This document shows, piece after piece, positions 1 to 64,000 of a stretch of 64,000 bases of DNA. The DNA comes from Bacteroidota bacterium (GTDB lineage: Bacteria > Bacteroidota > Bacteroidia > Chitinophagales > Chitinophagaceae), in contig JAFDYG010000537.1 in the NCBI GenBank assembly GCA_018267545.1, positions 1-64,000 on the forward strand, written 5' to 3'. Position numbers and translations under genes: made by a program. The notes under the pieces are model-generated. The model had not been told where the DNA came from, made no database searches, and worked only from the letters and a program-made list of their open reading frames with translations. Numbering within the stretch: the first letter of the stretch is position 1; each line of letters begins with the position of its first letter.

Positions 1-316
1 CCGTATTGACGGGAAAATCCATAAATATCCCCCCATCCCACCCAGGCTCCCTGCCCTCCTGCACGCTCGCCTCCGTGGCCAAAAAATCCGTAATCCTTCG
101 ATGAACACGCTCCAATAGCCCACTATCTTCCCGCATCCCCGGCGATAAAGCCAGTCCTATATGTTCTCCCCTATCCTTTCCCAGCCGCAAAAGAAAATGT
201 TCGACAACCTCCTCTTCTTCCAACAACGGCTGCAAACACTTCCCTAATAGCCTATGCCATTCCCCCCTCGGAAAGAACACAGAAATATTTATCCATTTAA
301 GCGCTAAAGATTCCAT
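1..316 (-). CDS. SpaB_C-like (thiopeptide-type bacteriocin biosynthesis) protein, 3' end outside window
   Basis: The reading frame is open from an ATG at 316 to the window edge (105 codons), so the C-terminus is missing. The N-terminus reads WINISVFFPRGEWHRLL, then an acidic stretch, then EHFLLRLGKD and EHIGLAL. This W-I-x-V-x-F start, followed by a chain-of-hits like 'FxR..HI.L', resembles the SpaB_C / thiopeptide-type bacteriocin biosynthesis domain. That domain forms the C-terminal elimination part of LanB enzymes and also exists as separate proteins in Bacteroidota RiPP clusters. The ATG lies 2 nt after the stop of the glycosyltransferase gene, so it is the last visible gene of the transporter/tailoring operon. 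The full-length LanB at 7911-11006 has its own such domain, so this would be a second copy. Family assignment is by pattern only. Confidence 0.6.
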   Translation of the reverse strand, partial: MESLALKWINISVFFPRGEWHRLLGKCLQPLLEEEEVVEHFLLRLGKDRGEHIGLALSPGMREDSGLLERVHRRITDFLATEASVQEGREPGWDGGIFMDFPVNT

Positions 317-318
317 AG

Positions 319-1329
319 TCACATAAGAAAAATAGAAAAAGAAAAATTTTGATATACTCGTGCCCGCCCAAACCCATCTCCATTCACCACCCTCTCTCCT
401 GACTCCATTTTAAGCCGGTTGGAAACCTGAGAATATAGCAGCACCACTTCTTCAATCCAGTCCATCCGGCTTATACGACGCAGTTCCTTCCCCCTCTCGA
501 CGCTTTCCCCGAAACACAGCTCGAGCCCATCCTCATCTTCTCTCCAATACCCCATTCGAAGGGAATAGGCTGCAACCCCGACACCTCCGCGCATCCCCCG
601 TCCAAACGCCGGCCGACCCGAATCGCCGGTAAACGACAGCAATGAACCCGAATGAACCCTGCCATCCTTCAACAATAAAAAGAACTCCGAGGTCTTAATA
701 TCGATATACCTCACCATCAATCTTTCCAGCCGGCTGAATAAATATTCATTCGCAACCCGCTCTCCCACCGTATGCGAAATAGCACGCAGATAGGTAGGCT
801 CAGAAATCGGACACTCCCGCAAACCCGCCCTCTTCAGCCTTGCGAACAGATCGTAATCCTCGAACCCATATCCCTCCAGCGCCTCATCGAACCCACCCAC
901 AGCCAGAAAATCCGACTTCCGCACACACAGCCGTCCCAGCACACCACAATCGGAAGACCCCGCAGCCGTAAAAAAAACGCTCCCCCCAAAATCAAAGCCC
1001 GCACCAATCCATTGCGCAAAACCTTCCCCCGTATAATTATCCGCGTCTATATTACAAACGATCTCCCCCCTCGCAAGCCGGAAAGCCACATTGCGCGAAT
1101 GACTCCGCCTGAACCACTCCGGCTCCGTAGTCCGGTAATACACCAATCTTCCAGCCTTAACCCATTCTCTCAATTCCTTCATCACATACTCCTCCGTCCC
1201 ATCCGTACTATTATAGTCCAGCAGGACGAATTCCAGATCGGGATAATCCCGGTTGGCTTCCAGGTTGGCCGGCAGCGTCTGAGCCAGGTGATGAAGCCTG
1301 TTCATACAAACCGTACAAAAAGAAATCAT
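319..1329 (-). CDS. Family 2 glycosyltransferase in the lanthipeptide cluster
   Basis: A GT-A fold glycosyltransferase of about 336 aa. It begins MISFCTVCMNR, and the frame continues upstream as a non-homologous extension into the previous gene. The ATG at 1329 was chosen because it starts exactly at the conserved first beta strand and lies 4 nt after the upstream stop. Visible motifs are LLDYNSTDGT (nucleotide-binding), the DxD-like NIDADN (metal and UDP-sugar binding) and GFEDYD, typical of the acceptor/catalytic region of galactosyltransferase-type GT2 proteins. There is no membrane segment, so it is probably cytoplasmic. It follows PCAT, HlyD and FkbM genes in one tight operon, so it could glycosylate the lanthipeptide (as SunS-type GT2 enzymes do on Cys or Ser) or, less interestingly, belong to surface-glycan synthesis. 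The substrate is inference. Confidence 0.85.
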   Translation of the reverse strand: MISFCTVCMNRLHHLAQTLPANLEANRDYPDLEFVLLDYNSTDGTEEYVMKELREWVKAGRLVYYRTTEPEWFRRSHSRNVAFRLARGEIVCNIDADNYTGEGFAQWIGAGFDFGGSVFFTAAGSSDCGVLGRLCVRKSDFLAVGGFDEALEGYGFEDYDLFARLKRAGLRECPISEPTYLRAISHTVGERVANEYLFSRLERLMVRYIDIKTSEFFLLLKDGRVHSGSLLSFTGDSGRPAFGRGMRGGVGVAAYSLRMGYWREDEDGLELCFGESVERGKELRRISRMDWIEEVVLLYSQVSNRLKMESGERVVNGDGFGRARVYQNFSFSIFLM

Positions 1330-1333
1330 ATTC

Positions 1334-2293
1334 TCATTTGTAAAATAAAAGATCGGCGGCCATACCGCTTCGATACATCCCCTCCAGCCGCGAAAGAATC
1401 TCCGCCCCCTCATAAATACGCCATGCACCCCTCACCGCCTCATCGGCAACAATCATCTTCATAAAATATCGCAAAATATTCTCCGTAAATTCCTGCACCC
1501 CGACCTTTCCGATATTGTCCAGGTGATGCGGGACGAATTCGATATACAGCACGCGAGCATTCTCCAGGCAGGCTTGACCACCCAGCAGAGCATTGAATTC
1601 AGCGCCCTCGATGTCCATCACGATGACATCCGGATAGTCGAGCGATTCCTGTTCCCGGACCTTATCCAGCAATTTACCGCTCACAGTAACGACATCCGGC
1701 TCGTCATAATCGTACAGGTAATTCCCCGCAGCCGGTCTTATTTTGCTCCCCCCCGAGTTTGCCTTGCTATTATAAAAAAGAATGTCCTCCTCCCGGTCAT
1801 AAAGCGCATAGTTATAGACCTTGATATTATCCCGCTTATTCAAAACCACATTCCACTGAAGAAGGGCAAAGGTGGAAGGGCTCGCCTCGAACGCATATAC
1901 CTGCCTCACCTTCCTGCTCAAAGGGATCCCCACCGTTCCGATATGCGCCCCTGCTACATATAGCACATCCCCTTCTTTAAGCACTCCCTGCAAAAATTCG
2001 ATCTTTCGATGATCGTACGCCCCCCAGTTCCCCAGGTGCTGGCTGATCTCTACATCCGCGACACCATTAATCAGCACTCCATTGTAAGAATCGAAGACCA
2101 CCCCTGCAACCCTCTTCCCGAAAAGATTGTGGCAAAGATATTCCTGCATCCGGCTCTTGAGCCGGATGATCTCCAGCCGGCTCCGCTCCATCCTGTTTTG
2201 CCTCGACGGCGACGGCGGAGCCTTCATCATCCTCTTTCTCCTGAACAAGAGCCATTTCATTTTGATCGAATCGATCAGGAAGGTCAGGATCAT
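1334..2293 (-). CDS. FkbM-family SAM-dependent methyltransferase
   Basis: A 319-aa protein. A poorly conserved basic N-terminus (about 80 residues) precedes a Rossmann methyltransferase core. Motif I is VLYVAGAHIGTVGI, followed by the acidic strand end VYAFEASP that would contact the SAM ribose. The FkbM signature VMDIEGAEFNALLGG lies at about residues 225-240. FkbM enzymes usually O-methylate sugars or polyketides. The start codon overlaps the stop of the HlyD gene as ATGA (2290-2293), which indicates translational coupling with the exporter. The gene is directly followed by a glycosyltransferase, so methylation of a peptide-linked sugar is one reading. Target unknown. Confidence 0.85.
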   Translation of the reverse strand: MILTFLIDSIKMKWLLFRRKRMMKAPPSPSRQNRMERSRLEIIRLKSRMQEYLCHNLFGKRVAGVVFDSYNGVLINGVADVEISQHLGNWGAYDHRKIEFLQGVLKEGDVLYVAGAHIGTVGIPLSRKVRQVYAFEASPSTFALLQWNVVLNKRDNIKVYNYALYDREEDILFYNSKANSGGSKIRPAAGNYLYDYDEPDVVTVSGKLLDKVREQESLDYPDVIVMDIEGAEFNALLGGQACLENARVLYIEFVPHHLDNIGKVGVQEFTENILRYFMKMIVADEAVRGAWRIYEGAEILSRLEGMYRSGMAADLLFYK

Positions 2294-3600
2294 TCGTTCC
2301 TTTTTAACAGTTTGGTAAATTTGTACATAAACCGCTCCGACAACCGCATATCTTCCGTCACGATCGCAGCAGTCCCTATCGACTGCTCCTTATAAGGAAT
2401 CTCCTTTCCCATATCGCTGATAAGCCCCCTGACCAGCCGGATTGAGACATAATACATCCCATCCTTCGGCAGGGTCGAAATGCTCTGGACCTCTCCCCGG
2501 ATAAATCCATACTCCTCCGAAGGAAAATTCGTCATATCGATGGTTACCCGCTGCCCCGCCTTGACCTTCCCCGACCCCTGGATGGGCAGCATGACATAGC
2601 CCATCAGCGACTGATCTCCCGTCGGGCTCACATTCATCACCTCCTGTGCCGATTTGACAAATTGGTTATCGCTCCTAAGCTCGAATAAAGTCACCCTGCC
2701 CGAAATAGGACTGACGAATAAATACTGCTGCTCCCACAAAAGAAACCGCTTTTCCATTTCGATAAAGCTGCTCAGTATTCTATTTTTAAGGTCGTTCGCA
2801 TACCGGGATTCCGAAAGCCTGAGATCCGCACGCCGGCTATCCAGCTCCAGAAACCGCAATTCGTTCATTTTCTTGTTTTCATCCATGGTGCTGATCGCCG
2901 CCTGCATAGGGATATAGCTGTTACGCGAATTTTCGAGGTCCTGCTGCGAAAGCACCTTCTCCTTGAAAAGAAAGGAATCCCTTCCCAGCCGCAGCTCTCC
3001 GATCTTCCGCTGCTGCTCATACAGCTCCGCCTGACTGCGGATCCGCTCGTCGATGACACCATAGATCTTCTGCTGTCCACTGAGATTGTCCAGGTTCTTA
3101 TTCAGATTGTTTTCCCGGACGTAGTGCTTATAATCATTGACATTGTTCTGAAAGCTGATATACGTGTCGTGCAGCTCCCCCAGTCCCAGATCCCCTGTGT
3201 TGGGAATGGCAGCAAAATCCCCTCTCAATATCTTCGAGCTAAAAGTATCCCGCAATGACATATAGGTAAGAATCGCCGAAAAATCGGCCGTATTTTCGAT
3301 GAATCCCATGACCTGCCCCCTCCTGACCGAATCCTTGTCCCCAACCAGCAGCTTGAGCCGCCCCGTCGCCATCGAGACCATCTTCACGGCAGGCTGGGAC
3401 GAGGTAAGGACGAAGTTACCCCGGACTATGTCCGGATACCGGATGAACCAGGAGATGAAAAGCGTAACGGCCATCAGCAGGAACAGCGAAAGCGTCCCCC
3501 ATCTGACAATCCACACCGGAGGAGTGCTCATGATCGTCTGGACCTCCCGGGCATATCTCTTTACATCGAATAAGGTTATATCGGCATTTTCCTGTGGCAT
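2290..3600 (-). CDS. HlyD-family membrane fusion / periplasmic adaptor protein
   Basis: A 436-aa adaptor of peptide-exporting ABC systems. Residues 1-29 are cytosolic, a single membrane helix spans about 30-50 (LSLFLLMAVTLFISWFI), then a barrel-sandwich half-motif with ATGRLKLLVGDKDSV, a long helical hairpin (about 120-280), and the second lipoyl half with PISGRVT. It would link the PCAT exporter in the inner membrane to a TolC-like outer-membrane channel. The gene starts 1 nt after the PCAT stop and overlaps the FkbM start, so it belongs to one operon with both. No TolC homologue is visible in the window. Confidence 0.92.
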   Translation of the reverse strand: MPQENADITLFDVKRYAREVQTIMSTPPVWIVRWGTLSLFLLMAVTLFISWFIRYPDIVRGNFVLTSSQPAVKMVSMATGRLKLLVGDKDSVRRGQVMGFIENTADFSAILTYMSLRDTFSSKILRGDFAAIPNTGDLGLGELHDTYISFQNNVNDYKHYVRENNLNKNLDNLSGQQKIYGVIDERIRSQAELYEQQRKIGELRLGRDSFLFKEKVLSQQDLENSRNSYIPMQAAISTMDENKKMNELRFLELDSRRADLRLSESRYANDLKNRILSSFIEMEKRFLLWEQQYLFVSPISGRVTLFELRSDNQFVKSAQEVMNVSPTGDQSLMGYVMLPIQGSGKVKAGQRVTIDMTNFPSEEYGFIRGEVQSISTLPKDGMYYVSIRLVRGLISDMGKEIPYKEQSIGTAAIVTEDMRLSERFMYKFTKLLKRNE

Positions 3601-3601
3601 A

Positions 3602-5782
3602 TCAGGCTAAAATTTCGGTTTGCTTCTTCACCAGGTCGTAATAATGGTCCCGCTTCGCGATCAACTCTTCGTGCCGCCCTATCTCCACGACCTTCCCATC
3701 TTCCAGCACGATGATCTGGTCCGCATGCCGCACCGTACTCAACCGATGCGCTACGACCACTACGGTTCTGTTCTTACAAAACGTCTGCAGCTTGTCCAGT
3801 ATCTCACCCTCATTCTTCGAGTCCAGCGCATTCGTCGCTTCGTCCAGCATGATAAAAGCAGGATTGCGATAGACGGCCCTGCTGATCAGCAGCCGCTGTC
3901 GCTGTCCCTGGCTGACACCTACCCCGTCCGGACCGATCTTCGTATTATAAGCCTGCGGCATCGAACGGATGAACTCGGAGATATTCGCAATCTCAGCCGC
4001 ATTCTCCAGCTTGTCCAGCGATATGTCCTCGTCCCCCACCGCTATATTCTCCGCAATGGTATCGGAAAAAATATACCCATCCTGCAATACCGCCCCACAA
4101 TGGTCCCGCCACGCTCTATGACTGATCGTCTCCAGGTCGAAATTCCCGATAGAGACCCTGCCCTTCGTAGGTGAATAGAATTTCAACAACAATTTCAAAA
4201 CGGTCGTCTTTCCGCTCCCGCTGCCCCCCACGATCGCCGTGACTTTATTCTCCGGTATGGTGAAGGATACGTCCTTCAAAACCATCTGCTCGGCCGACCC
4301 ATTGTACGAGAAGCTGACCTTCTCGAACCGGATAGTCCCCGAGCTCGGAAGCTGGTTCTGTAGCCACCCGTCCCCCTTTTCCTCGTTCTCCGTAGCATGG
4401 ATCTCCCCTATACGCTCCAGGCTGATCGTCGCATCCTGGTACGAGTTGATCAGCCCGATCATCTGGCTGATGGGCGCCCCGATCTGCCCCAAAATATATT
4501 GTATCGACAGCATCATACCCAGCGTGATTTTCCCTTCGACAACCAGCCTGGCCGATAAATACGAAATAATGACACCCTTGGTCGTCTCTATCAGAAATCC
4601 TCCCCCCGACTGAAACTGGCTAAGCACAAGCTGCTTGATGCTCAGCCGGAAAGTCGCCGCCTGCAGTCGCTCCCACTCCCACCTTTTCTTTTCTTCATAG
4701 TTATGCTGCTTGATGTCCCGTATACCCGTAAGCAGCTGAATCAGCGTATTCTGCTTTTGCGAGCTGCGCTGGAAGAATTTGTAATCGAATTGTCTCCTTT
4801 GCTTTAAAAAAAGAATCACCCACACCGTATACACCGCACTGAACAGCAAAAAGATGAGCAGGATAGTGGGGCTGTAATAGGCCATGATGCCGGAGAAAAT
4901 AAAGAAGTTGAGCAGCGAGAATAAAGTACTTAGCGTCGCCGCAGAAATAAATCCCTGAATCCGCCCATGATCTCCAATTCGCTGCATGATGTCCCCCATC
5001 ATCGTCTTCTCGAAAAAAGACATCGGCAGCTTGAACAGCTTGATCAGATAATCCGAGATGATGGCGATATCGATTCGGGTGCCTACGTGCAGAAAGATCC
5101 AGCTCCGGACGAAGTTCAGCACCGTGCTGCTCACGGAGAACATCAGCTGGGAAATAAGAACCAGGTTGATGAACCCGATATTTTTATTGACGATTCCCAC
5201 GTCGATGAGGGACTGATTGAGAAAGGGCAGAATAAGCGTAAAGCCCATCGACACCAGCATACCCAACATCAGCTGTACATAGTACTTCTTGAAAGGCAGC
5301 AGATAATTCAGAAAGAACCGAAAGCCTATATAATTCTTCTTCTCCTCTTCTTCCACATAGAGACGCGGAGTCGGCTCCAGCACTAAAACAATACCCACGC
5401 TCTCTCCGCTTTCGTTCGACCAGCCTTCGATAAAATCGGCATGAGAATAAGTAAGTATTCCAGACGCCGGATCCCCGACCGTCACCGTCTTTTTTCCGAT
5501 CTTATAAACTACGACGAAGTGATGGCCCCTCCAATGAACGATACAAGGCATCTCCGCAGTCGACAAATCCTCGAAGCTGACCCTGGCATACAGGCTCCTG
5601 AAACCTATATCCGTCGCGGCATTGCTCAGCTGCCAAAGCGATACGCCTATCTTTCCGCTATAACACTTTTTCCGCAGATGCTCCTGGGAATAATGCTTGC
5701 CATACTTCGCCGCAATCATGCGAAGACAGCTGGCGCCGCAGTCCATAATGTTCAGCTGACTATAAAAAGGATATCTGCCCAT
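3602..5782 (-). CDS. lanT: Peptidase-containing ABC transporter (C39 peptidase + membrane + ATPase; PCAT)
   Basis: A 726-aa bifunctional exporter. The N-terminal C39 cysteine protease (about 1-130) shows the oxyanion Gln9, the nucleophile Cys15 in MDCGASCL, catalytic His88 in RGHHFV and Asp104 in VGDPASG. This domain cleaves leaders after a double glycine. A six-helix ABC membrane domain follows (about 160-450). The C-terminal ATPase has Walker A GGSGSGKTT, signature SQGQRQRL, Walker B FIMLDEA and an H-loop His in VVVAHRLS. All catalytic residues are present. It is the first gene of the minus-strand operon and is divergent from two precursor genes whose leaders end in YGG, which is a good match for its specificity. 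Confidence 0.96.
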   Translation of the reverse strand: MGRYPFYSQLNIMDCGASCLRMIAAKYGKHYSQEHLRKKCYSGKIGVSLWQLSNAATDIGFRSLYARVSFEDLSTAEMPCIVHWRGHHFVVVYKIGKKTVTVGDPASGILTYSHADFIEGWSNESGESVGIVLVLEPTPRLYVEEEEKKNYIGFRFFLNYLLPFKKYYVQLMLGMLVSMGFTLILPFLNQSLIDVGIVNKNIGFINLVLISQLMFSVSSTVLNFVRSWIFLHVGTRIDIAIISDYLIKLFKLPMSFFEKTMMGDIMQRIGDHGRIQGFISAATLSTLFSLLNFFIFSGIMAYYSPTILLIFLLFSAVYTVWVILFLKQRRQFDYKFFQRSSQKQNTLIQLLTGIRDIKQHNYEEKKRWEWERLQAATFRLSIKQLVLSQFQSGGGFLIETTKGVIISYLSARLVVEGKITLGMMLSIQYILGQIGAPISQMIGLINSYQDATISLERIGEIHATENEEKGDGWLQNQLPSSGTIRFEKVSFSYNGSAEQMVLKDVSFTIPENKVTAIVGGSGSGKTTVLKLLLKFYSPTKGRVSIGNFDLETISHRAWRDHCGAVLQDGYIFSDTIAENIAVGDEDISLDKLENAAEIANISEFIRSMPQAYNTKIGPDGVGVSQGQRQRLLISRAVYRNPAFIMLDEATNALDSKNEGEILDKLQTFCKNRTVVVVAHRLSTVRHADQIIVLEDGKVVEIGRHEELIAKRDHYYDLVKKQTEILA

Positions 5783-5952
5783 CGTAAATCAAATTAGGGA
5801 TTTTATTCGACGCATTGAAAAAAAACAAACCATAGCGCAACCTCCGCGCAGTTTCACGGCAACAAGTATATGCTATTATGTATTTCATTTTGTTTAGCAA
5901 AAACGCCGGCAATATTCTTTCCTATATTTAGAATACTTAAACTTTATGCCAA
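5783..5952. promoter_or_regulatory. Divergent intergenic region between exporter operon and precursor genes
   Basis: This 170-bp AT-rich spacer must hold promoters for both directions. Toward the precursors, 5923-5930 reads TATATTTA, a 7/8 match to the Bacteroidota -7 consensus TAnnTTTG, about 20 nt before the first precursor ATG. No clear -33 TTTG element lies at the usual distance (TTTTG at 5888-5892 is too far). Toward the exporter, only loose matches are seen. Regulatory protein sites could not be identified. Confidence 0.35.
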
Positions 5953-6174
5953 ATGAAAAAGAAAAAGCTGCTGCTTAATAAAATCACCGTTAGCAATCTC
6001 TCCGAAGACATCGCCAAATCCATCTACGGCGGAGGCGCAACAGACCCTTCCTATCAGTGTACCATGGCAACCGCATGCGGCCAGACCTGCGACCCCGCGG
6101 CCTGCTACACAAACGCCGCCTGCCCCGGCTATGGCCCACAGGCCACCTACGACGAGCCAACCTGCCACCACTAA
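5953..6174 (+). CDS. lanA1: Class I lanthipeptide-type precursor peptide 1 (6-Cys core)
   Basis: A 73-aa precursor. Residues 1-27 are a leader starting MKKKKLLLNKITVSNLS and ending IAKSIYGG, matching the Bacteroidota class I lanthipeptide leader (pinensin type: Lys-rich start, L-x-KxTIxxLs, terminal GG). The probable core, residues 28-73, has Cys at 36, 42, 46, 51, 57 and 71, plus one Ser and seven Thr, so up to six (methyl)lanthionine rings are possible. The C-terminal end is TCHH. It lies divergent from a C39-peptidase transporter and upstream of LanC and LanB. The core is much longer than the roughly 22-residue pinensins. Ring pattern and activity cannot be told from sequence. Confidence 0.9.
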   Translation: MKKKKLLLNKITVSNLSEDIAKSIYGGGATDPSYQCTMATACGQTCDPAACYTNAACPGYGPQATYDEPTCHH

Positions 6175-6185
6175 ACTCCTCCGCC

Positions 6186-6242
6186 ATGAAAAAACACCTG
6201 AACCATCCCAAGTCTTTCACCTTTAAATTTTATCTGCAATGA
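6186..6242 (+). CDS. 18-codon ORF overlapping the precursor 2 start (doubtful)
   Basis: An ATG at 6186 opens a short frame, MKKHLNHPKSFTFKFYLQ, whose TGA (6240-6242) overlaps the ATG of precursor 2 (6239) as ATGA. If translated it could couple translation of precursor 2 to ribosomes coming from upstream. It has no recognisable homology and may be chance. Confidence 0.2.
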   Translation: MKKHLNHPKSFTFKFYLQ

Positions 6243-6577
6243 AAAAGAAAAAGCTCCTGCTGAAAAAAATCACTGTCAGCAACCTCTCCGAAGAAGTCGC
6301 CAAGTCCATCTACGGTGGAGACATGCCCACCTATGGCACCAACTGCAGTTATTCCTGTACGCCCAACAACACCTGTCAGGCTACCCAGCGCGACTGCGTC
6401 ACCTACGACTGCCCCAGCGGGCCCAACCAAAACACCTGTACCTACAACGGCTGCCAGAACACCGTAACGAAAACTACCAATTCGCCCTGCTTCTCCCAAT
6501 GGGCTAATTGTACCTATACACAGTGTACCGACATAAAAAACACTTGTCAGGCGACTTACACGGACCAGACTTGCTAA
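6239..6577 (+). CDS. lanA2: Class I lanthipeptide-type precursor peptide 2 (85-residue, 12-Cys modular core)
   Basis: A 112-aa precursor. Residues 1-27 repeat the leader of precursor 1 and end IAKSIYGG. The core, residues 28-112, has Cys at 36, 40, 46, 53, 58, 67, 72, 84, 91, 96, 103 and 112, with 19 Thr and 5 Ser, and the last residue is Cys. The core is built from repeated units: NC(S/T)Y..C at 35-40, 65-72 (as NTCTYNGC) and 90-96, and NTCQAT..D..C at 44-53 and 101-112. It is exceptionally long for a lanthipeptide. Alternative readings are disulfide-rich export or partial modification, but the adjacent LanC and LanB favour thioether formation. Confidence 0.88.
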   Translation: MKKKKLLLKKITVSNLSEEVAKSIYGGDMPTYGTNCSYSCTPNNTCQATQRDCVTYDCPSGPNQNTCTYNGCQNTVTKTTNSPCFSQWANCTYTQCTDIKNTCQATYTDQTC

Positions 6578-6599
6578 AAGATCTAACCAAAAAAACTTC

Positions 6600-6624
6600 A
6601 AAGGCTAATGTTTCATTAGCCTTT
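6600..6624 (+). terminator. Perfect hairpin between precursor genes and lanC (probable attenuator)
   Basis: An 11-bp perfect stem, AAAGGCTAATG (6600-6610) with CATTAGCCTTT (6614-6624), closes a 3-nt loop, 23 nt after the precursor 2 stop. It is not followed by a T-run beyond the stem's own TTT, so termination is probably partial. Such stems often keep precursor mRNA in excess over modification-enzyme mRNA or protect its 3' end. Confidence 0.7.
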
Positions 6625-6647
6625 GATCACCTTATTCAAAATCAACC

Positions 6648-7886
6648 TTGGAAAATCTGACCACCTACATACAGTCTCCGGAGACGGCCAGCCAAAAAAT
6701 ACACGCCATCGAACGAAAAATCGCCGAAGGCCTTCGCAATGGCGAATGGCAGCACATCGGCCTGTGCAGCGGCATCTCCGGCCCTCTCCTTTTCTATCAC
6801 AACCTGTATAAATTGACAGGAGAGGAAACTTATTATGATCGGATGGAACAACTCCTTGCCTCTATCTTCGACGATTACAGGATAGACCCGAACATGGTCT
6901 CCCATTGCAGCGGCATCTCCGGCCTGTCGTGGACCATCGGCTTCCTTATTCGACAGGAAGCCATCGATCCCTCCGTTTACGAAGCAATTCAGGAAACCGA
7001 ACAGCTCCTCTACCTGAAGATGATGGAGACCCTGAGTACCGGCGTCTACGACTTCCTGCACTTCGGTATGGGCATCTTCTACAACTTCCTGATCAACGAC
7101 CTTGTCACGCTGGACAAAGACCAGGTAATCAGGACAGTAGCCGACACGCTATCCCGTATCGCAATACAGGAAGGAGACGGCATCAAATGGTGCGATTACG
7201 ATATGGAAAAACACGTCCTGATGCCTGACTCTTTCAACTTTGGACTTGCGCACGGCATTCCCGCAATCGTTTCACTCCTTTCGAAAGCCGTATCCGCGAC
7301 ACAGGATCGCACCCTTCAGGCTGATCTCATTCGCCTCGCGGAAGGCGGGGCCGCTTATCTATACGCATATAAATCGTCCCAACCCGATACGCTCTCTCTT
7401 TATCCCTATTCCGTGACCGGCGGCAAAGCGCCCAGCTACACATCCCGCCTGGGCTGGTGCTATGGAGACCAGAGCATCGCAGCATCGATGTGGCAAGCAT
7501 TCGGGGCCACGGGTAATTCTCTTTGGAAGGAAGAGGCCCTCGCTATCATGCGGCATTCTGCCCAAAGAAGATCGATGCAGGAAAACTCGATCGCTGACGC
7601 CGGTCTTTGCCACGGTACCGCAGGTATCGCCCACCTATACCGGCGATTTTACCTGCACCACCCCGACCCCCTCTTTGCCGAAACCGCCCAGTGGTGGGAC
7701 ACCCGAACACTCGAAGCCGCTTGTTACACGGACGGCTTTGCCGGTTATAAGACCTATTACAGAACCCATGGATATTCGAACGTGTATGGCTTTCTGGAAG
7801 GAATCACCGGCATTGGCCTGAGCCTGGTCGCATCCCTCGATCCGGAACGCTGCAGCGACTGGGACAAGGCATTGCTTTTCTCCTGA
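6648..7886 (+). CDS. lanC: LanC-type lanthionine cyclase
   Basis: A 412-aa (alpha/alpha)6-barrel zinc enzyme that adds Cys thiols to dehydrated Ser/Thr. Repeated glycine motifs are visible (GLCSGISGPLLF, VSHCSGISGL, GLAHGIPAIVSLL, GFLEGITGIGL). The zinc ligands are Cys271 (GWCYGD), Cys321 and His322 (GLCHGTAGIAH). Length is normal for LanC. The start is TTG at 6648, because an in-frame stop lies at 6624-6626 and the next ATG is far inside the domain. A TTG start after a hairpin suggests low expression relative to the precursors. The gene ends 24 nt before lanB. Confidence 0.94.
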   Translation: MENLTTYIQSPETASQKIHAIERKIAEGLRNGEWQHIGLCSGISGPLLFYHNLYKLTGEETYYDRMEQLLASIFDDYRIDPNMVSHCSGISGLSWTIGFLIRQEAIDPSVYEAIQETEQLLYLKMMETLSTGVYDFLHFGMGIFYNFLINDLVTLDKDQVIRTVADTLSRIAIQEGDGIKWCDYDMEKHVLMPDSFNFGLAHGIPAIVSLLSKAVSATQDRTLQADLIRLAEGGAAYLYAYKSSQPDTLSLYPYSVTGGKAPSYTSRLGWCYGDQSIAASMWQAFGATGNSLWKEEALAIMRHSAQRRSMQENSIADAGLCHGTAGIAHLYRRFYLHHPDPLFAETAQWWDTRTLEAACYTDGFAGYKTYYRTHGYSNVYGFLEGITGIGLSLVASLDPERCSDWDKALLFS

Positions 7887-7910
7887 TCACAAAAATGAAC
7901 GATTCTTAGT

Positions 7911-10900
7911 ATGTCATTCCAATCCGATTTTTTTGTACTGCGCACTCCCCTGTTACCCTTCTCTACACTCCGGCAATTGAAAGATCTTCCGGAAATGATG
8001 GCCGTATGGCTCGAAAATCCGCTTTTCCTGGAAGCGATCTATATCGCCTCACCCGATCTTTACCAGCAGCTGCTTCGCTGGCAGCTCGGAGAAGTCCAAA
8101 AGGAAAAAGAAATCAGGAAGCTGCAGGAAGCCTTCTTCGAATACATCACCCGCATGTCCTTCCGCTGTACCCCCTTCGGCCTGTTCGCTGGATGCACGCT
8201 CGGAACCTTCGGAGACAGGAACGACATCCGCTTCCCCGCACAGGGTCACCTCCTCCGTCACATGCGGCTCGACATGGATTTCTCTACCATCCTCTTTCTA
8301 CATTTCATGAAAGACCCGGCCATCTACCGAACTCTCAGGTACCAGGTCAACAACAGCCTCTACAAAGCAGCCGGGGCCTATCGCTATACCGAATATCGGT
8401 TCGTCGCAGGAAGCAGACGAAGCCACCATCTCGTCAGCATCGGTTCGACTCCCGTACTGAATAAAATAATAAAAGCCGCCGCCGTCAGCATCCCTTACGC
8501 GGATCTCCTGACGATAATCACAGCCATGGGCTACGATCAGGAAGACGCAATAGACTACCTGGACCAGCTCATCCAGTCGCAGGTCCTTACGAGCGAGATC
8601 GAACCCAACGTCACCGGCCCCGACTACGTAGAACGCCTGATTACCGTATTGGACAGGGTCGGAGCTGCCCGCTCACCGCTTATCGAAAAGCTCAGGTCGA
8701 TGCAAACCCGCATCCGAAACATAAACCAGGACCCGGAAAAAACCACCTTTTATCGCAGCATCTTCGAAGACTGGCAAAAAGAAGGGCTCAATCTCCACAA
8801 AAGCCACTTATTCCAAATCGATCTATATAAAAACGCCGACAGCTGCATGCTCGACCCGGGCATCCGCGAAAAAGTTTCCAAAGGCGTCGAAGTCCTGTCG
8901 AAGATCACTCCGGTCAGGATAGACCACCCGAACATGCAGGTCTTTAAACGGGCCTTTTACGAACGATACGATAACAGAATGGTTCCCCTGACCGAAGCGC
9001 TCGACTCCGAAGTAGGTATCGGCTACCGCAAAGCACGGAGCCTGGCGGATACTTTCAGAACGGAGAGCGGCATCGAATTCGACTCCCGAACCGAGTTCGT
9101 CTTCCGCAAGTTCAAGTCATGGCTGGCAGAAAAAGAAAAGCATATCGACCTCTCGGATGAAGACCTCGAACCATTCGAAGATAAGCTCTCCACCATCGCC
9201 GGCTCCATCGGCGTTACGATTAATCTTATCCGCGAAGACGGTCAGGAAAAAGTAGTGCTGCGAACCGTCTCCGGACCTTCCGGGGCCAATCTCCTCGGAC
9301 GCTTTGCGCACACCGTCCACGAGCTGGAGCAAGGACTCCGGCAATTGTGTGAAAAAGAAGCAGCGCTGCAGCCCGAACGGCTTTTTGCCGAAATAGTTCA
9401 CCTCCCCGAAGGCCGCATGGGCAACGTGCTTGCCCGTCCTGTCCTTCGTCAATACGAGATCCCCTATCTCGCCGCTTCCCCGCTGGACCCCGAATACCAG
9501 GTGCTCATCAGCGACCTCTATCTCTTTATCCGTAACCAACGGCTGGTCCTTTACTCGAAACGACACCAGAAAGAAGTCGTCCCCCGCCTTTCCAGCGCTC
9601 ACAATTTCACCAACGGCCTACCGCTCTATAATTTTCTTTGCGACCTTCAGTACGAAAGCCTCCAAACCGGCATCTACTGGAACTGGGGCTTCCTCGGCAG
9701 CGAAGCCCGCCTGCCCCGCGTACAATATAAAGACGTCATCCTTTATCCTGCTTCATGGAACCTATACAAAAAAGTCCTCGACGAGATGGCCGCACTCAAA
9801 GACGCCAAAGACCTGCCCGCAGCATTCACCGCCTTCCGGGAGAAATACGGCATCCCCGATCAGGTCGTCTTCTGCGAGTCGGACAACCGCATCTGGCTCG
9901 ACCTCAAAGACGAATATCCCATCCGCTACCTGATCAAACAAGCCCAAAAAAATGGACGCATACACCTGGAAGAAAACTTCTGGCATTTTGACGACCAGCC
10001 TTTCACCAACGAGATCATCATTCCCTTCGTCCGTGAAGCAGTTTCCGACGAAACTTCCGTCGCCCCTATCGTTACGGAGAACAAAGTACAGCGTATCTTC
10101 TCTCCCGGATCGGAATGGCTTTATTTTAAACTATACGGCTCTCTCGGCTCGACCGACCGCCTCCTCAACGAGCAGCTGTTCCCCCTGCTCGGTAAGCTAA
10201 AACGCGAACGTGTCATCGACAAATGGTTTTTCCTCCGCTACAGAGACCCCAAGGACCATCTCCGCATCCGGCTTCACATCCCGGACAGCACGCAAATAGG
10301 CGCCATTCTGCAAAGAATATACAACCGGTGTAACCGGCTGCTGCAAACCGGTGAGATCGCCAATATACAGCTGGACACCTACACCCGCGAGATAGAACGC
10401 TATGGTTCGGAAACCATGAGCCTGTCCGAGGACTATTTCTGTATCAATAGCGAAATGACGGCCCAGCTCATGAAGCTGCTGGGGGCAACGCTGGAAGGCG
10501 ACCTTCCCATGTACGCCGTCATCCTCGGAACAGAATCTATCCTGAACGCCTTTGGCTATACGCTGGAAGAAAAGATCGAATACGTAAAAAAGAATATGGC
10601 CATCCGCGATCTGAGCAAGTCCGAAAAGGAATCTATCGCCGCTTATTACCGGGACCATAATAAAATTATCTATGCGCTTCTAGCGGAAGACTGGGCCTTC
10701 CTTAGCGACACCTCCATTTCGGTCAAAGCGCTCCGGACCATATCCAAAATCTGCCGTCGCTCGGCCGCCAGGCTATCCCCCATCGCCCGCTCCATCCGAA
10801 CCGCCGTCGCAGGCCAGCCGGACAGGCTCGACCAGCTGATGGGCAGCTATATCCATATGTTCGTAAACAAAAGCTTCTCCGATTACCAGCTGGAAAAAGA

Positions 10901-11006
10901 GTACCGGCTATACGTCTTCCTGAACAAGCTCTATCCATCGATCAAGGCTCGCACGAACGCCCCTCAGCCAAAACCCCAATTGATCACTCCCTTATCATCC
11001 GTATAG
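7911..11006 (+). CDS. lanB: Full-length LanB-type lantibiotic dehydratase
   Basis: A 1031-aa enzyme, the usual length for full LanB. Residues about 1-690 are the tRNA-Glu-dependent glutamylation domain, with the conserved RCTPFGLFAGCTLG at 85-98 and LVLYSKRHQKEVVPRLSSAH near 545-565. Residues about 735-1010 form the SpaB_C elimination domain, starting GSEWLYFKLYGS and containing WFFLRYRDPKDHLRIRL. It would activate Ser/Thr of the precursor cores with glutamate and eliminate it to give dehydroalanine and dehydrobutyrine for LanC. It is cotranscribed with lanC. Its last 23 nt overlap the 3' end of the convergent S41 peptidase gene. Confidence 0.95.
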   Translation: MSFQSDFFVLRTPLLPFSTLRQLKDLPEMMAVWLENPLFLEAIYIASPDLYQQLLRWQLGEVQKEKEIRKLQEAFFEYITRMSFRCTPFGLFAGCTLGTFGDRNDIRFPAQGHLLRHMRLDMDFSTILFLHFMKDPAIYRTLRYQVNNSLYKAAGAYRYTEYRFVAGSRRSHHLVSIGSTPVLNKIIKAAAVSIPYADLLTIITAMGYDQEDAIDYLDQLIQSQVLTSEIEPNVTGPDYVERLITVLDRVGAARSPLIEKLRSMQTRIRNINQDPEKTTFYRSIFEDWQKEGLNLHKSHLFQIDLYKNADSCMLDPGIREKVSKGVEVLSKITPVRIDHPNMQVFKRAFYERYDNRMVPLTEALDSEVGIGYRKARSLADTFRTESGIEFDSRTEFVFRKFKSWLAEKEKHIDLSDEDLEPFEDKLSTIAGSIGVTINLIREDGQEKVVLRTVSGPSGANLLGRFAHTVHELEQGLRQLCEKEAALQPERLFAEIVHLPEGRMGNVLARPVLRQYEIPYLAASPLDPEYQVLISDLYLFIRNQRLVLYSKRHQKEVVPRLSSAHNFTNGLPLYNFLCDLQYESLQTGIYWNWGFLGSEARLPRVQYKDVILYPASWNLYKKVLDEMAALKDAKDLPAAFTAFREKYGIPDQVVFCESDNRIWLDLKDEYPIRYLIKQAQKNGRIHLEENFWHFDDQPFTNEIIIPFVREAVSDETSVAPIVTENKVQRIFSPGSEWLYFKLYGSLGSTDRLLNEQLFPLLGKLKRERVIDKWFFLRYRDPKDHLRIRLHIPDSTQIGAILQRIYNRCNRLLQTGEIANIQLDTYTREIERYGSETMSLSEDYFCINSEMTAQLMKLLGATLEGDLPMYAVILGTESILNAFGYTLEEKIEYVKKNMAIRDLSKSEKESIAAYYRDHNKIIYALLAEDWAFLSDTSISVKALRTISKICRRSAARLSPIARSIRTAVAGQPDRLDQLMGSYIHMFVNKSFSDYQLEKEYRLYVFLNKLYPSIKARTNAPQPKPQLITPLSSV

Positions 11007-13287
11007 CAGCTTCCAGGAACTCGTCCCTTCCCTCCTGCAACCCCTTGACCGTGACCTTCATCGGCACATCGATTCGCACGCCTACCCGCTGTGTCTCTCC
11101 TCCATCCGGATAATAAATACCAAGCCCCGAAATCATAGTCAGCACATTGCCCGGAAACCATAGATAGGAAACATTCCCATCGGCTCCCGCAGTCGTGCTC
11201 CCCACAACCCGTACATTGGGAGCAGATTGAAACGCCATCGTCGTGTATTCCGCCCGGCTTTGAGTATTGGCGTCCACCAGCAGGATTACCCGGCCCTTAT
11301 AAACCTGCTCCGGTTCCGTAGAATCTTTTCCCGCTCCCCAGTTTCCGCCATTTTCAGAAGGTGGCCCCGCAGACATGCACCCCGGCCTCCGGGTATCTAC
11401 CGAAGTAGCAAAAGCAAAGGCGCTCCTTTCCGCCTTTAGCCAGGAAGCATAGTTAAATACCATAAAAGTAGAAGGATAGTAACGAAGATCGATGACAAGC
11501 CCCCTGGTGCCCTCCACCTCCTTCCTTACCCGGGGAAAATCCTGTGGCGACAGTCGGTCCGGCCGGATATACCCGACATCGGACCCAATACGATCTACCC
11601 CCTTGCTCCCCAGCTTCAGCACCTCTTTCACCCAATGCTTATCATCATAGATTCCTATCCCGGGCAGACGAACCGTTCGGATCGAATCCCGATACTCCCA
11701 CTCGAAGTCCGACTCCGGCCGGTTGCTCCGCAGCAGAAACCCTGAAGAAGAAGGCAGATCCCTCAGTTGTGCCGCCTCATTGGAAGCCGGTGTAAACGGC
11801 AGGAACTTCCGGACAAGACTATCCGTCGATACGCCATTGATGGACCGGATGATTGCGCCCAATGGCAGCAACCGCCGAATGTCCGGCGAATCTACCAGGT
11901 ACCGGGTCACGACAAGCCTTCCTTCCGCAAATACCGCCTCGAAGGGCGCACGGTAACGGCCCTTGATGGAATCAAGATCGGTCCGTTGATTCCAGATATT
12001 GGCGTGCGTATCGTGGATATGTCCGATCAGCTCCAGACAGCTCAACACATACTCTCCTGAATCTCTTGCCCCCAGGAAACGCGGCAGATACCCGGCCAGC
12101 ATCGTGTTCCAGTCTTCTTTGATCAGATAACGGTAAGGATAGTAGTACTGTATGGTATTCCAATACCGATAAAGACCGAGCAAACGGATCGCCGCCGCCG
12201 GATAATTGCTGGAACGATATTTTTCTTCGTGAATGAATTCCATGTACCCGCCGGCATAGCTTACATAATAGCTGTTCCTCTTAGCTACGTGGTTTTCACG
12301 AATCCGGACCAGCTGCTCCCTAAGCCGCTTGGGAAATCGTCCCTGATCGAAAAGAAAACCATAGTTACCCGGAACTTTTATATCCGACGAATCCGTCAGA
12401 ACGCAATTCTTACATTCCGGTATTTTCCCCAGCTGCCGAATCCAGCGCTCCTCCAGCTCATAAGCATGTTTATCGTCCGGCGCCTTTACGATCGACGGTA
12501 GTATCCGAAACAACGCAGAATCCCAGTCATACTTCCCTTCCTCTATCGCAGGGTGATAATATTTTAAAAAACCCCACAGCATACCCAGCTCGACAAGCCG
12601 CTTCATCCCTTCGGGCGAAAGATCCGTCAAAGCCGCCGAAGCAGTCTTCCCCAAACTCTCCGCAGAACCAGGATCACTGGCTGCCAGCTTATACTGAAGC
12701 GATTCCAGAGGACGTCCATCGACCCGTGCCTGCAGATTTCCAATCCAGGCTCGCCCATTACCCGTTAAAATACCGATGATATAAATATTGTCCCCGGAAA
12801 CAGGATCGATAGGCAGCTTGAGGAAACGGCGCGTCCAGTCGTGCGTACCCGACTCTCCGTCCACAACCATCGCACGATAGCTCACTTTTTGCCCTTGCTT
12901 ATCCAGCACCATCGCGATCAGTCCGGCAGTCCCCTGCGTAACCCCTTCCGTCTTTATCGACGCCGAAAACTCCAGCGTATCTCCTCTTACAGGCAGCGGC
13001 AGAAACCGGGCGAAAACTTCCATCGTATTGGGAGTGCTGTCTTTCTTACGCATGCAAAACGCCGCATATCCCTGCCCGCGAGCGGCCGAATCCAGAAATA
13101 TGTCATAATGAGAAACCGAATCCGGTGTAAGCCTCCACCCGGTAGGATGATTGGCGCTGTCCAATGCCCGAAAATCAAGATTCAGCAGCCGTCTCTTGCT
13201 ATGACGTACACTCGAACATGAAATAAAAAAGAGGACACAAAAACCCGACAGCAATAAAAGGCAGGATCGATCTTTCAGTAAGGTCAT
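10984..13287 (-). CDS. S41-family peptidase lipoprotein
   Basis: A 767-aa protein with a lipoprotein-type signal (CVLFFISCSS), so it is probably anchored in the periplasm or outer membrane. An N-terminal beta-sandwich-like region (about 30-190) has no clear assignment. The middle (about 220-430) includes LGMLWGFLKYYHPAIEEGKYDWD, split here by its helical pattern, a motif common before S41 domains of Bacteroidota. The C-terminal third has the S41 core: VILLVDANTQSRAEYT carries the nucleophile Ser, preceded by DLRYYPSTF. S41 enzymes cut unstructured C-terminal or loop regions. The 3' end overlaps lanB by 23 nt in convergent orientation. A role in lanthipeptide maturation is possible but not shown; it may be housekeeping. 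Confidence 0.85.
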   Translation of the reverse strand: MTLLKDRSCLLLLSGFCVLFFISCSSVRHSKRRLLNLDFRALDSANHPTGWRLTPDSVSHYDIFLDSAARGQGYAAFCMRKKDSTPNTMEVFARFLPLPVRGDTLEFSASIKTEGVTQGTAGLIAMVLDKQGQKVSYRAMVVDGESGTHDWTRRFLKLPIDPVSGDNIYIIGILTGNGRAWIGNLQARVDGRPLESLQYKLAASDPGSAESLGKTASAALTDLSPEGMKRLVELGMLWGFLKYYHPAIEEGKYDWDSALFRILPSIVKAPDDKHAYELEERWIRQLGKIPECKNCVLTDSSDIKVPGNYGFLFDQGRFPKRLREQLVRIRENHVAKRNSYYVSYAGGYMEFIHEEKYRSSNYPAAAIRLLGLYRYWNTIQYYYPYRYLIKEDWNTMLAGYLPRFLGARDSGEYVLSCLELIGHIHDTHANIWNQRTDLDSIKGRYRAPFEAVFAEGRLVVTRYLVDSPDIRRLLPLGAIIRSINGVSTDSLVRKFLPFTPASNEAAQLRDLPSSSGFLLRSNRPESDFEWEYRDSIRTVRLPGIGIYDDKHWVKEVLKLGSKGVDRIGSDVGYIRPDRLSPQDFPRVRKEVEGTRGLVIDLRYYPSTFMVFNYASWLKAERSAFAFATSVDTRRPGCMSAGPPSENGGNWGAGKDSTEPEQVYKGRVILLVDANTQSRAEYTTMAFQSAPNVRVVGSTTAGADGNVSYLWFPGNVLTMISGLGIYYPDGGETQRVGVRIDVPMKVTVKGLQEGRDEFLEAAIRMIRE

Positions 13288-13394
13288 AAGGTTTAATTGG
13301 ACCGACTAAGATATCGCATTCACCCAACAAAGCAAGACCGCACCCCAGCCGCAGTACCATCCAAAACGGGGAAAAAATATCTTAAAAATTTTTA

Positions 13395-13402
13395 TATATT
13401 TA
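13395..13402 (+). promoter_or_regulatory. Possible -7 promoter box for the PD-(D/E)XK gene
   Basis: TATATTTA matches TAnnTTTG at 7 of 8 positions and lies 8 nt before the ATG at 13410. If used, the transcript would be leaderless or nearly so, or the true start would be the second ATG at 13422. No convincing -33 element was found. Confidence 0.35.
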
Positions 13403-13409
13403 CCCCTCA

Positions 13410-14636
13410 ATGGCAACCCATATGCCCCCTACCTCTGACGACTCGATAGCCGGAACCCCTATCTCGAAGATTAGAAAAATCTTCAGATTCAATCGGCGGA
13501 TTGGTGTCAACTCGACCCGGACGTTCGGCGTCGAATACCTCGAAGAAGAATTCGACATTTCCAGGGCCAAAGCAATGGAAATGATACTCGGCCTCCAACA
13601 GCTGGGCTATTTAAGTCAGAAGCCCGACAAAGATGAATATTACAGTATAACCGAAAAAGGAAAACTATTTGGACTCGAAAAGGCCAACCCACCGCTATCC
13701 ATCGACAAGGCCGACCAGATTTACGCCGAATTTCTGGAAAGAGTCCGCCAGGTCAACGAAAACCCCGATTTTATCCTCCGCATCACCGACTTTTATTTGT
13801 TCGGAGACTATATTACCGGAAACGGATCCATCACCCACCTGGAAATCTTGTTATCGATGGTTCCCAAAGACCCTGCTTCCTTCAGCGCCCAGCGGGAAGC
13901 CAAAATGAGAGCACACCCCCGCTTTCTCGGCATCTTCGAACGATATGCCCTGCCTCTTACAGAAGTACGGTCTTTTCTTAAGCAACGGTCCAGATACCTG
14001 AGCATTTATCTGCCCAGGGAGAAAGAAGAGCTCGACCTGTCCGAGGCAAAAATATTCGACCCTGACGGCAACCTGATAGAAGAAAAAAAGACCAAAAGCA
14101 AAAAAACATCACAGCCGCCCAAAACCAATAGAAAAACAAAGGAAAGACCCACCGATGAATTTGTAGGAAGACTGATCTTTAACGAGCGAAAAGGCAAATC
14201 TTCAAAAGAACAGATCGTAAGAAAATTTACCGAGAAAGCCCAGGAGCAGGAAAATCTCCACGGGCAGATCATGGACGGGCTGACCACGCTGCTACGCGCT
14301 CAACACCCCAGCTGCACCATCAGCCCGGAATGTATGATAATGGGACTGGGTTCCAGAATAGACATCGTCAGAAAAACTAAAGAAGATCAGGTCATCTTCT
14401 ACGAGATAAAAACCTATCCCAAAGCCGCCATCTCCATCCGTATGGCCCTCGGCCAGCTCCTCGAATACGCCTTTTACCCCGAACGTCCCTTCACCGGCGA
14501 GCTCTGCATCGTCAGCCACGTGCCCGCCACAAAAACCGACCTCACCTATCTAAAGCACATGGGCGAAAAGATCGGTATAAAAATCGGCTATATTCACTAC
14601 GATTGTTCGACCAACAAAATCGCCCAGATCGCCTAA
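13410..14636 (+). CDS. Winged-helix / degenerate nucleotidyltransferase-like / PD-(D/E)XK nuclease-like protein
   Basis: A 408-aa protein with three parts. Residues about 30-85 look like a winged helix that reads DNA (EEEFDISRAKAMEMILGLQQ, then a beta wing ending YYSITEKGKLFG). Residues about 105-150 contain ITDFYLFGDYITGNGSITHL, which resembles the GSxxxG..SDxD core of a minimal nucleotidyltransferase, but with the catalytic Gly-Ser and Asp positions changed, so probably inactive. A charged Lys-rich linker follows (about 220-260). Residues about 275-400 form a restriction-endonuclease-like core with Asp318 (SRIDIV), Glu332 and Lys334 (YEIKTY) and GQLLEYAF. The combination points to a sequence-recognising nuclease, perhaps in defence or DNA repair. 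The flanking genes give no partner. I do not recognise a named family. Confidence 0.7.
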   Translation: MATHMPPTSDDSIAGTPISKIRKIFRFNRRIGVNSTRTFGVEYLEEEFDISRAKAMEMILGLQQLGYLSQKPDKDEYYSITEKGKLFGLEKANPPLSIDKADQIYAEFLERVRQVNENPDFILRITDFYLFGDYITGNGSITHLEILLSMVPKDPASFSAQREAKMRAHPRFLGIFERYALPLTEVRSFLKQRSRYLSIYLPREKEELDLSEAKIFDPDGNLIEEKKTKSKKTSQPPKTNRKTKERPTDEFVGRLIFNERKGKSSKEQIVRKFTEKAQEQENLHGQIMDGLTTLLRAQHPSCTISPECMIMGLGSRIDIVRKTKEDQVIFYEIKTYPKAAISIRMALGQLLEYAFYPERPFTGELCIVSHVPATKTDLTYLKHMGEKIGIKIGYIHYDCSTNKIAQIA

Positions 14637-14681
14637 GACTCCACCAATTCCCTACCCCCTCAAATCGCCACCGATTCTCCA

Positions 14682-15242
14682 TCAAATCCGCGGCGCCAAT
14701 TTCGTTTCCGCCTTCTGCTGCCCTCCATAATACACCTCCAGCTCCTTCAACCTCGCAACTTGACCAGCCCTGGGATTGATAAACGTCCGCACCCTCTTCA
14801 CCGTCGCAAACGCGTCGGCATACGTCTGTCCCATCCGCAGCAAATACGCAATCGCCATCGTCGGCCCCCGCCCCAATCCCTGCCGGCAATGAATATATAC
14901 CTTCCCCCCTGCCTCGATCTGGCTATGCGCAAACTCCGCTCCCCGAATCAAATCTTCCAGCTTCGGCGGCGTATTATCCGGCGTCGGCAAATGCAAATAT
15001 TCCAGTCCCTGATAACGAGCCTCTACATACACCGAATGCATTCGCATGTTGATCACCCCCGTAATTCCCATCTCCTTCAACAATCGCAGCCCCCGAAGAT
15101 TATACTGCCCTCCCAGAAATAGATTGGCCGTAATCTGGCTCCTCCGCAGCGTCGGAATACCCACAATACCTCGATGCAGCTGGTCCCAGACCTTCTGCAC
15201 AAAGATCACCACAACAAGCCATATGCTCTTCATCCGTTTCAT
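14682..15242 (-). CDS. Membrane-anchored dual-specificity (cysteine) phosphatase
   Basis: A 186-aa protein with an N-terminal hydrophobic helix (SIWLVVVIFVQKVW) and a DSP/PTP catalytic domain. The P-loop HCRQGLGRGPT supplies the nucleophile Cys and the Arg of the HCx5R motif. A general-acid Asp candidate is in LHLPTPDNTPP. It starts 2 nt after the stop of a diacylglycerol-kinase-family gene, so the two are cotranscribed. Small membrane DSPs next to lipid kinases may dephosphorylate lipids (for example PTPMT1-like phosphatidylglycerophosphate phosphatase) instead of proteins. The lipid role is inference. Confidence 0.85.
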   Translation of the reverse strand: MKRMKSIWLVVVIFVQKVWDQLHRGIVGIPTLRRSQITANLFLGGQYNLRGLRLLKEMGITGVINMRMHSVYVEARYQGLEYLHLPTPDNTPPKLEDLIRGAEFAHSQIEAGGKVYIHCRQGLGRGPTMAIAYLLRMGQTYADAFATVKRVRTFINPRAGQVARLKELEVYYGGQQKAETKLAPRI

Positions 15243-15244
15243 AA

Positions 15245-16111
15245 CTAGATTGGTACCACTACCCCCAGCGCGGCCGGCGCCACTTCGATTGACAATTCAT
15301 CGCCCTTCTCTTCCATATCGTCGCAAAGCCAGCTGCTGCCTTCCGGCAACCGAATTTCCACTTTCCTCGCCCTCCAATGCTTCAACACATCGGAGTCCTT
15401 CTGCAGCAATATGCTCCCGCTTACCCGCAGCAGCGACCCGATATCTGCCTTATCCAGCGCAATTACATCCAGCCAGCCATCATCGACGCTTATATCCGAG
15501 AGGAACGAATACCCAGCCCTACCCACATTTCCCGCATTGGTCACCGTCAACGCTACCGCATCCTGATCGAATGTACGACCGTCTACCGTAAGCTGAAAGG
15601 TACCCGGCTCCCTCCCCATCGTCTGAAAGGCCGTCAGACCATACGCCAGCTGCCCCCATTTTTCCTTCAACGCCGGGTCGGTCTCCGTAATCATATCCGA
15701 AAAAAGCCCCATATTCACCCGGATTAAAAAAGGTCTTCCATTGACGAGACCCATATCGACCTTTCTCACCCTTCGTCCACCGCCTTCCTCCCCCAGCAAC
15801 TCCAGCGCTCCCCCCAATTCCAATGGAATATTTAATTCCTTCGCCATTACATTGGCCGTGCCCCCGGGCACGATCCCCAGCGCCGTGTCCGTCTTGTACA
15901 ACGCCCGTGCGGCCTCCATCACCGTCCCATCCCCGCCATATACGGCCAAAACATCGACGGCTCCCACCATCTCCTTCGCCATAGAATAAACATCCCCCTC
16001 TTTTCCCGTTACTACAATCTCTCCCTCGAACCCTTTCTCCCTTATCTCCTCTACCGTAACCGGGTCCTTACTCCCCGCCGCTGGATTAAAAATGAGCTTT
16101 ATTTTCTCCAT
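15245..16111 (-). CDS. Diacylglycerol kinase-family lipid kinase
   Basis: About 288 aa, the normal size for YegS/DgkB-like kinases. The N-terminal domain starts MEKIKLIFNPAAGS and contains the nucleotide-binding YGGDGTVMEAA and the GIVPGGTANVMAKEL loop. The C-terminal beta domain follows, with VNMGLFSDM and YSFLSDISVDDG. It would transfer phosphate from ATP to diacylglycerol or a related lipid at the membrane. The ATG at 16111 was chosen over an in-frame TTG at 16129, because it directly precedes the first strand. It is cotranscribed with the phosphatase 2 nt downstream. Confidence 0.9.
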   Translation of the reverse strand: MEKIKLIFNPAAGSKDPVTVEEIREKGFEGEIVVTGKEGDVYSMAKEMVGAVDVLAVYGGDGTVMEAARALYKTDTALGIVPGGTANVMAKELNIPLELGGALELLGEEGGGRRVRKVDMGLVNGRPFLIRVNMGLFSDMITETDPALKEKWGQLAYGLTAFQTMGREPGTFQLTVDGRTFDQDAVALTVTNAGNVGRAGYSFLSDISVDDGWLDVIALDKADIGSLLRVSGSILLQKDSDVLKHWRARKVEIRLPEGSSWLCDDMEEKGDELSIEVAPAALGVVVPI

Positions 16112-16233
16112 AACACCTATCGACTTCAATTGCTATGCCAGCTCGTTTTCCCACATTCGCAAATGCTTTTTCCTTGCCTCGCCCCAATCCCTCATACCCA
16201 CACATTTCATTTTACACGAGACTTCTCATTCTG

Positions 16234-16241
16234 TATATTTG
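16234..16241 (+). promoter_or_regulatory. Promoter -7 box TATATTTG
   Basis: An exact match to the Bacteroidota primary-sigma -7 consensus TAnnTTTG, about 105 nt before the Rpn-type gene. TTTTAC at 16209-16214 is a poor -33 candidate at roughly the right distance. The region 16112-16346 holds nothing else recognisable. Confidence 0.5.
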
Positions 16242-16346
16242 CATAACAGTCATCTTACCTTACTACATCCCAGCATCGACAATTCCTCCATAACGAGTAT
16301 GGAGAATGAACCTCCCTCAAATACGTCTCAGATTAACTGAACTTTT

Positions 16347-17273
16347 ATGAAGCCCAGATATGACATGCTATGGAAAGGCATGATCGAGGAAGTCATAGAG
16401 GACCTGCTTCTCTTTGTCGATCCCGAAATCAGTAAAGAACTGGACCTTGAAAAAGGCTTCCAATTCCTGGATAAAGAGCTTGCCGCCCTGAAACCAGAGC
16501 CAACTCTTCCATCCAGCCCCAAAGTAGTAGATAAGCTGGTCAGAATCTTTCTTCGCGAAGGAGGAGAACGATGGATGCTATTACACCTGGAAGTACAAGG
16601 CGGCAAGAAAACTAAAAAATTCCCTGGACGTATGTTCGAGTATTACGTCCGTCTATCCAGCAAATACAACAAGCCCATCGCAGCGATTGCCATCCTCACA
16701 GGTCCATCCGGCAGAAACATGCTTGCAACATTCGAGCATAGATGTTTATGGACAAAAGTGCGTTATGACTACAAAACCATTTGCATCGCCGATTACCCCG
16801 ACGAAACACTAGCCGCCAGCAATAACCCCTTTGCAATCGTAATGATGGTCGCCAAAGACGCGCTTCTAAAGCCTATCGGAGCAAAAGAACAGCACGACAA
16901 CATACTACTAAAAAGAAAAATATTGATGGTCAAGCTATTAAAACAAAAAATGGCTATACTTGGCGAGAGAAAGACTGAGGCCATCTTAACTTTCCTAAAT
17001 AACTACGTCACCTTTAAAAATCCAGAAACAAATCGTAAATTTATGTTGAAAACAGACGAAATCTTCGAAAAAAAGAATACCATGGGCATTTTTGAACAGC
17101 TGGCAGAAATAAAATTTGAGGAGGGCATAGAAAAAGGTCGTGCCCAAGAGAAGGAACAATCCGTTCGCCTATTACTCGAAAACACCAAACTATCCGTAGA
17201 AGAAATTGCCAAAAAAGTCGGCGTCTCCATCACCCTCGTCAGAAAAATAAAGAAGCAATCCTCTTCAAAATAG
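16347..17273 (+). CDS. Rpn-family recombination-promoting nuclease / PDDEXK transposase-like protein
   Basis: A 308-aa protein. The N-terminal half has the pattern of the Rpn/YhgA PD-(D/E)XK family: GERWMLLHLEVQGGKK followed by FPGRMFEYYVRLSSKYNKPI and IAILTGPSG. The Glu-x-Gln pair is the family's usual replacement of E-x-K. The C-terminal part is helical and ends with a small helix-turn-helix-like stretch (LSVEEIAKKVGVSITLVRKIKK), as in many family members. Such proteins are scattered in genomes, and E. coli RpnA cuts DNA and promotes RecA-independent recombination. No terminal inverted repeats were seen, so it is not part of a recognisable mobile element. Confidence 0.85.
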   Translation: MKPRYDMLWKGMIEEVIEDLLLFVDPEISKELDLEKGFQFLDKELAALKPEPTLPSSPKVVDKLVRIFLREGGERWMLLHLEVQGGKKTKKFPGRMFEYYVRLSSKYNKPIAAIAILTGPSGRNMLATFEHRCLWTKVRYDYKTICIADYPDETLAASNNPFAIVMMVAKDALLKPIGAKEQHDNILLKRKILMVKLLKQKMAILGERKTEAILTFLNNYVTFKNPETNRKFMLKTDEIFEKKNTMGIFEQLAEIKFEEGIEKGRAQEKEQSVRLLLENTKLSVEEIAKKVGVSITLVRKIKKQSSSK

Positions 17274-17312
17274 CCTTCTTCTTTTTCCGCCAGCAGCTAC
17301 ACGGCAAACCGC

Positions 17313-20300
17313 CTATCTCCTGATAAACCGGTTCGGCTCCCCCGGCGTCGGCACATCACTCGCAATCACCGCCCCACCCTCATGCGCGCGCTTCAACGGC
17401 TCCGCAAACCCAATCCCACTCCCCACAACCTCCGTCCCTACCCCATGCGCAAACTTCAACGGAGCACTAACAACAACCGAATCCGCCGCACCGCCCCGGT
17501 TCCCACGCCTCCTCACGACAGCCCCCACAACAGCCGTCTCGACACCCGACCCGCTCCCGATCGTAACCCGCTGCCCCGCCTCGAACCCCATCACAGAACC
17601 CACCGGAATCACCGTCGCCCCCTCACTAACCGCACCTTCCGTCTTCGTTCCACCCGCCGTGCCTATAATCGCAATAATGGCATCCTCTGCATTAGCCCCC
17701 GACCCGACTACACACTTCTGCCCTATGTTAAAATTCGCGATAGAAGAAACCTTGACATTACTAACACCAGCCTCCGCCGAAAGAGCCAGCGTAATCACAC
17801 TCTGCGACATAAAATCACGTCCATTGTCATCGCTATCGAATCCATCCGGAAACCTCCCCGCACTCCTGTCCGGTAGCTCCGCAGAAGACCCAGCCCCAAA
17901 ACCGAATCCCCTCCCCGGAGTAGCGACATAGCTTCCATTCGCACCCGTTCCCGAAACAGCCTGATACCCTTCCGCCAGCCACGGGTCCACCAACCCGCCA
18001 TAATTCAATGCATCCACCACATTCCCTTTCGCATCCCTCAGACTCATGTTCCCCGCCCCACCGGAAAGCGCAGGACCACCAAACCATTGATCAGGCGCCC
18101 TTACTCCCTGATACCCCGCATTCGCCACCTTCTCATCCCGCACCACAGCATCTATATCCTGATCCCCCGCCAACGGCTGGTCCAATTTTATACTAAACAC
18201 CAACGGCAACACCGGCTCATTACTCGAGTGGATAAACCCAGTCGCCGGCTCGAAGCTAATCCCCGTCCCCCTTACGCTAAACGGTATATTCGCCGAATGA
18301 TTGAATTTGAGCGGCTCCGCCAACTCCAACCCTGTTCCGACGTCTTCCCCCGCACCAAACGGACCACGTCCCGGACCACGCGAAGAGGGTGTTCCCACGC
18401 GAATAACCGTGACCGTTTCTATCCCATGCTCCTTACTCTCGATATCCAGCCGGATCTTGTCCCCGACCGAAATATTCGCGACAGAAGAAACTTTGATATT
18501 GGTAGCCCCCACCTTCGCATCCGCCGACAGATAAGCCTGCGTACCCGCCTTACCGACCTTTGTAATCGTAACCACCTCATACTTCTCTACCCCCAGGCCC
18601 ACTGCAGGATACTTCGAACCATATCCGATGGCCATCTTATCTCCCTCCTTGAAACCAGCCACGCTGGTAACAGGAATATTCGTTGCACCCACAGGAATGG
18701 TAATAACCGGCCCTTCAGGCAATGGCTGCCAGATGGTAGTAGCGCTGCCCGGAACAACCGGACGGCCGCCAAACTGTGCCCCAGCGCCTGTCGCAGTCGC
18801 ATCGGGAACCGGCGGAGCCGTAACGCCAACTATCTTCCTCACCTCTCCCTTCCCAATCTTCACCACATCTCCAACCGACATGCCCGTAACATTTCTCAAA
18901 TAAATGACCGACTCCCCCTTCTTCGCAGGAGCCGCCAATCCGGAATTGGACAAACCCAATAAATAAAAGCCCCGCGCGCCAACCTTCGTCCCCACCGGAA
19001 CTTTCACCGATGAAAACACCGGCATCTGCGTCGGGTGATAAACAAAACTCCATCCCGAAATATCGACATCCTTATCCCCCGCATTATACAGCTCGATAAA
19101 AGAATTACTCGAATTTCCCGCCGACCCATCGCTTATACGAAACTCGTTGATCTTGACCGGACTCACATTCCGCACCTTCTCGACCGACGTCTCGGAATAA
19201 AACGAACCACCCGGACCATTCCTCCACGAAGCCTTTCCCAGCATATCGCCATTGAATGCCTCCATCCCCGACGTCACCCTGAACGTCGCGCTCACCGCTC
19301 CCCCCGGCGCTATCTCGCCCGAAAACTTCTTCACAACCAAAACCGACCCCTGCCCAGTCACCGGCCTCGCTCCTAATCCCTCTACACTCCAACCCTGCGG
19401 AGCCACGACGCTCAACGTCACATCTCTCACAACCGCCTCAGTTGTATTGATAAACGTCACCGTACTATTCTGCGAAGTCCCCGGAGCAAACGTCTGCAAC
19501 CCCGGCGGCGTATTCACCGAACCCGCAGGGGCCAAACTCACCCGGGCAACATCATACTTCGCCTCCACCACATTCGTCTGAATTTTCTGATTCACTTCCT
19601 TCGTCGGAAACGTCCCCGCCGCCGTCATCGCCCCCTCATAAAACGTTCCCTGCGAACCATTACTATTATCTCCCCCATTTCCCAGCAGTATCGCGCCCTG
19701 TTTCCGCATAGGATCGTAGCTATTCCTGTCATTCGTAATCCGTCCCCCATCATACATGATCTCCAATGCTCCACGCTGCGCATCTCCCCCCATCGACCGC
19801 CAATGATGCGGCTCCCCATCCGCCGTAGCCGTCACAAAGCGCCAGGGAACACTCGGCAGCATCGGACAAAATTTATCATTCGGGGACGGATTCACGCACC
19901 CTACCAGGTTATTCTCCTGGTCCGTCATCACCCACGGACCATTCCCCTGCCCATGATACCAGGGCGTAGTATTCCCAAAAAACGTCGTCTCCATCGTACC
20001 GTCCCCATCATCACGACTGTCCGTTTCCGCATTCCCATAATCATAACAACACCCATTATTGAAATGATGCCCATTGATGACCCAATACTGTCCTTCCGCC
20101 TGATCATCCACCGCCGTTCCCTTCGCATCATTCCACCGCAATCCCATCCCCGGCGCAATAAAAACTCCGTAAACTTTATGCCCCATCAACGTCACCGGGG
20201 CCATATCCGCGATCGGCAGATTGTTGAACCCACCCATCCCCGGACCACTGAAACCACCGCGCGGCGCCTGAACCAGATGATTTCCTTTCCCCGATTGATC

Positions 20301-20642
20301 GTAAAGAGTCGTTATCCAACAAGTGGTATTGGCGCAAAACTTATCCTGCGCCCCCGCATCGGCATATCCCCCCGGATCACCCTCGCTCGGCTGCACTACA
20401 CCAATATCCAGCGTCTTCCCATCCGACTGACGCAACACCTGATACAACGGACCATTATAGGCCGCATACAACGCACGCGTGCTGCTATGCGCCGCCGCAC
20501 ACGCGATACCACTTTCGGCATAAATATCACAAGGACCCTTCGGTCTCGCAGGAATGGTCTTCCCGCCCAAACCTTCCGGCCCCGCTCCCCCGGTCATCCC
20601 GGCCAGTAAGACTACGCTAAAAATTAACGACAGATTTTTCAT
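17313..20642 (-). CDS. GH54 alpha-L-arabinofuranosidase with NEW3, lamin-tail and tandem repeat modules
   Basis: A secreted protein of about 1109 aa. The ATG at 20642 (signal LSLIFSVVLLAGM) is preferred over a TTG at 20648. Residues about 35-375 match the GH54 arabinofuranosidase B catalytic domain: CDIYAESGIACAAAHSSTRAL, here cited in part, LYDQSGKGNHL, and TMETTFFGN holding the nucleophile Glu. YDGGRITND holds the acid/base Asp candidate. Next come a NEW3-type beta domain (about 395-475) and a lamin-tail domain (about 505-600, VKINEFRISD, SNSFIELYNAG). Then about five copies of a 25-30-residue motif of the type GAT.I.V.SV..F..GD...IG. The enzyme would remove arabinofuranose from arabinan or arabinoxylan. 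Confidence 0.88.
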   Translation of the reverse strand: MKNLSLIFSVVLLAGMTGGAGPEGLGGKTIPARPKGPCDIYAESGIACAAAHSSTRALYAAYNGPLYQVLRQSDGKTLDIGVVQPSEGDPGGYADAGAQDKFCANTTCWITTLYDQSGKGNHLVQAPRGGFSGPGMGGFNNLPIADMAPVTLMGHKVYGVFIAPGMGLRWNDAKGTAVDDQAEGQYWVINGHHFNNGCCYDYGNAETDSRDDGDGTMETTFFGNTTPWYHGQGNGPWVMTDQENNLVGCVNPSPNDKFCPMLPSVPWRFVTATADGEPHHWRSMGGDAQRGALEIMYDGGRITNDRNSYDPMRKQGAILLGNGGDNSNGSQGTFYEGAMTAAGTFPTKEVNQKIQTNVVEAKYDVARVSLAPAGSVNTPPGLQTFAPGTSQNSTVTFINTTEAVVRDVTLSVVAPQGWSVEGLGARPVTGQGSVLVVKKFSGEIAPGGAVSATFRVTSGMEAFNGDMLGKASWRNGPGGSFYSETSVEKVRNVSPVKINEFRISDGSAGNSSNSFIELYNAGDKDVDISGWSFVYHPTQMPVFSSVKVPVGTKVGARGFYLLGLSNSGLAAPAKKGESVIYLRNVTGMSVGDVVKIGKGEVRKIVGVTAPPVPDATATGAGAQFGGRPVVPGSATTIWQPLPEGPVITIPVGATNIPVTSVAGFKEGDKMAIGYGSKYPAVGLGVEKYEVVTITKVGKAGTQAYLSADAKVGATNIKVSSVANISVGDKIRLDIESKEHGIETVTVIRVGTPSSRGPGRGPFGAGEDVGTGLELAEPLKFNHSANIPFSVRGTGISFEPATGFIHSSNEPVLPLVFSIKLDQPLAGDQDIDAVVRDEKVANAGYQGVRAPDQWFGGPALSGGAGNMSLRDAKGNVVDALNYGGLVDPWLAEGYQAVSGTGANGSYVATPGRGFGFGAGSSAELPDRSAGRFPDGFDSDDNGRDFMSQSVITLALSAEAGVSNVKVSSIANFNIGQKCVVGSGANAEDAIIAIIGTAGGTKTEGAVSEGATVIPVGSVMGFEAGQRVTIGSGSGVETAVVGAVVRRRGNRGGAADSVVVSAPLKFAHGVGTEVVGSGIGFAEPLKRAHEGGAVIASDVPTPGEPNRFIRR

Positions 20643-20871
20643 CGGCAATTATTTAAAAACAAGGGTTGACAATCGCTTCGTAAATCCTTCACTAAGATAA
20701 AGTACGACCCTTTTCTCGAATTTCTAATTTTTAACCGTCTTTTTGATAATTATTTCCCCCCTTGTTACCATACCCCTGGTCACCGGGCCGGAAAATAGAA
20801 CGTTTTTTTCCCGTTTCAGGCGATTTTTTGTACATTAATTTACCCCGCACAATAACCGGCTGCAATAAACC

Positions 20872-25419
<4,548 letters not shown>

Positions 25420-25523
25420 TCATTTTTGCAAGCCCCATTCCATAGAAACTTTATCTCTCACAAAGGAAAGATAATTCAATTTTAAATGCAATCGGTTTAA
25501 ATTTTTCAACCCACCCCATAAAA

Positions 25524-25551
25524 AAAACTTCCCTTTCCCTCGGGAAGTTTT
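25524..25551 (+). terminator. Hairpin terminator
   Basis: A 10-bp stem AAAACTTCCC (25524-25533) with GGGAAGTTTT (25542-25551) and an 8-nt loop, followed on the plus strand by CTTTC and preceded by an A-run, which gives a U-tract on the minus strand. It can work in both directions. On the minus strand it would end transcripts arriving from the small genes at 25725-26496 before the GH9 gene. Confidence 0.65.
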
Positions 25552-25630
25552 CTTTCGAGCCCTGTCTTAGTACCATAGTTTTCTCATGTGAGCCCCGGTG
25601 CAGTTTCTACTGCTGCCGGATTAAAATCAT

Positions 25631-25657
25631 AGGCCCCTCCAAAAATGGGAGGGGCCT
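25631..25657 (-). terminator. GC-rich hairpin downstream of the 66-codon gene
   Basis: A perfect 10-bp stem AGGCCCCTCC (25631-25640) with GGAGGGGCCT (25648-25657) and a 7-nt loop, about 67 nt after the stop of the minus-strand gene at 25725-25925. The minus-strand sequence after the stem contains ATTTTAAT, a weak U-tract. It is a likely terminator for that gene. Confidence 0.65.
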
Positions 25658-25724
25658 AATATCTTTAAAAAATCAGCCGGCAATACACTTCGAAAACAAC
25701 ATCCTACTATAAAGAAAAAAAGAA

Positions 25725-25925
25725 TTATACGTTCGGTAAAGGTGAGAACTGAGGCAATAACCGATTAGTCGGAATAGGAATGCTCTCCGCCTGAGCCTGA
25801 TGAGGATATTTGAAAAGAACCACACAGCGCTCACACTCTGAATCATAAACCTGAACAATCCCAGCGCCCGCAGGCTTATGAGTAGTGTCCAGTACGATCA
25901 CGGTTTGTCCCGGGGTATATATCAT
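25725..25925 (-). CDS. Small hypothetical protein (66 aa)
   Basis: The protein begins MIYTPGQTVIVLDTTHKPAG and continues GIVQVYDSECERCVVLFKYP, ending in a Pro-rich tail (IPIPTNRLLPQFSPLPNV). The start resembles a small beta-barrel (SH3-like) protein and the ECERC pair could bind metal, but I do not recognise the family. A GC-rich hairpin follows the gene, which supports a real transcription unit. It is the last of three small minus-strand ORFs in an AT-rich islet. Confidence 0.6.
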   Translation of the reverse strand: MIYTPGQTVIVLDTTHKPAGAGIVQVYDSECERCVVLFKYPHQAQAESIPIPTNRLLPQFSPLPNV

Positions 25926-26034
25926 ATCATTAAGTTACCCTTTCCCCGCTACCCGCCGCCATCAACTTATAAACAGACTGTGCAAATCATCCTTACTCTA
26001 TGATTTACCGACACTTACATTATTTTCCACTAAA

Positions 26035-26157
26035 TCAATGTAATTCGGTCAAAAATGACTTTATCGTTTTAGACGTTGCACCATCAACTAATCCGATATA
26101 GTAATCATCCTGGACTATTCCTTCTGACAGAAATATCTGTTCGATAAGCTGATCCAT
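26035..26157 (-). CDS. Small ORF (40 aa), possible gene remnant
   Basis: The frame reads MDQLIEQIFLSEG, then a C-terminal half ending SKTIKSFLTELH. It is open upstream of the ATG for another 14 codons to a TAG. It looks like the C-terminal end of a larger protein (amphipathic helix, strand, helix) more than a full domain, so it may be a remnant. It lies between two other small minus-strand genes in sequence of visibly lower GC than the neighbourhood. Confidence 0.35.
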   Translation of the reverse strand: MDQLIEQIFLSEGIVQDDYYIGLVDGATSKTIKSFLTELH

Positions 26158-26220
26158 TGCATGCTTCTTATAATGATTAAAATTTATCTTCGCCCTCTAT
26201 GGCGCTGACCCCATCCAAGA

Positions 26221-26496
26221 TTATTCAGTCTGCGAACATGCTCCTATGTTCCAACTATCACCTATTTTACTCCTTACAGCTTCCATTCCTTGAGGAATAG
26301 ATAATATTTCCGATAAAGACGGATCAATTTCCAAAATCTGACGCAAAGAAACTATCATCAAATCACTCAACGACGCTGGGGCATTAGAAAGAAATTGCCA
26401 TTCATCATCTATTCCATGCACTACATACACCACCGGTGATTTCTCATAAACAACTTTTCGAATAGTGAATACCACCAGATTTAAATCTATATTCAT
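26221..26496 (-). CDS. Small uncharacterised protein of a widespread family (about 91 aa)
   Basis: The protein starts MNIDLNLVVFTIRKVV at an ATG (26496); a GTG 6 nt upstream is also possible. The pattern VVYVVHGIDDEWQFLS, then MIVSLRQILEIDPSL, then IPQGMEAVR and a final W, is one I know from many small uncharacterised bacterial proteins whose consensus is roughly 'dgdWqFl...d..vvsL.eiveiDPsl.el..lP.G..A.R...W'. Its function is unknown; some members sit near toxin-immunity loci. Codon use is AT-rich compared with the flanking CAZyme genes, which suggests separate origin. Confidence 0.7.
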   Translation of the reverse strand: MNIDLNLVVFTIRKVVYEKSPVVYVVHGIDDEWQFLSNAPASLSDLMIVSLRQILEIDPSLSEILSIPQGMEAVRSKIGDSWNIGACSQTE

Positions 26497-26543
26497 AACC
26501 ACGCTTCTATAAGGAGTCCCAGTACTAAATCATAATACACAAT

Positions 26544-27590
26544 CTACTCCCCTCCCGGCCCCCTCATCTCCACCCCCACCTTCACCGGCGTCCCAAAATC
26601 CGGCGTTCCATCGCCCTTCCACCCAAACCTCTGCATCCTCGGACTCCTCGCATTCCCACACCCCGCACCCGCCACAGCATTCGCATGATACAAAACCCAA
26701 TTCTCCTTCCCATCCTTCGAAACAAAAAATCCATTATGTCCCGGCGCATAAACCCCATTCTCCGCAACACCACTAAAAACCGGCTGAGCCGACTTCGTCC
26801 AGTCCTCCGGCCTTAACGGATCCCCACCCCTCCGCAACGTCAACAATCCCAAACAATAATTATCCGTCCAGCACCCACTCGCCGAAAACGTCAAAAACAG
26901 CTGCCCCTTCGGCCCAATCAACGCCTCCGGCCCCTCATTGACCGCCGGCAATCCACCCTGCATCCCCATCCTCTCCCACGTATACGTCGGTGCAGAAATC
27001 AAAACCCTCCGCCCGTTCAACGTAACCGGGTCAGACATCTCCGCAATAAAAATATCCTGCTCCCCATTTGTCGCACCCTTCCACCCCGACCAAACCATAT
27101 AAAGCTTCCCCCCGTACCCAAACACACTCGCATCGATCGCCCACCGGTCCTCCACACTATCCGCCACCTTCCCCCTAAAGTTCCACTTCCCCGATAACGG
27201 ATCGGCAGAATCATTCTCGACCACATAAATCCGATGATTATCATTGGAACCATCATCCGCCGCAAAATACATATACCACTTACCCTGAATATTATGAATC
27301 TCCGGCGCCCAGATCTCCTTCGAATAAGGACCACTCGCCGGCGGCGTCCAAACAACAACCGGCGAAGCCGACCCCAGCCGCGACATAGCCGGCGTAGCCC
27401 ATATCCCCAACCGATTTCCCAGCGTATGCGTATAGTAGTAAGTATCCCCCTTCTGCACCACCCAGGGATCAGGCCCCCCGCGCAAAATCGGATTCATAAA
27501 AGTCGTATCCGCCGCCCCGGAACCGCCAGGAACCACACCCGCACCACAGCAAGCCGCCGCCATCATAACAGAAACAAATAAATTTATCAT
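26544..27590 (-). CDS. GH43-family arabinan endo-1,5-alpha-L-arabinosidase-like enzyme
   Basis: A 348-aa exported protein (N-terminal signal with a possible lipobox MAAAC). It forms a five-bladed beta-propeller. The three GH43 acids are visible: base Asp41 in GGPDPWV, the pKa-setting Asp153 in WAIDASVF, and the acid Glu near 219 in VNEGPEAL. The stretch SKEIWAPEIHNIQGKWYMYF is typical of the family. It would hydrolyse arabinan or short arabino-oligosaccharides; the exact subfamily is not certain. Together with GH54 and the galactan genes downstream it points to rhamnogalacturonan-I side chains as the target. Confidence 0.9.
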   Translation of the reverse strand: MINLFVSVMMAAACCGAGVVPGGSGAADTTFMNPILRGGPDPWVVQKGDTYYYTHTLGNRLGIWATPAMSRLGSASPVVVWTPPASGPYSKEIWAPEIHNIQGKWYMYFAADDGSNDNHRIYVVENDSADPLSGKWNFRGKVADSVEDRWAIDASVFGYGGKLYMVWSGWKGATNGEQDIFIAEMSDPVTLNGRRVLISAPTYTWERMGMQGGLPAVNEGPEALIGPKGQLFLTFSASGCWTDNYCLGLLTLRRGGDPLRPEDWTKSAQPVFSGVAENGVYAPGHNGFFVSKDGKENWVLYHANAVAGAGCGNARSPRMQRFGWKGDGTPDFGTPVKVGVEMRGPGGE

Positions 27591-27715
27591 ACCCGAATAT
27601 ACTGATAATTACACACCCACCCACCTACCGCCAACAACAACCACTCATCCCATTTCCCTCCCGCCGCTTTTACCTTCCCGTAAGTTCGCAGTCAGAAGAA
27701 GAAACCTCCTTTACT

Positions 27716-29047
27716 ATGAACCGCATCTTTACCTTATTGCTCTGCACACTAGCCCTTTCCTGCTCCACCACCCGATACTCGGCCATCCCCCCCGACCAGC
27801 CCAATACCCCCGGCTATCGCATAAAATACGACCACAAAGCCCTCCGTATTCCCGGCGATAAATTCGCCATCGGCCTTACCATCCCCACAGACGAAAAAAC
27901 CCAACCCCACACCATCGGCTACTCCGGCGACGGCGGCTTCGGCAAATATCACGTCGAAGTCGACAGCGGCAGCTTCTCCGGCAGCAACGTCAAGCTCCAC
28001 GACAGCAAAGTCTATAAAAAAGGTGACTCTATAACGGTCAATGTCTACAAACGCAAATGGTTCCTCGGCGGCCGCGGCGCCTTCCTCACTAGCCGAAAAA
28101 TCCCCTACAGCTACGAAGACAGCATCGTCCTCCTCTCCGACAACAACTCGAACCGATTCCCCGGGGGCCACATAAAATTCGGCATCCGCACTTTTTACAA
28201 TAACCACCAGACCACAGACCTCTGGTATCCCATAAAAAAGAAAAACCAGGATGATTACCTCCTCGAATTCGACGGCGGACACCTCTCCAAATCAAAAGGA
28301 GACTTAAAGATCGACCCCGACCCCACCCACATCCAAAACGACGCGATCTGGCTGCTGGCGCACCTCGCAAAAAATCCCGCCATCGGTGACACCCTCCGTC
28401 TCCTCCTCGACTACAAAGCGGCCTATCGCTGTAACGTCACCTCCTCCGACCTTGGCCACGACTTGAATATAAACGTAGACGTCTTCGACGACGAGTTCAT
28501 CCACCAAAAGCTCATGAGCATCGAAGTCCACGACAACACCACGGGCAGAATCTATCGCTATATGATCAATACCGCCGGCGGCTCCCTGAAAGTCAGCACC
28601 ACCAGCGGCAGCGGGGCCAGCGGCGACAACGGCCAGCCCGGCTATAACGGCAACGACGGCGCAGATGGAGTCGTAGAAAATGTACCCATGCAGGTCAGAG
28701 ACACCAAAGGAAACGATTCGACCATCTATGTACAGAGACAAGGACCCGGCGGCAATGGAGAAGACGGCGGCCAGGGCGGCGACGGAGAAAATGGGTACAA
28801 CGGCTACGACGGCGGCAATATAACGATCACCTATACACCGGCAGCCGAACCCTTTCTAAATATGATTTTGGCCCAAACCTTCGCCGGCATCGGCGGCAGC
28901 GGCGGCTTCGGCGGACCCGGCGGTAACGGCGGAGCAGGCGGCAACGGCAACCCTCCCGGCAGCAACGGCCGCCAGGGCCCCTCCGGCAACAACGGCGTCA
29001 ACGGCTCCCCCGGACGGCCAGGCGAAGTACGCTTTGTAGCCCTTTAA
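27716..29047 (+). CDS. Lipoprotein with collagen-like Gly-rich C-terminal region
   Basis: A 443-aa protein with a lipoprotein signal (LLCTLALSCSTTR). Residues about 25-285 form an unrecognised beta-rich part with mixed charge. From about residue 295 to the end the sequence is Gly-X-Y-like: GQPGYNGNDGADG, then after a 30-residue break GPGGNGEDGGQGGDGENG, a short hydrophobic insert, and a final run ending GSPGRPGEV. This suggests triple-helix or polyglycine-II-type structure. It is preceded by its own plus-strand start between two minus-strand genes, and its stop overlaps the stop of the sensor-regulator gene. Function unknown, perhaps a surface adhesin or scaffold. Confidence 0.75.
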   Translation: MNRIFTLLLCTLALSCSTTRYSAIPPDQPNTPGYRIKYDHKALRIPGDKFAIGLTIPTDEKTQPHTIGYSGDGGFGKYHVEVDSGSFSGSNVKLHDSKVYKKGDSITVNVYKRKWFLGGRGAFLTSRKIPYSYEDSIVLLSDNNSNRFPGGHIKFGIRTFYNNHQTTDLWYPIKKKNQDDYLLEFDGGHLSKSKGDLKIDPDPTHIQNDAIWLLAHLAKNPAIGDTLRLLLDYKAAYRCNVTSSDLGHDLNINVDVFDDEFIHQKLMSIEVHDNTTGRIYRYMINTAGGSLKVSTTSGSGASGDNGQPGYNGNDGADGVVENVPMQVRDTKGNDSTIYVQRQGPGGNGEDGGQGGDGENGYNGYDGGNITITYTPAAEPFLNMILAQTFAGIGGSGGFGGPGGNGGAGGNGNPPGSNGRQGPSGNNGVNGSPGRPGEVRFVAL

Positions 29048-32000
29048 TACTTCCTCAACTCCTGCATATATTGTGTGGGAGTCTTCCCAAACTCCTTTTT
29101 AAACGCCTTTGTAAAATAAGACTGCGTCTGAATCCCAATCCTCGCCATCACCTCCGTAATCGAAACATCCTCATGCGTCATGATCTGCAGCGCCTTCCTC
29201 AGGCGCTGCGTCCTGATAAAATCCCCTATCGACTGCTGGCTGATGCTCTTCACCTTCTGATATAACCGGGTCCGGCTCATCCCCATCTCCTGGCACAACA
29301 GGTCCACATCGAATTCCGGATTCGACATCTGCGCATCGATAATCGTCAGCAGACTATTCATAAACTCCTTATCCTTCTCCGAGTGCACCAGCTCCATCGC
29401 CTCCACCTGCGAGTCTTGTTTATACCGCTGCTTCAGTCGCCGGTCCTGCTCCAACCGATTCCTTATCGTCAATAATAACAGCTGCGTATTCAGCGGCTTT
29501 GCAAAGTAATAATCCGCCCCCGCATCCAATCCCTCCACCTGCGCCGGCTGATCCGTTCGCGCCGTCAGCATCAAAAACGGGATATGACAGGTATCGATAT
29601 CCTCCTTGACAGCCCGGCACAGCTCCACCCCATTCATCCCCGGCATGATCACATCGCTCACGATCAGGCTCGGCGAAATTTCCCTCGCCATCGCCAGCCC
29701 CTCCTTCCCATCTGCCGCAACCATCACCTGGTAGGAACCGCTAAGACTCTCCCGCAGGAAAGAACGAAGCTCTTCATTGTCCTCCACCAACAAAATCGTC
29801 TCCACCGGCGGCAACTCCTCCCCCGCAGCCTTCCGCACCGGCACAGGATCTGCATACCCCTCCAGCCGAACTCCCCCCTCCACAGAAACATCCCTCCGCT
29901 CTTCCTTCCTGTAATCCTCCTCCGCAACCGGTATCCCGATAATGATCTCCGTCCCCTTCTCCCGCTCGCTATAAACATAAATATCCCCTTTGTGCAACAG
30001 CGCAAGGCTCTTTACAAAAGCAAGTCCCACACCCGAGCCTAAATGCGACTCCGTGATCCGGTAATAACGCTCGAATAAATGATGTATCGACCCAGAAGAA
30101 ATACCAATCCCCGTATCCGCAACCCGCACATACACATACCGGCTTCCCCGAAACTTATTCTTCAGCACCAGCGAACCCGAAAAAGAAGGCTTAAAGGCAT
30201 CCAGCGAACCCAGCACCTCCAATGTAATCTTCCCTCCCGGATTCGTATACTTGAAAGCATTATGCAGCAAGTTAAGGACTATCTTCTCCAATACTGGTCT
30301 ATCAAACCACGCCTCCCGCACCGCCTGCTCCCCAAGAGAAAAATCTATTTCCTTCTGCACCGCCCAATCCCTAAACTCCTCCGCAATCTCATCCATAAAA
30401 GCATCCAGATTCCCCTTCTGCACTCCCAGCTTCAGCGACCCGCTCTCCAATTTGCCAAAATCCATCAGCTCATTGATCAGGCTAAGCAGCCGCTGTGCAT
30501 TTCGATGCATCGACTGATAATGCCGGTTAAAAGCAGGAGAAGCATTCTCCTTCATAATCCTCTCCAACGGACCTAAAATGAGGGAAAGCGGCGTCCTGAA
30601 CTCATGCGATACATTGGTGAAGAACTTCATCTGCTCCTGCCGGATCTCTTCCCGCTTCTGCCCCTCCAGCTCACGCATCCGCGCATTCGTCCGAACCCGG
30701 TACAACACATATAAACAACCCGCCCCAACCAGCACGAGCAAAGCGATAAACCAATCCGTTCTCCAAAACGGCGGCGTAATGACTATCCTCATCGAAGCCC
30801 CTGCCTCATTCCAAACCCCGTCATTATTCGAAGCCTTCACCCGAAAGACGTAGCTGCCCGGGCTAAGATTCGTATACATCACCTTATTTTCCTTTCCGAT
30901 GTAATTCCAGTCTTTGTCCAACCCTTCCAATCGATAAGCATACTGATTATTCTCCGGCGTGGTAAAGTTGAGCGCCGCAAAAGACAGCGAAAATGTCGCC
31001 TGACGGTAAGACAAAACAACTTCCTTCTCACCCACCTGCTCCCGCTTACCCGCCACCTGCATACCCGTAATATATACAGGCGGAATAAAGCTATTGGCAC
31101 GAATAGCGCTCGGATAGAAGCTATTGAACCCATTGATACCCCCAAAATACATCTCCCCATCCTTCGCCCGCAGACATGCATTCGCCTCGAATTCCAAATC
31201 CTGCAGCCCATCCCCCGTATTGTATTTCGCAAAGGCAAGCGTCTCCGGATTCAGCCGCGTGAGTCCATTCGACGTCGAAATCCAAAGATTCCCCTGCTCG
31301 TCCTCCGTAATCCCTTTGACAAATTCATTCGACAGCCCGCCTTTAGAAGTAACCAGCCTGAAGCTATCCGCACCCGCGTCCAGCAGGTACAAGCCCTTCT
31401 GCCCCACCCACAGCCGTCCCTTGCTATCTTCGAATAAGACCCGTATATCCGGCACCCGTTCCTCCGAATTGAAATAATGACTAAACCGATGCGTGCTTTG
31501 ATGATAGCAGTTGAGCCCCCCATCGTCCGTCCCGATCCAAATCTTCCCTTCCTTATCCTCTAGCAACGACACGATATTCTTCCCCGTAAGAGCCGTCTTA
31601 CCCGTAGGGTCCACTACCCCGCGAGAAAACCGGCGCGTGCGAACATCGAAAATATTCAGTCCGCCATAATAAGTCGCCACCCAAAGATTCCCTATATAAT
31701 CCTCGAAAGTCTTTTGGACGAAATTCGAGCTGATAGAACCCGCATCCCGCGGATCATTGACAAACCTCGTGAACCCGCCGCTCTTTTTATCGAACAGATT
31801 CAGCCCCCCTCCCCAGGTCGACACCCACAGCCGCCCCTCCCGATCTTCCATCACGTCCAGGACCGCATTCGACCCCAGGCTATGCTCGTTAAAGGGGTCG
31901 TTGGCATAATGCTTGAAGACATGCTTGTCCCGCAGAAAAAGGTCGAGCCCACCCCCGTCTGTACCGATCCAGATGTTTCCGCTGCTTTCTTCACAAAATG

Positions 32001-33060
32001 CCTTGACGTCATTGTAGCTAAGCCCTCCCGGCGAAGCATCCTGCCGGTACAAATTAAACTTCTCCATTCCCGGAGAATAGATATTGATGCCCCCGCGATG
32101 GGTTCCCACCCACAGATTCCCCTGCCGGTCCTCGAAAAGAGCAGATATCGTCCGCTGTGAAAGCGAAGCCCCATTCCCCGGTTCGTATGTATAATGGAAG
32201 AAGCTGCCCGAAGGCGCATGAAAAAGGTTGAGCCCGCCATTGATGCTCCCCGCCCAAAGCTGCCCCTTGTGATCGGTCAGCATGCACTTGATCATATTAT
32301 TGCCAAGACTCGACGGCTGCCGGTCCGAGTGACCATACCGGACGAATGTCCCCTGGAAAACATCGAAGAGAAAAATCCCGTCATCCTCCGTCCCCAGCCA
32401 AAGATTCCCCTGCCGGTCTTCCTGGATACTGATGATCGTATTCCCGCTTGGATTGGTGATCGCCGGATTGACAACCGGCACAAACCTGCCCGAAGCAGAC
32501 TCGAACCGCAGCAATCCCGCAGCGCCCCCTGCCCAGATCCGCCCCTGCTTGTCCTCATGCAAACATAAAATGCGATCCGCCCCCCTATAATGAACAAAAC
32601 CCGAAGACTCCTTATACAAATCCAACCCACCCCCATACGTCGCCACCCAAATCCGCCCCGCCCGGTCCTCCAGGATGGATGTAACGGAGTTAGCCCCCAA
32701 ACTGCCCGAATCCGAAGAGCTATGCTTATACCTCACCCACCGGTTCGTTTCCCTGTCCAGCCGGCACAGCCCATTCGCCGTCCCCACCCAAAGCCTCCGC
32801 CGCCTGTCCTCATATATATATTTAATATAGCTGTCCGTTAGACTGTCATTTCGATACACGACCATCTCATGGCCATCATACCGGTTCAACCCATCCCGCG
32901 TACCTATCCAGATGAATCCCTGACTGTCCTGAAAAATGGACTCGATCGTACTATTCGACAACCCCTGCTCACCCGACAAATGGGTGAACCGAAGCCTCGG
33001 CTCCTGCGACCTCGCCAAAACCGCAGCCATCAGACAAACAAACGACAAAAAAATCCTCAT
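29044..33060 (-). CDS. Hybrid two-component system sensor-regulator (HTCS) of the galactan locus
   Basis: About 1338 aa. The ATG at 33060 gives a clean signal peptide (MRIFLSFVCLMAAVLARSQ); upstream in-frame starts at 33114 (ATG) and 33129 (TTG) are less likely. A periplasmic sensor of about 14 propeller repeats (IWIGT..GGLN..D type) is followed by a Y_Y_Y domain (about 690-760), one membrane helix (about 770-790), a HisKA domain with His in SHEFRTPLS, a HATPase with NLLHNAFKYT and GSGVGLAF, a receiver domain with Asp in IVSDVIMPG, and an AraC-type DNA-binding domain at the C-terminus. It would bind an oligosaccharide in the periplasm and activate the divergent susC operon. Confidence 0.95.
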   Translation of the reverse strand: MRIFLSFVCLMAAVLARSQEPRLRFTHLSGEQGLSNSTIESIFQDSQGFIWIGTRDGLNRYDGHEMVVYRNDSLTDSYIKYIYEDRRRRLWVGTANGLCRLDRETNRWVRYKHSSSDSGSLGANSVTSILEDRAGRIWVATYGGGLDLYKESSGFVHYRGADRILCLHEDKQGRIWAGGAAGLLRFESASGRFVPVVNPAITNPSGNTIISIQEDRQGNLWLGTEDDGIFLFDVFQGTFVRYGHSDRQPSSLGNNMIKCMLTDHKGQLWAGSINGGLNLFHAPSGSFFHYTYEPGNGASLSQRTISALFEDRQGNLWVGTHRGGINIYSPGMEKFNLYRQDASPGGLSYNDVKAFCEESSGNIWIGTDGGGLDLFLRDKHVFKHYANDPFNEHSLGSNAVLDVMEDREGRLWVSTWGGGLNLFDKKSGGFTRFVNDPRDAGSISSNFVQKTFEDYIGNLWVATYYGGLNIFDVRTRRFSRGVVDPTGKTALTGKNIVSLLEDKEGKIWIGTDDGGLNCYHQSTHRFSHYFNSEERVPDIRVLFEDSKGRLWVGQKGLYLLDAGADSFRLVTSKGGLSNEFVKGITEDEQGNLWISTSNGLTRLNPETLAFAKYNTGDGLQDLEFEANACLRAKDGEMYFGGINGFNSFYPSAIRANSFIPPVYITGMQVAGKREQVGEKEVVLSYRQATFSLSFAALNFTTPENNQYAYRLEGLDKDWNYIGKENKVMYTNLSPGSYVFRVKASNNDGVWNEAGASMRIVITPPFWRTDWFIALLVLVGAGCLYVLYRVRTNARMRELEGQKREEIRQEQMKFFTNVSHEFRTPLSLILGPLERIMKENASPAFNRHYQSMHRNAQRLLSLINELMDFGKLESGSLKLGVQKGNLDAFMDEIAEEFRDWAVQKEIDFSLGEQAVREAWFDRPVLEKIVLNLLHNAFKYTNPGGKITLEVLGSLDAFKPSFSGSLVLKNKFRGSRYVYVRVADTGIGISSGSIHHLFERYYRITESHLGSGVGLAFVKSLALLHKGDIYVYSEREKGTEIIIGIPVAEEDYRKEERRDVSVEGGVRLEGYADPVPVRKAAGEELPPVETILLVEDNEELRSFLRESLSGSYQVMVAADGKEGLAMAREISPSLIVSDVIMPGMNGVELCRAVKEDIDTCHIPFLMLTARTDQPAQVEGLDAGADYYFAKPLNTQLLLLTIRNRLEQDRRLKQRYKQDSQVEAMELVHSEKDKEFMNSLLTIIDAQMSNPEFDVDLLCQEMGMSRTRLYQKVKSISQQSIGDFIRTQRLRKALQIMTHEDVSITEVMARIGIQTQSYFTKAFKKEFGKTPTQYMQELRKY

Positions 33061-33139
33061 CGGCAACCGCAATTGTTTTATCAAATTTAGGCGCCCCCCG
33101 GCGATTTTCCGCATAACATCGCCTACCAAGGCCCCATTT

Positions 33140-33176
33140 GGACCAATTGAAACAGAGAAATGAACGATCGGACCAA
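33140..33176 (+). promoter_or_regulatory. Direct repeat GGACCAA, possible HTCS operator
   Basis: GGACCAA occurs at 33140-33146 and again at 33170-33176, 30 nt apart (about three helical turns), upstream of susC. AraC-type output domains of HTCS proteins bind direct repeats in this position. With only two short copies, chance is possible. Confidence 0.35.
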
Positions 33177-33246
33177 ACGAATTAGCCTCCCCAATCTATC
33201 TTGCAGCTCATATCCGGACTAAAACCCCGGATGAAAATTCACGAAT

Positions 33247-36200
33247 ATGAAAAAACGATTGCTTGTGAGGATCCCCATCCTCTTATTACTCCTTTGCCTC
33301 AGCGCCGCCACCTACGCCCAAAAGCGGACCGTTACAGGGCGAGTTACCGATTCCAAAGACGGTTCACCCCTGGCAGGCGTTACCGTCCAACCCAAAGGTT
33401 CGACTTCCGGGGGTGTAGTTACCGGGGCCGACGGCGGGTTCTCCATCACCCTCGACAACAACATCAAGACCCTGGTCTTCACCTTCGTAGGTTTTGGCAG
33501 CCGCGAAATGCCCGTGGGCAATACCCCCCTCGAGATCGGCCTGACCGCCACCACCTCCAACCTAAACGAGATCGTCGTCATCGGTTATGGCACCGCCCGG
33601 AAAAAAGACCTGACCGGAGCCGTGGCCATCGTCAGCGAAAAAGACTTTCAAAAGGGAGCCATTACGACTCCCGAACAAATGATCGCGGGTAAAGTGCCCG
33701 GCGTATCCATCATCTCCAACGGCGGACAACCCGGAGCAGGAAGCACCATCCGTATCCGCGGCGGCGCCTCCCTCAACGCCAGCAACGACCCCCTGATCGT
33801 GATCGACGGCGTACCCCTCGACAACGAAATCCCCGCAGGCCAGAAAAGCGCCATCGCCGGCGCCGGCAACCCCCTTAGCTTTATCAACCCCAATGACATC
33901 GAAACCTTCACCGTCCTCAAAGACGCCTCCGCCGCAGCCATCTATGGCACACGCGCAGCCAACGGCGTCATCCTGATCACGACAAAGAAAGGCAAGGGCG
34001 GCGCACTAAAGGTTGCCCTGCAATCCGTCAATTCAGCCTCCACTCTAGTCAAAAAGGTCCCGGTCCTAAACGCGACCGACTTTACCAACATCGTAAAAAC
34101 AGGCGGCACACCCGCACAGATCGCCATGCTCGGCGGCTCCAGCACCGACTGGCAGGACCAGATCTACCATACCGGCATCGGAACCAATAATAATATCAGC
34201 ATCAGCGGCGGATTAAAAAAACTACCCTACCGAATCTCCGCCGGCTACCAGGACCAAAACGGGATCTTAAAAACGGACCGCCTCCAACGCACTTCCGCAG
34301 CCTTCGTTCTGAACCCGCTGCTCCTCGACGGTCACCTGAAAATCGACCTAAATCTAAAGGCTAGCTGGGAACGCGCCCGCTTCGCCAACCAGGCCGCCAT
34401 CGGAGGCGCATCATCCTTCGATCCCACCCAGCCCGTGTACTCGAAATCCACCCGCTACGGCGGCTATTGGGAATGGCTCGACCCCGCCAACCCCACGGGC
34501 CTCAAAAACCTCGCTGGCCGCAACCCGCTGGGTCTGCTCGAGCAGCACTATGACAAAAGCAACCCCATGCGTGCTATCAGCAACCTGCAGGTCGATTATA
34601 AATTCCACTTTCTTCCCGACCTGCACGCCAACGCCAACATCGGCTATGATTATGTAAAAGGTCAAGGCTATTCCTATATCACCGACAGCGCCGCAGAGTC
34701 CTATATCGCCGGAGGCAAAGGCGGACAAAACAATCCGTACAAACAGGTAAAGAAAGACGTCCTCGCCGAGTTCTTCCTCAGCTATATCAAGGACCTCAAA
34801 TCCATCCATAGCCATATCGACGCGCTCGCCGGCTATTCTTATAATAATTACCTTACCACGATCTATAATTTCCCGACCTACTATGCCAACGGAACCAAGA
34901 TGCCAAACTCCGACCCGGCATTTCCTTTCGATAAACCCGAACATACGCTCATCTCGTTCTTCGGGCGCGTCAACTACAGCTTCGAAGACAAGTACCTGCT
35001 GACGGCTACCATCAGAAGAGACGGCAGCTCGCGTTTCGCCCCCCAGAACCGCTGGGGCACCTTCCCCTCCGTAGCCTTCGCCTGGAAGGTCAAGAGCGAG
35101 TCCTTCCTCAAAAATGTCGACGCCCTCTCCGACCTCAAGCTGCGCCTGGGCTATGGAGTTACCGGCCAGCAGGACGGCATCGGCAACTACGACTATCTTT
35201 CTTATTATACACTCAGCGCAGCCAACGCCTCCTACCAGTTCGGAAACACCTACTACCAGGCCTTCCGTCCCGGCGGCTTCTACGCCAACCGGAAATGGGA
35301 ACAAACCGCCACCAGCAATATCGCGCTGGACTATGGCTTCCTCGACGGCCGCATCAGCGGTAGCATCGACTTCTACTACAAGAAGACGACAAACCTCCTG
35401 AACAACGTTCCCCAGCCCGCAGGCAGCAACTTCTCCGCCTATATCGTCGCCAATGTCGGCGACATGACCAACAAGGGCGTAGAGTTCAGCATCAACGCAC
35501 AGCCCGTAAGAACCCGCGACCTCACCTGGGACCTGGGCTTCAACGTGACGTACAACAAAAACACCATCACCAACCTGACCGTCATACCGGGCGACACCGC
35601 TTATATCGGCTTCCCCAGCGGCAGCATTGCCGGCGGTATCGGCGGACAATTCGCCCTGATCAACGCCGTAGGCGGCAGCAAGAACACCTTCTATCTTTAT
35701 CAACAGGTATATAACGCCAGCGGAGCACCGATCGAAGGCGTATTCGTAGACCGAAATAAAGACGGCATCATCAACCAGAAAGACCTCTACAAGAGCAAGT
35801 CCGCAGACCCTAAAGTTTTCCTGGGCTTCTCCACCAACGTCAGCTGGCGCAGGTGGAACGCAGGCCTCGTAGCAAGAGCCAGCCTCGGTAACTACGCCTA
35901 TAATAATATCTTCAGCCAGAACGGTGTCCTCAATCAAATACTCGGCAACCCCGTCCTGTACAACGCCTCTGCCAATTATTTAACGACTCGATTCAAAGGC
36001 GGCAACGCACAGCAGCTGCTCAGCGATTACTATATTCAGAACGCTTCATTCCTACGTTTGGACAACGCCAGCATCGGCTACAACCTCGGCTCGATCAGCC
36101 ATACACACACCGCCCTGCGCCTGACCGCAAGCGTCCAAAATGTCTTCGTCATCACAAAGTACAAAGGCCTCGACCCCGAAATCGGCGCAGGCAACGGCAA

Positions 36201-36273
36201 CAATCCCGGCATCGACAACAGCCTCTACCCCCGCCCAAGGACTTATAACCTCGGGGTAAATCTGGATTTCTAA
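33247..36273 (+). CDS. susC: SusC/RagA-family TonB-dependent outer-membrane transporter
   Basis: A 1008-aa receptor with a signal peptide. Residues about 25-105 are a carboxypeptidase-regulatory-like beta domain (TGRVTDSKDGSPLAGVTV). A TonB-box-like stretch, NEIVVIGYGTARKKDLTGAV, precedes the plug (about 115-230, with RIRGGASLN and VIDGVPLD). The remaining residues form the 22-strand barrel. There is no STN domain, so it is not of the sigma/FecR-linked type. It heads an operon with SusD, SusE-like and galactanase genes and would import galacto-oligosaccharides. Confidence 0.95.
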   Translation: MKKRLLVRIPILLLLLCLSAATYAQKRTVTGRVTDSKDGSPLAGVTVQPKGSTSGGVVTGADGGFSITLDNNIKTLVFTFVGFGSREMPVGNTPLEIGLTATTSNLNEIVVIGYGTARKKDLTGAVAIVSEKDFQKGAITTPEQMIAGKVPGVSIISNGGQPGAGSTIRIRGGASLNASNDPLIVIDGVPLDNEIPAGQKSAIAGAGNPLSFINPNDIETFTVLKDASAAAIYGTRAANGVILITTKKGKGGALKVALQSVNSASTLVKKVPVLNATDFTNIVKTGGTPAQIAMLGGSSTDWQDQIYHTGIGTNNNISISGGLKKLPYRISAGYQDQNGILKTDRLQRTSAAFVLNPLLLDGHLKIDLNLKASWERARFANQAAIGGASSFDPTQPVYSKSTRYGGYWEWLDPANPTGLKNLAGRNPLGLLEQHYDKSNPMRAISNLQVDYKFHFLPDLHANANIGYDYVKGQGYSYITDSAAESYIAGGKGGQNNPYKQVKKDVLAEFFLSYIKDLKSIHSHIDALAGYSYNNYLTTIYNFPTYYANGTKMPNSDPAFPFDKPEHTLISFFGRVNYSFEDKYLLTATIRRDGSSRFAPQNRWGTFPSVAFAWKVKSESFLKNVDALSDLKLRLGYGVTGQQDGIGNYDYLSYYTLSAANASYQFGNTYYQAFRPGGFYANRKWEQTATSNIALDYGFLDGRISGSIDFYYKKTTNLLNNVPQPAGSNFSAYIVANVGDMTNKGVEFSINAQPVRTRDLTWDLGFNVTYNKNTITNLTVIPGDTAYIGFPSGSIAGGIGGQFALINAVGGSKNTFYLYQQVYNASGAPIEGVFVDRNKDGIINQKDLYKSKSADPKVFLGFSTNVSWRRWNAGLVARASLGNYAYNNIFSQNGVLNQILGNPVLYNASANYLTTRFKGGNAQQLLSDYYIQNASFLRLDNASIGYNLGSISHTHTALRLTASVQNVFVITKYKGLDPEIGAGNGNNPGIDNSLYPRPRTYNLGVNLDF

Positions 36274-36291
36274 AAAACTAAACGAATCAAC

Positions 36292-37896
36292 ATGAACCGA
36301 CATATTTCCGCCACAGCCGCAATCTTTGCTTGCCTGTCCCTGGCGGCCTGTACCAAAAATCTGAACCGTCTCCCGACAAACGATATTACGGCGTCAAAAG
36401 CATACAGCACACCCGAAGGCTATAAGCAAGGCCTGGCCAAAGTCTACGCCGCCTTCGCCCTCACCGGCAACACCGGCGGGACCGGCAGCCCCGACATCCC
36501 CACTCAGATCATATCCGACGAGGGGAACTCCGATTTCCTAAGACTCTATTTCAATCTGCAGGAACTGACGACCGATGAAGCGGCCTGGACATGGCAGAAC
36601 GACGCCGGAATCCAGGGGCTCCACGAGATGAGCTGGTCCTCTATCAACCCCATCATCGACGGCCTCTACTACCGCAGCTTCTTCCAGATCACGATCTGTA
36701 ACGACTTCATCCGCCAGTCCGCAGAAAACGCGATCACGGGTAAAGGCTTCTCCAGCCAAACCGTCGACTCTATCCGCCACTACCGAGCCGAAGCTCGCTT
36801 CATCCGGGCTTATCAATACTGGGTCCTTATGGACCTCTTCGCCAACCCTCCTTTCGCCACCGAAAACGACGCGATCGGCAGCACCATTCCCAAACAGATT
36901 ACCAGAAAGGACCTCTTCAATTACGTGGAATCCGAGCTGAAAGCCGCAGCAGACAGCGGCCTCGTAGCACCCAAGTCCAACGAGTACGGCCGGGCCGACC
37001 AGGGCGCAGCCTGGGCGCTCCTCGCACGCCTGTACCTCAACGCTCAGGTCTATACAGGAACCGCCCGCTACACCGACGCGATCACTTACTGCAAGAAAGT
37101 GATCGGCGCCGGCTACAGCCTCCACCCCGACTACACACAGCTGGCCCTCGCCGATAATAATCTAAACACCGACGAGAACATCTTTACCATCAACTACGAC
37201 GGCACTTACACGCAGAACTACGGAGGCACGACTTATCTCGTGCATGGCCCCGCCGGCGTCCCCGGCACCATCTCCGGCAGCAACGGCAGCTGGAGCGGAC
37301 TCCGATTCACCCAGAATTTCGTCGCCCTCTTCCCCGACTACAGCGGCAACACCGACCATCGCGCACAGTTCTATCAAACGGGTCAGAACCTCACCATGAA
37401 GGACCTCTACACCGCAACCGACGGCTTCTCCACCTTCAAGTTCAGAAACCTCACCCGCTCCGGCGGCCCAGCCCCGCACGCAGATCCCAATGGTAATTTT
37501 TCCGATATCGATTTTCCGCTCTTCCGACTCGGAGAGACCTACCTCATCTACGCCGAATCCGTCCTACGGGGAGGCACCGGCGGTGACGCAGCCACAGCCC
37601 TAAGCTATATCAACGCGATAAGAACCCGCGCCTACGGCAACACCTCCGGCAACATCACCTCCGGACAGCTGTCGACCGACTTCGTTCTCGACGAACGCGG
37701 CCGCGAGCTCTACTACGAAGCCTTCCGCCGCACCGACCTCGTTCGCTACGGCAAGTTTACCACCAATGGCTATCTGTGGGCATGGAAAGGCGGCGTAGCA
37801 GGCGGCACCGCCGTATCGGACAAGTATAATATCTTCCCGATCCCCAGCACCGACCTGTCGTCCAATCCCAATCTCGTTCAAAACCAAGGCTACTAA
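36292..37896 (+). CDS. susD: SusD/RagB-family outer-membrane glycan-binding lipoprotein
   Basis: A 534-aa lipoprotein (signal ending SLAACTKN). The TPR-like helical fold is indicated by RHYRAEARFIRAYQYWVLMD, cited in part, GAAWALLARLYLNAQVY and the C-terminal signature LDERGRELYYEAFRRTDLVRYGKF, cited in part. It would act as the lid on the SusC barrel and bind the oligosaccharide. The gene starts 18 nt after susC. Length is normal for the family. Confidence 0.95.
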   Translation: MNRHISATAAIFACLSLAACTKNLNRLPTNDITASKAYSTPEGYKQGLAKVYAAFALTGNTGGTGSPDIPTQIISDEGNSDFLRLYFNLQELTTDEAAWTWQNDAGIQGLHEMSWSSINPIIDGLYYRSFFQITICNDFIRQSAENAITGKGFSSQTVDSIRHYRAEARFIRAYQYWVLMDLFANPPFATENDAIGSTIPKQITRKDLFNYVESELKAAADSGLVAPKSNEYGRADQGAAWALLARLYLNAQVYTGTARYTDAITYCKKVIGAGYSLHPDYTQLALADNNLNTDENIFTINYDGTYTQNYGGTTYLVHGPAGVPGTISGSNGSWSGLRFTQNFVALFPDYSGNTDHRAQFYQTGQNLTMKDLYTATDGFSTFKFRNLTRSGGPAPHADPNGNFSDIDFPLFRLGETYLIYAESVLRGGTGGDAATALSYINAIRTRAYGNTSGNITSGQLSTDFVLDERGRELYYEAFRRTDLVRYGKFTTNGYLWAWKGGVAGGTAVSDKYNIFPIPSTDLSSNPNLVQNQGY

Positions 37897-37913
37897 AAAA
37901 ACAAATTGCGTAT

Positions 37914-38984
37914 ATGAAATACTTATTTGCCATCACATCCCTGCTCCTGGTGATCACCAGCTGCAAAAAAGATCTGACGACGGCAACCCTCATTTCCCCC
38001 TCCGGACCGTCCAAGCTGACCGCTTCGTCAACGAACCTCGTGCTGTCCTCCTCCAACGACTCTATAGCCGCGATCTCCTTTAGCTGGCCGGCCCCCAACT
38101 ACGGCGTGGCCGTCCCAGTCACCTACACCCTGCTGATCGACCAGCCTTCCGACACCTCCGGCGCAACCGCCTGGTCCAACGCCAAGAAGATAACCATCGC
38201 CACCGACAGCCTGAAAAAATCCTGGCTGGGCACCGACTTCAACGTCCTGCTCAACCAGCTGGGCCTTACCCCCGGAATCGCTGCCCCCATCGTCGTTCGC
38301 CTAAAAGCCGACGTCAACCAGAGCACCGGCACGGCATCGGTCATCCCTACCCTTTCTTCCGACGTATCCATGACCGTTACCCCCTACAAGATCGTCCTGA
38401 TCTACCCCAAGCTCTACGCAGCCGGCGACTTCCTTACCCCTAACTGGACACAGATCGACCAGCCGGGCTGGGTCGTCGCCTCCCTCAAAAGCGACAACAA
38501 CTACGAAGGCTATATCAACTTCCCTAATACCGACAACAACTTCAAGCTTTGCACACAGCTGAGCTGGAATGGCACCAACTACGGCTGGGGAACCAGCGCC
38601 ACCACCATGAGCACCACCGGCGGCAATCTCTACTTTAGCGGCCCCGGCTACTGCCGCGTATCCGTCGACGTGACAGCCCTGACCATTTCCTATACCCCCA
38701 CAAACTGGTTCGTCTCGGGCGACTTCAACAACTGGAGCACCACAGCCGGAAAGATGACCTTCAACGCAAGCACCAACCAATGGACCGTCACCGGCGTAGC
38801 CATGACCGCAGGGAATCACTTCAAATTCGCAGGCGACCCTAGCTGGAACAGCCAATACGGCGTAGACTCCAAAGGCAATCTTGCATCCAACGGTGGTGAC
38901 ATCATCGCCGCAAAGACCGGCACCTTCACCGTCACCCTCGACCTGAGCCAGGGCGCAGGCAATTATACGTACTCGGTTAAATAA
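37914..38984 (+). CDS. SusE/SusF-like outer-membrane glycan-binding lipoprotein
   Basis: A 356-aa lipoprotein (signal ending LLVITSCKKD). Residues about 35-160 form an Ig-like domain (SusE N-terminal type). Residues about 165-250 and 255-350 look like two starch-binding-type beta modules with repeated patterns such as LYAAGDFLTPNW and WFVSGDFNNWS, each with aromatic residues suited to sugar stacking. It lies 17 nt after susD and 5 nt before the GH53 gene. It would hold galactan or its fragments at the cell surface. Confidence 0.85.
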   Translation: MKYLFAITSLLLVITSCKKDLTTATLISPSGPSKLTASSTNLVLSSSNDSIAAISFSWPAPNYGVAVPVTYTLLIDQPSDTSGATAWSNAKKITIATDSLKKSWLGTDFNVLLNQLGLTPGIAAPIVVRLKADVNQSTGTASVIPTLSSDVSMTVTPYKIVLIYPKLYAAGDFLTPNWTQIDQPGWVVASLKSDNNYEGYINFPNTDNNFKLCTQLSWNGTNYGWGTSATTMSTTGGNLYFSGPGYCRVSVDVTALTISYTPTNWFVSGDFNNWSTTAGKMTFNASTNQWTVTGVAMTAGNHFKFAGDPSWNSQYGVDSKGNLASNGGDIIAAKTGTFTVTLDLSQGAGNYTYSVK

Positions 38985-38989
38985 GACAC

Positions 38990-40036
38990 ATGAGGTTCAT
39001 TTTCATTTTACTTATCGCCGCAACCACAGGCTGCGGCAAAAACAGCGGAGGCGGTGGCAACCCCACCCCTCCGCCATCTACAGTCGACACGCCCAAGCCC
39101 ACCGCCGACACCCCCATTTTCAAAGGCGCCGACGTCAGCTGGATAACCCAAATGGAAGCATCCAATTACAAGTTCTATAATTCCTCCGGCGTCCAGCAGG
39201 AATGCATGCAGCTCCTCCAAAGCCTCGGCATGAACTCCATCCGCCTCCGCGTCTGGGTCAATCCCTCCGACGGCTGGTGCAGCACAGCCGACCTCATTGC
39301 CAAGGCCGTAAGAGCAAAGGCCCTCGGCATGAGAATAATGATCGACTTCCACTACAGCGACGTCTGGGCAGACCCGGCACACCAGACAAAACCTGCCGCC
39401 TGGACCAGCTACGACTTCACCACGCTTACCAACACCGTCAACACTTATACAAAAACGGTCCTCGATTCCCTAAAAGCCCACGGCGTAGTCCCCAGCTGGG
39501 TACAAATCGGTAACGAGACAAACGACGGCATGCTCTGGCCCGACGGCCGCGCTTCGACCAATATGGCCAACTTCGCCGCCCTCGTCTCATCCGGCGCCCG
39601 CGCGGTCAAGGCCGTCAACGATTCGATAAAAGTCATCGTACACATCTCCAACGGCTACAACAACAGCCTCTTCCGCTGGATGTTCGACGGCCTCCAGGCC
39701 AACAACACGCAATACGACATCATCGGCATGTCCCTCTATCCCACCGCCTCCAACTGGTCCTCCTATAACGACTCCTGCTTCGCCAACATGAAGGACATGG
39801 TCACCCGCTACAACAAATCCGTAATGATTACCGAGGTAGGCATGGCCGCCGATCAACCCGCCGCCTGCCAGTCATTCCTCACCGACCTCATCCACAAAGT
39901 CAAAGCAGTCCCCAATGGAAAAGGGCTAGGCGTCTTCTACTGGGAGCCCGAGGCCTATAACTGGCAAGGCTACGGCCTGGGCGCCTTCGACAACTCCGGC
40001 AAACCCACCGCCGCACTAAACGCATTTCATAACTAA
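38990..40036 (+). CDS. GH53 endo-beta-1,4-galactanase lipoprotein
   Basis: A 348-aa enzyme with a lipoprotein signal (LLIAATTGCGKN), so probably on the cell surface or in the periplasm. The GH53 TIM barrel begins FKGADVSWITQME, followed by NSIRLRVWVNP and IMIDFHYSDVWADP. The acid/base Glu is in QIGNETNDGMLW (near residue 175) and the nucleophile Glu in MITEVGM (near 281). It cuts beta-1,4-galactan in type I arabinogalactan. It is cotranscribed with SusE-like and GH2-GH53 genes. Confidence 0.95.
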   Translation: MRFIFILLIAATTGCGKNSGGGGNPTPPPSTVDTPKPTADTPIFKGADVSWITQMEASNYKFYNSSGVQQECMQLLQSLGMNSIRLRVWVNPSDGWCSTADLIAKAVRAKALGMRIMIDFHYSDVWADPAHQTKPAAWTSYDFTTLTNTVNTYTKTVLDSLKAHGVVPSWVQIGNETNDGMLWPDGRASTNMANFAALVSSGARAVKAVNDSIKVIVHISNGYNNSLFRWMFDGLQANNTQYDIIGMSLYPTASNWSSYNDSCFANMKDMVTRYNKSVMITEVGMAADQPAACQSFLTDLIHKVKAVPNGKGLGVFYWEPEAYNWQGYGLGAFDNSGKPTAALNAFHN

Positions 40037-40049
40037 TAAATCAACTCTT

Positions 40050-43000
40050 TTGAAAACCTTGCTCCTTTTGCTTGCTTTAACACCACTCTGTCTGTTCGCA
40101 CAGCGTCAACATATTCCCTTCGATCAAAACTGGAAATTCCATTTTGGAAACGCATCCGATCCCTCCAAAGACTTCAATTACGGCACGGCAGCCATTTACG
40201 TCAAATCCGGCAAAGCCAAAAACACCGCCATCGACCCATCCTTCGACGACCACGACTGGCGCCCCCTATCCATCCCCCACGACTGGGCCGTCGAGCTCCC
40301 CTTCCAAAACTCCCCCGACTCCGACGTCATGTCCCACGGCTACAAACCCGTCGGCGGCCTCTACCCCGCAACCAGCATCGGCTGGTACCGCAAACATTTC
40401 AACCTATCAAAAGCCGACTCCGGCCGCCGCATCGTCATCCACTTCGACGGCATCTACCGCGACAGCCGCGTATGGGTCAACGGTTTTTATCTCTGTAACA
40501 ACGCCAGCGGCTACACCGGCTTCAGCTGCGACATCACCGACTACGTCCGCTACGACCACGACAACGTCCTGACCGTCCGCGTCGACGCCTCCCAATACGA
40601 AGGATGGTACTACGAAGGCGCCGGCATCTACCGCCACGCCTGGCTCGACATCTACGACAATGTACACATCGCCGAAAACGGCCTATTCGTCTACACCACA
40701 ACCTCCACCGTAAACATCGAAACCACCGTCATCAACGAGTACTCCCACCCCTCCACTACCACGATAACCTCCTATCTCACCGATCGCGAAGGCAAACAAC
40801 TCGGCCGCACTACACCACAAATCATAACTCTCGCCGCAGGCGAACAACGCACCATAAAAAACACGATCCCCATATCACACCCAAAACTCTGGTCCCCCGA
40901 CAACCCCTATCTCTACCGCGCAAGAACGCAAATAACTCACAACAGCTCCATCGTTGACGAACAAAAACTCCGCATCGGCATCCGCACCATCCGCATCGAT
41001 TCTTCCGGCCTTTATCTCAACGGAATCTACACCAAAATAAAAGGCGTCAACAACCACCAGGACCACGCCGGCGTCGGCTCCGCCATGCCCGATTACTTAC
41101 AATATTATCGCGCCCGCCTCCTAAAACAAATGGGCGTCAACGCCTCCCGCACCAGCCACAACCCTCCCACGCCCGAATGGCTCGACGCCTGTGACAGCCT
41201 CGGCCTGCTGGTTGTAGACGAAAATCGCCTGCTCAACAGCAGCTCCGAATACCTCGAACAGCTAAAACAATTGATCTACCGAGACCGCAGCCGCGCCTCC
41301 GTCTTCCTCTGGAGCATCGGCAACGAGGAAAACGTCGTACAAACCCGGCCCGTCGGCCGCGCCATAGCCTCGACTCTCATCAAAAAACAAAAGGAATGGG
41401 ACCCGACCCGCACATGCACCTACGCAGCGGACCTGGCCAACGTCTACCACGGCATCAACGAAGTGATCCCCATAAGAGGCTTCAACTACCGCATAAATGC
41501 AGTCGACCCGTATCACAAAGACCACCCCGACCAACCCATCCTCGGCACCGAGATGGGCAGCACCGTCACCACCCGCGGCATCTATACAAAGGATACCATC
41601 AACGCCTACGTCCCCGACCAGGACATCGAAGCTCCGTGGTGGGCCAATACGGCCGAACAATGGTGGTCTCTTGCAGCCACCCGCCCCTGGTGGATGGGCG
41701 GCTTCGTCTGGACCGGCTTCGACTACCGCGGCGAACCCACGCCCTATCAATGGCCCAACATCTCCAGCCACTTCGGCGTCATGGACGTCTGCGGCTTCCC
41801 AAAAAATCTTTTCTATTATTATAAATCCTGGTGGACCGACGAAGACGTCCTCCACATCTCCCCACACTGGAACTGGAAAGGTAAAGAAGGACAGAGCATC
41901 CCCGTCTGGGTCAACAGCAACGCCGACAAGGTCGAGCTCTTCCTCAACGGACAAAGTCTCGGTAAAAAAGACATGCCCCGCAACCGCCACCTCGAGTGGT
42001 CCGTTCCTTACCAACCCGGCACCCTTAAAGCCATCGCCGAAAAGAAAGGAAAAGTCATCTCCACTCAAATAGAAACCACCACCGAACCATTCGAAGTCGT
42101 CGTCATTCCCTACAAGACAACCATGGAAGCCGACGGCGCCGAAGCAACCGTCGTCAACATCAGCGTAGTCGACCGCCAGGGCCGCGAAGTTCCCGACGCA
42201 TCCAACACAATCACCTTCCACGCGACGGGAGACCTGCACATCATCGGCGTCGGCAACGGCGACCCCAGCAGCCACGAAGCAGACAAAGGCCAGGACACGA
42301 CCGCCCAACGACGCCTCTTCAACGGCCACTGCCAGGTGATCCTCCAATCCGGGACCAAACCCGGTATGTATCACTTCCAGGCTACCTCCCCCGGTCTTCA
42401 CCCCGGCTCGACCGACGTATCATTAGTAATATCCGGCACACCCCATTCTGTCAACCCCATCGCAACAAACACCCCCATCCGCCCCATCACAAAAATGCTC
42501 GGCGCCGACATCTCCTTTCTCCCCGAGTTGGAAAACAAAGGGATCAAATTCTCCGACAACAAAGGCGAACGCGACGCCATCACCATCCTGAAAGACCACG
42601 GTTTCAACTACATCCGCCTCCGCATTTTCAACGAACCCGCCCGAGACAGCGGCTACTCCCCCGGCAAGGGGTTCTGCGACCTAAACCACACACTAGAAAT
42701 GGCTCGCCGCGTCAAAAAAGCAGGCCTCCAGCTCCTGCTCGACTTCCACTATAGCGACTACTGGGCCGACCCCGCCAAACAATATAAACCGGAAGCCTGG
42801 CGCAACGCCCCCTTCCCCATACTCCTCGATTCTGTGTATGCCTTCACCAAACGAGTCATAGCCGCGCTCAAACAACAAGGCACCCTTCCCGACATGGTCC
42901 AGGTCGGCAACGAAATCAACCACGGCATGATCTGGCCCGAAGGCAGCATGCGTCACCCGGACAGCCTCGCCTCCCTCATCTATGCCGGCATCCGCGGCGT

Positions 43001-43394
43001 AAAATCCGTCGACCCCGGCTGCCCCATCATGCTCCACATCGCCCTCGGCGGACAAAATGACGAATCTCACTTCTTCCTAAACAGCATGCTCAGCCGGAAA
43101 GTACCCTTCGACGTCATCGGACTCTCCTACTACCCCCGCTGGCACGGCACCCTATCCGATCTCTCCTATAACGTCAACGACCTGATCCGTCAGTACAACA
43201 AGGACCTCATTATTGTCGAATACACCGCCCTCAAACGCGAAGTCAACAATATCATCAATGCCGCCGGCCCCAAAGGCAAAGGATCCTGTATCTGGGAACC
43301 CCTCAATACCTGGGAGCAGATTTTCAACAAGGACGGCAAGGCAAACGACCTCCTTTACCTCTATGACGATATTAGCCGTACCTTCGCACCATGA
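40050..43394 (+). CDS. GH2 beta-galactosidase fused to GH53 galactanase
   Basis: A 1114-aa exported protein (signal LLLLLALTPLCLFAQ). Residues about 20-800 are GH2: sugar-binding domain (DWRPLSIPHDWAV), Ig domain, TIM barrel with acid/base Glu near 427 in FLWSIGNEEN and nucleophile Glu near 501 in LGTEMGS, then C-terminal Ig-like domains. Residues about 816-1110 are a complete GH53 barrel, with LGADISFLPELE, LLLDFHYSDYWADP, acid/base Glu in QVGNEINHG (near 956) and nucleophile Glu in IIVEYTALK (near 1057). One protein could thus cut galactan and trim galactose from the ends. It lies 13 nt after the single GH53 gene, and its stop overlaps the next start as ATGA. Confidence 0.93.
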   Translation: MKTLLLLLALTPLCLFAQRQHIPFDQNWKFHFGNASDPSKDFNYGTAAIYVKSGKAKNTAIDPSFDDHDWRPLSIPHDWAVELPFQNSPDSDVMSHGYKPVGGLYPATSIGWYRKHFNLSKADSGRRIVIHFDGIYRDSRVWVNGFYLCNNASGYTGFSCDITDYVRYDHDNVLTVRVDASQYEGWYYEGAGIYRHAWLDIYDNVHIAENGLFVYTTTSTVNIETTVINEYSHPSTTTITSYLTDREGKQLGRTTPQIITLAAGEQRTIKNTIPISHPKLWSPDNPYLYRARTQITHNSSIVDEQKLRIGIRTIRIDSSGLYLNGIYTKIKGVNNHQDHAGVGSAMPDYLQYYRARLLKQMGVNASRTSHNPPTPEWLDACDSLGLLVVDENRLLNSSSEYLEQLKQLIYRDRSRASVFLWSIGNEENVVQTRPVGRAIASTLIKKQKEWDPTRTCTYAADLANVYHGINEVIPIRGFNYRINAVDPYHKDHPDQPILGTEMGSTVTTRGIYTKDTINAYVPDQDIEAPWWANTAEQWWSLAATRPWWMGGFVWTGFDYRGEPTPYQWPNISSHFGVMDVCGFPKNLFYYYKSWWTDEDVLHISPHWNWKGKEGQSIPVWVNSNADKVELFLNGQSLGKKDMPRNRHLEWSVPYQPGTLKAIAEKKGKVISTQIETTTEPFEVVVIPYKTTMEADGAEATVVNISVVDRQGREVPDASNTITFHATGDLHIIGVGNGDPSSHEADKGQDTTAQRRLFNGHCQVILQSGTKPGMYHFQATSPGLHPGSTDVSLVISGTPHSVNPIATNTPIRPITKMLGADISFLPELENKGIKFSDNKGERDAITILKDHGFNYIRLRIFNEPARDSGYSPGKGFCDLNHTLEMARRVKKAGLQLLLDFHYSDYWADPAKQYKPEAWRNAPFPILLDSVYAFTKRVIAALKQQGTLPDMVQVGNEINHGMIWPEGSMRHPDSLASLIYAGIRGVKSVDPGCPIMLHIALGGQNDESHFFLNSMLSRKVPFDVIGLSYYPRWHGTLSDLSYNVNDLIRQYNKDLIIVEYTALKREVNNIINAAGPKGKGSCIWEPLNTWEQIFNKDGKANDLLYLYDDISRTFAP

Positions 43395-43951
43395 CCCTCC
43401 ATATCAAAAACATGGTCTGCGACCGGTGCATTATGGTAGTCCGCCAGCAGCTCGACTCGCTCAACCTCGACTATAAAAACGTACAGCTCGGCCTGGTCGA
43501 GCTCCGCTCGGAACCGGACCCCAAACAGCTCGACACAATCCGCCAACGGCTCGAAGCAAACGGCTTCGAGCTCCTGGACGACAAAAAAGCCCAAATAGTG
43601 GAGCGCATCAAAAACGTGATCGTTTCCCTTATCCACAAAGACTCCGACGAAACAAACCTCAAGCTTTCCGCCTTGCTCGAAGACAAGCTCCAGCTCGACT
43701 ACCACTACCTCACCTCCCTGTTTTCTTCCGTAGAAGGCGTAACCATCGAACGCTACGCCATCCTCCACCGGGTCGAACGCGTAAAGGAACTCCTGATGTA
43801 CAACGAGGATAGCCTCAGCGAAATCGCCCTAAACATGGGCTACAGCAGCGTCCAGCACCTCTCCCAGCAGTTCAAAAAGATCACCGGCCTAACCCCCTCC
43901 CAGTTCCGCGAGCTAAAAGAAAACCGGCGCAAGCCTCTCGACAAAGTGTAG
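43391..43951 (+). CDS. AraC-family regulator with N-terminal metal-binding-like motif
   Basis: A 186-aa protein. The N-terminus has the HMA-like MVCDRCIMVV pair of cysteines within a ferredoxin-like region (about 1-65). The C-terminal half holds a divergent AraC DNA-binding domain with LSEIALNMGYSSVQHLSQQFKK, cited in part, and LTPSQFRELK. I know this short form from Bacteroidota, usually beside copper ATPase genes, which is also the case here. It probably senses copper (or a similar metal) and controls the ATPase and HMA genes. The start overlaps the stop of the galactan operon's last gene by 4 nt, so it may be read through from the galactan operon. Confidence 0.85.
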   Translation: MTLHIKNMVCDRCIMVVRQQLDSLNLDYKNVQLGLVELRSEPDPKQLDTIRQRLEANGFELLDDKKAQIVERIKNVIVSLIHKDSDETNLKLSALLEDKLQLDYHYLTSLFSSVEGVTIERYAILHRVERVKELLMYNEDSLSEIALNMGYSSVQHLSQQFKKITGLTPSQFRELKENRRKPLDKV

Positions 43952-44034
43952 CCCCAAAATTATATACACCTCCCCCATAATCTTATAACAATCCTCTCTA
44001 CAACTCATCGGAAATTTGTGGAAACAATAGAAAG

Positions 44035-46215
44035 ATGCCCACAATCACCCGAGATACCTTCCCCGTCCTGGAAATGACCTGCGCCGCCTGTGCCGTCAGC
44101 GTCGAATCCATGCTCAAATCGGAAAAAGGCGTCCAGGACGCCGGCGTCAACTTCGCCAACCACGAAGCCTGGGTAGAATACAACCCCCAGCTCACCTCAC
44201 CCGAAAAGTTCCAGCAAACCATCCGCTCCATCGGCTACGACCTCATCATCGAAAAGGAAAACACCGACGAGCTCAAAGAAACCGCCCGCCAGAAACACTA
44301 TAAAGACCTTAAACGCAGAACCATCGCGTCTATCGTCCTATCCATACCCATCGTAGTAATCGGCATGTTCTTCATGAACATCCCCTACGCCAACTACATC
44401 ATGATGGCGCTCGCAACCCCCGTCGTCTTCTACTTCGGGCGCAGCTACTTCCTAAACGCCTGGAAACAGGCCCGCCACAAAAAAGCCAACATGGATACCC
44501 TCGTGGCCCTTAGCACCGGCATAGCCTACCTCTTCAGCACATTCAACACCTTGCTCCCGGACTTCTGGCATCGCCGCGGCCTCCACCCGCACGTATACTT
44601 CGAAGCCGCTGCCGTAGTAATCGCCTTTATCTCCCTTGGCAAATGGCTGGAAGAAGCCGCCAGCTTCCGCACCGGTTCCGCCATCAAAAAACTCATGGGC
44701 CTCCAACCCAAAACCGTTACCCTCTTACAACCCGACAACACGACAAAAGAAATCCCCGCCAGCCAGGCAAAACCCGGCGATCACCTGCTCGTCAAACCCG
44801 GAGAATCGATCCCCCTCGACGGCGCCGTAACAACCGGCTCCTCCTACGTCGACGAAAGCATGGTCACCGGCGAACCCATCCCCGTAGAAAAACGCCCCGG
44901 CAGCAAAGTCTTTGCAGGAACCATCAATCAGAAAGGCAGCTTCACATTCACAGCGGAAAAAATCGGCTCCGATACCCTCCTCGGCCAGATCATTACAATG
45001 GTCCGCACAGCCCAGGGCAGCAAAGCTCCCGTACAAAAGCTCGTCGACAAAATCGCCGGTATCTTCGTTCCCATCGTCATCGGTATCTCCGCCCTCACCT
45101 TTATCGTCTGGATGCTCTCCGGTACCGACAATGCCTTCACCCACGCCCTCCTCACATCCGTCACCGTCCTGGTCATCGCCTGCCCCTGCGCACTGGGACT
45201 CGCAACCCCCACAGCCCTCATGGTCGGCATCGGCAAAGGCGCCGAAAACAATATCCTCATCAAGGACGCCGAAAGTCTCGAGCTCGCGCATAAAATAAAC
45301 GCGATCGTCCTCGACAAAACCGGCACCATCACCGAAGGCAAACCTACCGTCACCGATCTGCTCTTCGCCAGAAACACAAATGAAACAAAACTCAAATCAA
45401 TCCTGCTCGGCATCGAACAACATTCCGACCACCCCCTCGCCGAAGCCATCGTCACATACCTAAAAAACCAGAACGTCTCTCCCGCGGCTGTAGAAAACAT
45501 AGAGAACATTCCCGGCCAGGGTATCAAAGCAACACATGAGCAAACACCCTACTTCATAGGAAACACATCCCCGACCAGCGAAGTAACCCGCCTTCAGCAC
45601 GAAGCAAAAACCGTAGTAACGCTCGTCGAAGATCAATCCCCAGTAGCCATCATCGCCATATCCGACAAGATCAAACCCACCTCGAAAGCCGCCATCCAAA
45701 CCCTCCTGCAGCAAGGAATCGAAATATACATGGTCACTGGCGACAACCCGCACACCGCCGCCGCAATCGCCAAAGAAGCAGGCATCGAAAACTACAAAGC
45801 AGAAGCGAAGCCCGACGACAAAGCCGCCTTCATCAAAGAATTGCAGGCCAAAGGCCAAAAGGTAGCAATGGTCGGCGACGGCATCAACGACAGCCAGGCC
45901 CTCACACAAGCCGACGTCAGCATCGCCATGGGCAAAGGAAGTGACATAGCCATGGACGTAGCCCAGATGACCCTGATCACTTCCGACCTCAACGCCCTCC
46001 CCAAAGCGCTGAAGCTCTCCCGGAAAACAGTCGCCGCCATCCACCAAAACCTCTTCTGGGCCTTTATCTATAACATCATCGGCATCCCCATCGCCGCCGG
46101 CATCCTCTACCCATTCAACGGATTCCTCCTTGACCCTATGGTCGCGGGCGCCGCCATGGCACTTAGTTCCGTAAGCGTAGTAACCAATAGTCTTCGTCTC
46201 AAACTCATAAAATAA
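44035..46215 (+). CDS. copA: Copper-translocating P1B-type ATPase
   Basis: A 726-aa pump. One N-terminal HMA domain with the Cys16/Cys19 pair (MTCAACAVS) precedes eight membrane helices. The ion-path motif is Cys-Pro-Cys at 382-384 (VIACPCALG). The phosphorylated Asp427 is in DKTGTITEGKP. The His-Pro motif is SDHPLAEAI. TGDNPHTAAA and GDGINDSQAL are the hinge motifs. The CPC motif and terminal helices (NPLGIP-like IIGIPIAAG, then MALSSVSVVTNSLRL) indicate Cu(I) export from the cytoplasm. It lies downstream of the AraC-type regulator and upstream of an HMA gene. Confidence 0.95.
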   Translation: MPTITRDTFPVLEMTCAACAVSVESMLKSEKGVQDAGVNFANHEAWVEYNPQLTSPEKFQQTIRSIGYDLIIEKENTDELKETARQKHYKDLKRRTIASIVLSIPIVVIGMFFMNIPYANYIMMALATPVVFYFGRSYFLNAWKQARHKKANMDTLVALSTGIAYLFSTFNTLLPDFWHRRGLHPHVYFEAAAVVIAFISLGKWLEEAASFRTGSAIKKLMGLQPKTVTLLQPDNTTKEIPASQAKPGDHLLVKPGESIPLDGAVTTGSSYVDESMVTGEPIPVEKRPGSKVFAGTINQKGSFTFTAEKIGSDTLLGQIITMVRTAQGSKAPVQKLVDKIAGIFVPIVIGISALTFIVWMLSGTDNAFTHALLTSVTVLVIACPCALGLATPTALMVGIGKGAENNILIKDAESLELAHKINAIVLDKTGTITEGKPTVTDLLFARNTNETKLKSILLGIEQHSDHPLAEAIVTYLKNQNVSPAAVENIENIPGQGIKATHEQTPYFIGNTSPTSEVTRLQHEAKTVVTLVEDQSPVAIIAISDKIKPTSKAAIQTLLQQGIEIYMVTGDNPHTAAAIAKEAGIENYKAEAKPDDKAAFIKELQAKGQKVAMVGDGINDSQALTQADVSIAMGKGSDIAMDVAQMTLITSDLNALPKALKLSRKTVAAIHQNLFWAFIYNIIGIPIAAGILYPFNGFLLDPMVAGAAMALSSVSVVTNSLRLKLIK

Positions 46216-46221
46216 TCGAAA

Positions 46222-46437
46222 ATGAAAAAGCTCAAATTCAAAACAACTATTAAATGTCTGGGCTGCGTAGCCAAAGTAACCCCCATACTGGACGCCATAA
46301 TAGGCGGACAAAACTGGGAAGTAGACCTCACATCCCCCGACCGCATCCTCACCATCACCGCCCCCGAAACCCTGGCCGACATCGAAATAATAACCGCCAT
46401 CGAAAAAGTCGGCTTCAAAGCCACCAAGCTCGCCTAA
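46222..46437 (+). CDS. Small heavy-metal-associated (HMA) protein, copper chaperone-like
   Basis: A 71-aa single-domain protein. KFKTTIKCLGCVAKVTP carries the metal-binding Cys-x-x-Cys, and VDLTSPDRILTITAP and IEKVGFKATKL complete the beta-alpha-beta-beta-alpha-beta fold. The gene lies 6 nt after the ATPase stop, so it is cotranscribed and probably delivers copper to the ATPase. Confidence 0.88.
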   Translation: MKKLKFKTTIKCLGCVAKVTPILDAIIGGQNWEVDLTSPDRILTITAPETLADIEIITAIEKVGFKATKLA

Positions 46438-46494
46438 AACGCTCCCAACCAACAGGTATGAAAATTGATTACCTTACCGTAAATATTCAATTCA

Positions 46495-46962
46495 ATGGAC
46501 TCCGAAACCATCGTATCCCTTCACTCCGCCCTCCTCAACTCCTGGAACCGCCGTGACGCCCACGCCATGGCCGCACTGCTACGCCCCGACGCCAACCTCA
46601 TTGGCTTCGACGGCAGCCAGCTAAACGGACAATCCGCAATCGAAGCCGAGCTCACCAACATCTTCAATAACCACCAAACCGCCCCCTACGTCTGGAAAGT
46701 AGAGGAAGTCCGCTTTCTCACCAGCGACTGCGCCCTCCTGCGAGCCATCGTCGGCATGGTCCCCCCTGGCAAAGACACCGTCAACCCGGCCGTCAACGCC
46801 ATCCAATCCCTCATCGCCATAAAAGAGCCCACCGCAAAAGAGCCCGAAACCTGGAAAATCGCCCTTTTCCAAAACACACCCGCCCAGCTCCACGGCCGCC
46901 CCCAGCTAGTAGAAAACATGACCCAAACCCTCAACTCCCTTCTCACTCAAAGATCCAGCTGA
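46495..46962 (+). CDS. SnoaL-like / SgcJ-EcaC-family small protein
   Basis: A 155-aa protein with the cone-shaped NTF2-like pattern: LLNSWNRRDAHAMAALLRPD, GSQLNGQSAIEAELTNIF, and a final strand ETWKIALFQNTPA. Such proteins are listed as SgcJ/EcaC oxidoreductases, but a reaction is rarely proven. It follows the copper genes by 57 nt on the same strand, and the 3' end overlaps the convergent MOSC-reductase gene by 16 nt. Confidence 0.8.
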   Translation: MDSETIVSLHSALLNSWNRRDAHAMAALLRPDANLIGFDGSQLNGQSAIEAELTNIFNNHQTAPYVWKVEEVRFLTSDCALLRAIVGMVPPGKDTVNPAVNAIQSLIAIKEPTAKEPETWKIALFQNTPAQLHGRPQLVENMTQTLNSLLTQRSS

Positions 46963-48617
46963 ACATCCGTCTTCGGTACCGAACAACAAATAAGCACATT
47001 CCCCTCCGCCGGCTGATCCAACGGCTCGGAAAAATACCTTACCTCCCCCGAAAACACCGTCGTCTCGCACCGGTGACACACGCCCACCCTGCACGCCCAG
47101 CTCACCGGCACATCACAAGCCTCCGCAGCCTCCAGCAACGAACCAAACCGCGGATGCCACCTGAACCCAATCCCACTCTTTGCAAACGTCACCATCGGCC
47201 CTTCCCCAACCACCCCGTCAGGAACATGCGGCGCCTTCCCGGAACCCAAAGTCCCCCCAAACAGCTCCTGCCTGATCGCCTCATCAGAAATGCCCATCTC
47301 TTTCAACGCCGCACTCATCTCCCCCATAAACCCCAGCGGACCACATAAATAATAATCGCCATCCACCGGCAGCCCAAGCGAGACAAGCTTCTCCCTCGTC
47401 AACCTCCCATCACCCGTCCGCGTAAAAAACGTATAGTTCCTGGAACCAGCAACCCGTAGTACCTCTTCCCTAAAGGGATAGTGCTCCTTATCCTGCGTCG
47501 TATAAATCCACCATACCGGCCTCTCCACATCTACAGAATACAACATCGCCAGCAACGGCGTAATACCAATCCCCGCTCCCATCAGCACCAACGGTCGCCT
47601 ACTCTCCACAAGCCTGAAAACACCACGAGGCGCAGAGATCTCCAAACTATCCCCCACGCGAAGCCTATGCATATACTCACTTCCCACTCCATTTGCCTCC
47701 GCCTTCACGCCGATTCGATAAAAACCAGAGCCCCCCGGCCCGCACAGCGAATACATCCGAATTACCGAAGAACCATCAGTCCCGGGAATCTTAACCGCAA
47801 TATGCTGTCCCGCAACGAACCCCGGCAATCGCCGCCCATCCGCAGGAGCCAGCTCAAACGCCAACACATCAATACTCTCCGAAACGATCTTAACTACCGT
47901 AAACACCGCCCATCCCTGCCACGCCGCCACCATGCCGCCCGGCGCCAATCCCGCATTACCCGATACCATCCCCGAAACCGCCGCGTCATACAACGCCTGA
48001 AACGAACCTCGCCAGCCCGCACTCAACGCTTCGATCCCCAATACCTCCCGAAGCCTGTCCACCGGATGAGCATTGCTATACAGCAATCCGTCCACCTCGA
48101 CAATCGTCATCCCTCCCTTACCACTCGAAATCCGCACGATCTCATCTCCTACCCCGATCTCTCCCTCGACAAGAACCCGAAAATAAAAACCCGGCCGTTT
48201 ATGCTTGACCAAGAGCGCAGGCATCTCCTCGACACCCGTACTAAAAGCCACTTTATAACACGTAACCCGCGGCTGTGTAACTTCAAAAACCGCCGTCCCG
48301 ATCCGAAACCGGTCCCCGATACAAACCTCATGATCAGCCAGCCCTTCCACCGTCAGATTCTCTCCAAACTGCCCATAACACAACCCCGCCATCCCGAGCT
48401 CCTTCCGCCAATACTCATAAGACTCCTTTTGATAGACGAATACCGCCCGGTGCTCCCCCCCGTGAGCCTGCAGATCGGCCTGCCCGTCTCCCTCGATGTT
48501 CAATCTTCCGACACGCCGCCTCCCCGTAACAGGCGTCTTGAAAATCGACGTCGTTATCTTCCGGCCATGCCAGTCCACCTCTTTCGGCAGCGACACATTT
48601 ATAGAAAGTACTTTCAT
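46947..48617 (-). CDS. MOSC domain - ferredoxin-NAD(P)+ reductase - [2Fe-2S] ferredoxin fusion
   Basis: About 556 aa. The ATG at 48617 was chosen because it overlaps the upstream stop as ATGA; a GTG at 48647 is in frame. Residues about 1-155 are a YiiM-type MOSC domain that would bind molybdenum cofactor (QAHGGEHRAVFVY, FGENLTVEGL, Cys in PRVTCYKV). A 3-alpha domain follows (LYSNAHPVDRLREVLG). Residues about 235-460 are an FAD/NAD(P)H reductase (IRMYSLCGPG, LMGAGIGITPLLAML, YYLCGPLGFM). The C-terminus is a plant-type ferredoxin with Cys in CRVGVCHRC and a later CC. This makes a self-sufficient chain from NAD(P)H to a Moco site, as in N-hydroxylated-compound reductases (YcbX/YiiM, mARC). Confidence 0.92.
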   Translation of the reverse strand: MKVLSINVSLPKEVDWHGRKITTSIFKTPVTGRRRVGRLNIEGDGQADLQAHGGEHRAVFVYQKESYEYWRKELGMAGLCYGQFGENLTVEGLADHEVCIGDRFRIGTAVFEVTQPRVTCYKVAFSTGVEEMPALLVKHKRPGFYFRVLVEGEIGVGDEIVRISSGKGGMTIVEVDGLLYSNAHPVDRLREVLGIEALSAGWRGSFQALYDAAVSGMVSGNAGLAPGGMVAAWQGWAVFTVVKIVSESIDVLAFELAPADGRRLPGFVAGQHIAVKIPGTDGSSVIRMYSLCGPGGSGFYRIGVKAEANGVGSEYMHRLRVGDSLEISAPRGVFRLVESRRPLVLMGAGIGITPLLAMLYSVDVERPVWWIYTTQDKEHYPFREEVLRVAGSRNYTFFTRTGDGRLTREKLVSLGLPVDGDYYLCGPLGFMGEMSAALKEMGISDEAIRQELFGGTLGSGKAPHVPDGVVGEGPMVTFAKSGIGFRWHPRFGSLLEAAEACDVPVSWACRVGVCHRCETTVFSGEVRYFSEPLDQPAEGNVLICCSVPKTDVQLDL

Positions 48618-49582
48618 ACAGCTTCCCATAGCACATCCACAAACCACCTGCGATTATCATAAAATCGCTCCACCGGCCTGAACAAAGCCTCACCCGCCAG
48701 CCGGTCCACCTGCCCGATCGTATACTTCTGCGAGATCTCCATAAAAATCTCCTCGTCACGCATAAACACGATCCGCTGCTCATCCCCATTGCACCGCAGC
48801 GTAACCACCTGGTCGGCCAGACTTATCAGGTAGCTCTTACAAGCTCCCGAAAAAGGATCATAGACCGGAAAATGCCGGAATCGGGTAACATCGAAATCCG
48901 CACTCAGCTCCCGGTTGATCCTCGAGAGCAGATTGAGATTAAACCGCCTGGTTATCCCTCCTCTGTCATTATATGCAGCAAGTATAGTCTCAGGACACTT
49001 CTTCAGATCGAATCCAATCAGCACAGAATCCCCAACCTTCAAATGAGCACGAAGCCTCCGGCAAAATACCCTGGCCTCGATAGGAGACATGTTCCCCAAA
49101 TTCCCTCCCAAAAACAGCACCACCTTCCTCCTCGAAGAAACATTCGTCGCTTCCGTAAGCATCGGCAGATACTCTCCGTTCAATCCGCTGACCTTTAGTC
49201 CCGGAATCTTCAAAGGTAGCTGCTCTTGCAGACAGTCGATAATGTTGGACGAGATATCGATCGGCACATACGTAAAATCCGCACCCGCCAGAACCAGCTG
49301 CCGCAGCAAATACGCCGACTTCTTACAATCCCCCGCCCCCAGCTCGATCAGGTCGAACGCATCCCTATGCCCCTCAATCGCAGCCGCCAGCTCCGCCGAC
49401 CTCTTCCGGAATATTTCCAGCTCACACGCAAACGGATAGTACTCATTACAATGCATGATTTCCTGAAAGATCGCGTCCCCCTCCTTGTCGTAAAAATATT
49501 TAGCCGGCAGATATTTTGACGGCGCCGTAAGCCCTTGCAATATCTCCATTGCAAACTGCATCGATTGTGCTATTGTTTCCAT
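48614..49582 (-). CDS. egtD: EgtD-like histidine N-alpha-methyltransferase
   Basis: A 322-aa SAM-dependent enzyme. The family pattern LPAKYFYDKEGDAIFQEIM with NEYYPFACE near the N-terminus, motif I LIELGAGDCKKSAYLL, and LFLGGNLGNMSPIEA match the EgtD/Methyltransf_33 family, which trimethylates histidine to hercynine in ergothioneine synthesis. No EgtB-type sulfoxide synthase is visible nearby. The gene lies 4 nt after the channel gene and overlaps the MOSC fusion start, so its substrate may be hercynine or something else in this operon. The family is clear, the product less so. Confidence 0.85.
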   Translation of the reverse strand: METIAQSMQFAMEILQGLTAPSKYLPAKYFYDKEGDAIFQEIMHCNEYYPFACELEIFRKRSAELAAAIEGHRDAFDLIELGAGDCKKSAYLLRQLVLAGADFTYVPIDISSNIIDCLQEQLPLKIPGLKVSGLNGEYLPMLTEATNVSSRRKVVLFLGGNLGNMSPIEARVFCRRLRAHLKVGDSVLIGFDLKKCPETILAAYNDRGGITRRFNLNLLSRINRELSADFDVTRFRHFPVYDPFSGACKSYLISLADQVVTLRCNGDEQRIVFMRDEEIFMEISQKYTIGQVDRLAGEALFRPVERFYDNRRWFVDVLWEAV

Positions 49583-49586
49583 AATC

Positions 49587-50549
49587 CTAACGTAAATATT
49601 TCCTTGTCAAAATGTAATATCCCGTCTGTATCACCAAATATAAAATGACTGCCGTCGTCACCAGCGTCATACCCACCGCCAACATCCTATGCACCACATC
49701 CGGCCGGCTCAAAGAATACCGCAGACAAGCAATCGACACCGACCCCAGCGGAAAACTCACCGACCACCACGAAACCTGAAAAGGACAGCACCGCGGCAGC
49801 ATCACCACCTTACTCCCGAATAACAACAGTAAAAAAAGGGTAAAATAAAAAAAACAACTCCCCGCCAAATCATACCCCCCGATCAATCCCACATATCCAT
49901 TAAACGCAAGAGCAAATGGAGCGACCAAAATCATCAACGAAGGCCGCAGCCCCTCGCTCAAAGGAGTCTCAAAAATAAGCCTTGCAAAAATCAGCGTCAT
50001 CATCACCACGATGAAGATGATGCCAATCCCGAAAAACATCACGCAGATCTCACGTGAGCCCGGAAACCCCAACGCGTTCCCCGCAATCGGCACATTCAAA
50101 GTCCCCGTAACAGGCAGCACCCAGGCCGGAACCGCATTCTCCCACGACTGGCGCCCGGTCGTCCACTTCCGCATCACATACCATGCGGACACAAGCGTTA
50201 TGACAACCCCTATCAGCCATATCACATCGGCCAAAACCACCGAGTATGGCACCAATATCCCCGGCATCAGCAAAATAGAAATGCTCACCGTCGAAAAGAA
50301 CCCTATTGAAACCGAATTCCCAAATTCCCGCGCCACCAGCGCCGGGTAACGCACCCACTTGACCCCATAGGCAAAGACAAGAAGAATAAAAACCGCAATC
50401 GCCAAAAATCCGATCACCTCCCCGGCCAAAGACCCCACCCGCCAGATCTTATCCACCAGACGCCAGACAAAACACAGCGCCGTCAACCCCATCACCGCTC
50501 CAAAAAAGCTGACCGGCATAAACTCGAAGAACGATTTTTCCCTTTCCAT
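49587..50549 (-). CDS. SLAC1/TehA-family anion channel or transporter
   Basis: A 320-aa protein with about ten hydrophobic segments. FMPVSFFGAVMGLTAL at the N-terminus and NVPIAGNALGFPGS match the TDT/TehA/SLAC1 family (tellurite resistance, C4-dicarboxylate or small-anion passage). The substrate is not deducible. It lies 3 nt after the sigma-54-type regulator and 4 nt before the EgtD-like gene, so all four genes form one operon. Confidence 0.85.
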   Translation of the reverse strand: MEREKSFFEFMPVSFFGAVMGLTALCFVWRLVDKIWRVGSLAGEVIGFLAIAVFILLVFAYGVKWVRYPALVAREFGNSVSIGFFSTVSISILLMPGILVPYSVVLADVIWLIGVVITLVSAWYVMRKWTTGRQSWENAVPAWVLPVTGTLNVPIAGNALGFPGSREICVMFFGIGIIFIVVMMTLIFARLIFETPLSEGLRPSLMILVAPFALAFNGYVGLIGGYDLAGSCFFYFTLFLLLLFGSKVVMLPRCCPFQVSWWSVSFPLGSVSIACLRYSLSRPDVVHRMLAVGMTLVTTAVILYLVIQTGYYILTRKYLR

Positions 50550-50552
50550 ATC

Positions 50553-51578
50553 TTAATAATGCATCTTTTGTATTCCCAGTCTTTTCAGCTTCGAAGACAG
50601 CGTGCTCGGCGGTACCCCCAAAAACTCCGCCGCTCCCCCATACCCCGCCACTTTGCCATTGCAGTGCCTGAGCACATTGATGATATGGTCCCGCTCATTC
50701 TCCTGGATCGTCTTCACCGCAAATTCCTCCGTACGGACAGCCACCGCATTCAACCGTACATCCGGCAAATACACCTCCTTTAAAACACTTTCTTTATTCA
50801 ACAATACACTCCGCTCTATCACATGCTCCAGCTCCCGTATATTCCCCGGCCAATCGTACCTCGTAATCTGATCGACAACGGCCTTTTCCATCTTCACAAC
50901 CGGTCTTCCCGCCTTCTTCGAAATCTTTTCGATGAAATGAGCCGCCAGCAGCGGAATATCGTCACGACGTTCCCTAAGCGCCGGAATACCGATCGGAAAC
51001 ACATTCAGCCGGTAGAATAAATCGGCCCTGAACCTCCCCTCTTCCACCTCCTTCATTAGATTCCGGTTGGTGGCCGTTACAATCCGCACATCGACTTTTA
51101 TCGTAGTGCGTCCTCCCACCCGCTCTATTTCCTTTTCCTGTAAAGCCCGCAGCAGCTTGACCTGCAATTCCAAAGGCAGCTCCCCGATCTCATCCAGGAA
51201 AAGCGTGCCCTTGTGCGCCAGCTCGAATTTCCCAATCCTTCGGTCCACAGCCCCGGTGAAACTCCCCCGTTCATGACCGAACAATTCAGACTCGATCAGG
51301 TTCGGCGGCAACGCCGCACAGTTCACCTTGATCATCGGCTGATCCTTTCGCGACGACCCATTGTGAATCGCCCTGGCCACCAGTTCCTTCCCAGTCCCGG
51401 TCTCTCCCAATATCAAAACCGTACTGTAAGTTGGTGCAACAATCGAAATCAGCTCTAACGTTTCCCGAAGCTCCTGGCTCCGGCCGATAATTTCAGGAAA
51501 ATGGCGGTTGTTCCCCGCATTTTCTCGGTGGCTCCCCGCATTTTCCTTAAGCCAAATTTGTTCTTCCTGGATCCGCAT
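50553..51578 (-). CDS. Sigma-54-dependent transcriptional activator without sensor domain
   Basis: A 341-aa bacterial enhancer-binding protein. Residues 1-25 are a short tail with the repeat KENAGSHRENAGNN. The AAA+ domain (about 28-265) has Walker A GETGTGKE, the sigma-54 contact loop GSFTGA (consensus GAFTGA) and Walker B LFLDEIGE. A Fis-type helix-turn-helix ends the protein (KVAGYGGAAEFLGVPPSTLS, cited in part). There is no receiver, GAF or PAS domain, so it may be controlled by a partner or by expression level. It heads the operon with channel, EgtD-like and MOSC-reductase genes. Its start overlaps the 3' end of the STN-domain gene by 32 nt. Confidence 0.9.
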   Translation of the reverse strand: MRIQEEQIWLKENAGSHRENAGNNRHFPEIIGRSQELRETLELISIVAPTYSTVLILGETGTGKELVARAIHNGSSRKDQPMIKVNCAALPPNLIESELFGHERGSFTGAVDRRIGKFELAHKGTLFLDEIGELPLELQVKLLRALQEKEIERVGGRTTIKVDVRIVTATNRNLMKEVEEGRFRADLFYRLNVFPIGIPALRERRDDIPLLAAHFIEKISKKAGRPVVKMEKAVVDQITRYDWPGNIRELEHVIERSVLLNKESVLKEVYLPDVRLNAVAVRTEEFAVKTIQENERDHIINVLRHCNGKVAGYGGAAEFLGVPPSTLSSKLKRLGIQKMHY

Positions 51579-51897
51579 GATCGTAAAATTTAAAGGTCAA
51601 AATCCTAAGTTTTATTTTTATGAGCAGTACGTTTTTACCAACTACGACCCACGCTATCGGCATACCCCTAAAACACTTCTTTAATGTTTCCTGCAAAGTC
51701 GCATTTCTCACATCGATAGAAATAGGCCCCACCTTCAGATCATCCGGATCGTATAGAAAAACATATCGGGTTTGCCTTTCTATAGCCGACAACACCCTCT
51801 CCACCGGGGCATTCTTTTCCTTCAGCGTGATCTGTCCATGCCCGACGGTACATATGTGTACGAGGACTATGACCAACACCAGCGTTGTCGATTTCAT
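51547..51897 (-). CDS. STN-domain protein, probable truncated TonB-dependent receptor
   Basis: A 116-aa protein with signal peptide (ending TVGHGQ) and one STN domain (about 22-95: ITLKEKNAPVERVLSAIE, then VFLYDPDDLKV, then ATLQETLKKCF). In Bacteroidota this domain starts SusC/FecA-type receptors that signal to FecR and an ECF sigma factor. Here the frame ends after a non-homologous tail (KIKLRILTFKFYDHADPGRTNLA split: KIKLRILTF, FYDHADPG) that runs into the next gene. The carboxypeptidase-like domain, plug and barrel are missing. It is either a stand-alone STN protein or the remnant of a receptor cut by deletion. Confidence 0.75.
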   Translation of the reverse strand: MKSTTLVLVIVLVHICTVGHGQITLKEKNAPVERVLSAIERQTRYVFLYDPDDLKVGPISIDVRNATLQETLKKCFRGMPIAWVVVGKNVLLIKIKLRILTFKFYDHADPGRTNLA

Positions 51898-51981
51898 AAT
51901 CTGCCGTATCGGGTTTATTTAATGCCCTATTAGTAAGTAAGCTAAAGCAGACCCTTGTGTAAGAAGAAAAGAAAAAAAATA

Positions 51982-53109
51982 TTAAATGCTCACGGTTATA
52001 ACCCGGCCTTCGATCTTGAAGTGAGCGCCGAAATAAGACAGGATATTCAAGGCTTCGGCAATGTTGATGTTTCGATACACCTTCCCTTTGAACGTTCTTT
52101 TTGTGACCTCTCCTTTATATATGACCTCTACATTATACCATCTCGAAATCTCACGCATGACCGTCTTTATATCTGCCCGGTCAAAATAGAAATACCCATT
52201 CTTCCACGCCACGGCCTGCTCCGCATCGATTTGCCTGACCCGAAACGAGCTGTCACCCTTCCCCAGCAACGCCTGCTGACCCTCCAATAAGATAACCAGT
52301 TTCTTGTCCTTCATTACTTTTACACTGCCCTCCAGCAAGGTCGTGCTGACGACTGGTTCATCGTCATAGGCATTTATATTCAAATGCGTACCGATATCTT
52401 CCACAACCTGATTCGGAGCCTCGATCGTGAATGGCTGCCTCGGGTCGTGGACGATTTCAAAATAAAGCTCCCCAGTCATCCTGACCCTGCGCTCATTACC
52501 CGTAAATGCCACCGGATATGTTATCGACGCGCCCGCATTTAACCATACCTTCGTACCATCCGGCAACACTACCGAATAATGTTCTCCCGGCCGGGTAGTC
52601 AGCGTATTATAACCCGCTCCTCCTCCCGCACTATACATCAGCTGTCCATTCTTCGAGCTGACAACCGCCCCGCCCTGCATGGCCAGGTTATCCCTGCCCA
52701 TACTATCCAACGGAATCGTTCGACCATCCAGCAGCGTTAAGGTCGCCCTGGTCCCCGCCGGCAATATATCGGTTGCCAGCGGCTGCCCTTCATCCACACG
52801 CTGCGTCGGCTTCTTCCTGAAAATTAAAAACCCACCTATCGAGATGACTATTAAAATACAAGCCGCCGCCGCAATACGCGGCCAAAGCCTGACCGGAGAC
52901 TTGATAACCGGCCGTAGCTGCCCCTCCTGCTCCGCCCGGAGCGCCCCCAGCATCTCATTCTTGATCTTTTCATAATCGGGCACGCTAGCCACATCCGGCT
53001 GCTTTTGTCCAATTTCGATATACCAGCTCTCCAATAAAGCCTCTTCTTCCGGTGTCGCAATCCCCTCCAAATATTTCCTGATCAACTCTTCGGCTCTTTC
53101 ATTGCTCAT
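51982..53109 (-). CDS. FecR-family anti-sigma / sigma regulator
   Basis: A 375-aa protein. The N-terminal cytosolic anti-sigma part (EELIRKYLEGIATPEEEALLESWY, cited in part) precedes one membrane helix near 83-103. The periplasmic FecR domain has the signature LPDGTKVWLNAGASITYPVAF, cited in part, and a C-terminal secretin/TonB-like domain (VMREISRWYNVEVIYKG). It would hold the ECF sigma factor encoded 77 nt upstream until a TonB receptor signals. The receptor gene downstream is truncated. Confidence 0.93.
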   Translation of the reverse strand: MSNERAEELIRKYLEGIATPEEEALLESWYIEIGQKQPDVASVPDYEKIKNEMLGALRAEQEGQLRPVIKSPVRLWPRIAAAACILIVISIGGFLIFRKKPTQRVDEGQPLATDILPAGTRATLTLLDGRTIPLDSMGRDNLAMQGGAVVSSKNGQLMYSAGGGAGYNTLTTRPGEHYSVVLPDGTKVWLNAGASITYPVAFTGNERRVRMTGELYFEIVHDPRQPFTIEAPNQVVEDIGTHLNINAYDDEPVVSTTLLEGSVKVMKDKKLVILLEGQQALLGKGDSSFRVRQIDAEQAVAWKNGYFYFDRADIKTVMREISRWYNVEVIYKGEVTKRTFKGKVYRNINIAEALNILSYFGAHFKIEGRVITVSI

Positions 53110-53186
53110 AGTAGTAAGTAAGCTAACTCGGGCCTTTGTGTAAGGCCAATATGAAAAAAGTTAAAAAAAGGTGCAAAGGTTAGATG

Positions 53187-53759
53187 TTAATAGAAAAAGA
53201 GGTCGAAAACGACACCCAGGCGGGACCGGAGAATCTTCAAGGCATTGGACATCTGCTTCTTCACAGTATTGTCGGAGATATTCAGCCTTTCGGCAATCTC
53301 CCGGTAGTTCAAATTCGCCTTCCGGCTCAATTCGAAAACCTCCCGCATCTTCGGTGGCAACGCCGCAATCTCTTTTTCGATCAGCTCCTCCATCTGCTTT
53401 TCTCTCACCCGGTACTCACCGCTGTATTCATTCTTCTTGATAAAATCCGCCAGCGAGGACAAATAGTTACTCCTCACCTTTTTGCGGTCAATCAGGTTGA
53501 AGACTTTGTACCGGACTATGGAATAGAGATAAGCCGAAAGTGTAGTCTGAATTTCAAGGGATGGCCCGTCGAGCCAAAAAACGGAAAATACATCCTGGAC
53601 GAGATCCTTCGCGTCCTCATCGCTTTGAACCATCCGCCTGGCATGATTGAATAGCACCGCCCAATACCGATGGTAGATCTCCTCATAAGCGCTCCTCTGA
53701 CCATCCTTAAACATGGCTAATAGCTCCAAATCGCTCAAAACGTCCAGGGATGTTGTCAA
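53187..53759 (-). CDS. ECF RNA polymerase sigma factor (FecI/SigK-like)
   Basis: A 190-aa sigma-70-family factor. Region 2 is indicated by FKDGQRSAYEEIYHRYW and SDEDAKDLVQDVF. Region 4 is indicated by LPPKMREVFELSRKANLNY and EIAERLNISDNTVKKQMS, cited in parts. The start is a TTG at 53759, because an in-frame stop lies just upstream; the first ATG would remove part of region 2. It pairs with the FecR protein next to it. Confidence 0.92.
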   Translation of the reverse strand: MTTSLDVLSDLELLAMFKDGQRSAYEEIYHRYWAVLFNHARRMVQSDEDAKDLVQDVFSVFWLDGPSLEIQTTLSAYLYSIVRYKVFNLIDRKKVRSNYLSSLADFIKKNEYSGEYRVREKQMEELIEKEIAALPPKMREVFELSRKANLNYREIAERLNISDNTVKKQMSNALKILRSRLGVVFDLFFY

Positions 53760-53841
53760 ATGGTCTTAATATTCAAACGAATATACTTAATACAAGTCTA
53801 AATCCAAAAAACACCGTCCATCGTAATCGATTTTCGCCATT

Positions 53842-53857
53842 CTACGACACATCGTAG
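53842..53857. promoter_or_regulatory. Inverted repeat CTACGA-n4-TCGTAG in divergent spacer
   Basis: A perfect 6-bp inverted repeat with a 4-bp spacer in the region between the ECF sigma gene and the DJ-1/PfpI gene. A nearby CATCGTA (from 53819) and ACATCGTAG overlap in sequence, so it may be a protein binding site. No regulator is identified. Confidence 0.3.
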
Positions 53858-53910
53858 TGCCGCCAAAAACCTTACATCCATAATTCACTGAAAAAAATAG
53901 AGTTACACAA

Positions 53911-53926
53911 TGGCACGCAAATAGTC
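53911..53926 (+). promoter_or_regulatory. Possible sigma-54 promoter (-24 element)
   Basis: TGGCACG at 53911-53917 is an exact match to the -24 part of the sigma-54 consensus, but the -12 part at 53922-53926 reads TAGTC, not TTGCW. It lies about 37-43 nt before the ATG of the gene at 53954. A sigma-54 activator is encoded 2.4 kb away. Confidence 0.3.
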
Positions 53927-53953
53927 TTCTCCTCTGTCTAAAAAACACAAATC

Positions 53954-54649
53954 ATGGAATTGAAAAAGATTTTATTCGTGGTGACAAGCCACGATCAGAT
54001 GGGCAGCTCAGGCCGCAAGACAGGAATTTGGATCGAAGAATTCGCCGCGCCTTACTACACCTTTCTGGACGCCGGCAAAGAGATCGTGATCGCCTCCCCC
54101 AAAGGCGGGCAGGCCCCCATTGATCCTAAAAGCAACGAGCCCGAAAACAGAACCGAAGCCACCGTCCGCTATTATAACGACCCCGAGACGATCAAACGCC
54201 TGAGCAACACGGTTAAGATAAGCTCCGTCTCCGAAAAGGACTTCGACACCGTCTTCTACCCCGGCGGCCACGGCCCCATGTGGGACCTCCCCGACAACGA
54301 AGATTCCATCAAGCTCCTCGAAAGCTTCAACCGCGCCGGCAAAGTCATGACCCTGATGTGCCACTCCCCCGTCGCGCTAAAAAACGTAAAAGGCCTCGAC
54401 GGCGACTGGCTCATCAGAAACAGACGCGTGACCGCATTCACCAATGGCGAAGAATCCGAAGCCCAGCTCGACCACATCGTCCCATTCCTGCTCGAAGACA
54501 TGCTGCGCAGCAGAGGCTCCAACTACCAAAAAGGCGAGAACTGGCTGCCCTTCGTCACCCGCGACGGCAAGCTCATCACCGGCCAGAACCCCGCCTCCTC
54601 CGTCCTCGCAGCCACAACGGTAATCGAACTGTTCAAACGCATGAAATAA
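53954..54649 (+). CDS. DJ-1/PfpI (type 1 glutamine amidotransferase-like) protein
   Basis: A 231-aa protein of the Hsp31-like branch: KILFVVTSHDQMG at the first strand, GIWIEEFAAPYYTF with the Glu that pairs with the catalytic Cys, FYPGGHGPMWDLP, and the nucleophile elbow LMCHSPVAL. In close relatives the elbow reads CHGPAAL, so the Gly to Ser change is mild. Members act as glyoxalase III or chaperones against carbonyl stress. It is the first gene of a plus-strand run of enzymes. Confidence 0.88.
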   Translation: MELKKILFVVTSHDQMGSSGRKTGIWIEEFAAPYYTFLDAGKEIVIASPKGGQAPIDPKSNEPENRTEATVRYYNDPETIKRLSNTVKISSVSEKDFDTVFYPGGHGPMWDLPDNEDSIKLLESFNRAGKVMTLMCHSPVALKNVKGLDGDWLIRNRRVTAFTNGEESEAQLDHIVPFLLEDMLRSRGSNYQKGENWLPFVTRDGKLITGQNPASSVLAATTVIELFKRMK

Positions 54650-54672
54650 AATAACACTCCCAAAACAAAAAA

Positions 54673-55962
54673 ATGAAAAAGACTAAAAACATTATCGCAA
54701 GCACGATGGTAGCCGGGGCCATGGCTTTGCAAAGCACGCCGGGCATCGCCCAGCCCTATCAGCCAGGCACACCCGCATCCGACGAGGCCCTTCGCCCCTT
54801 CACCGTACACGTCCCCGACGCAAAGCTAACCGACCTCAAACATCGCATCCTTGCCACCAACTGGCCGACAAACGAAACGGTCAACGACCTCTCCCAGGGC
54901 CTGAAGCTCGAGACGATGAAAACCCTCGCACACTATTGGGCCACCGGCTACAGTTGGCGCAAGATGGAAGCCAGGCTGAATGCCGTCCCTCAATTCCTCA
55001 CCAAAATCGACGGCATCGACATCCACTTCATCCACGTCCGCTCGAAACACAAAAACGCCCTGCCCGTCATCATCACCCACGGCTGGCCCGGCTCCATTAT
55101 CGAACAGATGAAAATCATCGGCCCCCTCACCGACCCCACCGCCTATGGCGGCAGGACTGAAGACGCTTTCGACGTAGTAATCCCCTCATTGCCCGGCCAC
55201 GGCTTCTCCGGCATACCGACCGAGCTCGGCTGGGACCCCGTACGCATCGCCAAAGCATGGATAGTCCTGATGAAACGCCTCGGCTACACCCGGTTCGTAG
55301 CCCAGGGCGGCGACTGGGGCGACGCCGTGACCGAACAGATGGCCGTGCTGGCCCCGCCCGAACTCCTCGGCATCCACACCAACATGGCAGCCACCCTTCC
55401 TCCCGAAGTCTCCAAAGCCCTGGCCACCGGCGGACCCAAGCCCACAACAAACATCTCGACTCCCGATGAAGAGCACGCCTGGGAACAGCTCGACAGCTTC
55501 TGGAAACACGGCCTCGGCTACGCCCTCGAAATGTCCGCCCGTCCCCAAACCCTCTATGGACTCCAGGATTCCCCCATCGGCCTCGCCGCCTGGATGATGG
55601 ACCACGACATCCGCAGCACCGAGCTGATCACCCGCGTCTTCGCCGGCCAGACCGAAGGGCTCACAAAAGACGACATCCTCGACAACATAACTCTCTATTG
55701 GCTGACAGGCACAGCCATCTCTTCCGCCCGCCTCTACTGGGAAAATAAGCTCGCCTTCTTCGATATAAAGAATATCACCATCCCCGTAGCCGTGAGCGCC
55801 TTCCCCGACGAGATCTACCAGGCCCCCAAAACCTGGGCAGAAAAGGCCTTCCCCAAGCTCATCCATTACAACAAGCTCGAGAAAGGTGGCCACTTCGCCG
55901 CATGGGAACAACCCGTCGTCTTCACCCAGGAGCTCCGCGAATCATTCCGCTCCCTCCGCTAA
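54673..55962 (+). CDS. Epoxide hydrolase (EHN domain + alpha/beta hydrolase)
   Basis: A 429-aa exported protein (signal ending STPGIAQP). Residues about 38-145 are the epoxide-hydrolase N-terminal domain (FTVHVPDAKLTDLKHRI). The hydrolase core has the oxyanion motif HGWPGS, the nucleophile Asp in AQGGDWG, and the catalytic His in EKGGHFAAWEQP. Overall it resembles juvenile-hormone/microsomal-type epoxide hydrolases, which open epoxides to diols. It starts 24 nt after the DJ-1 gene and ends 13 nt before the isochorismatase-like gene. Confidence 0.92.
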   Translation: MKKTKNIIASTMVAGAMALQSTPGIAQPYQPGTPASDEALRPFTVHVPDAKLTDLKHRILATNWPTNETVNDLSQGLKLETMKTLAHYWATGYSWRKMEARLNAVPQFLTKIDGIDIHFIHVRSKHKNALPVIITHGWPGSIIEQMKIIGPLTDPTAYGGRTEDAFDVVIPSLPGHGFSGIPTELGWDPVRIAKAWIVLMKRLGYTRFVAQGGDWGDAVTEQMAVLAPPELLGIHTNMAATLPPEVSKALATGGPKPTTNISTPDEEHAWEQLDSFWKHGLGYALEMSARPQTLYGLQDSPIGLAAWMMDHDIRSTELITRVFAGQTEGLTKDDILDNITLYWLTGTAISSARLYWENKLAFFDIKNITIPVAVSAFPDEIYQAPKTWAEKAFPKLIHYNKLEKGGHFAAWEQPVVFTQELRESFRSLR

Positions 55963-55975
55963 AATCAACGCACAT

Positions 55976-56638
55976 ATGAACGCATTCAATACCGAAGCAT
56001 TTAAAAAATACGGCTACTATAACACGTCCCGTACCGGCATCCTCCTCGTCGACCCCTACAATGATTTCCTTCATCCCGACGGCAAGGCCTATGGAAGATC
56101 CAAAGAAGTCATCGAAGGCGTCCACCTCCTCGACAACATGGCCCGCGTCATACAAACAGCACGAGATCTGAAGATGCAAGTGTTCTTCGTACCCCACCAT
56201 CGCTCGGAACCGACCGATTTTCAAAGCTGGAAATACCCCAATATGCTCCAGCTCAAGACAAAGGAACGGCAGACCTTTGCCAAAGGCACATGGGGCGGCG
56301 AGTTCCACGAACGCTTCCGGCCCGAACCCGGCGACGTGATCATCAAAGAACACTGGAGCTCCAGCGGCTTCGCCAATACCGACCTCGACGAGCAGCTGAA
56401 ACAGCACGACATCGACCGGGTTATCCTCATCGGCATGATCGCCAATACCTGTATCGAAGCCACCGGCCGGTTCGCCATGGAGCTGGGCTACCACGTCACC
56501 CTCGTGACCGACGCTACCGCAGCCAACAGCTGGGAAAACATGCACGCCGCCCACGAGATCAACGGCCCGAATTTCGCGCACGCCATCCTCACTACCGGCG
56601 AGCTGACCGGCATTCTTCAGGAAACCACCGTTATGTAA
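55976..56638 (+). CDS. Isochorismatase-family cysteine hydrolase
   Basis: A 220-aa protein. The start at 55976 was chosen, since the longer frame upstream lies inside the epoxide hydrolase gene. The catalytic triad of the family is visible: Asp26 in LLVDPYNDF, Lys in VIIKEHWSSSGF and Cys in IANTCIEATGR. The cis-peptide motif before the Cys (GMIANTC) is as expected. Members hydrolyse isochorismate, nicotinamide or ureido compounds; this one's substrate is unknown. Confidence 0.9.
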   Translation: MNAFNTEAFKKYGYYNTSRTGILLVDPYNDFLHPDGKAYGRSKEVIEGVHLLDNMARVIQTARDLKMQVFFVPHHRSEPTDFQSWKYPNMLQLKTKERQTFAKGTWGGEFHERFRPEPGDVIIKEHWSSSGFANTDLDEQLKQHDIDRVILIGMIANTCIEATGRFAMELGYHVTLVTDATAANSWENMHAAHEINGPNFAHAILTTGELTGILQETTVM

Positions 56639-56669
56639 GCGAATAACAAAAAACGAAAACAATAATTGT

Positions 56670-57221
56670 ATGAAAATTGCAGAACAAATTGTCGACTCCA
56701 GCTTCACCGCCATCATCAATGCTCACATAGAAAAAATTGACATCCCCGAATGGGCCTTTAACCTCTCCGAGGCAGAATACCAAAGCTGCTCGCCCGCTCA
56801 CGTCTCCGCCGCGAAAACCGTCGGAACCGACGGCCGGCGCATGTCCATAAACGTGGAGCTCATCGGCGGCAGCCCCATGGTGCAGCACTACCAGGAAGAA
56901 GTCTCCGAACCCCACCACCTCATCCTGACCTCCTTCTCCGACGTCTTCGGCCCGACCGGCCGTTTCGTCATCCACGTCCACTGGGAACTCTCCGTCCGCG
57001 CCATCGATGACAACCGCTGCGAGTTCACCAATCGCGTCATCTCCCACGCCACCGATGGGATGATGAAGGCGCTCGACCAGCAGGGCGTTTCCTTCGACGC
57101 CTTCCGCGCCCAACGACAGCCCCATTCCATCAACCACAACCGTTCGGAAACGCCCCTCTTCGCGGCGAGCATAGAAAGGGCCGCAAAAGCCGCATCCGTT
57201 CCTAAATTAGCGGCCCAATAA
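56670..57221 (+). CDS. Uncharacterised SRPBCC-like protein
   Basis: A 183-aa protein with no signal peptide. The alternating strands MSINVELIGGSPMVQHY, HHLILTSFSDVF and RFVIHVHWELSV, then CEFTNRVISHATDG and a long C-terminal helix, resemble a helix-grip (polyketide cyclase or START-like) fold, but I do not recognise a named family. It lies 31 nt after the isochorismatase-like gene and 6 nt before an alpha/beta hydrolase, so it probably shares their transcript. Confidence 0.6.
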   Translation: MKIAEQIVDSSFTAIINAHIEKIDIPEWAFNLSEAEYQSCSPAHVSAAKTVGTDGRRMSINVELIGGSPMVQHYQEEVSEPHHLILTSFSDVFGPTGRFVIHVHWELSVRAIDDNRCEFTNRVISHATDGMMKALDQQGVSFDAFRAQRQPHSINHNRSETPLFAASIERAAKAASVPKLAAQ

Positions 57222-57227
57222 ACGCAT

Positions 57228-58142
57228 ATGTACAAAATCGTCGCTCTTATCCTCACGATCAACACACTGGCAGTGCACGGACAGACAACATCATATCGAA
57301 CAGTCAAGGTCGATGGACTAAACATCTTCTACCGAGAAGCCGGTCCAAAAGATGCGCGCCCCATCCTATTTCTACACGGATTCCCATCCTCCTCCAGGAT
57401 GTTCGAATCGCTGTTCCCGTTACTGTCCGCCCACTACCACCTCATCGCGCCGGACTATCCCGGCTTCGGATACAGCGACGCCCCCGACCCGAACCTGTTC
57501 CATTACACCTTCGATCACCTCGCATCCATCATCCGGTCTTTCACTGATACGATAGGTCTTACGCAGTATACTTTGTATATGCAGGACTATGGCGGGCCAG
57601 TCGGCTTCCGGCTGGCCCTCGCCAATCCGGAAAGGGTTAAAGACATAATCATCCAAAACGCAGTTGCCCACATCGAAGGATTGTCGCCCCTATGGAATAC
57701 AAGGAAAGCCTTTTGGCAGAACCGCTCCGCACACGAAGACGAGCTCAAAACCAACTTCACCTCCCTCCAGGCCACCAAACAACGGCACATCGGCAATACC
57801 CCGCACCCCGAACACATTAACCCCGACACCTGGAACGACGAATACGCATTCCTCACCCGGCCCGGAGAAACCCAAATCCAGCTCGACCTCTTCTACGACT
57901 ACCAAACAAACGTGACCTCTTACCCAAAGTGGCAGCAATGGCTCCGCAATCATCAACCCCGACTACTAGTACTCTGGGGCAAATATGACCCTTCGTTCAC
58001 GACAGCCGGAGCCCTCGCGTACAAAAAGGACGTACCGGAAGCCCAGGTCATCTTGCTCGACGCTGGACACTTTGCCCTCGACGAAGCCACAAACCCAATC
58101 GCCACACACATCTTAAACTTTTTAAACAAAAAACATGAGTGA
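57228..58142 (+). CDS. Alpha/beta hydrolase (epoxide hydrolase / haloalkane dehalogenase-like)
   Basis: A 304-aa protein with a signal peptide (ending TLAVHGQ). It has HGFPSSSRMF at the oxyanion loop, the nucleophile Asp in MQDYGGPVGF, and the catalytic His in DAGHFALDE. A cap domain lies in between. An Asp nucleophile indicates epoxide hydrolase or dehalogenase chemistry, not an esterase. The last 8 nt overlap the next gene. Confidence 0.88.
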   Translation: MYKIVALILTINTLAVHGQTTSYRTVKVDGLNIFYREAGPKDARPILFLHGFPSSSRMFESLFPLLSAHYHLIAPDYPGFGYSDAPDPNLFHYTFDHLASIIRSFTDTIGLTQYTLYMQDYGGPVGFRLALANPERVKDIIIQNAVAHIEGLSPLWNTRKAFWQNRSAHEDELKTNFTSLQATKQRHIGNTPHPEHINPDTWNDEYAFLTRPGETQIQLDLFYDYQTNVTSYPKWQQWLRNHQPRLLVLWGKYDPSFTTAGALAYKKDVPEAQVILLDAGHFALDEATNPIATHILNFLNKKHE

Positions 58143-58962
58143 CAAACTAGTATACCTGACCAAGGAATCCCCCGCACTCTGGCGCGTAACACTGAATAAC
58201 CCGCCCGTCAACATCTTCGGCCCCAAAACAATCCCCCAGCTCAACGAAATCATCACGGCCATAGAATCCGACGAAAAATTAAAAGTCGTCATCTTCGAAA
58301 GCGCCATCGAAGGCTTCTTCATGACCCACTACGACTTCCTCTCTCCGGCCGAAGAGACCAACAGCTTACCTCCCGGCCCCACCGGCCTCCTCCCACTACC
58401 CGACATGCTCGTCCGCCTGAGCCGCGCCCCCGTCGTCTCCATCGCCAAAATCCGCGGCCGCGCCACCGGCGTCGGCAGCGAGCTCTCCCTGGCCTGCGAC
58501 ATGCGCTTCGCCAGCCGCGAAAAAACGATCATGGGACACTTCGAAGTTGGAGCCGGAATAGTTCCCGGCGCCGGCGACATGGCCCGCCTCCCGCGCCTCA
58601 TCGGCCGTGGACGCGCCATGGAAGTATTCATGAGCGCAGACGACTTCCCCGGCGACATCGCCGAACGCTACGGCTACGTCAATCGCGCCCTCCCCGACGC
58701 CGAGCTCGACTCTTTTGTCGATACGCTCGCACGTCGCATCGCCTGCTTCGACAAACAAGCCCTCAGCGAAACCAAACGCTTCGTCGACATAGCCAGCCTC
58801 CCTCCCGATTACGAAGTCGGCGCAGAGATGATCGTCTGCTACGCCTCCATCGGACGACCGGCAACACAGACCAAAATAAAAAAGCTCCTCGACCGCGGGC
58901 TCCACACCGCAGGCGATGCAGAAACACGACTGGGATACCACGTAGGACAAATCAACCAATAA
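58135..58962 (+). CDS. Enoyl-CoA hydratase/isomerase (crotonase) family protein
   Basis: A 275-aa crotonase-fold protein: [10 protein letters not shown] at the start, the oxyanion loops around [11 protein letters not shown] and [20 protein letters not shown], cited in parts, and the catalytic-site region [19 protein letters not shown], where crotonases have their active Glu. The typical ADD motif of substrate CoA binding is not clear, and the substrate might not be a CoA ester. It overlaps the preceding hydrolase gene by 8 nt and lies 10 nt before the DUF336 gene. Confidence 0.88.
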
Positions 58963-58972
58963 AAATAGTAGT

Positions 58973-59374
58973 ATGAATATTTCACTCGAACAAGCAGAAG
59001 CAGCAATAACAGCAGCAAAGGAAAAAGCGAAACAGATGAACGTCCTGATGAACATCGCTATTGTAGACGCCGGTGTCAATCTCGTCGCCTTCGCCCGCAT
59101 GGACAACGCATGGCTCGGCAGCATCGACCTCGCCCTGCGCAAAGCCAAAACAGCCCGCTATTTCAACATGGAATCCGGCGAAATCGGCAAGCTGTCCCAA
59201 CCCGGCAGCCAGGCCTGGCAGATCGAACACTCCAACGGCGGACTCATCACCTTCCCCGGCGGCATACCCCTAAAAAATAATAAAGGAGAAATCATCGGCG
59301 CAATAGGCGCCTCCGGCAGCACCGTAGACAACGACCACGCCGTCGCCCGGGCCGGCGCCGACGCCATAAAATAG
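58973..59374 (+). CDS. GlcG/HbpS (DUF336) family protein
   Basis: A 133-aa protein with the full family pattern: [57 protein letters not shown] and [20 protein letters not shown]. Members bind haem or act in redox or glycolate-related operons; the exact role is often unknown. It is the last gene of the tight run that starts at 53954. Confidence 0.88.
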
Positions 59375-59473
59375 ACGCCAGCCTCCCATCCAATCGGAAG
59401 TACCTTATATTGGAAAAATATGTATTCTAATTATCAATCCCAAAATGACTAAATTTAATGAAAACAAGAACAT

Positions 59474-60661
59474 ATGAAAAGAGAGCGTTCTTTCCTATTC
59501 GCAGGGCTGTTGCTGCTCGGCCACCTGGCTACCCATGCAAATGATATCCATAACCCCGCCACACCTGCAAAAGACACCCTCCCCCCAGTAGAAACAAAAT
59601 CCGGCTTCGCCAACTATAAACCCGCCTTCGCCGGACAAACCCGCATTGCCGGCGCTAAAACCACCACACCCTTTAAAGTAGAAAAAATCGCCGTCCGCCT
59701 CGGCAACCCCTTCGCCATCGTACCCATGCCCAACGGCCGGCTGATGGTAACCCTAAAATCCGGCGCCATGGAAATCCTCGACAAAGACGGCGGCCTCATA
59801 AAAAAACTCACCGGCTTGCCCGAAGTAGTATACGCCGGCCAGGGCGGCCTCCTCGACGTTACTTTCAGCCCTAACTATTCCAGCGACCATACGATGTATT
59901 GGTGCTATTCCGAAAAAACCGACGGCGGCAGCATCCTCGCCGTCGCAAAAGGCAGGCTCGACGAATCCTCCGGCAAGATCGACAACGTCACCATTATCTT
60001 CCGCGCAGCCCCCGCCACAAAAGGCAACCTCCAGTTCGGCTCCCGCCTCGTCTTCAACAAAACCGGCGAGCTCTACGTAAGCTGTGGGGAAAAATTCGCT
60101 CCCGACATCCGCATACAGGCTCAAGACCCCAAATCCTATCTCGGTAAAATCATAAAGCTATCCAAAAACGGCGCCGCCGAAATAATCTCCTCCGGACACC
60201 GTAACCCCGAAGGCCTCGATATCGACCCCTCCACCGGCGAGCTCTGGGAATCCGAATTCGGTCCCCACGGCGGCGACGAAATCAACCTCATCCGCCCCGG
60301 CAAAAACTACGGCTGGCCCATCATCACCTACGGCCTCGAATACTCTAATGACAAAGTCGGCGACGGCATCCAGCAAAAAGCCGGCATGGAGCAGCCCGTC
60401 TACTACTGGGATCCCGTCGTCTCCCCCAGCGGCATCTGCTTCTACACCGGCTCCTCCATCCCCGAATGGAAAAACAATCTTTTCGTAGCCTGCCTCAGCG
60501 GCCAGCACGTCGATCGCCTCATCATAAAAAACAATAAAGTAGTGGGAGAAGAACGCCTCCTCACGGAAACAAAACAACGCTTCCGCGACGTAGCCTCGGC
60601 CAATAACGCCCTCTATGCTATCACCGACGACGGCGATATCTATCGAATCACGAAACAGTAA
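59474..60661 (+). CDS. PQQ-dependent sugar dehydrogenase (Gdh/Asd-like)
   Basis: A 395-aa exported protein (signal LLLLGHLATHAN). It has a six-bladed propeller: QGGLLDVTFSPNY, then FGSRLVFNKTGELYVSCGE, then SSGHRNPEGLDIDPSTGELW with the catalytic His region, GPHGGDEINLI, and NYGWPIITYG. These are the motifs of soluble aldose sugar dehydrogenases that oxidise sugars outside the cytoplasm. The 3' end overlaps the convergent RRM gene by 14 nt. The 99-nt gap upstream suggests its own promoter. Confidence 0.9.
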   Translation: MKRERSFLFAGLLLLGHLATHANDIHNPATPAKDTLPPVETKSGFANYKPAFAGQTRIAGAKTTTPFKVEKIAVRLGNPFAIVPMPNGRLMVTLKSGAMEILDKDGGLIKKLTGLPEVVYAGQGGLLDVTFSPNYSSDHTMYWCYSEKTDGGSILAVAKGRLDESSGKIDNVTIIFRAAPATKGNLQFGSRLVFNKTGELYVSCGEKFAPDIRIQAQDPKSYLGKIIKLSKNGAAEIISSGHRNPEGLDIDPSTGELWESEFGPHGGDEINLIRPGKNYGWPIITYGLEYSNDKVGDGIQQKAGMEQPVYYWDPVVSPSGICFYTGSSIPEWKNNLFVACLSGQHVDRLIIKNNKVVGEERLLTETKQRFRDVASANNALYAITDDGDIYRITKQ

Positions 60662-60884
60662 TCTTTACCTCCACATAAGAATTCATAAACAGAAAGCGAT
60701 TCAGCTTTCTAACCGCCTTCTTCCCGGCATCCGCATCCATCTCGACAATTCCAATACCGAGAGACCGCCCCGTCCTGTCATCCCAGAAAACCCTGGACAG
60801 CCGTACATTACCGAAAGGCAAAAAAAGCTTTGCCAGATGATTCGCAGTAGTCACCTCATTTAGGTTGCCGATATAAATTTGCAT
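60648..60884 (-). CDS. RRM-type RNA-binding protein (copy 3, divergent)
   Basis: A 78-aa single RRM. RNP2 is MQIYIGNL and RNP1 is degenerate (LGIGIVEMDAD, with Gly-Ile in place of Gly-Phe-Gly-Phe). The fold beta-alpha-beta-beta-alpha-beta is preserved. It is the last gene of the minus-strand RRM cluster and overlaps the 3' end of the PQQ dehydrogenase gene. With weakened aromatic RNP residues, RNA affinity or target may differ from the classic copy. Confidence 0.85.
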   Translation of the reverse strand: MQIYIGNLNEVTTANHLAKLFLPFGNVRLSRVFWDDRTGRSLGIGIVEMDADAGKKAVRKLNRFLFMNSYVEVKITVS

Positions 60885-60899
60885 ACAAACGATTTTTAT

Positions 60900-61169
60900 T
60901 TAACCCTTATACTCCTCATTTTGCATAAACGCATCGAAAGCCGCACGCATCTCCAGCAAAATCTCCCCTGGAAGCCCATTGACCTTCAGATGTTCCCAGG
61001 AAATCGACTCCGGCAGGAACCGCGAAAGACTTTGATGATGATTCCTGAGATAATCACGCTTCTCCGACGGCCATCGCGCATCCCTTTCCCGAAAAAAATC
61101 CATAAACTTAGCTTCGACCCGGTCGAAGTTCTCCTTTAACAACTCGATACCCATACTTTTTTTAACCAT
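60900..61169 (-). CDS. Small hypothetical protein (89 aa) between RRM genes
   Basis: The protein starts MVKKSMGIELLKENFDRVE and is predicted mainly helical (FMDFFRERDARWPSEKRDYL, EILLEMRAAFDAFMQN). A second ATG at codon 6 is possible. I do not recognise a family. It lies 15 nt before RRM copy 3 and 5 nt after RRM copy 2, so it is cotranscribed with them. Its repeated location between RNA-binding genes suggests a related function. Confidence 0.7.
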   Translation of the reverse strand: MVKKSMGIELLKENFDRVEAKFMDFFRERDARWPSEKRDYLRNHHQSLSRFLPESISWEHLKVNGLPGEILLEMRAAFDAFMQNEEYKG

Positions 61170-61174
61170 AATAT

Positions 61175-61423
61175 TTAATACAATTCCGTAGGAACCTCGC
61201 TTACCGAAATAATCTTTCCATCAAATATCGTTTTATCCAAAGACACTATTGCCTGCCTGGCCTGCGTCTGCACCGGCATACTTACTTCTCCGCTCTTCAA
61301 CGAGCGTCCATTCAAAGAATTCCTGTGCACCATCGCATAATCGACATTGCCATATTGAACAAACAATTTCCTCAATTCGGAGTCGGTAGTATTCAAGCTG
61401 ATATTGGAAACCTTGATATTCAT
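61175..61423 (-). CDS. RRM-type RNA-binding protein (copy 2, divergent)
   Basis: An 82-aa single RRM. RNP2 is MNIKVSNISLNTTDSELRKL, cited in part, with FVQYGNVDYAMVHR in the second strand. RNP1 is highly degenerate (LKSGEVSMPVQTQ), lacking the Gly-Phe-x-Phe aromatics. The fold is recognisable from FDGKIISVSEVP at the end. It may have lost RNA binding or bind in another way. Confidence 0.8.
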   Translation of the reverse strand: MNIKVSNISLNTTDSELRKLFVQYGNVDYAMVHRNSLNGRSLKSGEVSMPVQTQARQAIVSLDKTIFDGKIISVSEVPTELY

Positions 61424-61434
61424 ACATACTATAT

Positions 61435-61683
61435 TTAGCTGTTCGATGCAAGCCTGACAAATTCCCCGCCATTGAAAATGCGGGACAGGTTTATGTCCTT
61501 CGACCGCCGGTATTCTTCCATCCTGTGCGCAGCCACGATACGCCAGAAATTCTTCTTCTTCAATTCGGCATAATCAGGAGCCTTGATAAACATGCCCTCG
61601 AATGTGCTCCTTGTCTTGAAAAAAATCCTGGCGGAAGAGTCCGCATCCGTCCCCACGAAACGCTCGATCTGTTCTGTAGTCAT
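61435..61683 (-). CDS. Small hypothetical protein (82 aa) in RRM cluster
   Basis: The protein begins MTTEQIERFVGTDADSSARI, with IFFKTRSTFEGMFIKAPDYAE (cited in part) and FWRIVAAHRMEEYRRSKDIN, then LSRIFNGGEFVRL. It is small, basic and mixed alpha/beta. I recall similar short proteins next to RRM genes in other Chitinophagaceae, but no function. It lies 11 nt upstream of RRM copy 2 and after a strong terminator, so some transcripts must start or read through there. Confidence 0.7.
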   Translation of the reverse strand: MTTEQIERFVGTDADSSARIFFKTRSTFEGMFIKAPDYAELKKKNFWRIVAAHRMEEYRRSKDINLSRIFNGGEFVRLASNS

Positions 61684-61706
61684 ATAGATTTTTAGGGGGT
61701 CAATAA

Positions 61707-61737
61707 AAAAAGCCGCTTATTTTCCAAGCGGCTTTTT
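61707..61737 (-). terminator. Strong bidirectional intrinsic terminator after RRM copy 1
   Basis: A 12-bp stem AAAAAGCCGCTT (61707-61718) with AAGCGGCTTTTT (61726-61737) and a 7-nt loop, with A/T tracts on both sides. It lies 18 nt after the stop of the RRM gene at 61755-62075. It separates this gene from the four small genes downstream. Confidence 0.85.
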
Positions 61738-61754
61738 GATCATATTTACTAAGC

Positions 61755-62075
61755 TTAATACCTGTTTTGATTATAGCTCCTGGAACTGTTGAAATTCCTG
61801 TCGCGGCCGCCGCCACCGCCAAATCCCTTATCTGCTTTAGGCTTAGCCTCATTGACATTGAGAGCCCTGCCTTCCATGTCGGCGCCATTCAGCTCTTCGA
61901 TAGCCTTCTTGGCAGCCGCATCATCCGTCATCTCCACAAATCCGAAACCACGAGACCTTCCGGTTTCCCTGTCTGTGATGATTTTAGCGGAGCTGACTTC
62001 GCCATAAGGAATGAAAAAACCCTTCAGATCTTCGTCCTGCAGATCGAAGCTTAAATTCGAAACATAAATGTTCAT
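61755..62075 (-). CDS. RRM-type RNA-binding protein with Gly/Arg-rich tail (copy 1)
   Basis: A 106-aa protein of the cold-inducible type known from cyanobacteria and Bacteroidota. RNP2 is MNIYVSNLSF and RNP1 is the intact RGFGFVEM. The RRM covers residues 1-80. The tail is Gly/Asn/Arg-rich (GFGGGGGRDRNF, then SRSYNQNRY). It would bind and melt RNA structures, for example during cold stress. It has its own promoter, a 5' leader of about 100 nt and a terminator. Two divergent RRM genes follow in the same orientation. Confidence 0.93.
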   Translation of the reverse strand: MNIYVSNLSFDLQDEDLKGFFIPYGEVSSAKIITDRETGRSRGFGFVEMTDDAAAKKAIEELNGADMEGRALNVNEAKPKADKGFGGGGGRDRNFNSSRSYNQNRY

Positions 62076-62185
62076 AAAAAATAATTAAAAATGAAAACTG
62101 ATGAGAAGGCAAGTAGAAAAAACTAACTAGAAGAGGGGACGCTTACTGGATAATTGATAATAGATGCAGACTCAAATAACACGTC

Positions 62186-62193
62186 AAATATAC
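62186..62193 (-). promoter_or_regulatory. Promoter -7 box TATATTTG for the RRM gene
   Basis: Read on the minus strand, 62193-62186 is an exact TAnnTTTG. The expected transcription start near 62180 gives a leader of about 105 nt before the ATG at 62075, AT-rich at its 3' end (ATTTTTAATTATTTTTT). A long leader is usual for cold-shock-type genes. No strong -33 element was seen. Confidence 0.55.
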
Positions 62194-62272
62194 CACTTTA
62201 TTTGACAATATCTAATAATATCTTTCCCGCTCACCTTCCCACCTGCCTTTCCGGACCCAAAACCCGATCCGC

Positions 62273-62631
62273 CTACCCTAAAACTCCCGCACCGTCGGCA
62301 CTCACCGCAAACTTCGTCCCACTATACACCGTCCCCCCGGGAGCAAACACCTTCACCCCCGCAGCAATCCGATAAAGCACCCCCTTGATATTGATGTCGA
62401 TCATAGCATCCCACTCTTCCGTTCGCACCTCAGCCATAGGAGCTATCGGCATGATACCCGCATTGTTGATGATCACATCCACCCTGGCGTAAGTAGCAAC
62501 CGCCTTATCCACCAGCGCCTGCACATCCCCTTTCCGGGTAACATTCATAACCTGGTAAATAGCAACGCCTCCCCCAGACCACTGCTGGCGCCCGTAATAA
62601 CGATAACCTTCCCTTTGATTGAATTCTCCAT
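62273..62631 (-). pseudogene. Short-chain dehydrogenase (SDR) pseudogene with internal deletions
   Basis: From an ATG at 62631 the sequence encodes the SDR start MENSIKGKVIVITGASSG (Rossmann TGxxxGxG motif, completed by LGEA), then jumps into another frame at VAIYQVMNVT without the missing roughly 35 residues. It continues normally through VDVIINNAGIMPIAPMAE and MIDINIKGVLY, then jumps in frame to AGVKVFAPGGTVYSGTKFAV, which skips the catalytic Ser region, and stops soon after the YxxxK motif. The C-terminal third is gone. A frame change and two deletions make a working enzyme very unlikely. Confidence 0.85.
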
Positions 62632-62757
62632 AAATTTTTAAAGACAAAGCTCAACCAAATGACATCACCCCTTCTATAAGAATTATAGGAACACCTATCA
62701 CCCAAGCTATTTTAAACATCCACCACACCTTCTCAACTTCGTAGAAACAAAAGAATC

Positions 62758-64000
62758 ATGAGCATAGCATCGATCAACCCCGCAAACGGCCAAAAGATAA
62801 AAGACTATCCCTCCCACACCCCACAACAAGTATCCGAAAAAATAACCGCCACCCATAAAGCCTGGCAAACCTGGAAATGCACCGACCCCTCCACCCGCGC
62901 AGAGCTCCTAAGCAAAATGGCAGCCGCCTTAAGAACCCGGAAACAGGAGCTAGCCGAGCTCATGGCGGACGAAATGGGCAAACCCATCACCCAGGGCCTG
63001 TCCGAAGTCGAAAAATGCGCCGCCTGCTGCGAATACTACGCAGCCAACGCAAAGATCCACCTCGCAGATACCTCCATCCCCACCGAAGCCTCCCATAGCT
63101 ACGTCACTTTCCAACCCCTCGGCGTGATCCTGGCCGTCATGCCCTGGAACTTCCCTCTCTGGCAGGTCTTCCGCTTCCTGGCGCCCGCACTCGCCGCCGG
63201 CAACACAGGCGTCCTCAAACACGCTTCCAACGTCCCCGGCTGCGCACTCGCCATCGAATCGATCGTAAGAGAAGCAGGCTTCCCCGACAACGTCTTCCAG
63301 ACACTCCTCATCGGAGGCAGCGCCGTAGCCAGCGTCATCGAAAACCCATATATAAAGGCGGTCACACTAACGGGAAGCAACAACGCCGGGATCGAGGTAG
63401 CCCGCAAAGCCGGCTCCGTCTTAAAGAAAGTCGTATTGGAGCTTGGCGGCAGCGACGCCTACGTAATACTGAAAGACGCTGACCTCGAGCTCGCTGCCGA
63501 AGTCTGCGTCAACAGCCGCCTGATCAACAGCGGACAAAGTTGTATCGCAGCCAAACGATTCATCGTCGAAGCAAAAATAGAAGAAGCCTTCACCAAACTA
63601 TTTCTCAAAAAAATGCAGGCCAAGACCATGGGCGACCCCCGCAAACCCTCCACCGACGTCGGCCCCCAGGCCCGAAAAGACCTCAGGGACCAGCTCCACG
63701 AACAAGTCACAAAATCCATCGCCAAAGGCGCCAAAAGCATCCTCGGAGCAGAAGTGCCCCCCGGTGACAACGCCTTCTATCCCCCCACCATCCTCACTAA
63801 CGTCAAACCCGGCATGCCCGCCTACGACGAAGAGCTCTTCGGCCCCGTCGCATCTATCATCACCGCCAAAGACGAAGAAGACGCGATAAGAATCGCCAAC
63901 GACAGCGAGTTCGGTCTCGGCTCCGCCGTCTTCACCACCGACACAAAAAAAGGCGAACACATCGCAAAATATCACCTCGACTCCGGCACCAGCTGCGTCA
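62758..64000 (+). CDS. NAD(P)-dependent succinate-semialdehyde dehydrogenase-like ALDH, 3' end outside window
   Basis: 414 codons are visible of the usual 455 or so. It has MPWNFPLWQVFRFLAPALAAGN (cited in part), the cofactor-site LTGSNNAG, the catalytic Glu in LELGGSDAYV and the nucleophile Cys in NSGQSCIAAKR, then EELFGPVASI. The motif set and length fit the SSADH/GabD-type branch more than other aldehyde dehydrogenases. It would oxidise succinate semialdehyde to succinate. The start is an ATG 127 nt from the divergent SDR pseudogene. Confidence 0.92.
   Translation, partial: MSIASINPANGQKIKDYPSHTPQQVSEKITATHKAWQTWKCTDPSTRAELLSKMAAALRTRKQELAELMADEMGKPITQGLSEVEKCAACCEYYAANAKIHLADTSIPTEASHSYVTFQPLGVILAVMPWNFPLWQVFRFLAPALAAGNTGVLKHASNVPGCALAIESIVREAGFPDNVFQTLLIGGSAVASVIENPYIKAVTLTGSNNAGIEVARKAGSVLKKVVLELGGSDAYVILKDADLELAAEVCVNSRLINSGQSCIAAKRFIVEAKIEEAFTKLFLKKMQAKTMGDPRKPSTDVGPQARKDLRDQLHEQVTKSIAKGAKSILGAEVPPGDNAFYPPTILTNVKPGMPAYDEELFGPVASIITAKDEEDAIRIANDSEFGLGSAVFTTDTKKGEHIAKYHLDSGTSCV

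Follow-up and report, generated by a model that had tools for sequence, protein, structure and literature searches.

A class I lanthipeptide gene cluster of the GG-leader/C39 kind with two Cys-rich precursors in a Bacteroidota bacterium

Results

Organization of the locus

The window analysed here, a stretch of 64,000 nucleotides from a contig of a Bacteroidota bacterium that is probably a member of the Chitinophagaceae, carries a class I lanthipeptide gene set at positions 5953-11006 of the + strand, comprised of two precursor genes, LanC and LanB, which follow each other in the order A1, A2, LanC, LanB with intergenic gaps of 64, 70, and 24 bp. The exporter-side genes lie on the opposite strand: a C39-peptidase ABC exporter (3602..5782, - strand), in which PF03412 (E=3.8e-30), PF00664, and PF00005 were all over cut-off and which would be expected to cleave after GG and export the product, and an HlyD-like membrane fusion protein (2290..3600, - strand). 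The preliminary description of this DNA had listed two GG precursors, LanC, a full LanB, a C39 exporter, and HlyD, and all were located, the last as an HlyD-like protein only; it matched TIGR01843 with E=1.3e-17, but its score of 63.9 bits fell short of the 208.65 required, and none of the Pfam HlyD models passed its cut-off.

The exporter genes continue almost gapless into an FkbM-family methyltransferase (1334..2293, - strand; TIGR01444 at 87.2 bits, cut-off 37.7, and PF05050), which shares 4 bp with the HlyD-like gene, a family 2 glycosyltransferase (319..1329, - strand; PF10111, PF00535, and PF02709 over cut-off), for which an ATG at 1329 is the likely start although the ORF begins with a GTG at 1428, and an ORF of which the first 107 residues are present (2..322, - strand). 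Including the exporter, the five - strand genes are spaced by -4 to +4 bp. The last ORF is cut by the contig end, base 1 of the window being the end of contig C485, and the left end of the cluster lies beyond the sequence. These three genes and a 13-bp hairpin described below fall within positions 1..11006 and were absent from the earlier account.

The precursors

LanA1 (5953..6174, + strand) is a precursor of 73 aa with a 27-aa GG leader and a core of 46 aa holding 6 Cys, 7 Thr, and 1 Ser, whilst LanA2 (6239..6577, + strand) has 112 aa, of which 85 form a core with 12 Cys, 19 Thr, 5 Ser, and an internal repeat; in these core lengths, Cys counts, and GG leaders the precursors are as previously claimed. 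The two leaders are identical at 24 of 27 residues and both match the LxLxKx5L motif exactly. The class I lanthipeptide leader model NF038153 (cut-off 22) gave 25 bits for A1, whereas A2 scored 21 bits by hmmscan, just below the cut-off, and 23.2 bits in a genome search; on these scores the precursors are beyond chance. A2 was probably enlarged through duplication within its core. A local alignment of the A1 and A2 cores gave a raw score of 40, which carries no weight in the conclusions.

Between A2 and LanC lies a perfect 13-bp stem with a 3-nt loop (6598..6626, + strand; -17.5 kcal/mol, z -7.8, reached by 0/200 shuffles). It has no T run on the + strand and was listed as terminator-like for the - strand only; its role is possibly in mRNA processing, stability, or attenuation. 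A pattern intended to resemble Bacteroidetes promoters had 0 matches.

LanC and LanB

The 412-aa LanC cyclase (6648..7886, + strand; TTG start) matched PF05147 with E=1.4e-36 and, as had been reported, has a complete set of zinc ligands (C271, C321-H322, and H202). LanB (7911..11006, + strand) carries the glutamylation and elimination domains in a single chain of 1031 aa, with PF04738 (E=4.5e-142) and PF14028 (E=3.4e-59) both over cut-off, which bears out its description as full-length. It is identical to NisB at 15 of the 22 positions compared, R464 and E823 among them, which we take to be functional positions. The 15 also include all nine positions with mutant data (R14, R83, R87, T89, D121, D299, R784, R786, and R826); D121 and D299 are weak markers, because the published D121A and D299A mutants of NisB had little effect. 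The seven positions that differ (122, 295, 302, 304, 468, 789, and 790) are neighbours, none of them chosen as catalytic. Across 11 LanBs, Y78, which aligns with NisB Y80, and H982 are invariant, and we infer that H982 is the counterpart of NisB H961, since the NisB alignment ends before that residue.

Relatives of LanB were taken as the best 80 of 539 confirmed, and a tree was built by FastTree with local support values only, without bootstrap. The nearest in this set, at 36%, belongs to a locus of Pedobacter yonginense (L064). In the small LanB clade of the window, long Cys-containing precursors were found in 4 of 5 loci, the fifth being on a cut contig.

Placement of Cys in the cores

Each Cys was paired with a Ser/Thr of its own 2-6 residues upstream or downstream, and the counts were compared with 500 shuffles. 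In A1 all 6 Cys could be paired upstream (shuffle mean 3.2; reached by 6/500 shuffles) and 3 downstream (347/500), whilst in A2 the numbers were 11 of 12 upstream (41/500) and 10 downstream (139/500). Such a placement would suit thioether rings, clearly in A1 and weakly in A2.

Applied to 99 further cores containing four or more Cys, the same measure gave an excess of 0.263 of Cys upstream and 0.030 downstream, and 0.221 and -0.001, respectively, in the 73 left when one genome (G033) was omitted; p-values from these cores are too small, as the cores are mutually related. Control ORFs (200 of 383) had no upstream excess (0.019, against 0.001 downstream). For the 11 further cores that hold eight or more Cys, the excess downstream was itself high (0.218, with 0.388 upstream), and the direction of pairing is consequently less informative for very Cys-rich cores.

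How unusual the cores are

The precursors were surveyed with a home-made leader model, the 123 seeds of which required GG/GA and at least two Cys, so that Cys-poor precursors are under-sampled; loci from genome searches had flanks of only about 1.5 kb. The survey yielded 186 unique sequences; dropping the 33 that lacked a GG-type end left 153, A1 and A2 included. The genome G033 supplied 27 of these, and of the 28 that had six or more Cys it supplied 19. A2 had more Cys than any other (12, against 11 in the runner-up) and ranked second in core length, where core starts were set by a simple rule which leaves some cores overlong. A further 11 cores had at least 8 Cys, 8 of them from G033. The large core of A2 is the extreme of a continuum and not isolated, and the earlier claim of unusually large cores holds in that sense.

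The proposed search for both cores returned no convincing homologue. None turned up in a set of 1,498 small ORFs, each with four or more Cys, taken from the collected loci; there blastp gave E=0.014 and 0.028 at best, both for one Taibaiella gene present in two loci (L048 and L172). Plasmids gave no match. Nine of 395 genomes of the phylum, the window's own included, matched at E<=0.01, and surroundings were read for two of the matched loci, L178 and L183. The top match outside the window (E=1.6e-5) was the Cys-rich GG peptide of L178; the 3.2 kb read there held no LanB, and the adjacent protein looks VKOR/thioredoxin-like by eye.

Relatives of the genes beyond the exporter

The ORF at 2..322 weakly resembles the LanB elimination domain. 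Cut as it is, it reached 17 bits with PF14028 (cut-off 24.4), and hhalign gave a probability of 50% and E=1.6e-4. PF14028 matched 0/3 of its relatives (L162 and L163, whole, and L072, cut by the locus end), and one of the four members of the group matched an NCBIfam model, at E=0.23. A search of the window's genome matched the cut copy alone, and a search of 394 other genomes drawn from the phylum matched 0; the relatives are those in L072, L162, and L163.

In L072 and L162, both lanthipeptide clusters, the glycosyltransferase and the elimination-like ORF are paired downstream on the same strand, whilst in L163 (genome G135) the pair lies beside a pyruvyl transferase, and the 19 kb there gave no hit for LanB. 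Four further homologues of the glycosyltransferase are present in the window's genome, and the three stretches read around them had no LanB hit. FkbM homologues were found in 0/80 LanB loci (phmmer, E<=1e-4; best 80 of 539 relatives).

Discussion

The preliminary description had called the locus pinensin-type. Pinensins are short two-ring peptides, in contrast to the 46- and 85-residue cores found here, which hold 6 and 12 Cys. They share with the window the class I type and are reported from Chitinophaga (Mohr et al., 2015, as given in citing passages), but are made with a split LanB according to the passages of Walker et al. (2020; PMC7268733), and pinensin membership was rejected on account of the whole LanB of the window. 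Kinship between LanC and the cyclase domains of LanM (family I 17) was also considered as a trait; the best NCBIfam match of the LanC found here was a LanM model, at 61.8 bits against a cut-off of 304.

By gene content and leaders, the locus belongs to those class I lanthipeptide clusters of Bacteroidetes in which the leader carries LxLxKx5L and ends in GG and a C39 protease is encoded (Walker et al., 2020; PMC7268733). With them it has in common the leader motif, the GG site, a C39 exporter, LanB, and LanC. It differs in the core of A2, which stands at the top of the range found in our survey, and in the FkbM and glycosyltransferase genes of the exporter operon; a full-length LanB with an additional elimination-domain protein is mentioned in the same source. 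The short-core background assumed at the outset was incomplete, as these leaders and proteases were already published and members had been produced in E. coli, namely RuiA from Runella limosa and ChmA from Chryseobacterium (PMC9993889, PMC9576775), dehydrated better with a Bacteroidota tRNA-Glu/GluRS pair. These have class I LanA/B/C of Bacteroidota as does the window, yet carry seven dehydrations and three rings (PMC9993889) as opposed to its 6 and 12 Cys. The A1 and A2 cores do exceed both in size and Cys content, as had been proposed, although the multi-ring product that was to follow is a prediction. PedA15.2 of Pedobacter lusitanus NL19 (Bothwell et al., 2021), from which the leader was cut off in vitro with the C39 protease LahT150, is another Bacteroidota class I lanthipeptide (PMC12328550). 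L064 likewise combines LanC with a C39 exporter, HlyD, and a precursor of 94 aa that holds 8 Cys, but its exporter is on the LanB strand, a single precursor was found, and there was no FkbM hit; of its two family 2 glycosyltransferases in 19 kb, one matches that of the window at only E=1e-4 over 155 residues.

We consider it likely that both cores are dehydrated, that most of their Cys are ringed, and that the products are cut by the C39 peptidase and exported; genes, domains, residues, leader, and layout can be read from the DNA itself, whilst these four activities are predicted from the enzyme families. LanB would glutamylate Ser/Thr of both cores via glutamyl-tRNA and then dehydrate them, the zinc-bearing LanC would add Cys thiols onto upstream dehydro residues, and most Cys would end up in (methyl)lanthionine rings, at most 6 in A1 and 12 in A2. 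Together with its HlyD-like partner, the C39 exporter would cleave after Gly-Gly and export the products through a channel of the TolC type, presumably encoded elsewhere. Such peptides usually act against competitors.

LanB and LanC might instead modify only part of each core, leaving other Cys, mainly in A2, free or as disulfides after export. The upstream pairing in A2, which is not clearly above shuffles, the high downstream excess of the other very Cys-rich cores, and the three rings formed from seven dehydrations in ChmA and RuiA (PMC9993889) all point that way, but the complete pairing in A1 does not, nor does the lack of any thiol oxidoreductase family among ten proteins scanned (window 322-14633), and we think it improbable. 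Very much less credible still is that A1 and A2 are secreted peptides held by disulfides, with LanB and LanC inactive or serving another substrate. L178, with its GG-type Cys-rich peptide beside a protein that looks VKOR/thioredoxin-like, speaks for this, yet here A1, A2, LanC, and LanB are consecutive on one strand, the functional residues of both enzymes are intact, and the leaders are class I lanthipeptide leaders.

Whether the genes beyond the exporter act on the peptide is a question separate from its ring chemistry. That the glycosyltransferase, FkbM, and elimination-like proteins decorate peptides is a guess, and there is somewhat less than an even chance that they serve a surface glycan or other pathway, as suggested by the pair in L163, the additional glycosyltransferase homologues, with no LanB hit in the three stretches read, and the absence of FkbM homologues from the 80 related LanB loci. 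Against this, all five - strand genes are joined to the exporter by minimal spacing, and the pair recurs in the lanthipeptide clusters L072 and L162. A bolder proposal, which we hold to be unlikely, is a giant polycyclic lanthipeptide with an 85-residue core enlarged by duplication, up to 12 thioether rings, and glycosylation with the sugar or peptide O-methylated, in which the glycosyltransferase works with a stand-alone elimination-like partner and the two constitute a portable module with which Bacteroidota lanthipeptide clusters decorate their products. Should A2 become an 85-residue chain bearing some twelve thioether rings, it would probe the chain length that LanB and LanC can handle in order, and the pair is a testable candidate for class I lanthipeptide glycosylation in a phylum with few characterised products.

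Membership in the cluster is uncertain for an S41-family peptidase (10984..13287, - strand; PF03572 at 44.2 bits) which converges on LanB, and homologues of which lie directly upstream of LanC in 3 of the 80 related loci (best 80 of 539 relatives).

Gene arrangement and class assignment

The cluster is a genuine lanthipeptide locus of a known kind, with complete core enzymes and one extreme precursor. Every gene named in the preliminary description is present in the window sequence. The precursors A1 (5953-6174, + strand) and A2 (6239-6577, +) are followed on the same strand by the cyclase LanC (6648-7886; PF05147, E=1.4e-36) and the dehydratase LanB (7911-11006; PF04738, E=4.5e-142; PF14028, the LanB elimination domain, E=3.4e-59). 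Diverging from A1 on the - strand are a C39-peptidase ABC exporter (3602-5782; PF03412, PF00664, PF00005), an HlyD-like protein (2290-3600), an FkbM methyltransferase (1334-2293), a glycosyltransferase (319-1329; above the cut-offs of PF10111, PF00535 and PF02709) and a cut ORF represented by its first 107 residues (2-322; PF14028 at 17 bits, below cut-off). With intergenic spacings of -4 to +4 bp, these five genes look like a single operon, incomplete because contig C485 ends at window base 1. A perfect 13-bp hairpin between A2 and LanC (6598-6626; -17.5 kcal/mol, equalled by 0 of 200 shuffles) lacks a run of T on the + strand and may thus be a processing or stability element, not a terminator. 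Further along, positions 26544-38984 hold a polysaccharide-use locus encoding a GH43 enzyme, a hybrid two-component sensor, a SusC-like TonB-receptor, SusD and SusE.

When the window LanB was aligned to the nisin dehydratase NisB, 15 of the 22 printed positions were identical and seven neighbours differed, the identities including R14, R83, R87, T89, D121, D299, R464, R784, R786, E823 and R826; R464 and E823 presumably have functional roles in NisB. The alignment ends ahead of NisB H961, the likely counterpart of which, judged from the sequence, is H982, which lies in the motif IHMFVN and is invariant across 11 LanBs. Mutant data are reported for NisB R14, R83, R87, T89, D121, D299, R784, Y80, W616 and H961, with little effect of D121A and D299A (PMC4341554), and for R786, R826 and H961 (PMC4979651). 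The LanC zinc ligands H202, C271 and C321-H322 were all found, as had been claimed, in motifs alignable to the solved LanC-like protein 8byk.

The class I leader model NF038153 (cut-off 22) scored A1 at 25 bits and A2 at 21 bits by hmmscan and 23.2 in the genome search, and both leaders fit LxLxKx5L. Such leaders, many with a GG end, have been described in several class I precursors from Bacteroidetes, in whose clusters a C39 protease is frequent (Walker et al., 2020, PMC7268733); as motif, GG end and protease all match that description, this kind of cluster is already known. On the "LANTHIPEPTIDE cluster" question, we regard a class I lanthipeptide identity for the locus as nearly certain. 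The narrower label of pinensin-type had to be dropped, since pinensin uses a split LanB (PMC7268733) whereas the window LanB is full-length and holds both halves.

In a FastTree phylogeny of 96 LanBs, the window enzyme groups with that of Pedobacter yonginense (locus L064, 36% identity, local support 99), and the two join those of loci L077, L065 and L067 (local support 99). Long Cys-containing precursors accompany four of the five loci in this clade, though the clade is small: 94 aa with 8 Cys in L064, 115 aa with 11 Cys in L077, and 116 aa with 6 Cys and 115 aa with 3 Cys in L067, both counted from TTG and slightly overlong. No precursor was seen in L065 because its contig begins within an S41 gene ahead of LanC. 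The divergent layout is also found in L077 and L067, where precursor, LanC and LanB lie on the strand opposite the exporter, with a LuxR-type regulator in between and a TolC-like gene behind LanB (both assigned by eye).

The window's own genome carries a second cluster (L160, G000:C406:24000-42000), comprising a roughly 82-aa precursor containing 5 Cys, a LanC, a LanB (34% to the window's), a C39 exporter and HlyD, and a third, more distant LanB (28%; L161, G000:C382:60000-79000), with LanC and leader matches absent within the 19 kb read. In Chitinophaga solisilvae (L116), 20 leader-bearing precursor ORFs precede LanC, LanB, a C39 exporter and HlyD.

Size and cysteine content of the cores

Using a leader model of our own, we drew precursors from 80 named LanB loci (the top 80 of 539 relatives), from around LanB matches (27 of 294 same-family genomes) and from leader matches (7 of 98 relatives), giving 186 unique sequences, 153 of which, A1 and A2 included, have a GG-type end. 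Among these 153, core length has a median of 33 and a maximum of 86, and the median Cys count is 4. The cores had been called unusually large and Cys-rich; this holds for A2, whose core ranks first in Cys (12, ahead of three with 11) and second in length (85 residues), but the precursors form a continuum of which A2 is the tip and A1 lies in the upper fifth, 29 cores having at least 46 residues and 28 at least 6 Cys. By blastp the core sequences are orphans (best match only E=0.014).

The Cys-rich end of the survey is dominated by a single genome, G033, which supplies 19 of the 28 cores carrying six or more Cys and 8 of the 12 carrying eight or more. In this genome NF038153 matches 46 leaders, spread across nine contigs (loci L006, L011, L015, L018-L033, L048, L172, L175 and L176) against only two Lant_dehydr_N and four LanC matches, both LanBs being on contig C33, home to three of the 46 leaders. 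It looks like a many-substrates system in the style of the prochlorosins, in class I, for which no precedent was found among literature titles.

Potential for ring formation

Ring potential was scored by assigning to each Cys, where possible, a separate Ser/Thr lying 2-6 residues upstream, a distance of our choosing modelled on common lanthionine rings. Upstream pairing is clear in A1, where it accounts for 6 of 6 Cys (shuffle mean 3.2; equalled by 6 of 500 shuffles) and downstream pairing for 3 (347 of 500). In A2 it is only suggestive, with 11 of 12 Cys paired upstream (mean 8.5; 41 of 500) and 10 downstream (139 of 500). The pattern is real for the precursor group: the excess over all 99 further cores carrying four or more Cys amounted to 0.263 of Cys in the upstream direction and 0.030 in the downstream one (0.221 and -0.001 in the 73 cores left without G033), against 0.019 and 0.001 in control ORFs (200 of 383). 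Pairing is less directional among very Cys-rich cores (0.388 upstream and 0.218 downstream in 11 others with at least 8 Cys). Part of A2 is also repeated internally, with NCSYS-CTP-NNTCQATQRD aligning to NCTYTQCTDIKNTCQATYTD (score 53, equalled by 4 of 200 shuffles). We consider it probable that most Cys of the window precursors end up in thioether rings. The class I lanthipeptides RuiA (Runella limosa; also tabulated in PMC9576775) and ChmA (Chryseobacterium), produced in E. coli, are dehydrated seven times and form three rings (PMC9993889); a further Bacteroidota lanthipeptide named for comparison is PedA15.2 from Pedobacter lusitanus, and none characterised with more rings than RuiA and ChmA was met in the open-licence literature surveyed. 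At locus L178 (G412), a GG-type Cys-rich peptide, possibly a disulfide counterpart, adjoins a protein that is VKOR/thioredoxin-like by eye, with no LanB within 3.2 kb.

Additional genes of the exporter operon

That the extra operon genes decorate the peptide, the cluster possibly carrying a sugar-decorating module, is a reasonable guess and no more; that they do not act on the peptide is rated only a little below an even chance. A glycosyltransferase homologue lies adjacent to a relative of the cut ORF (E=2.9e-6) on the LanB strand of a Mucilaginibacter MAG (L072), where a lanthipeptide cluster has its C39 exporter three ORFs ahead of the pair; the corresponding two genes come after the exporter and LanC in L162, which has a split LanB, and occur in L163 with no LanB match. 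Among the 80 LanB loci (best 80 of 539 relatives), a glycosyltransferase homologue was near LanB in two (L072, L090) and an FkbM homologue in none. The cut ORF and its relatives from L072, L162 and L163 aligned to LanB C-terminal domains with an hhalign probability of 50% (E=1.6e-4, 120 columns); PF14028 matched none of the three relatives, and NCBIfam matched one member of the family, at E=0.23. An extra elimination-domain homologue beside a full-length LanB has been described, and another reaction suggested for it (Walker et al., PMC7268733).

S41 peptidases homologous to window 10984-13287, possibly maturation or immunity proteins, occur at 4 of the 80 LanB loci (best 80 of 539; L065, L083, L086, L095), directly upstream of LanC in the first three. 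L072 also has two LanC-like genes ahead of LanB, which is flanked by two mutually similar genes (6991-7947 and 11135-12106), luciferase-like monooxygenases by eye.
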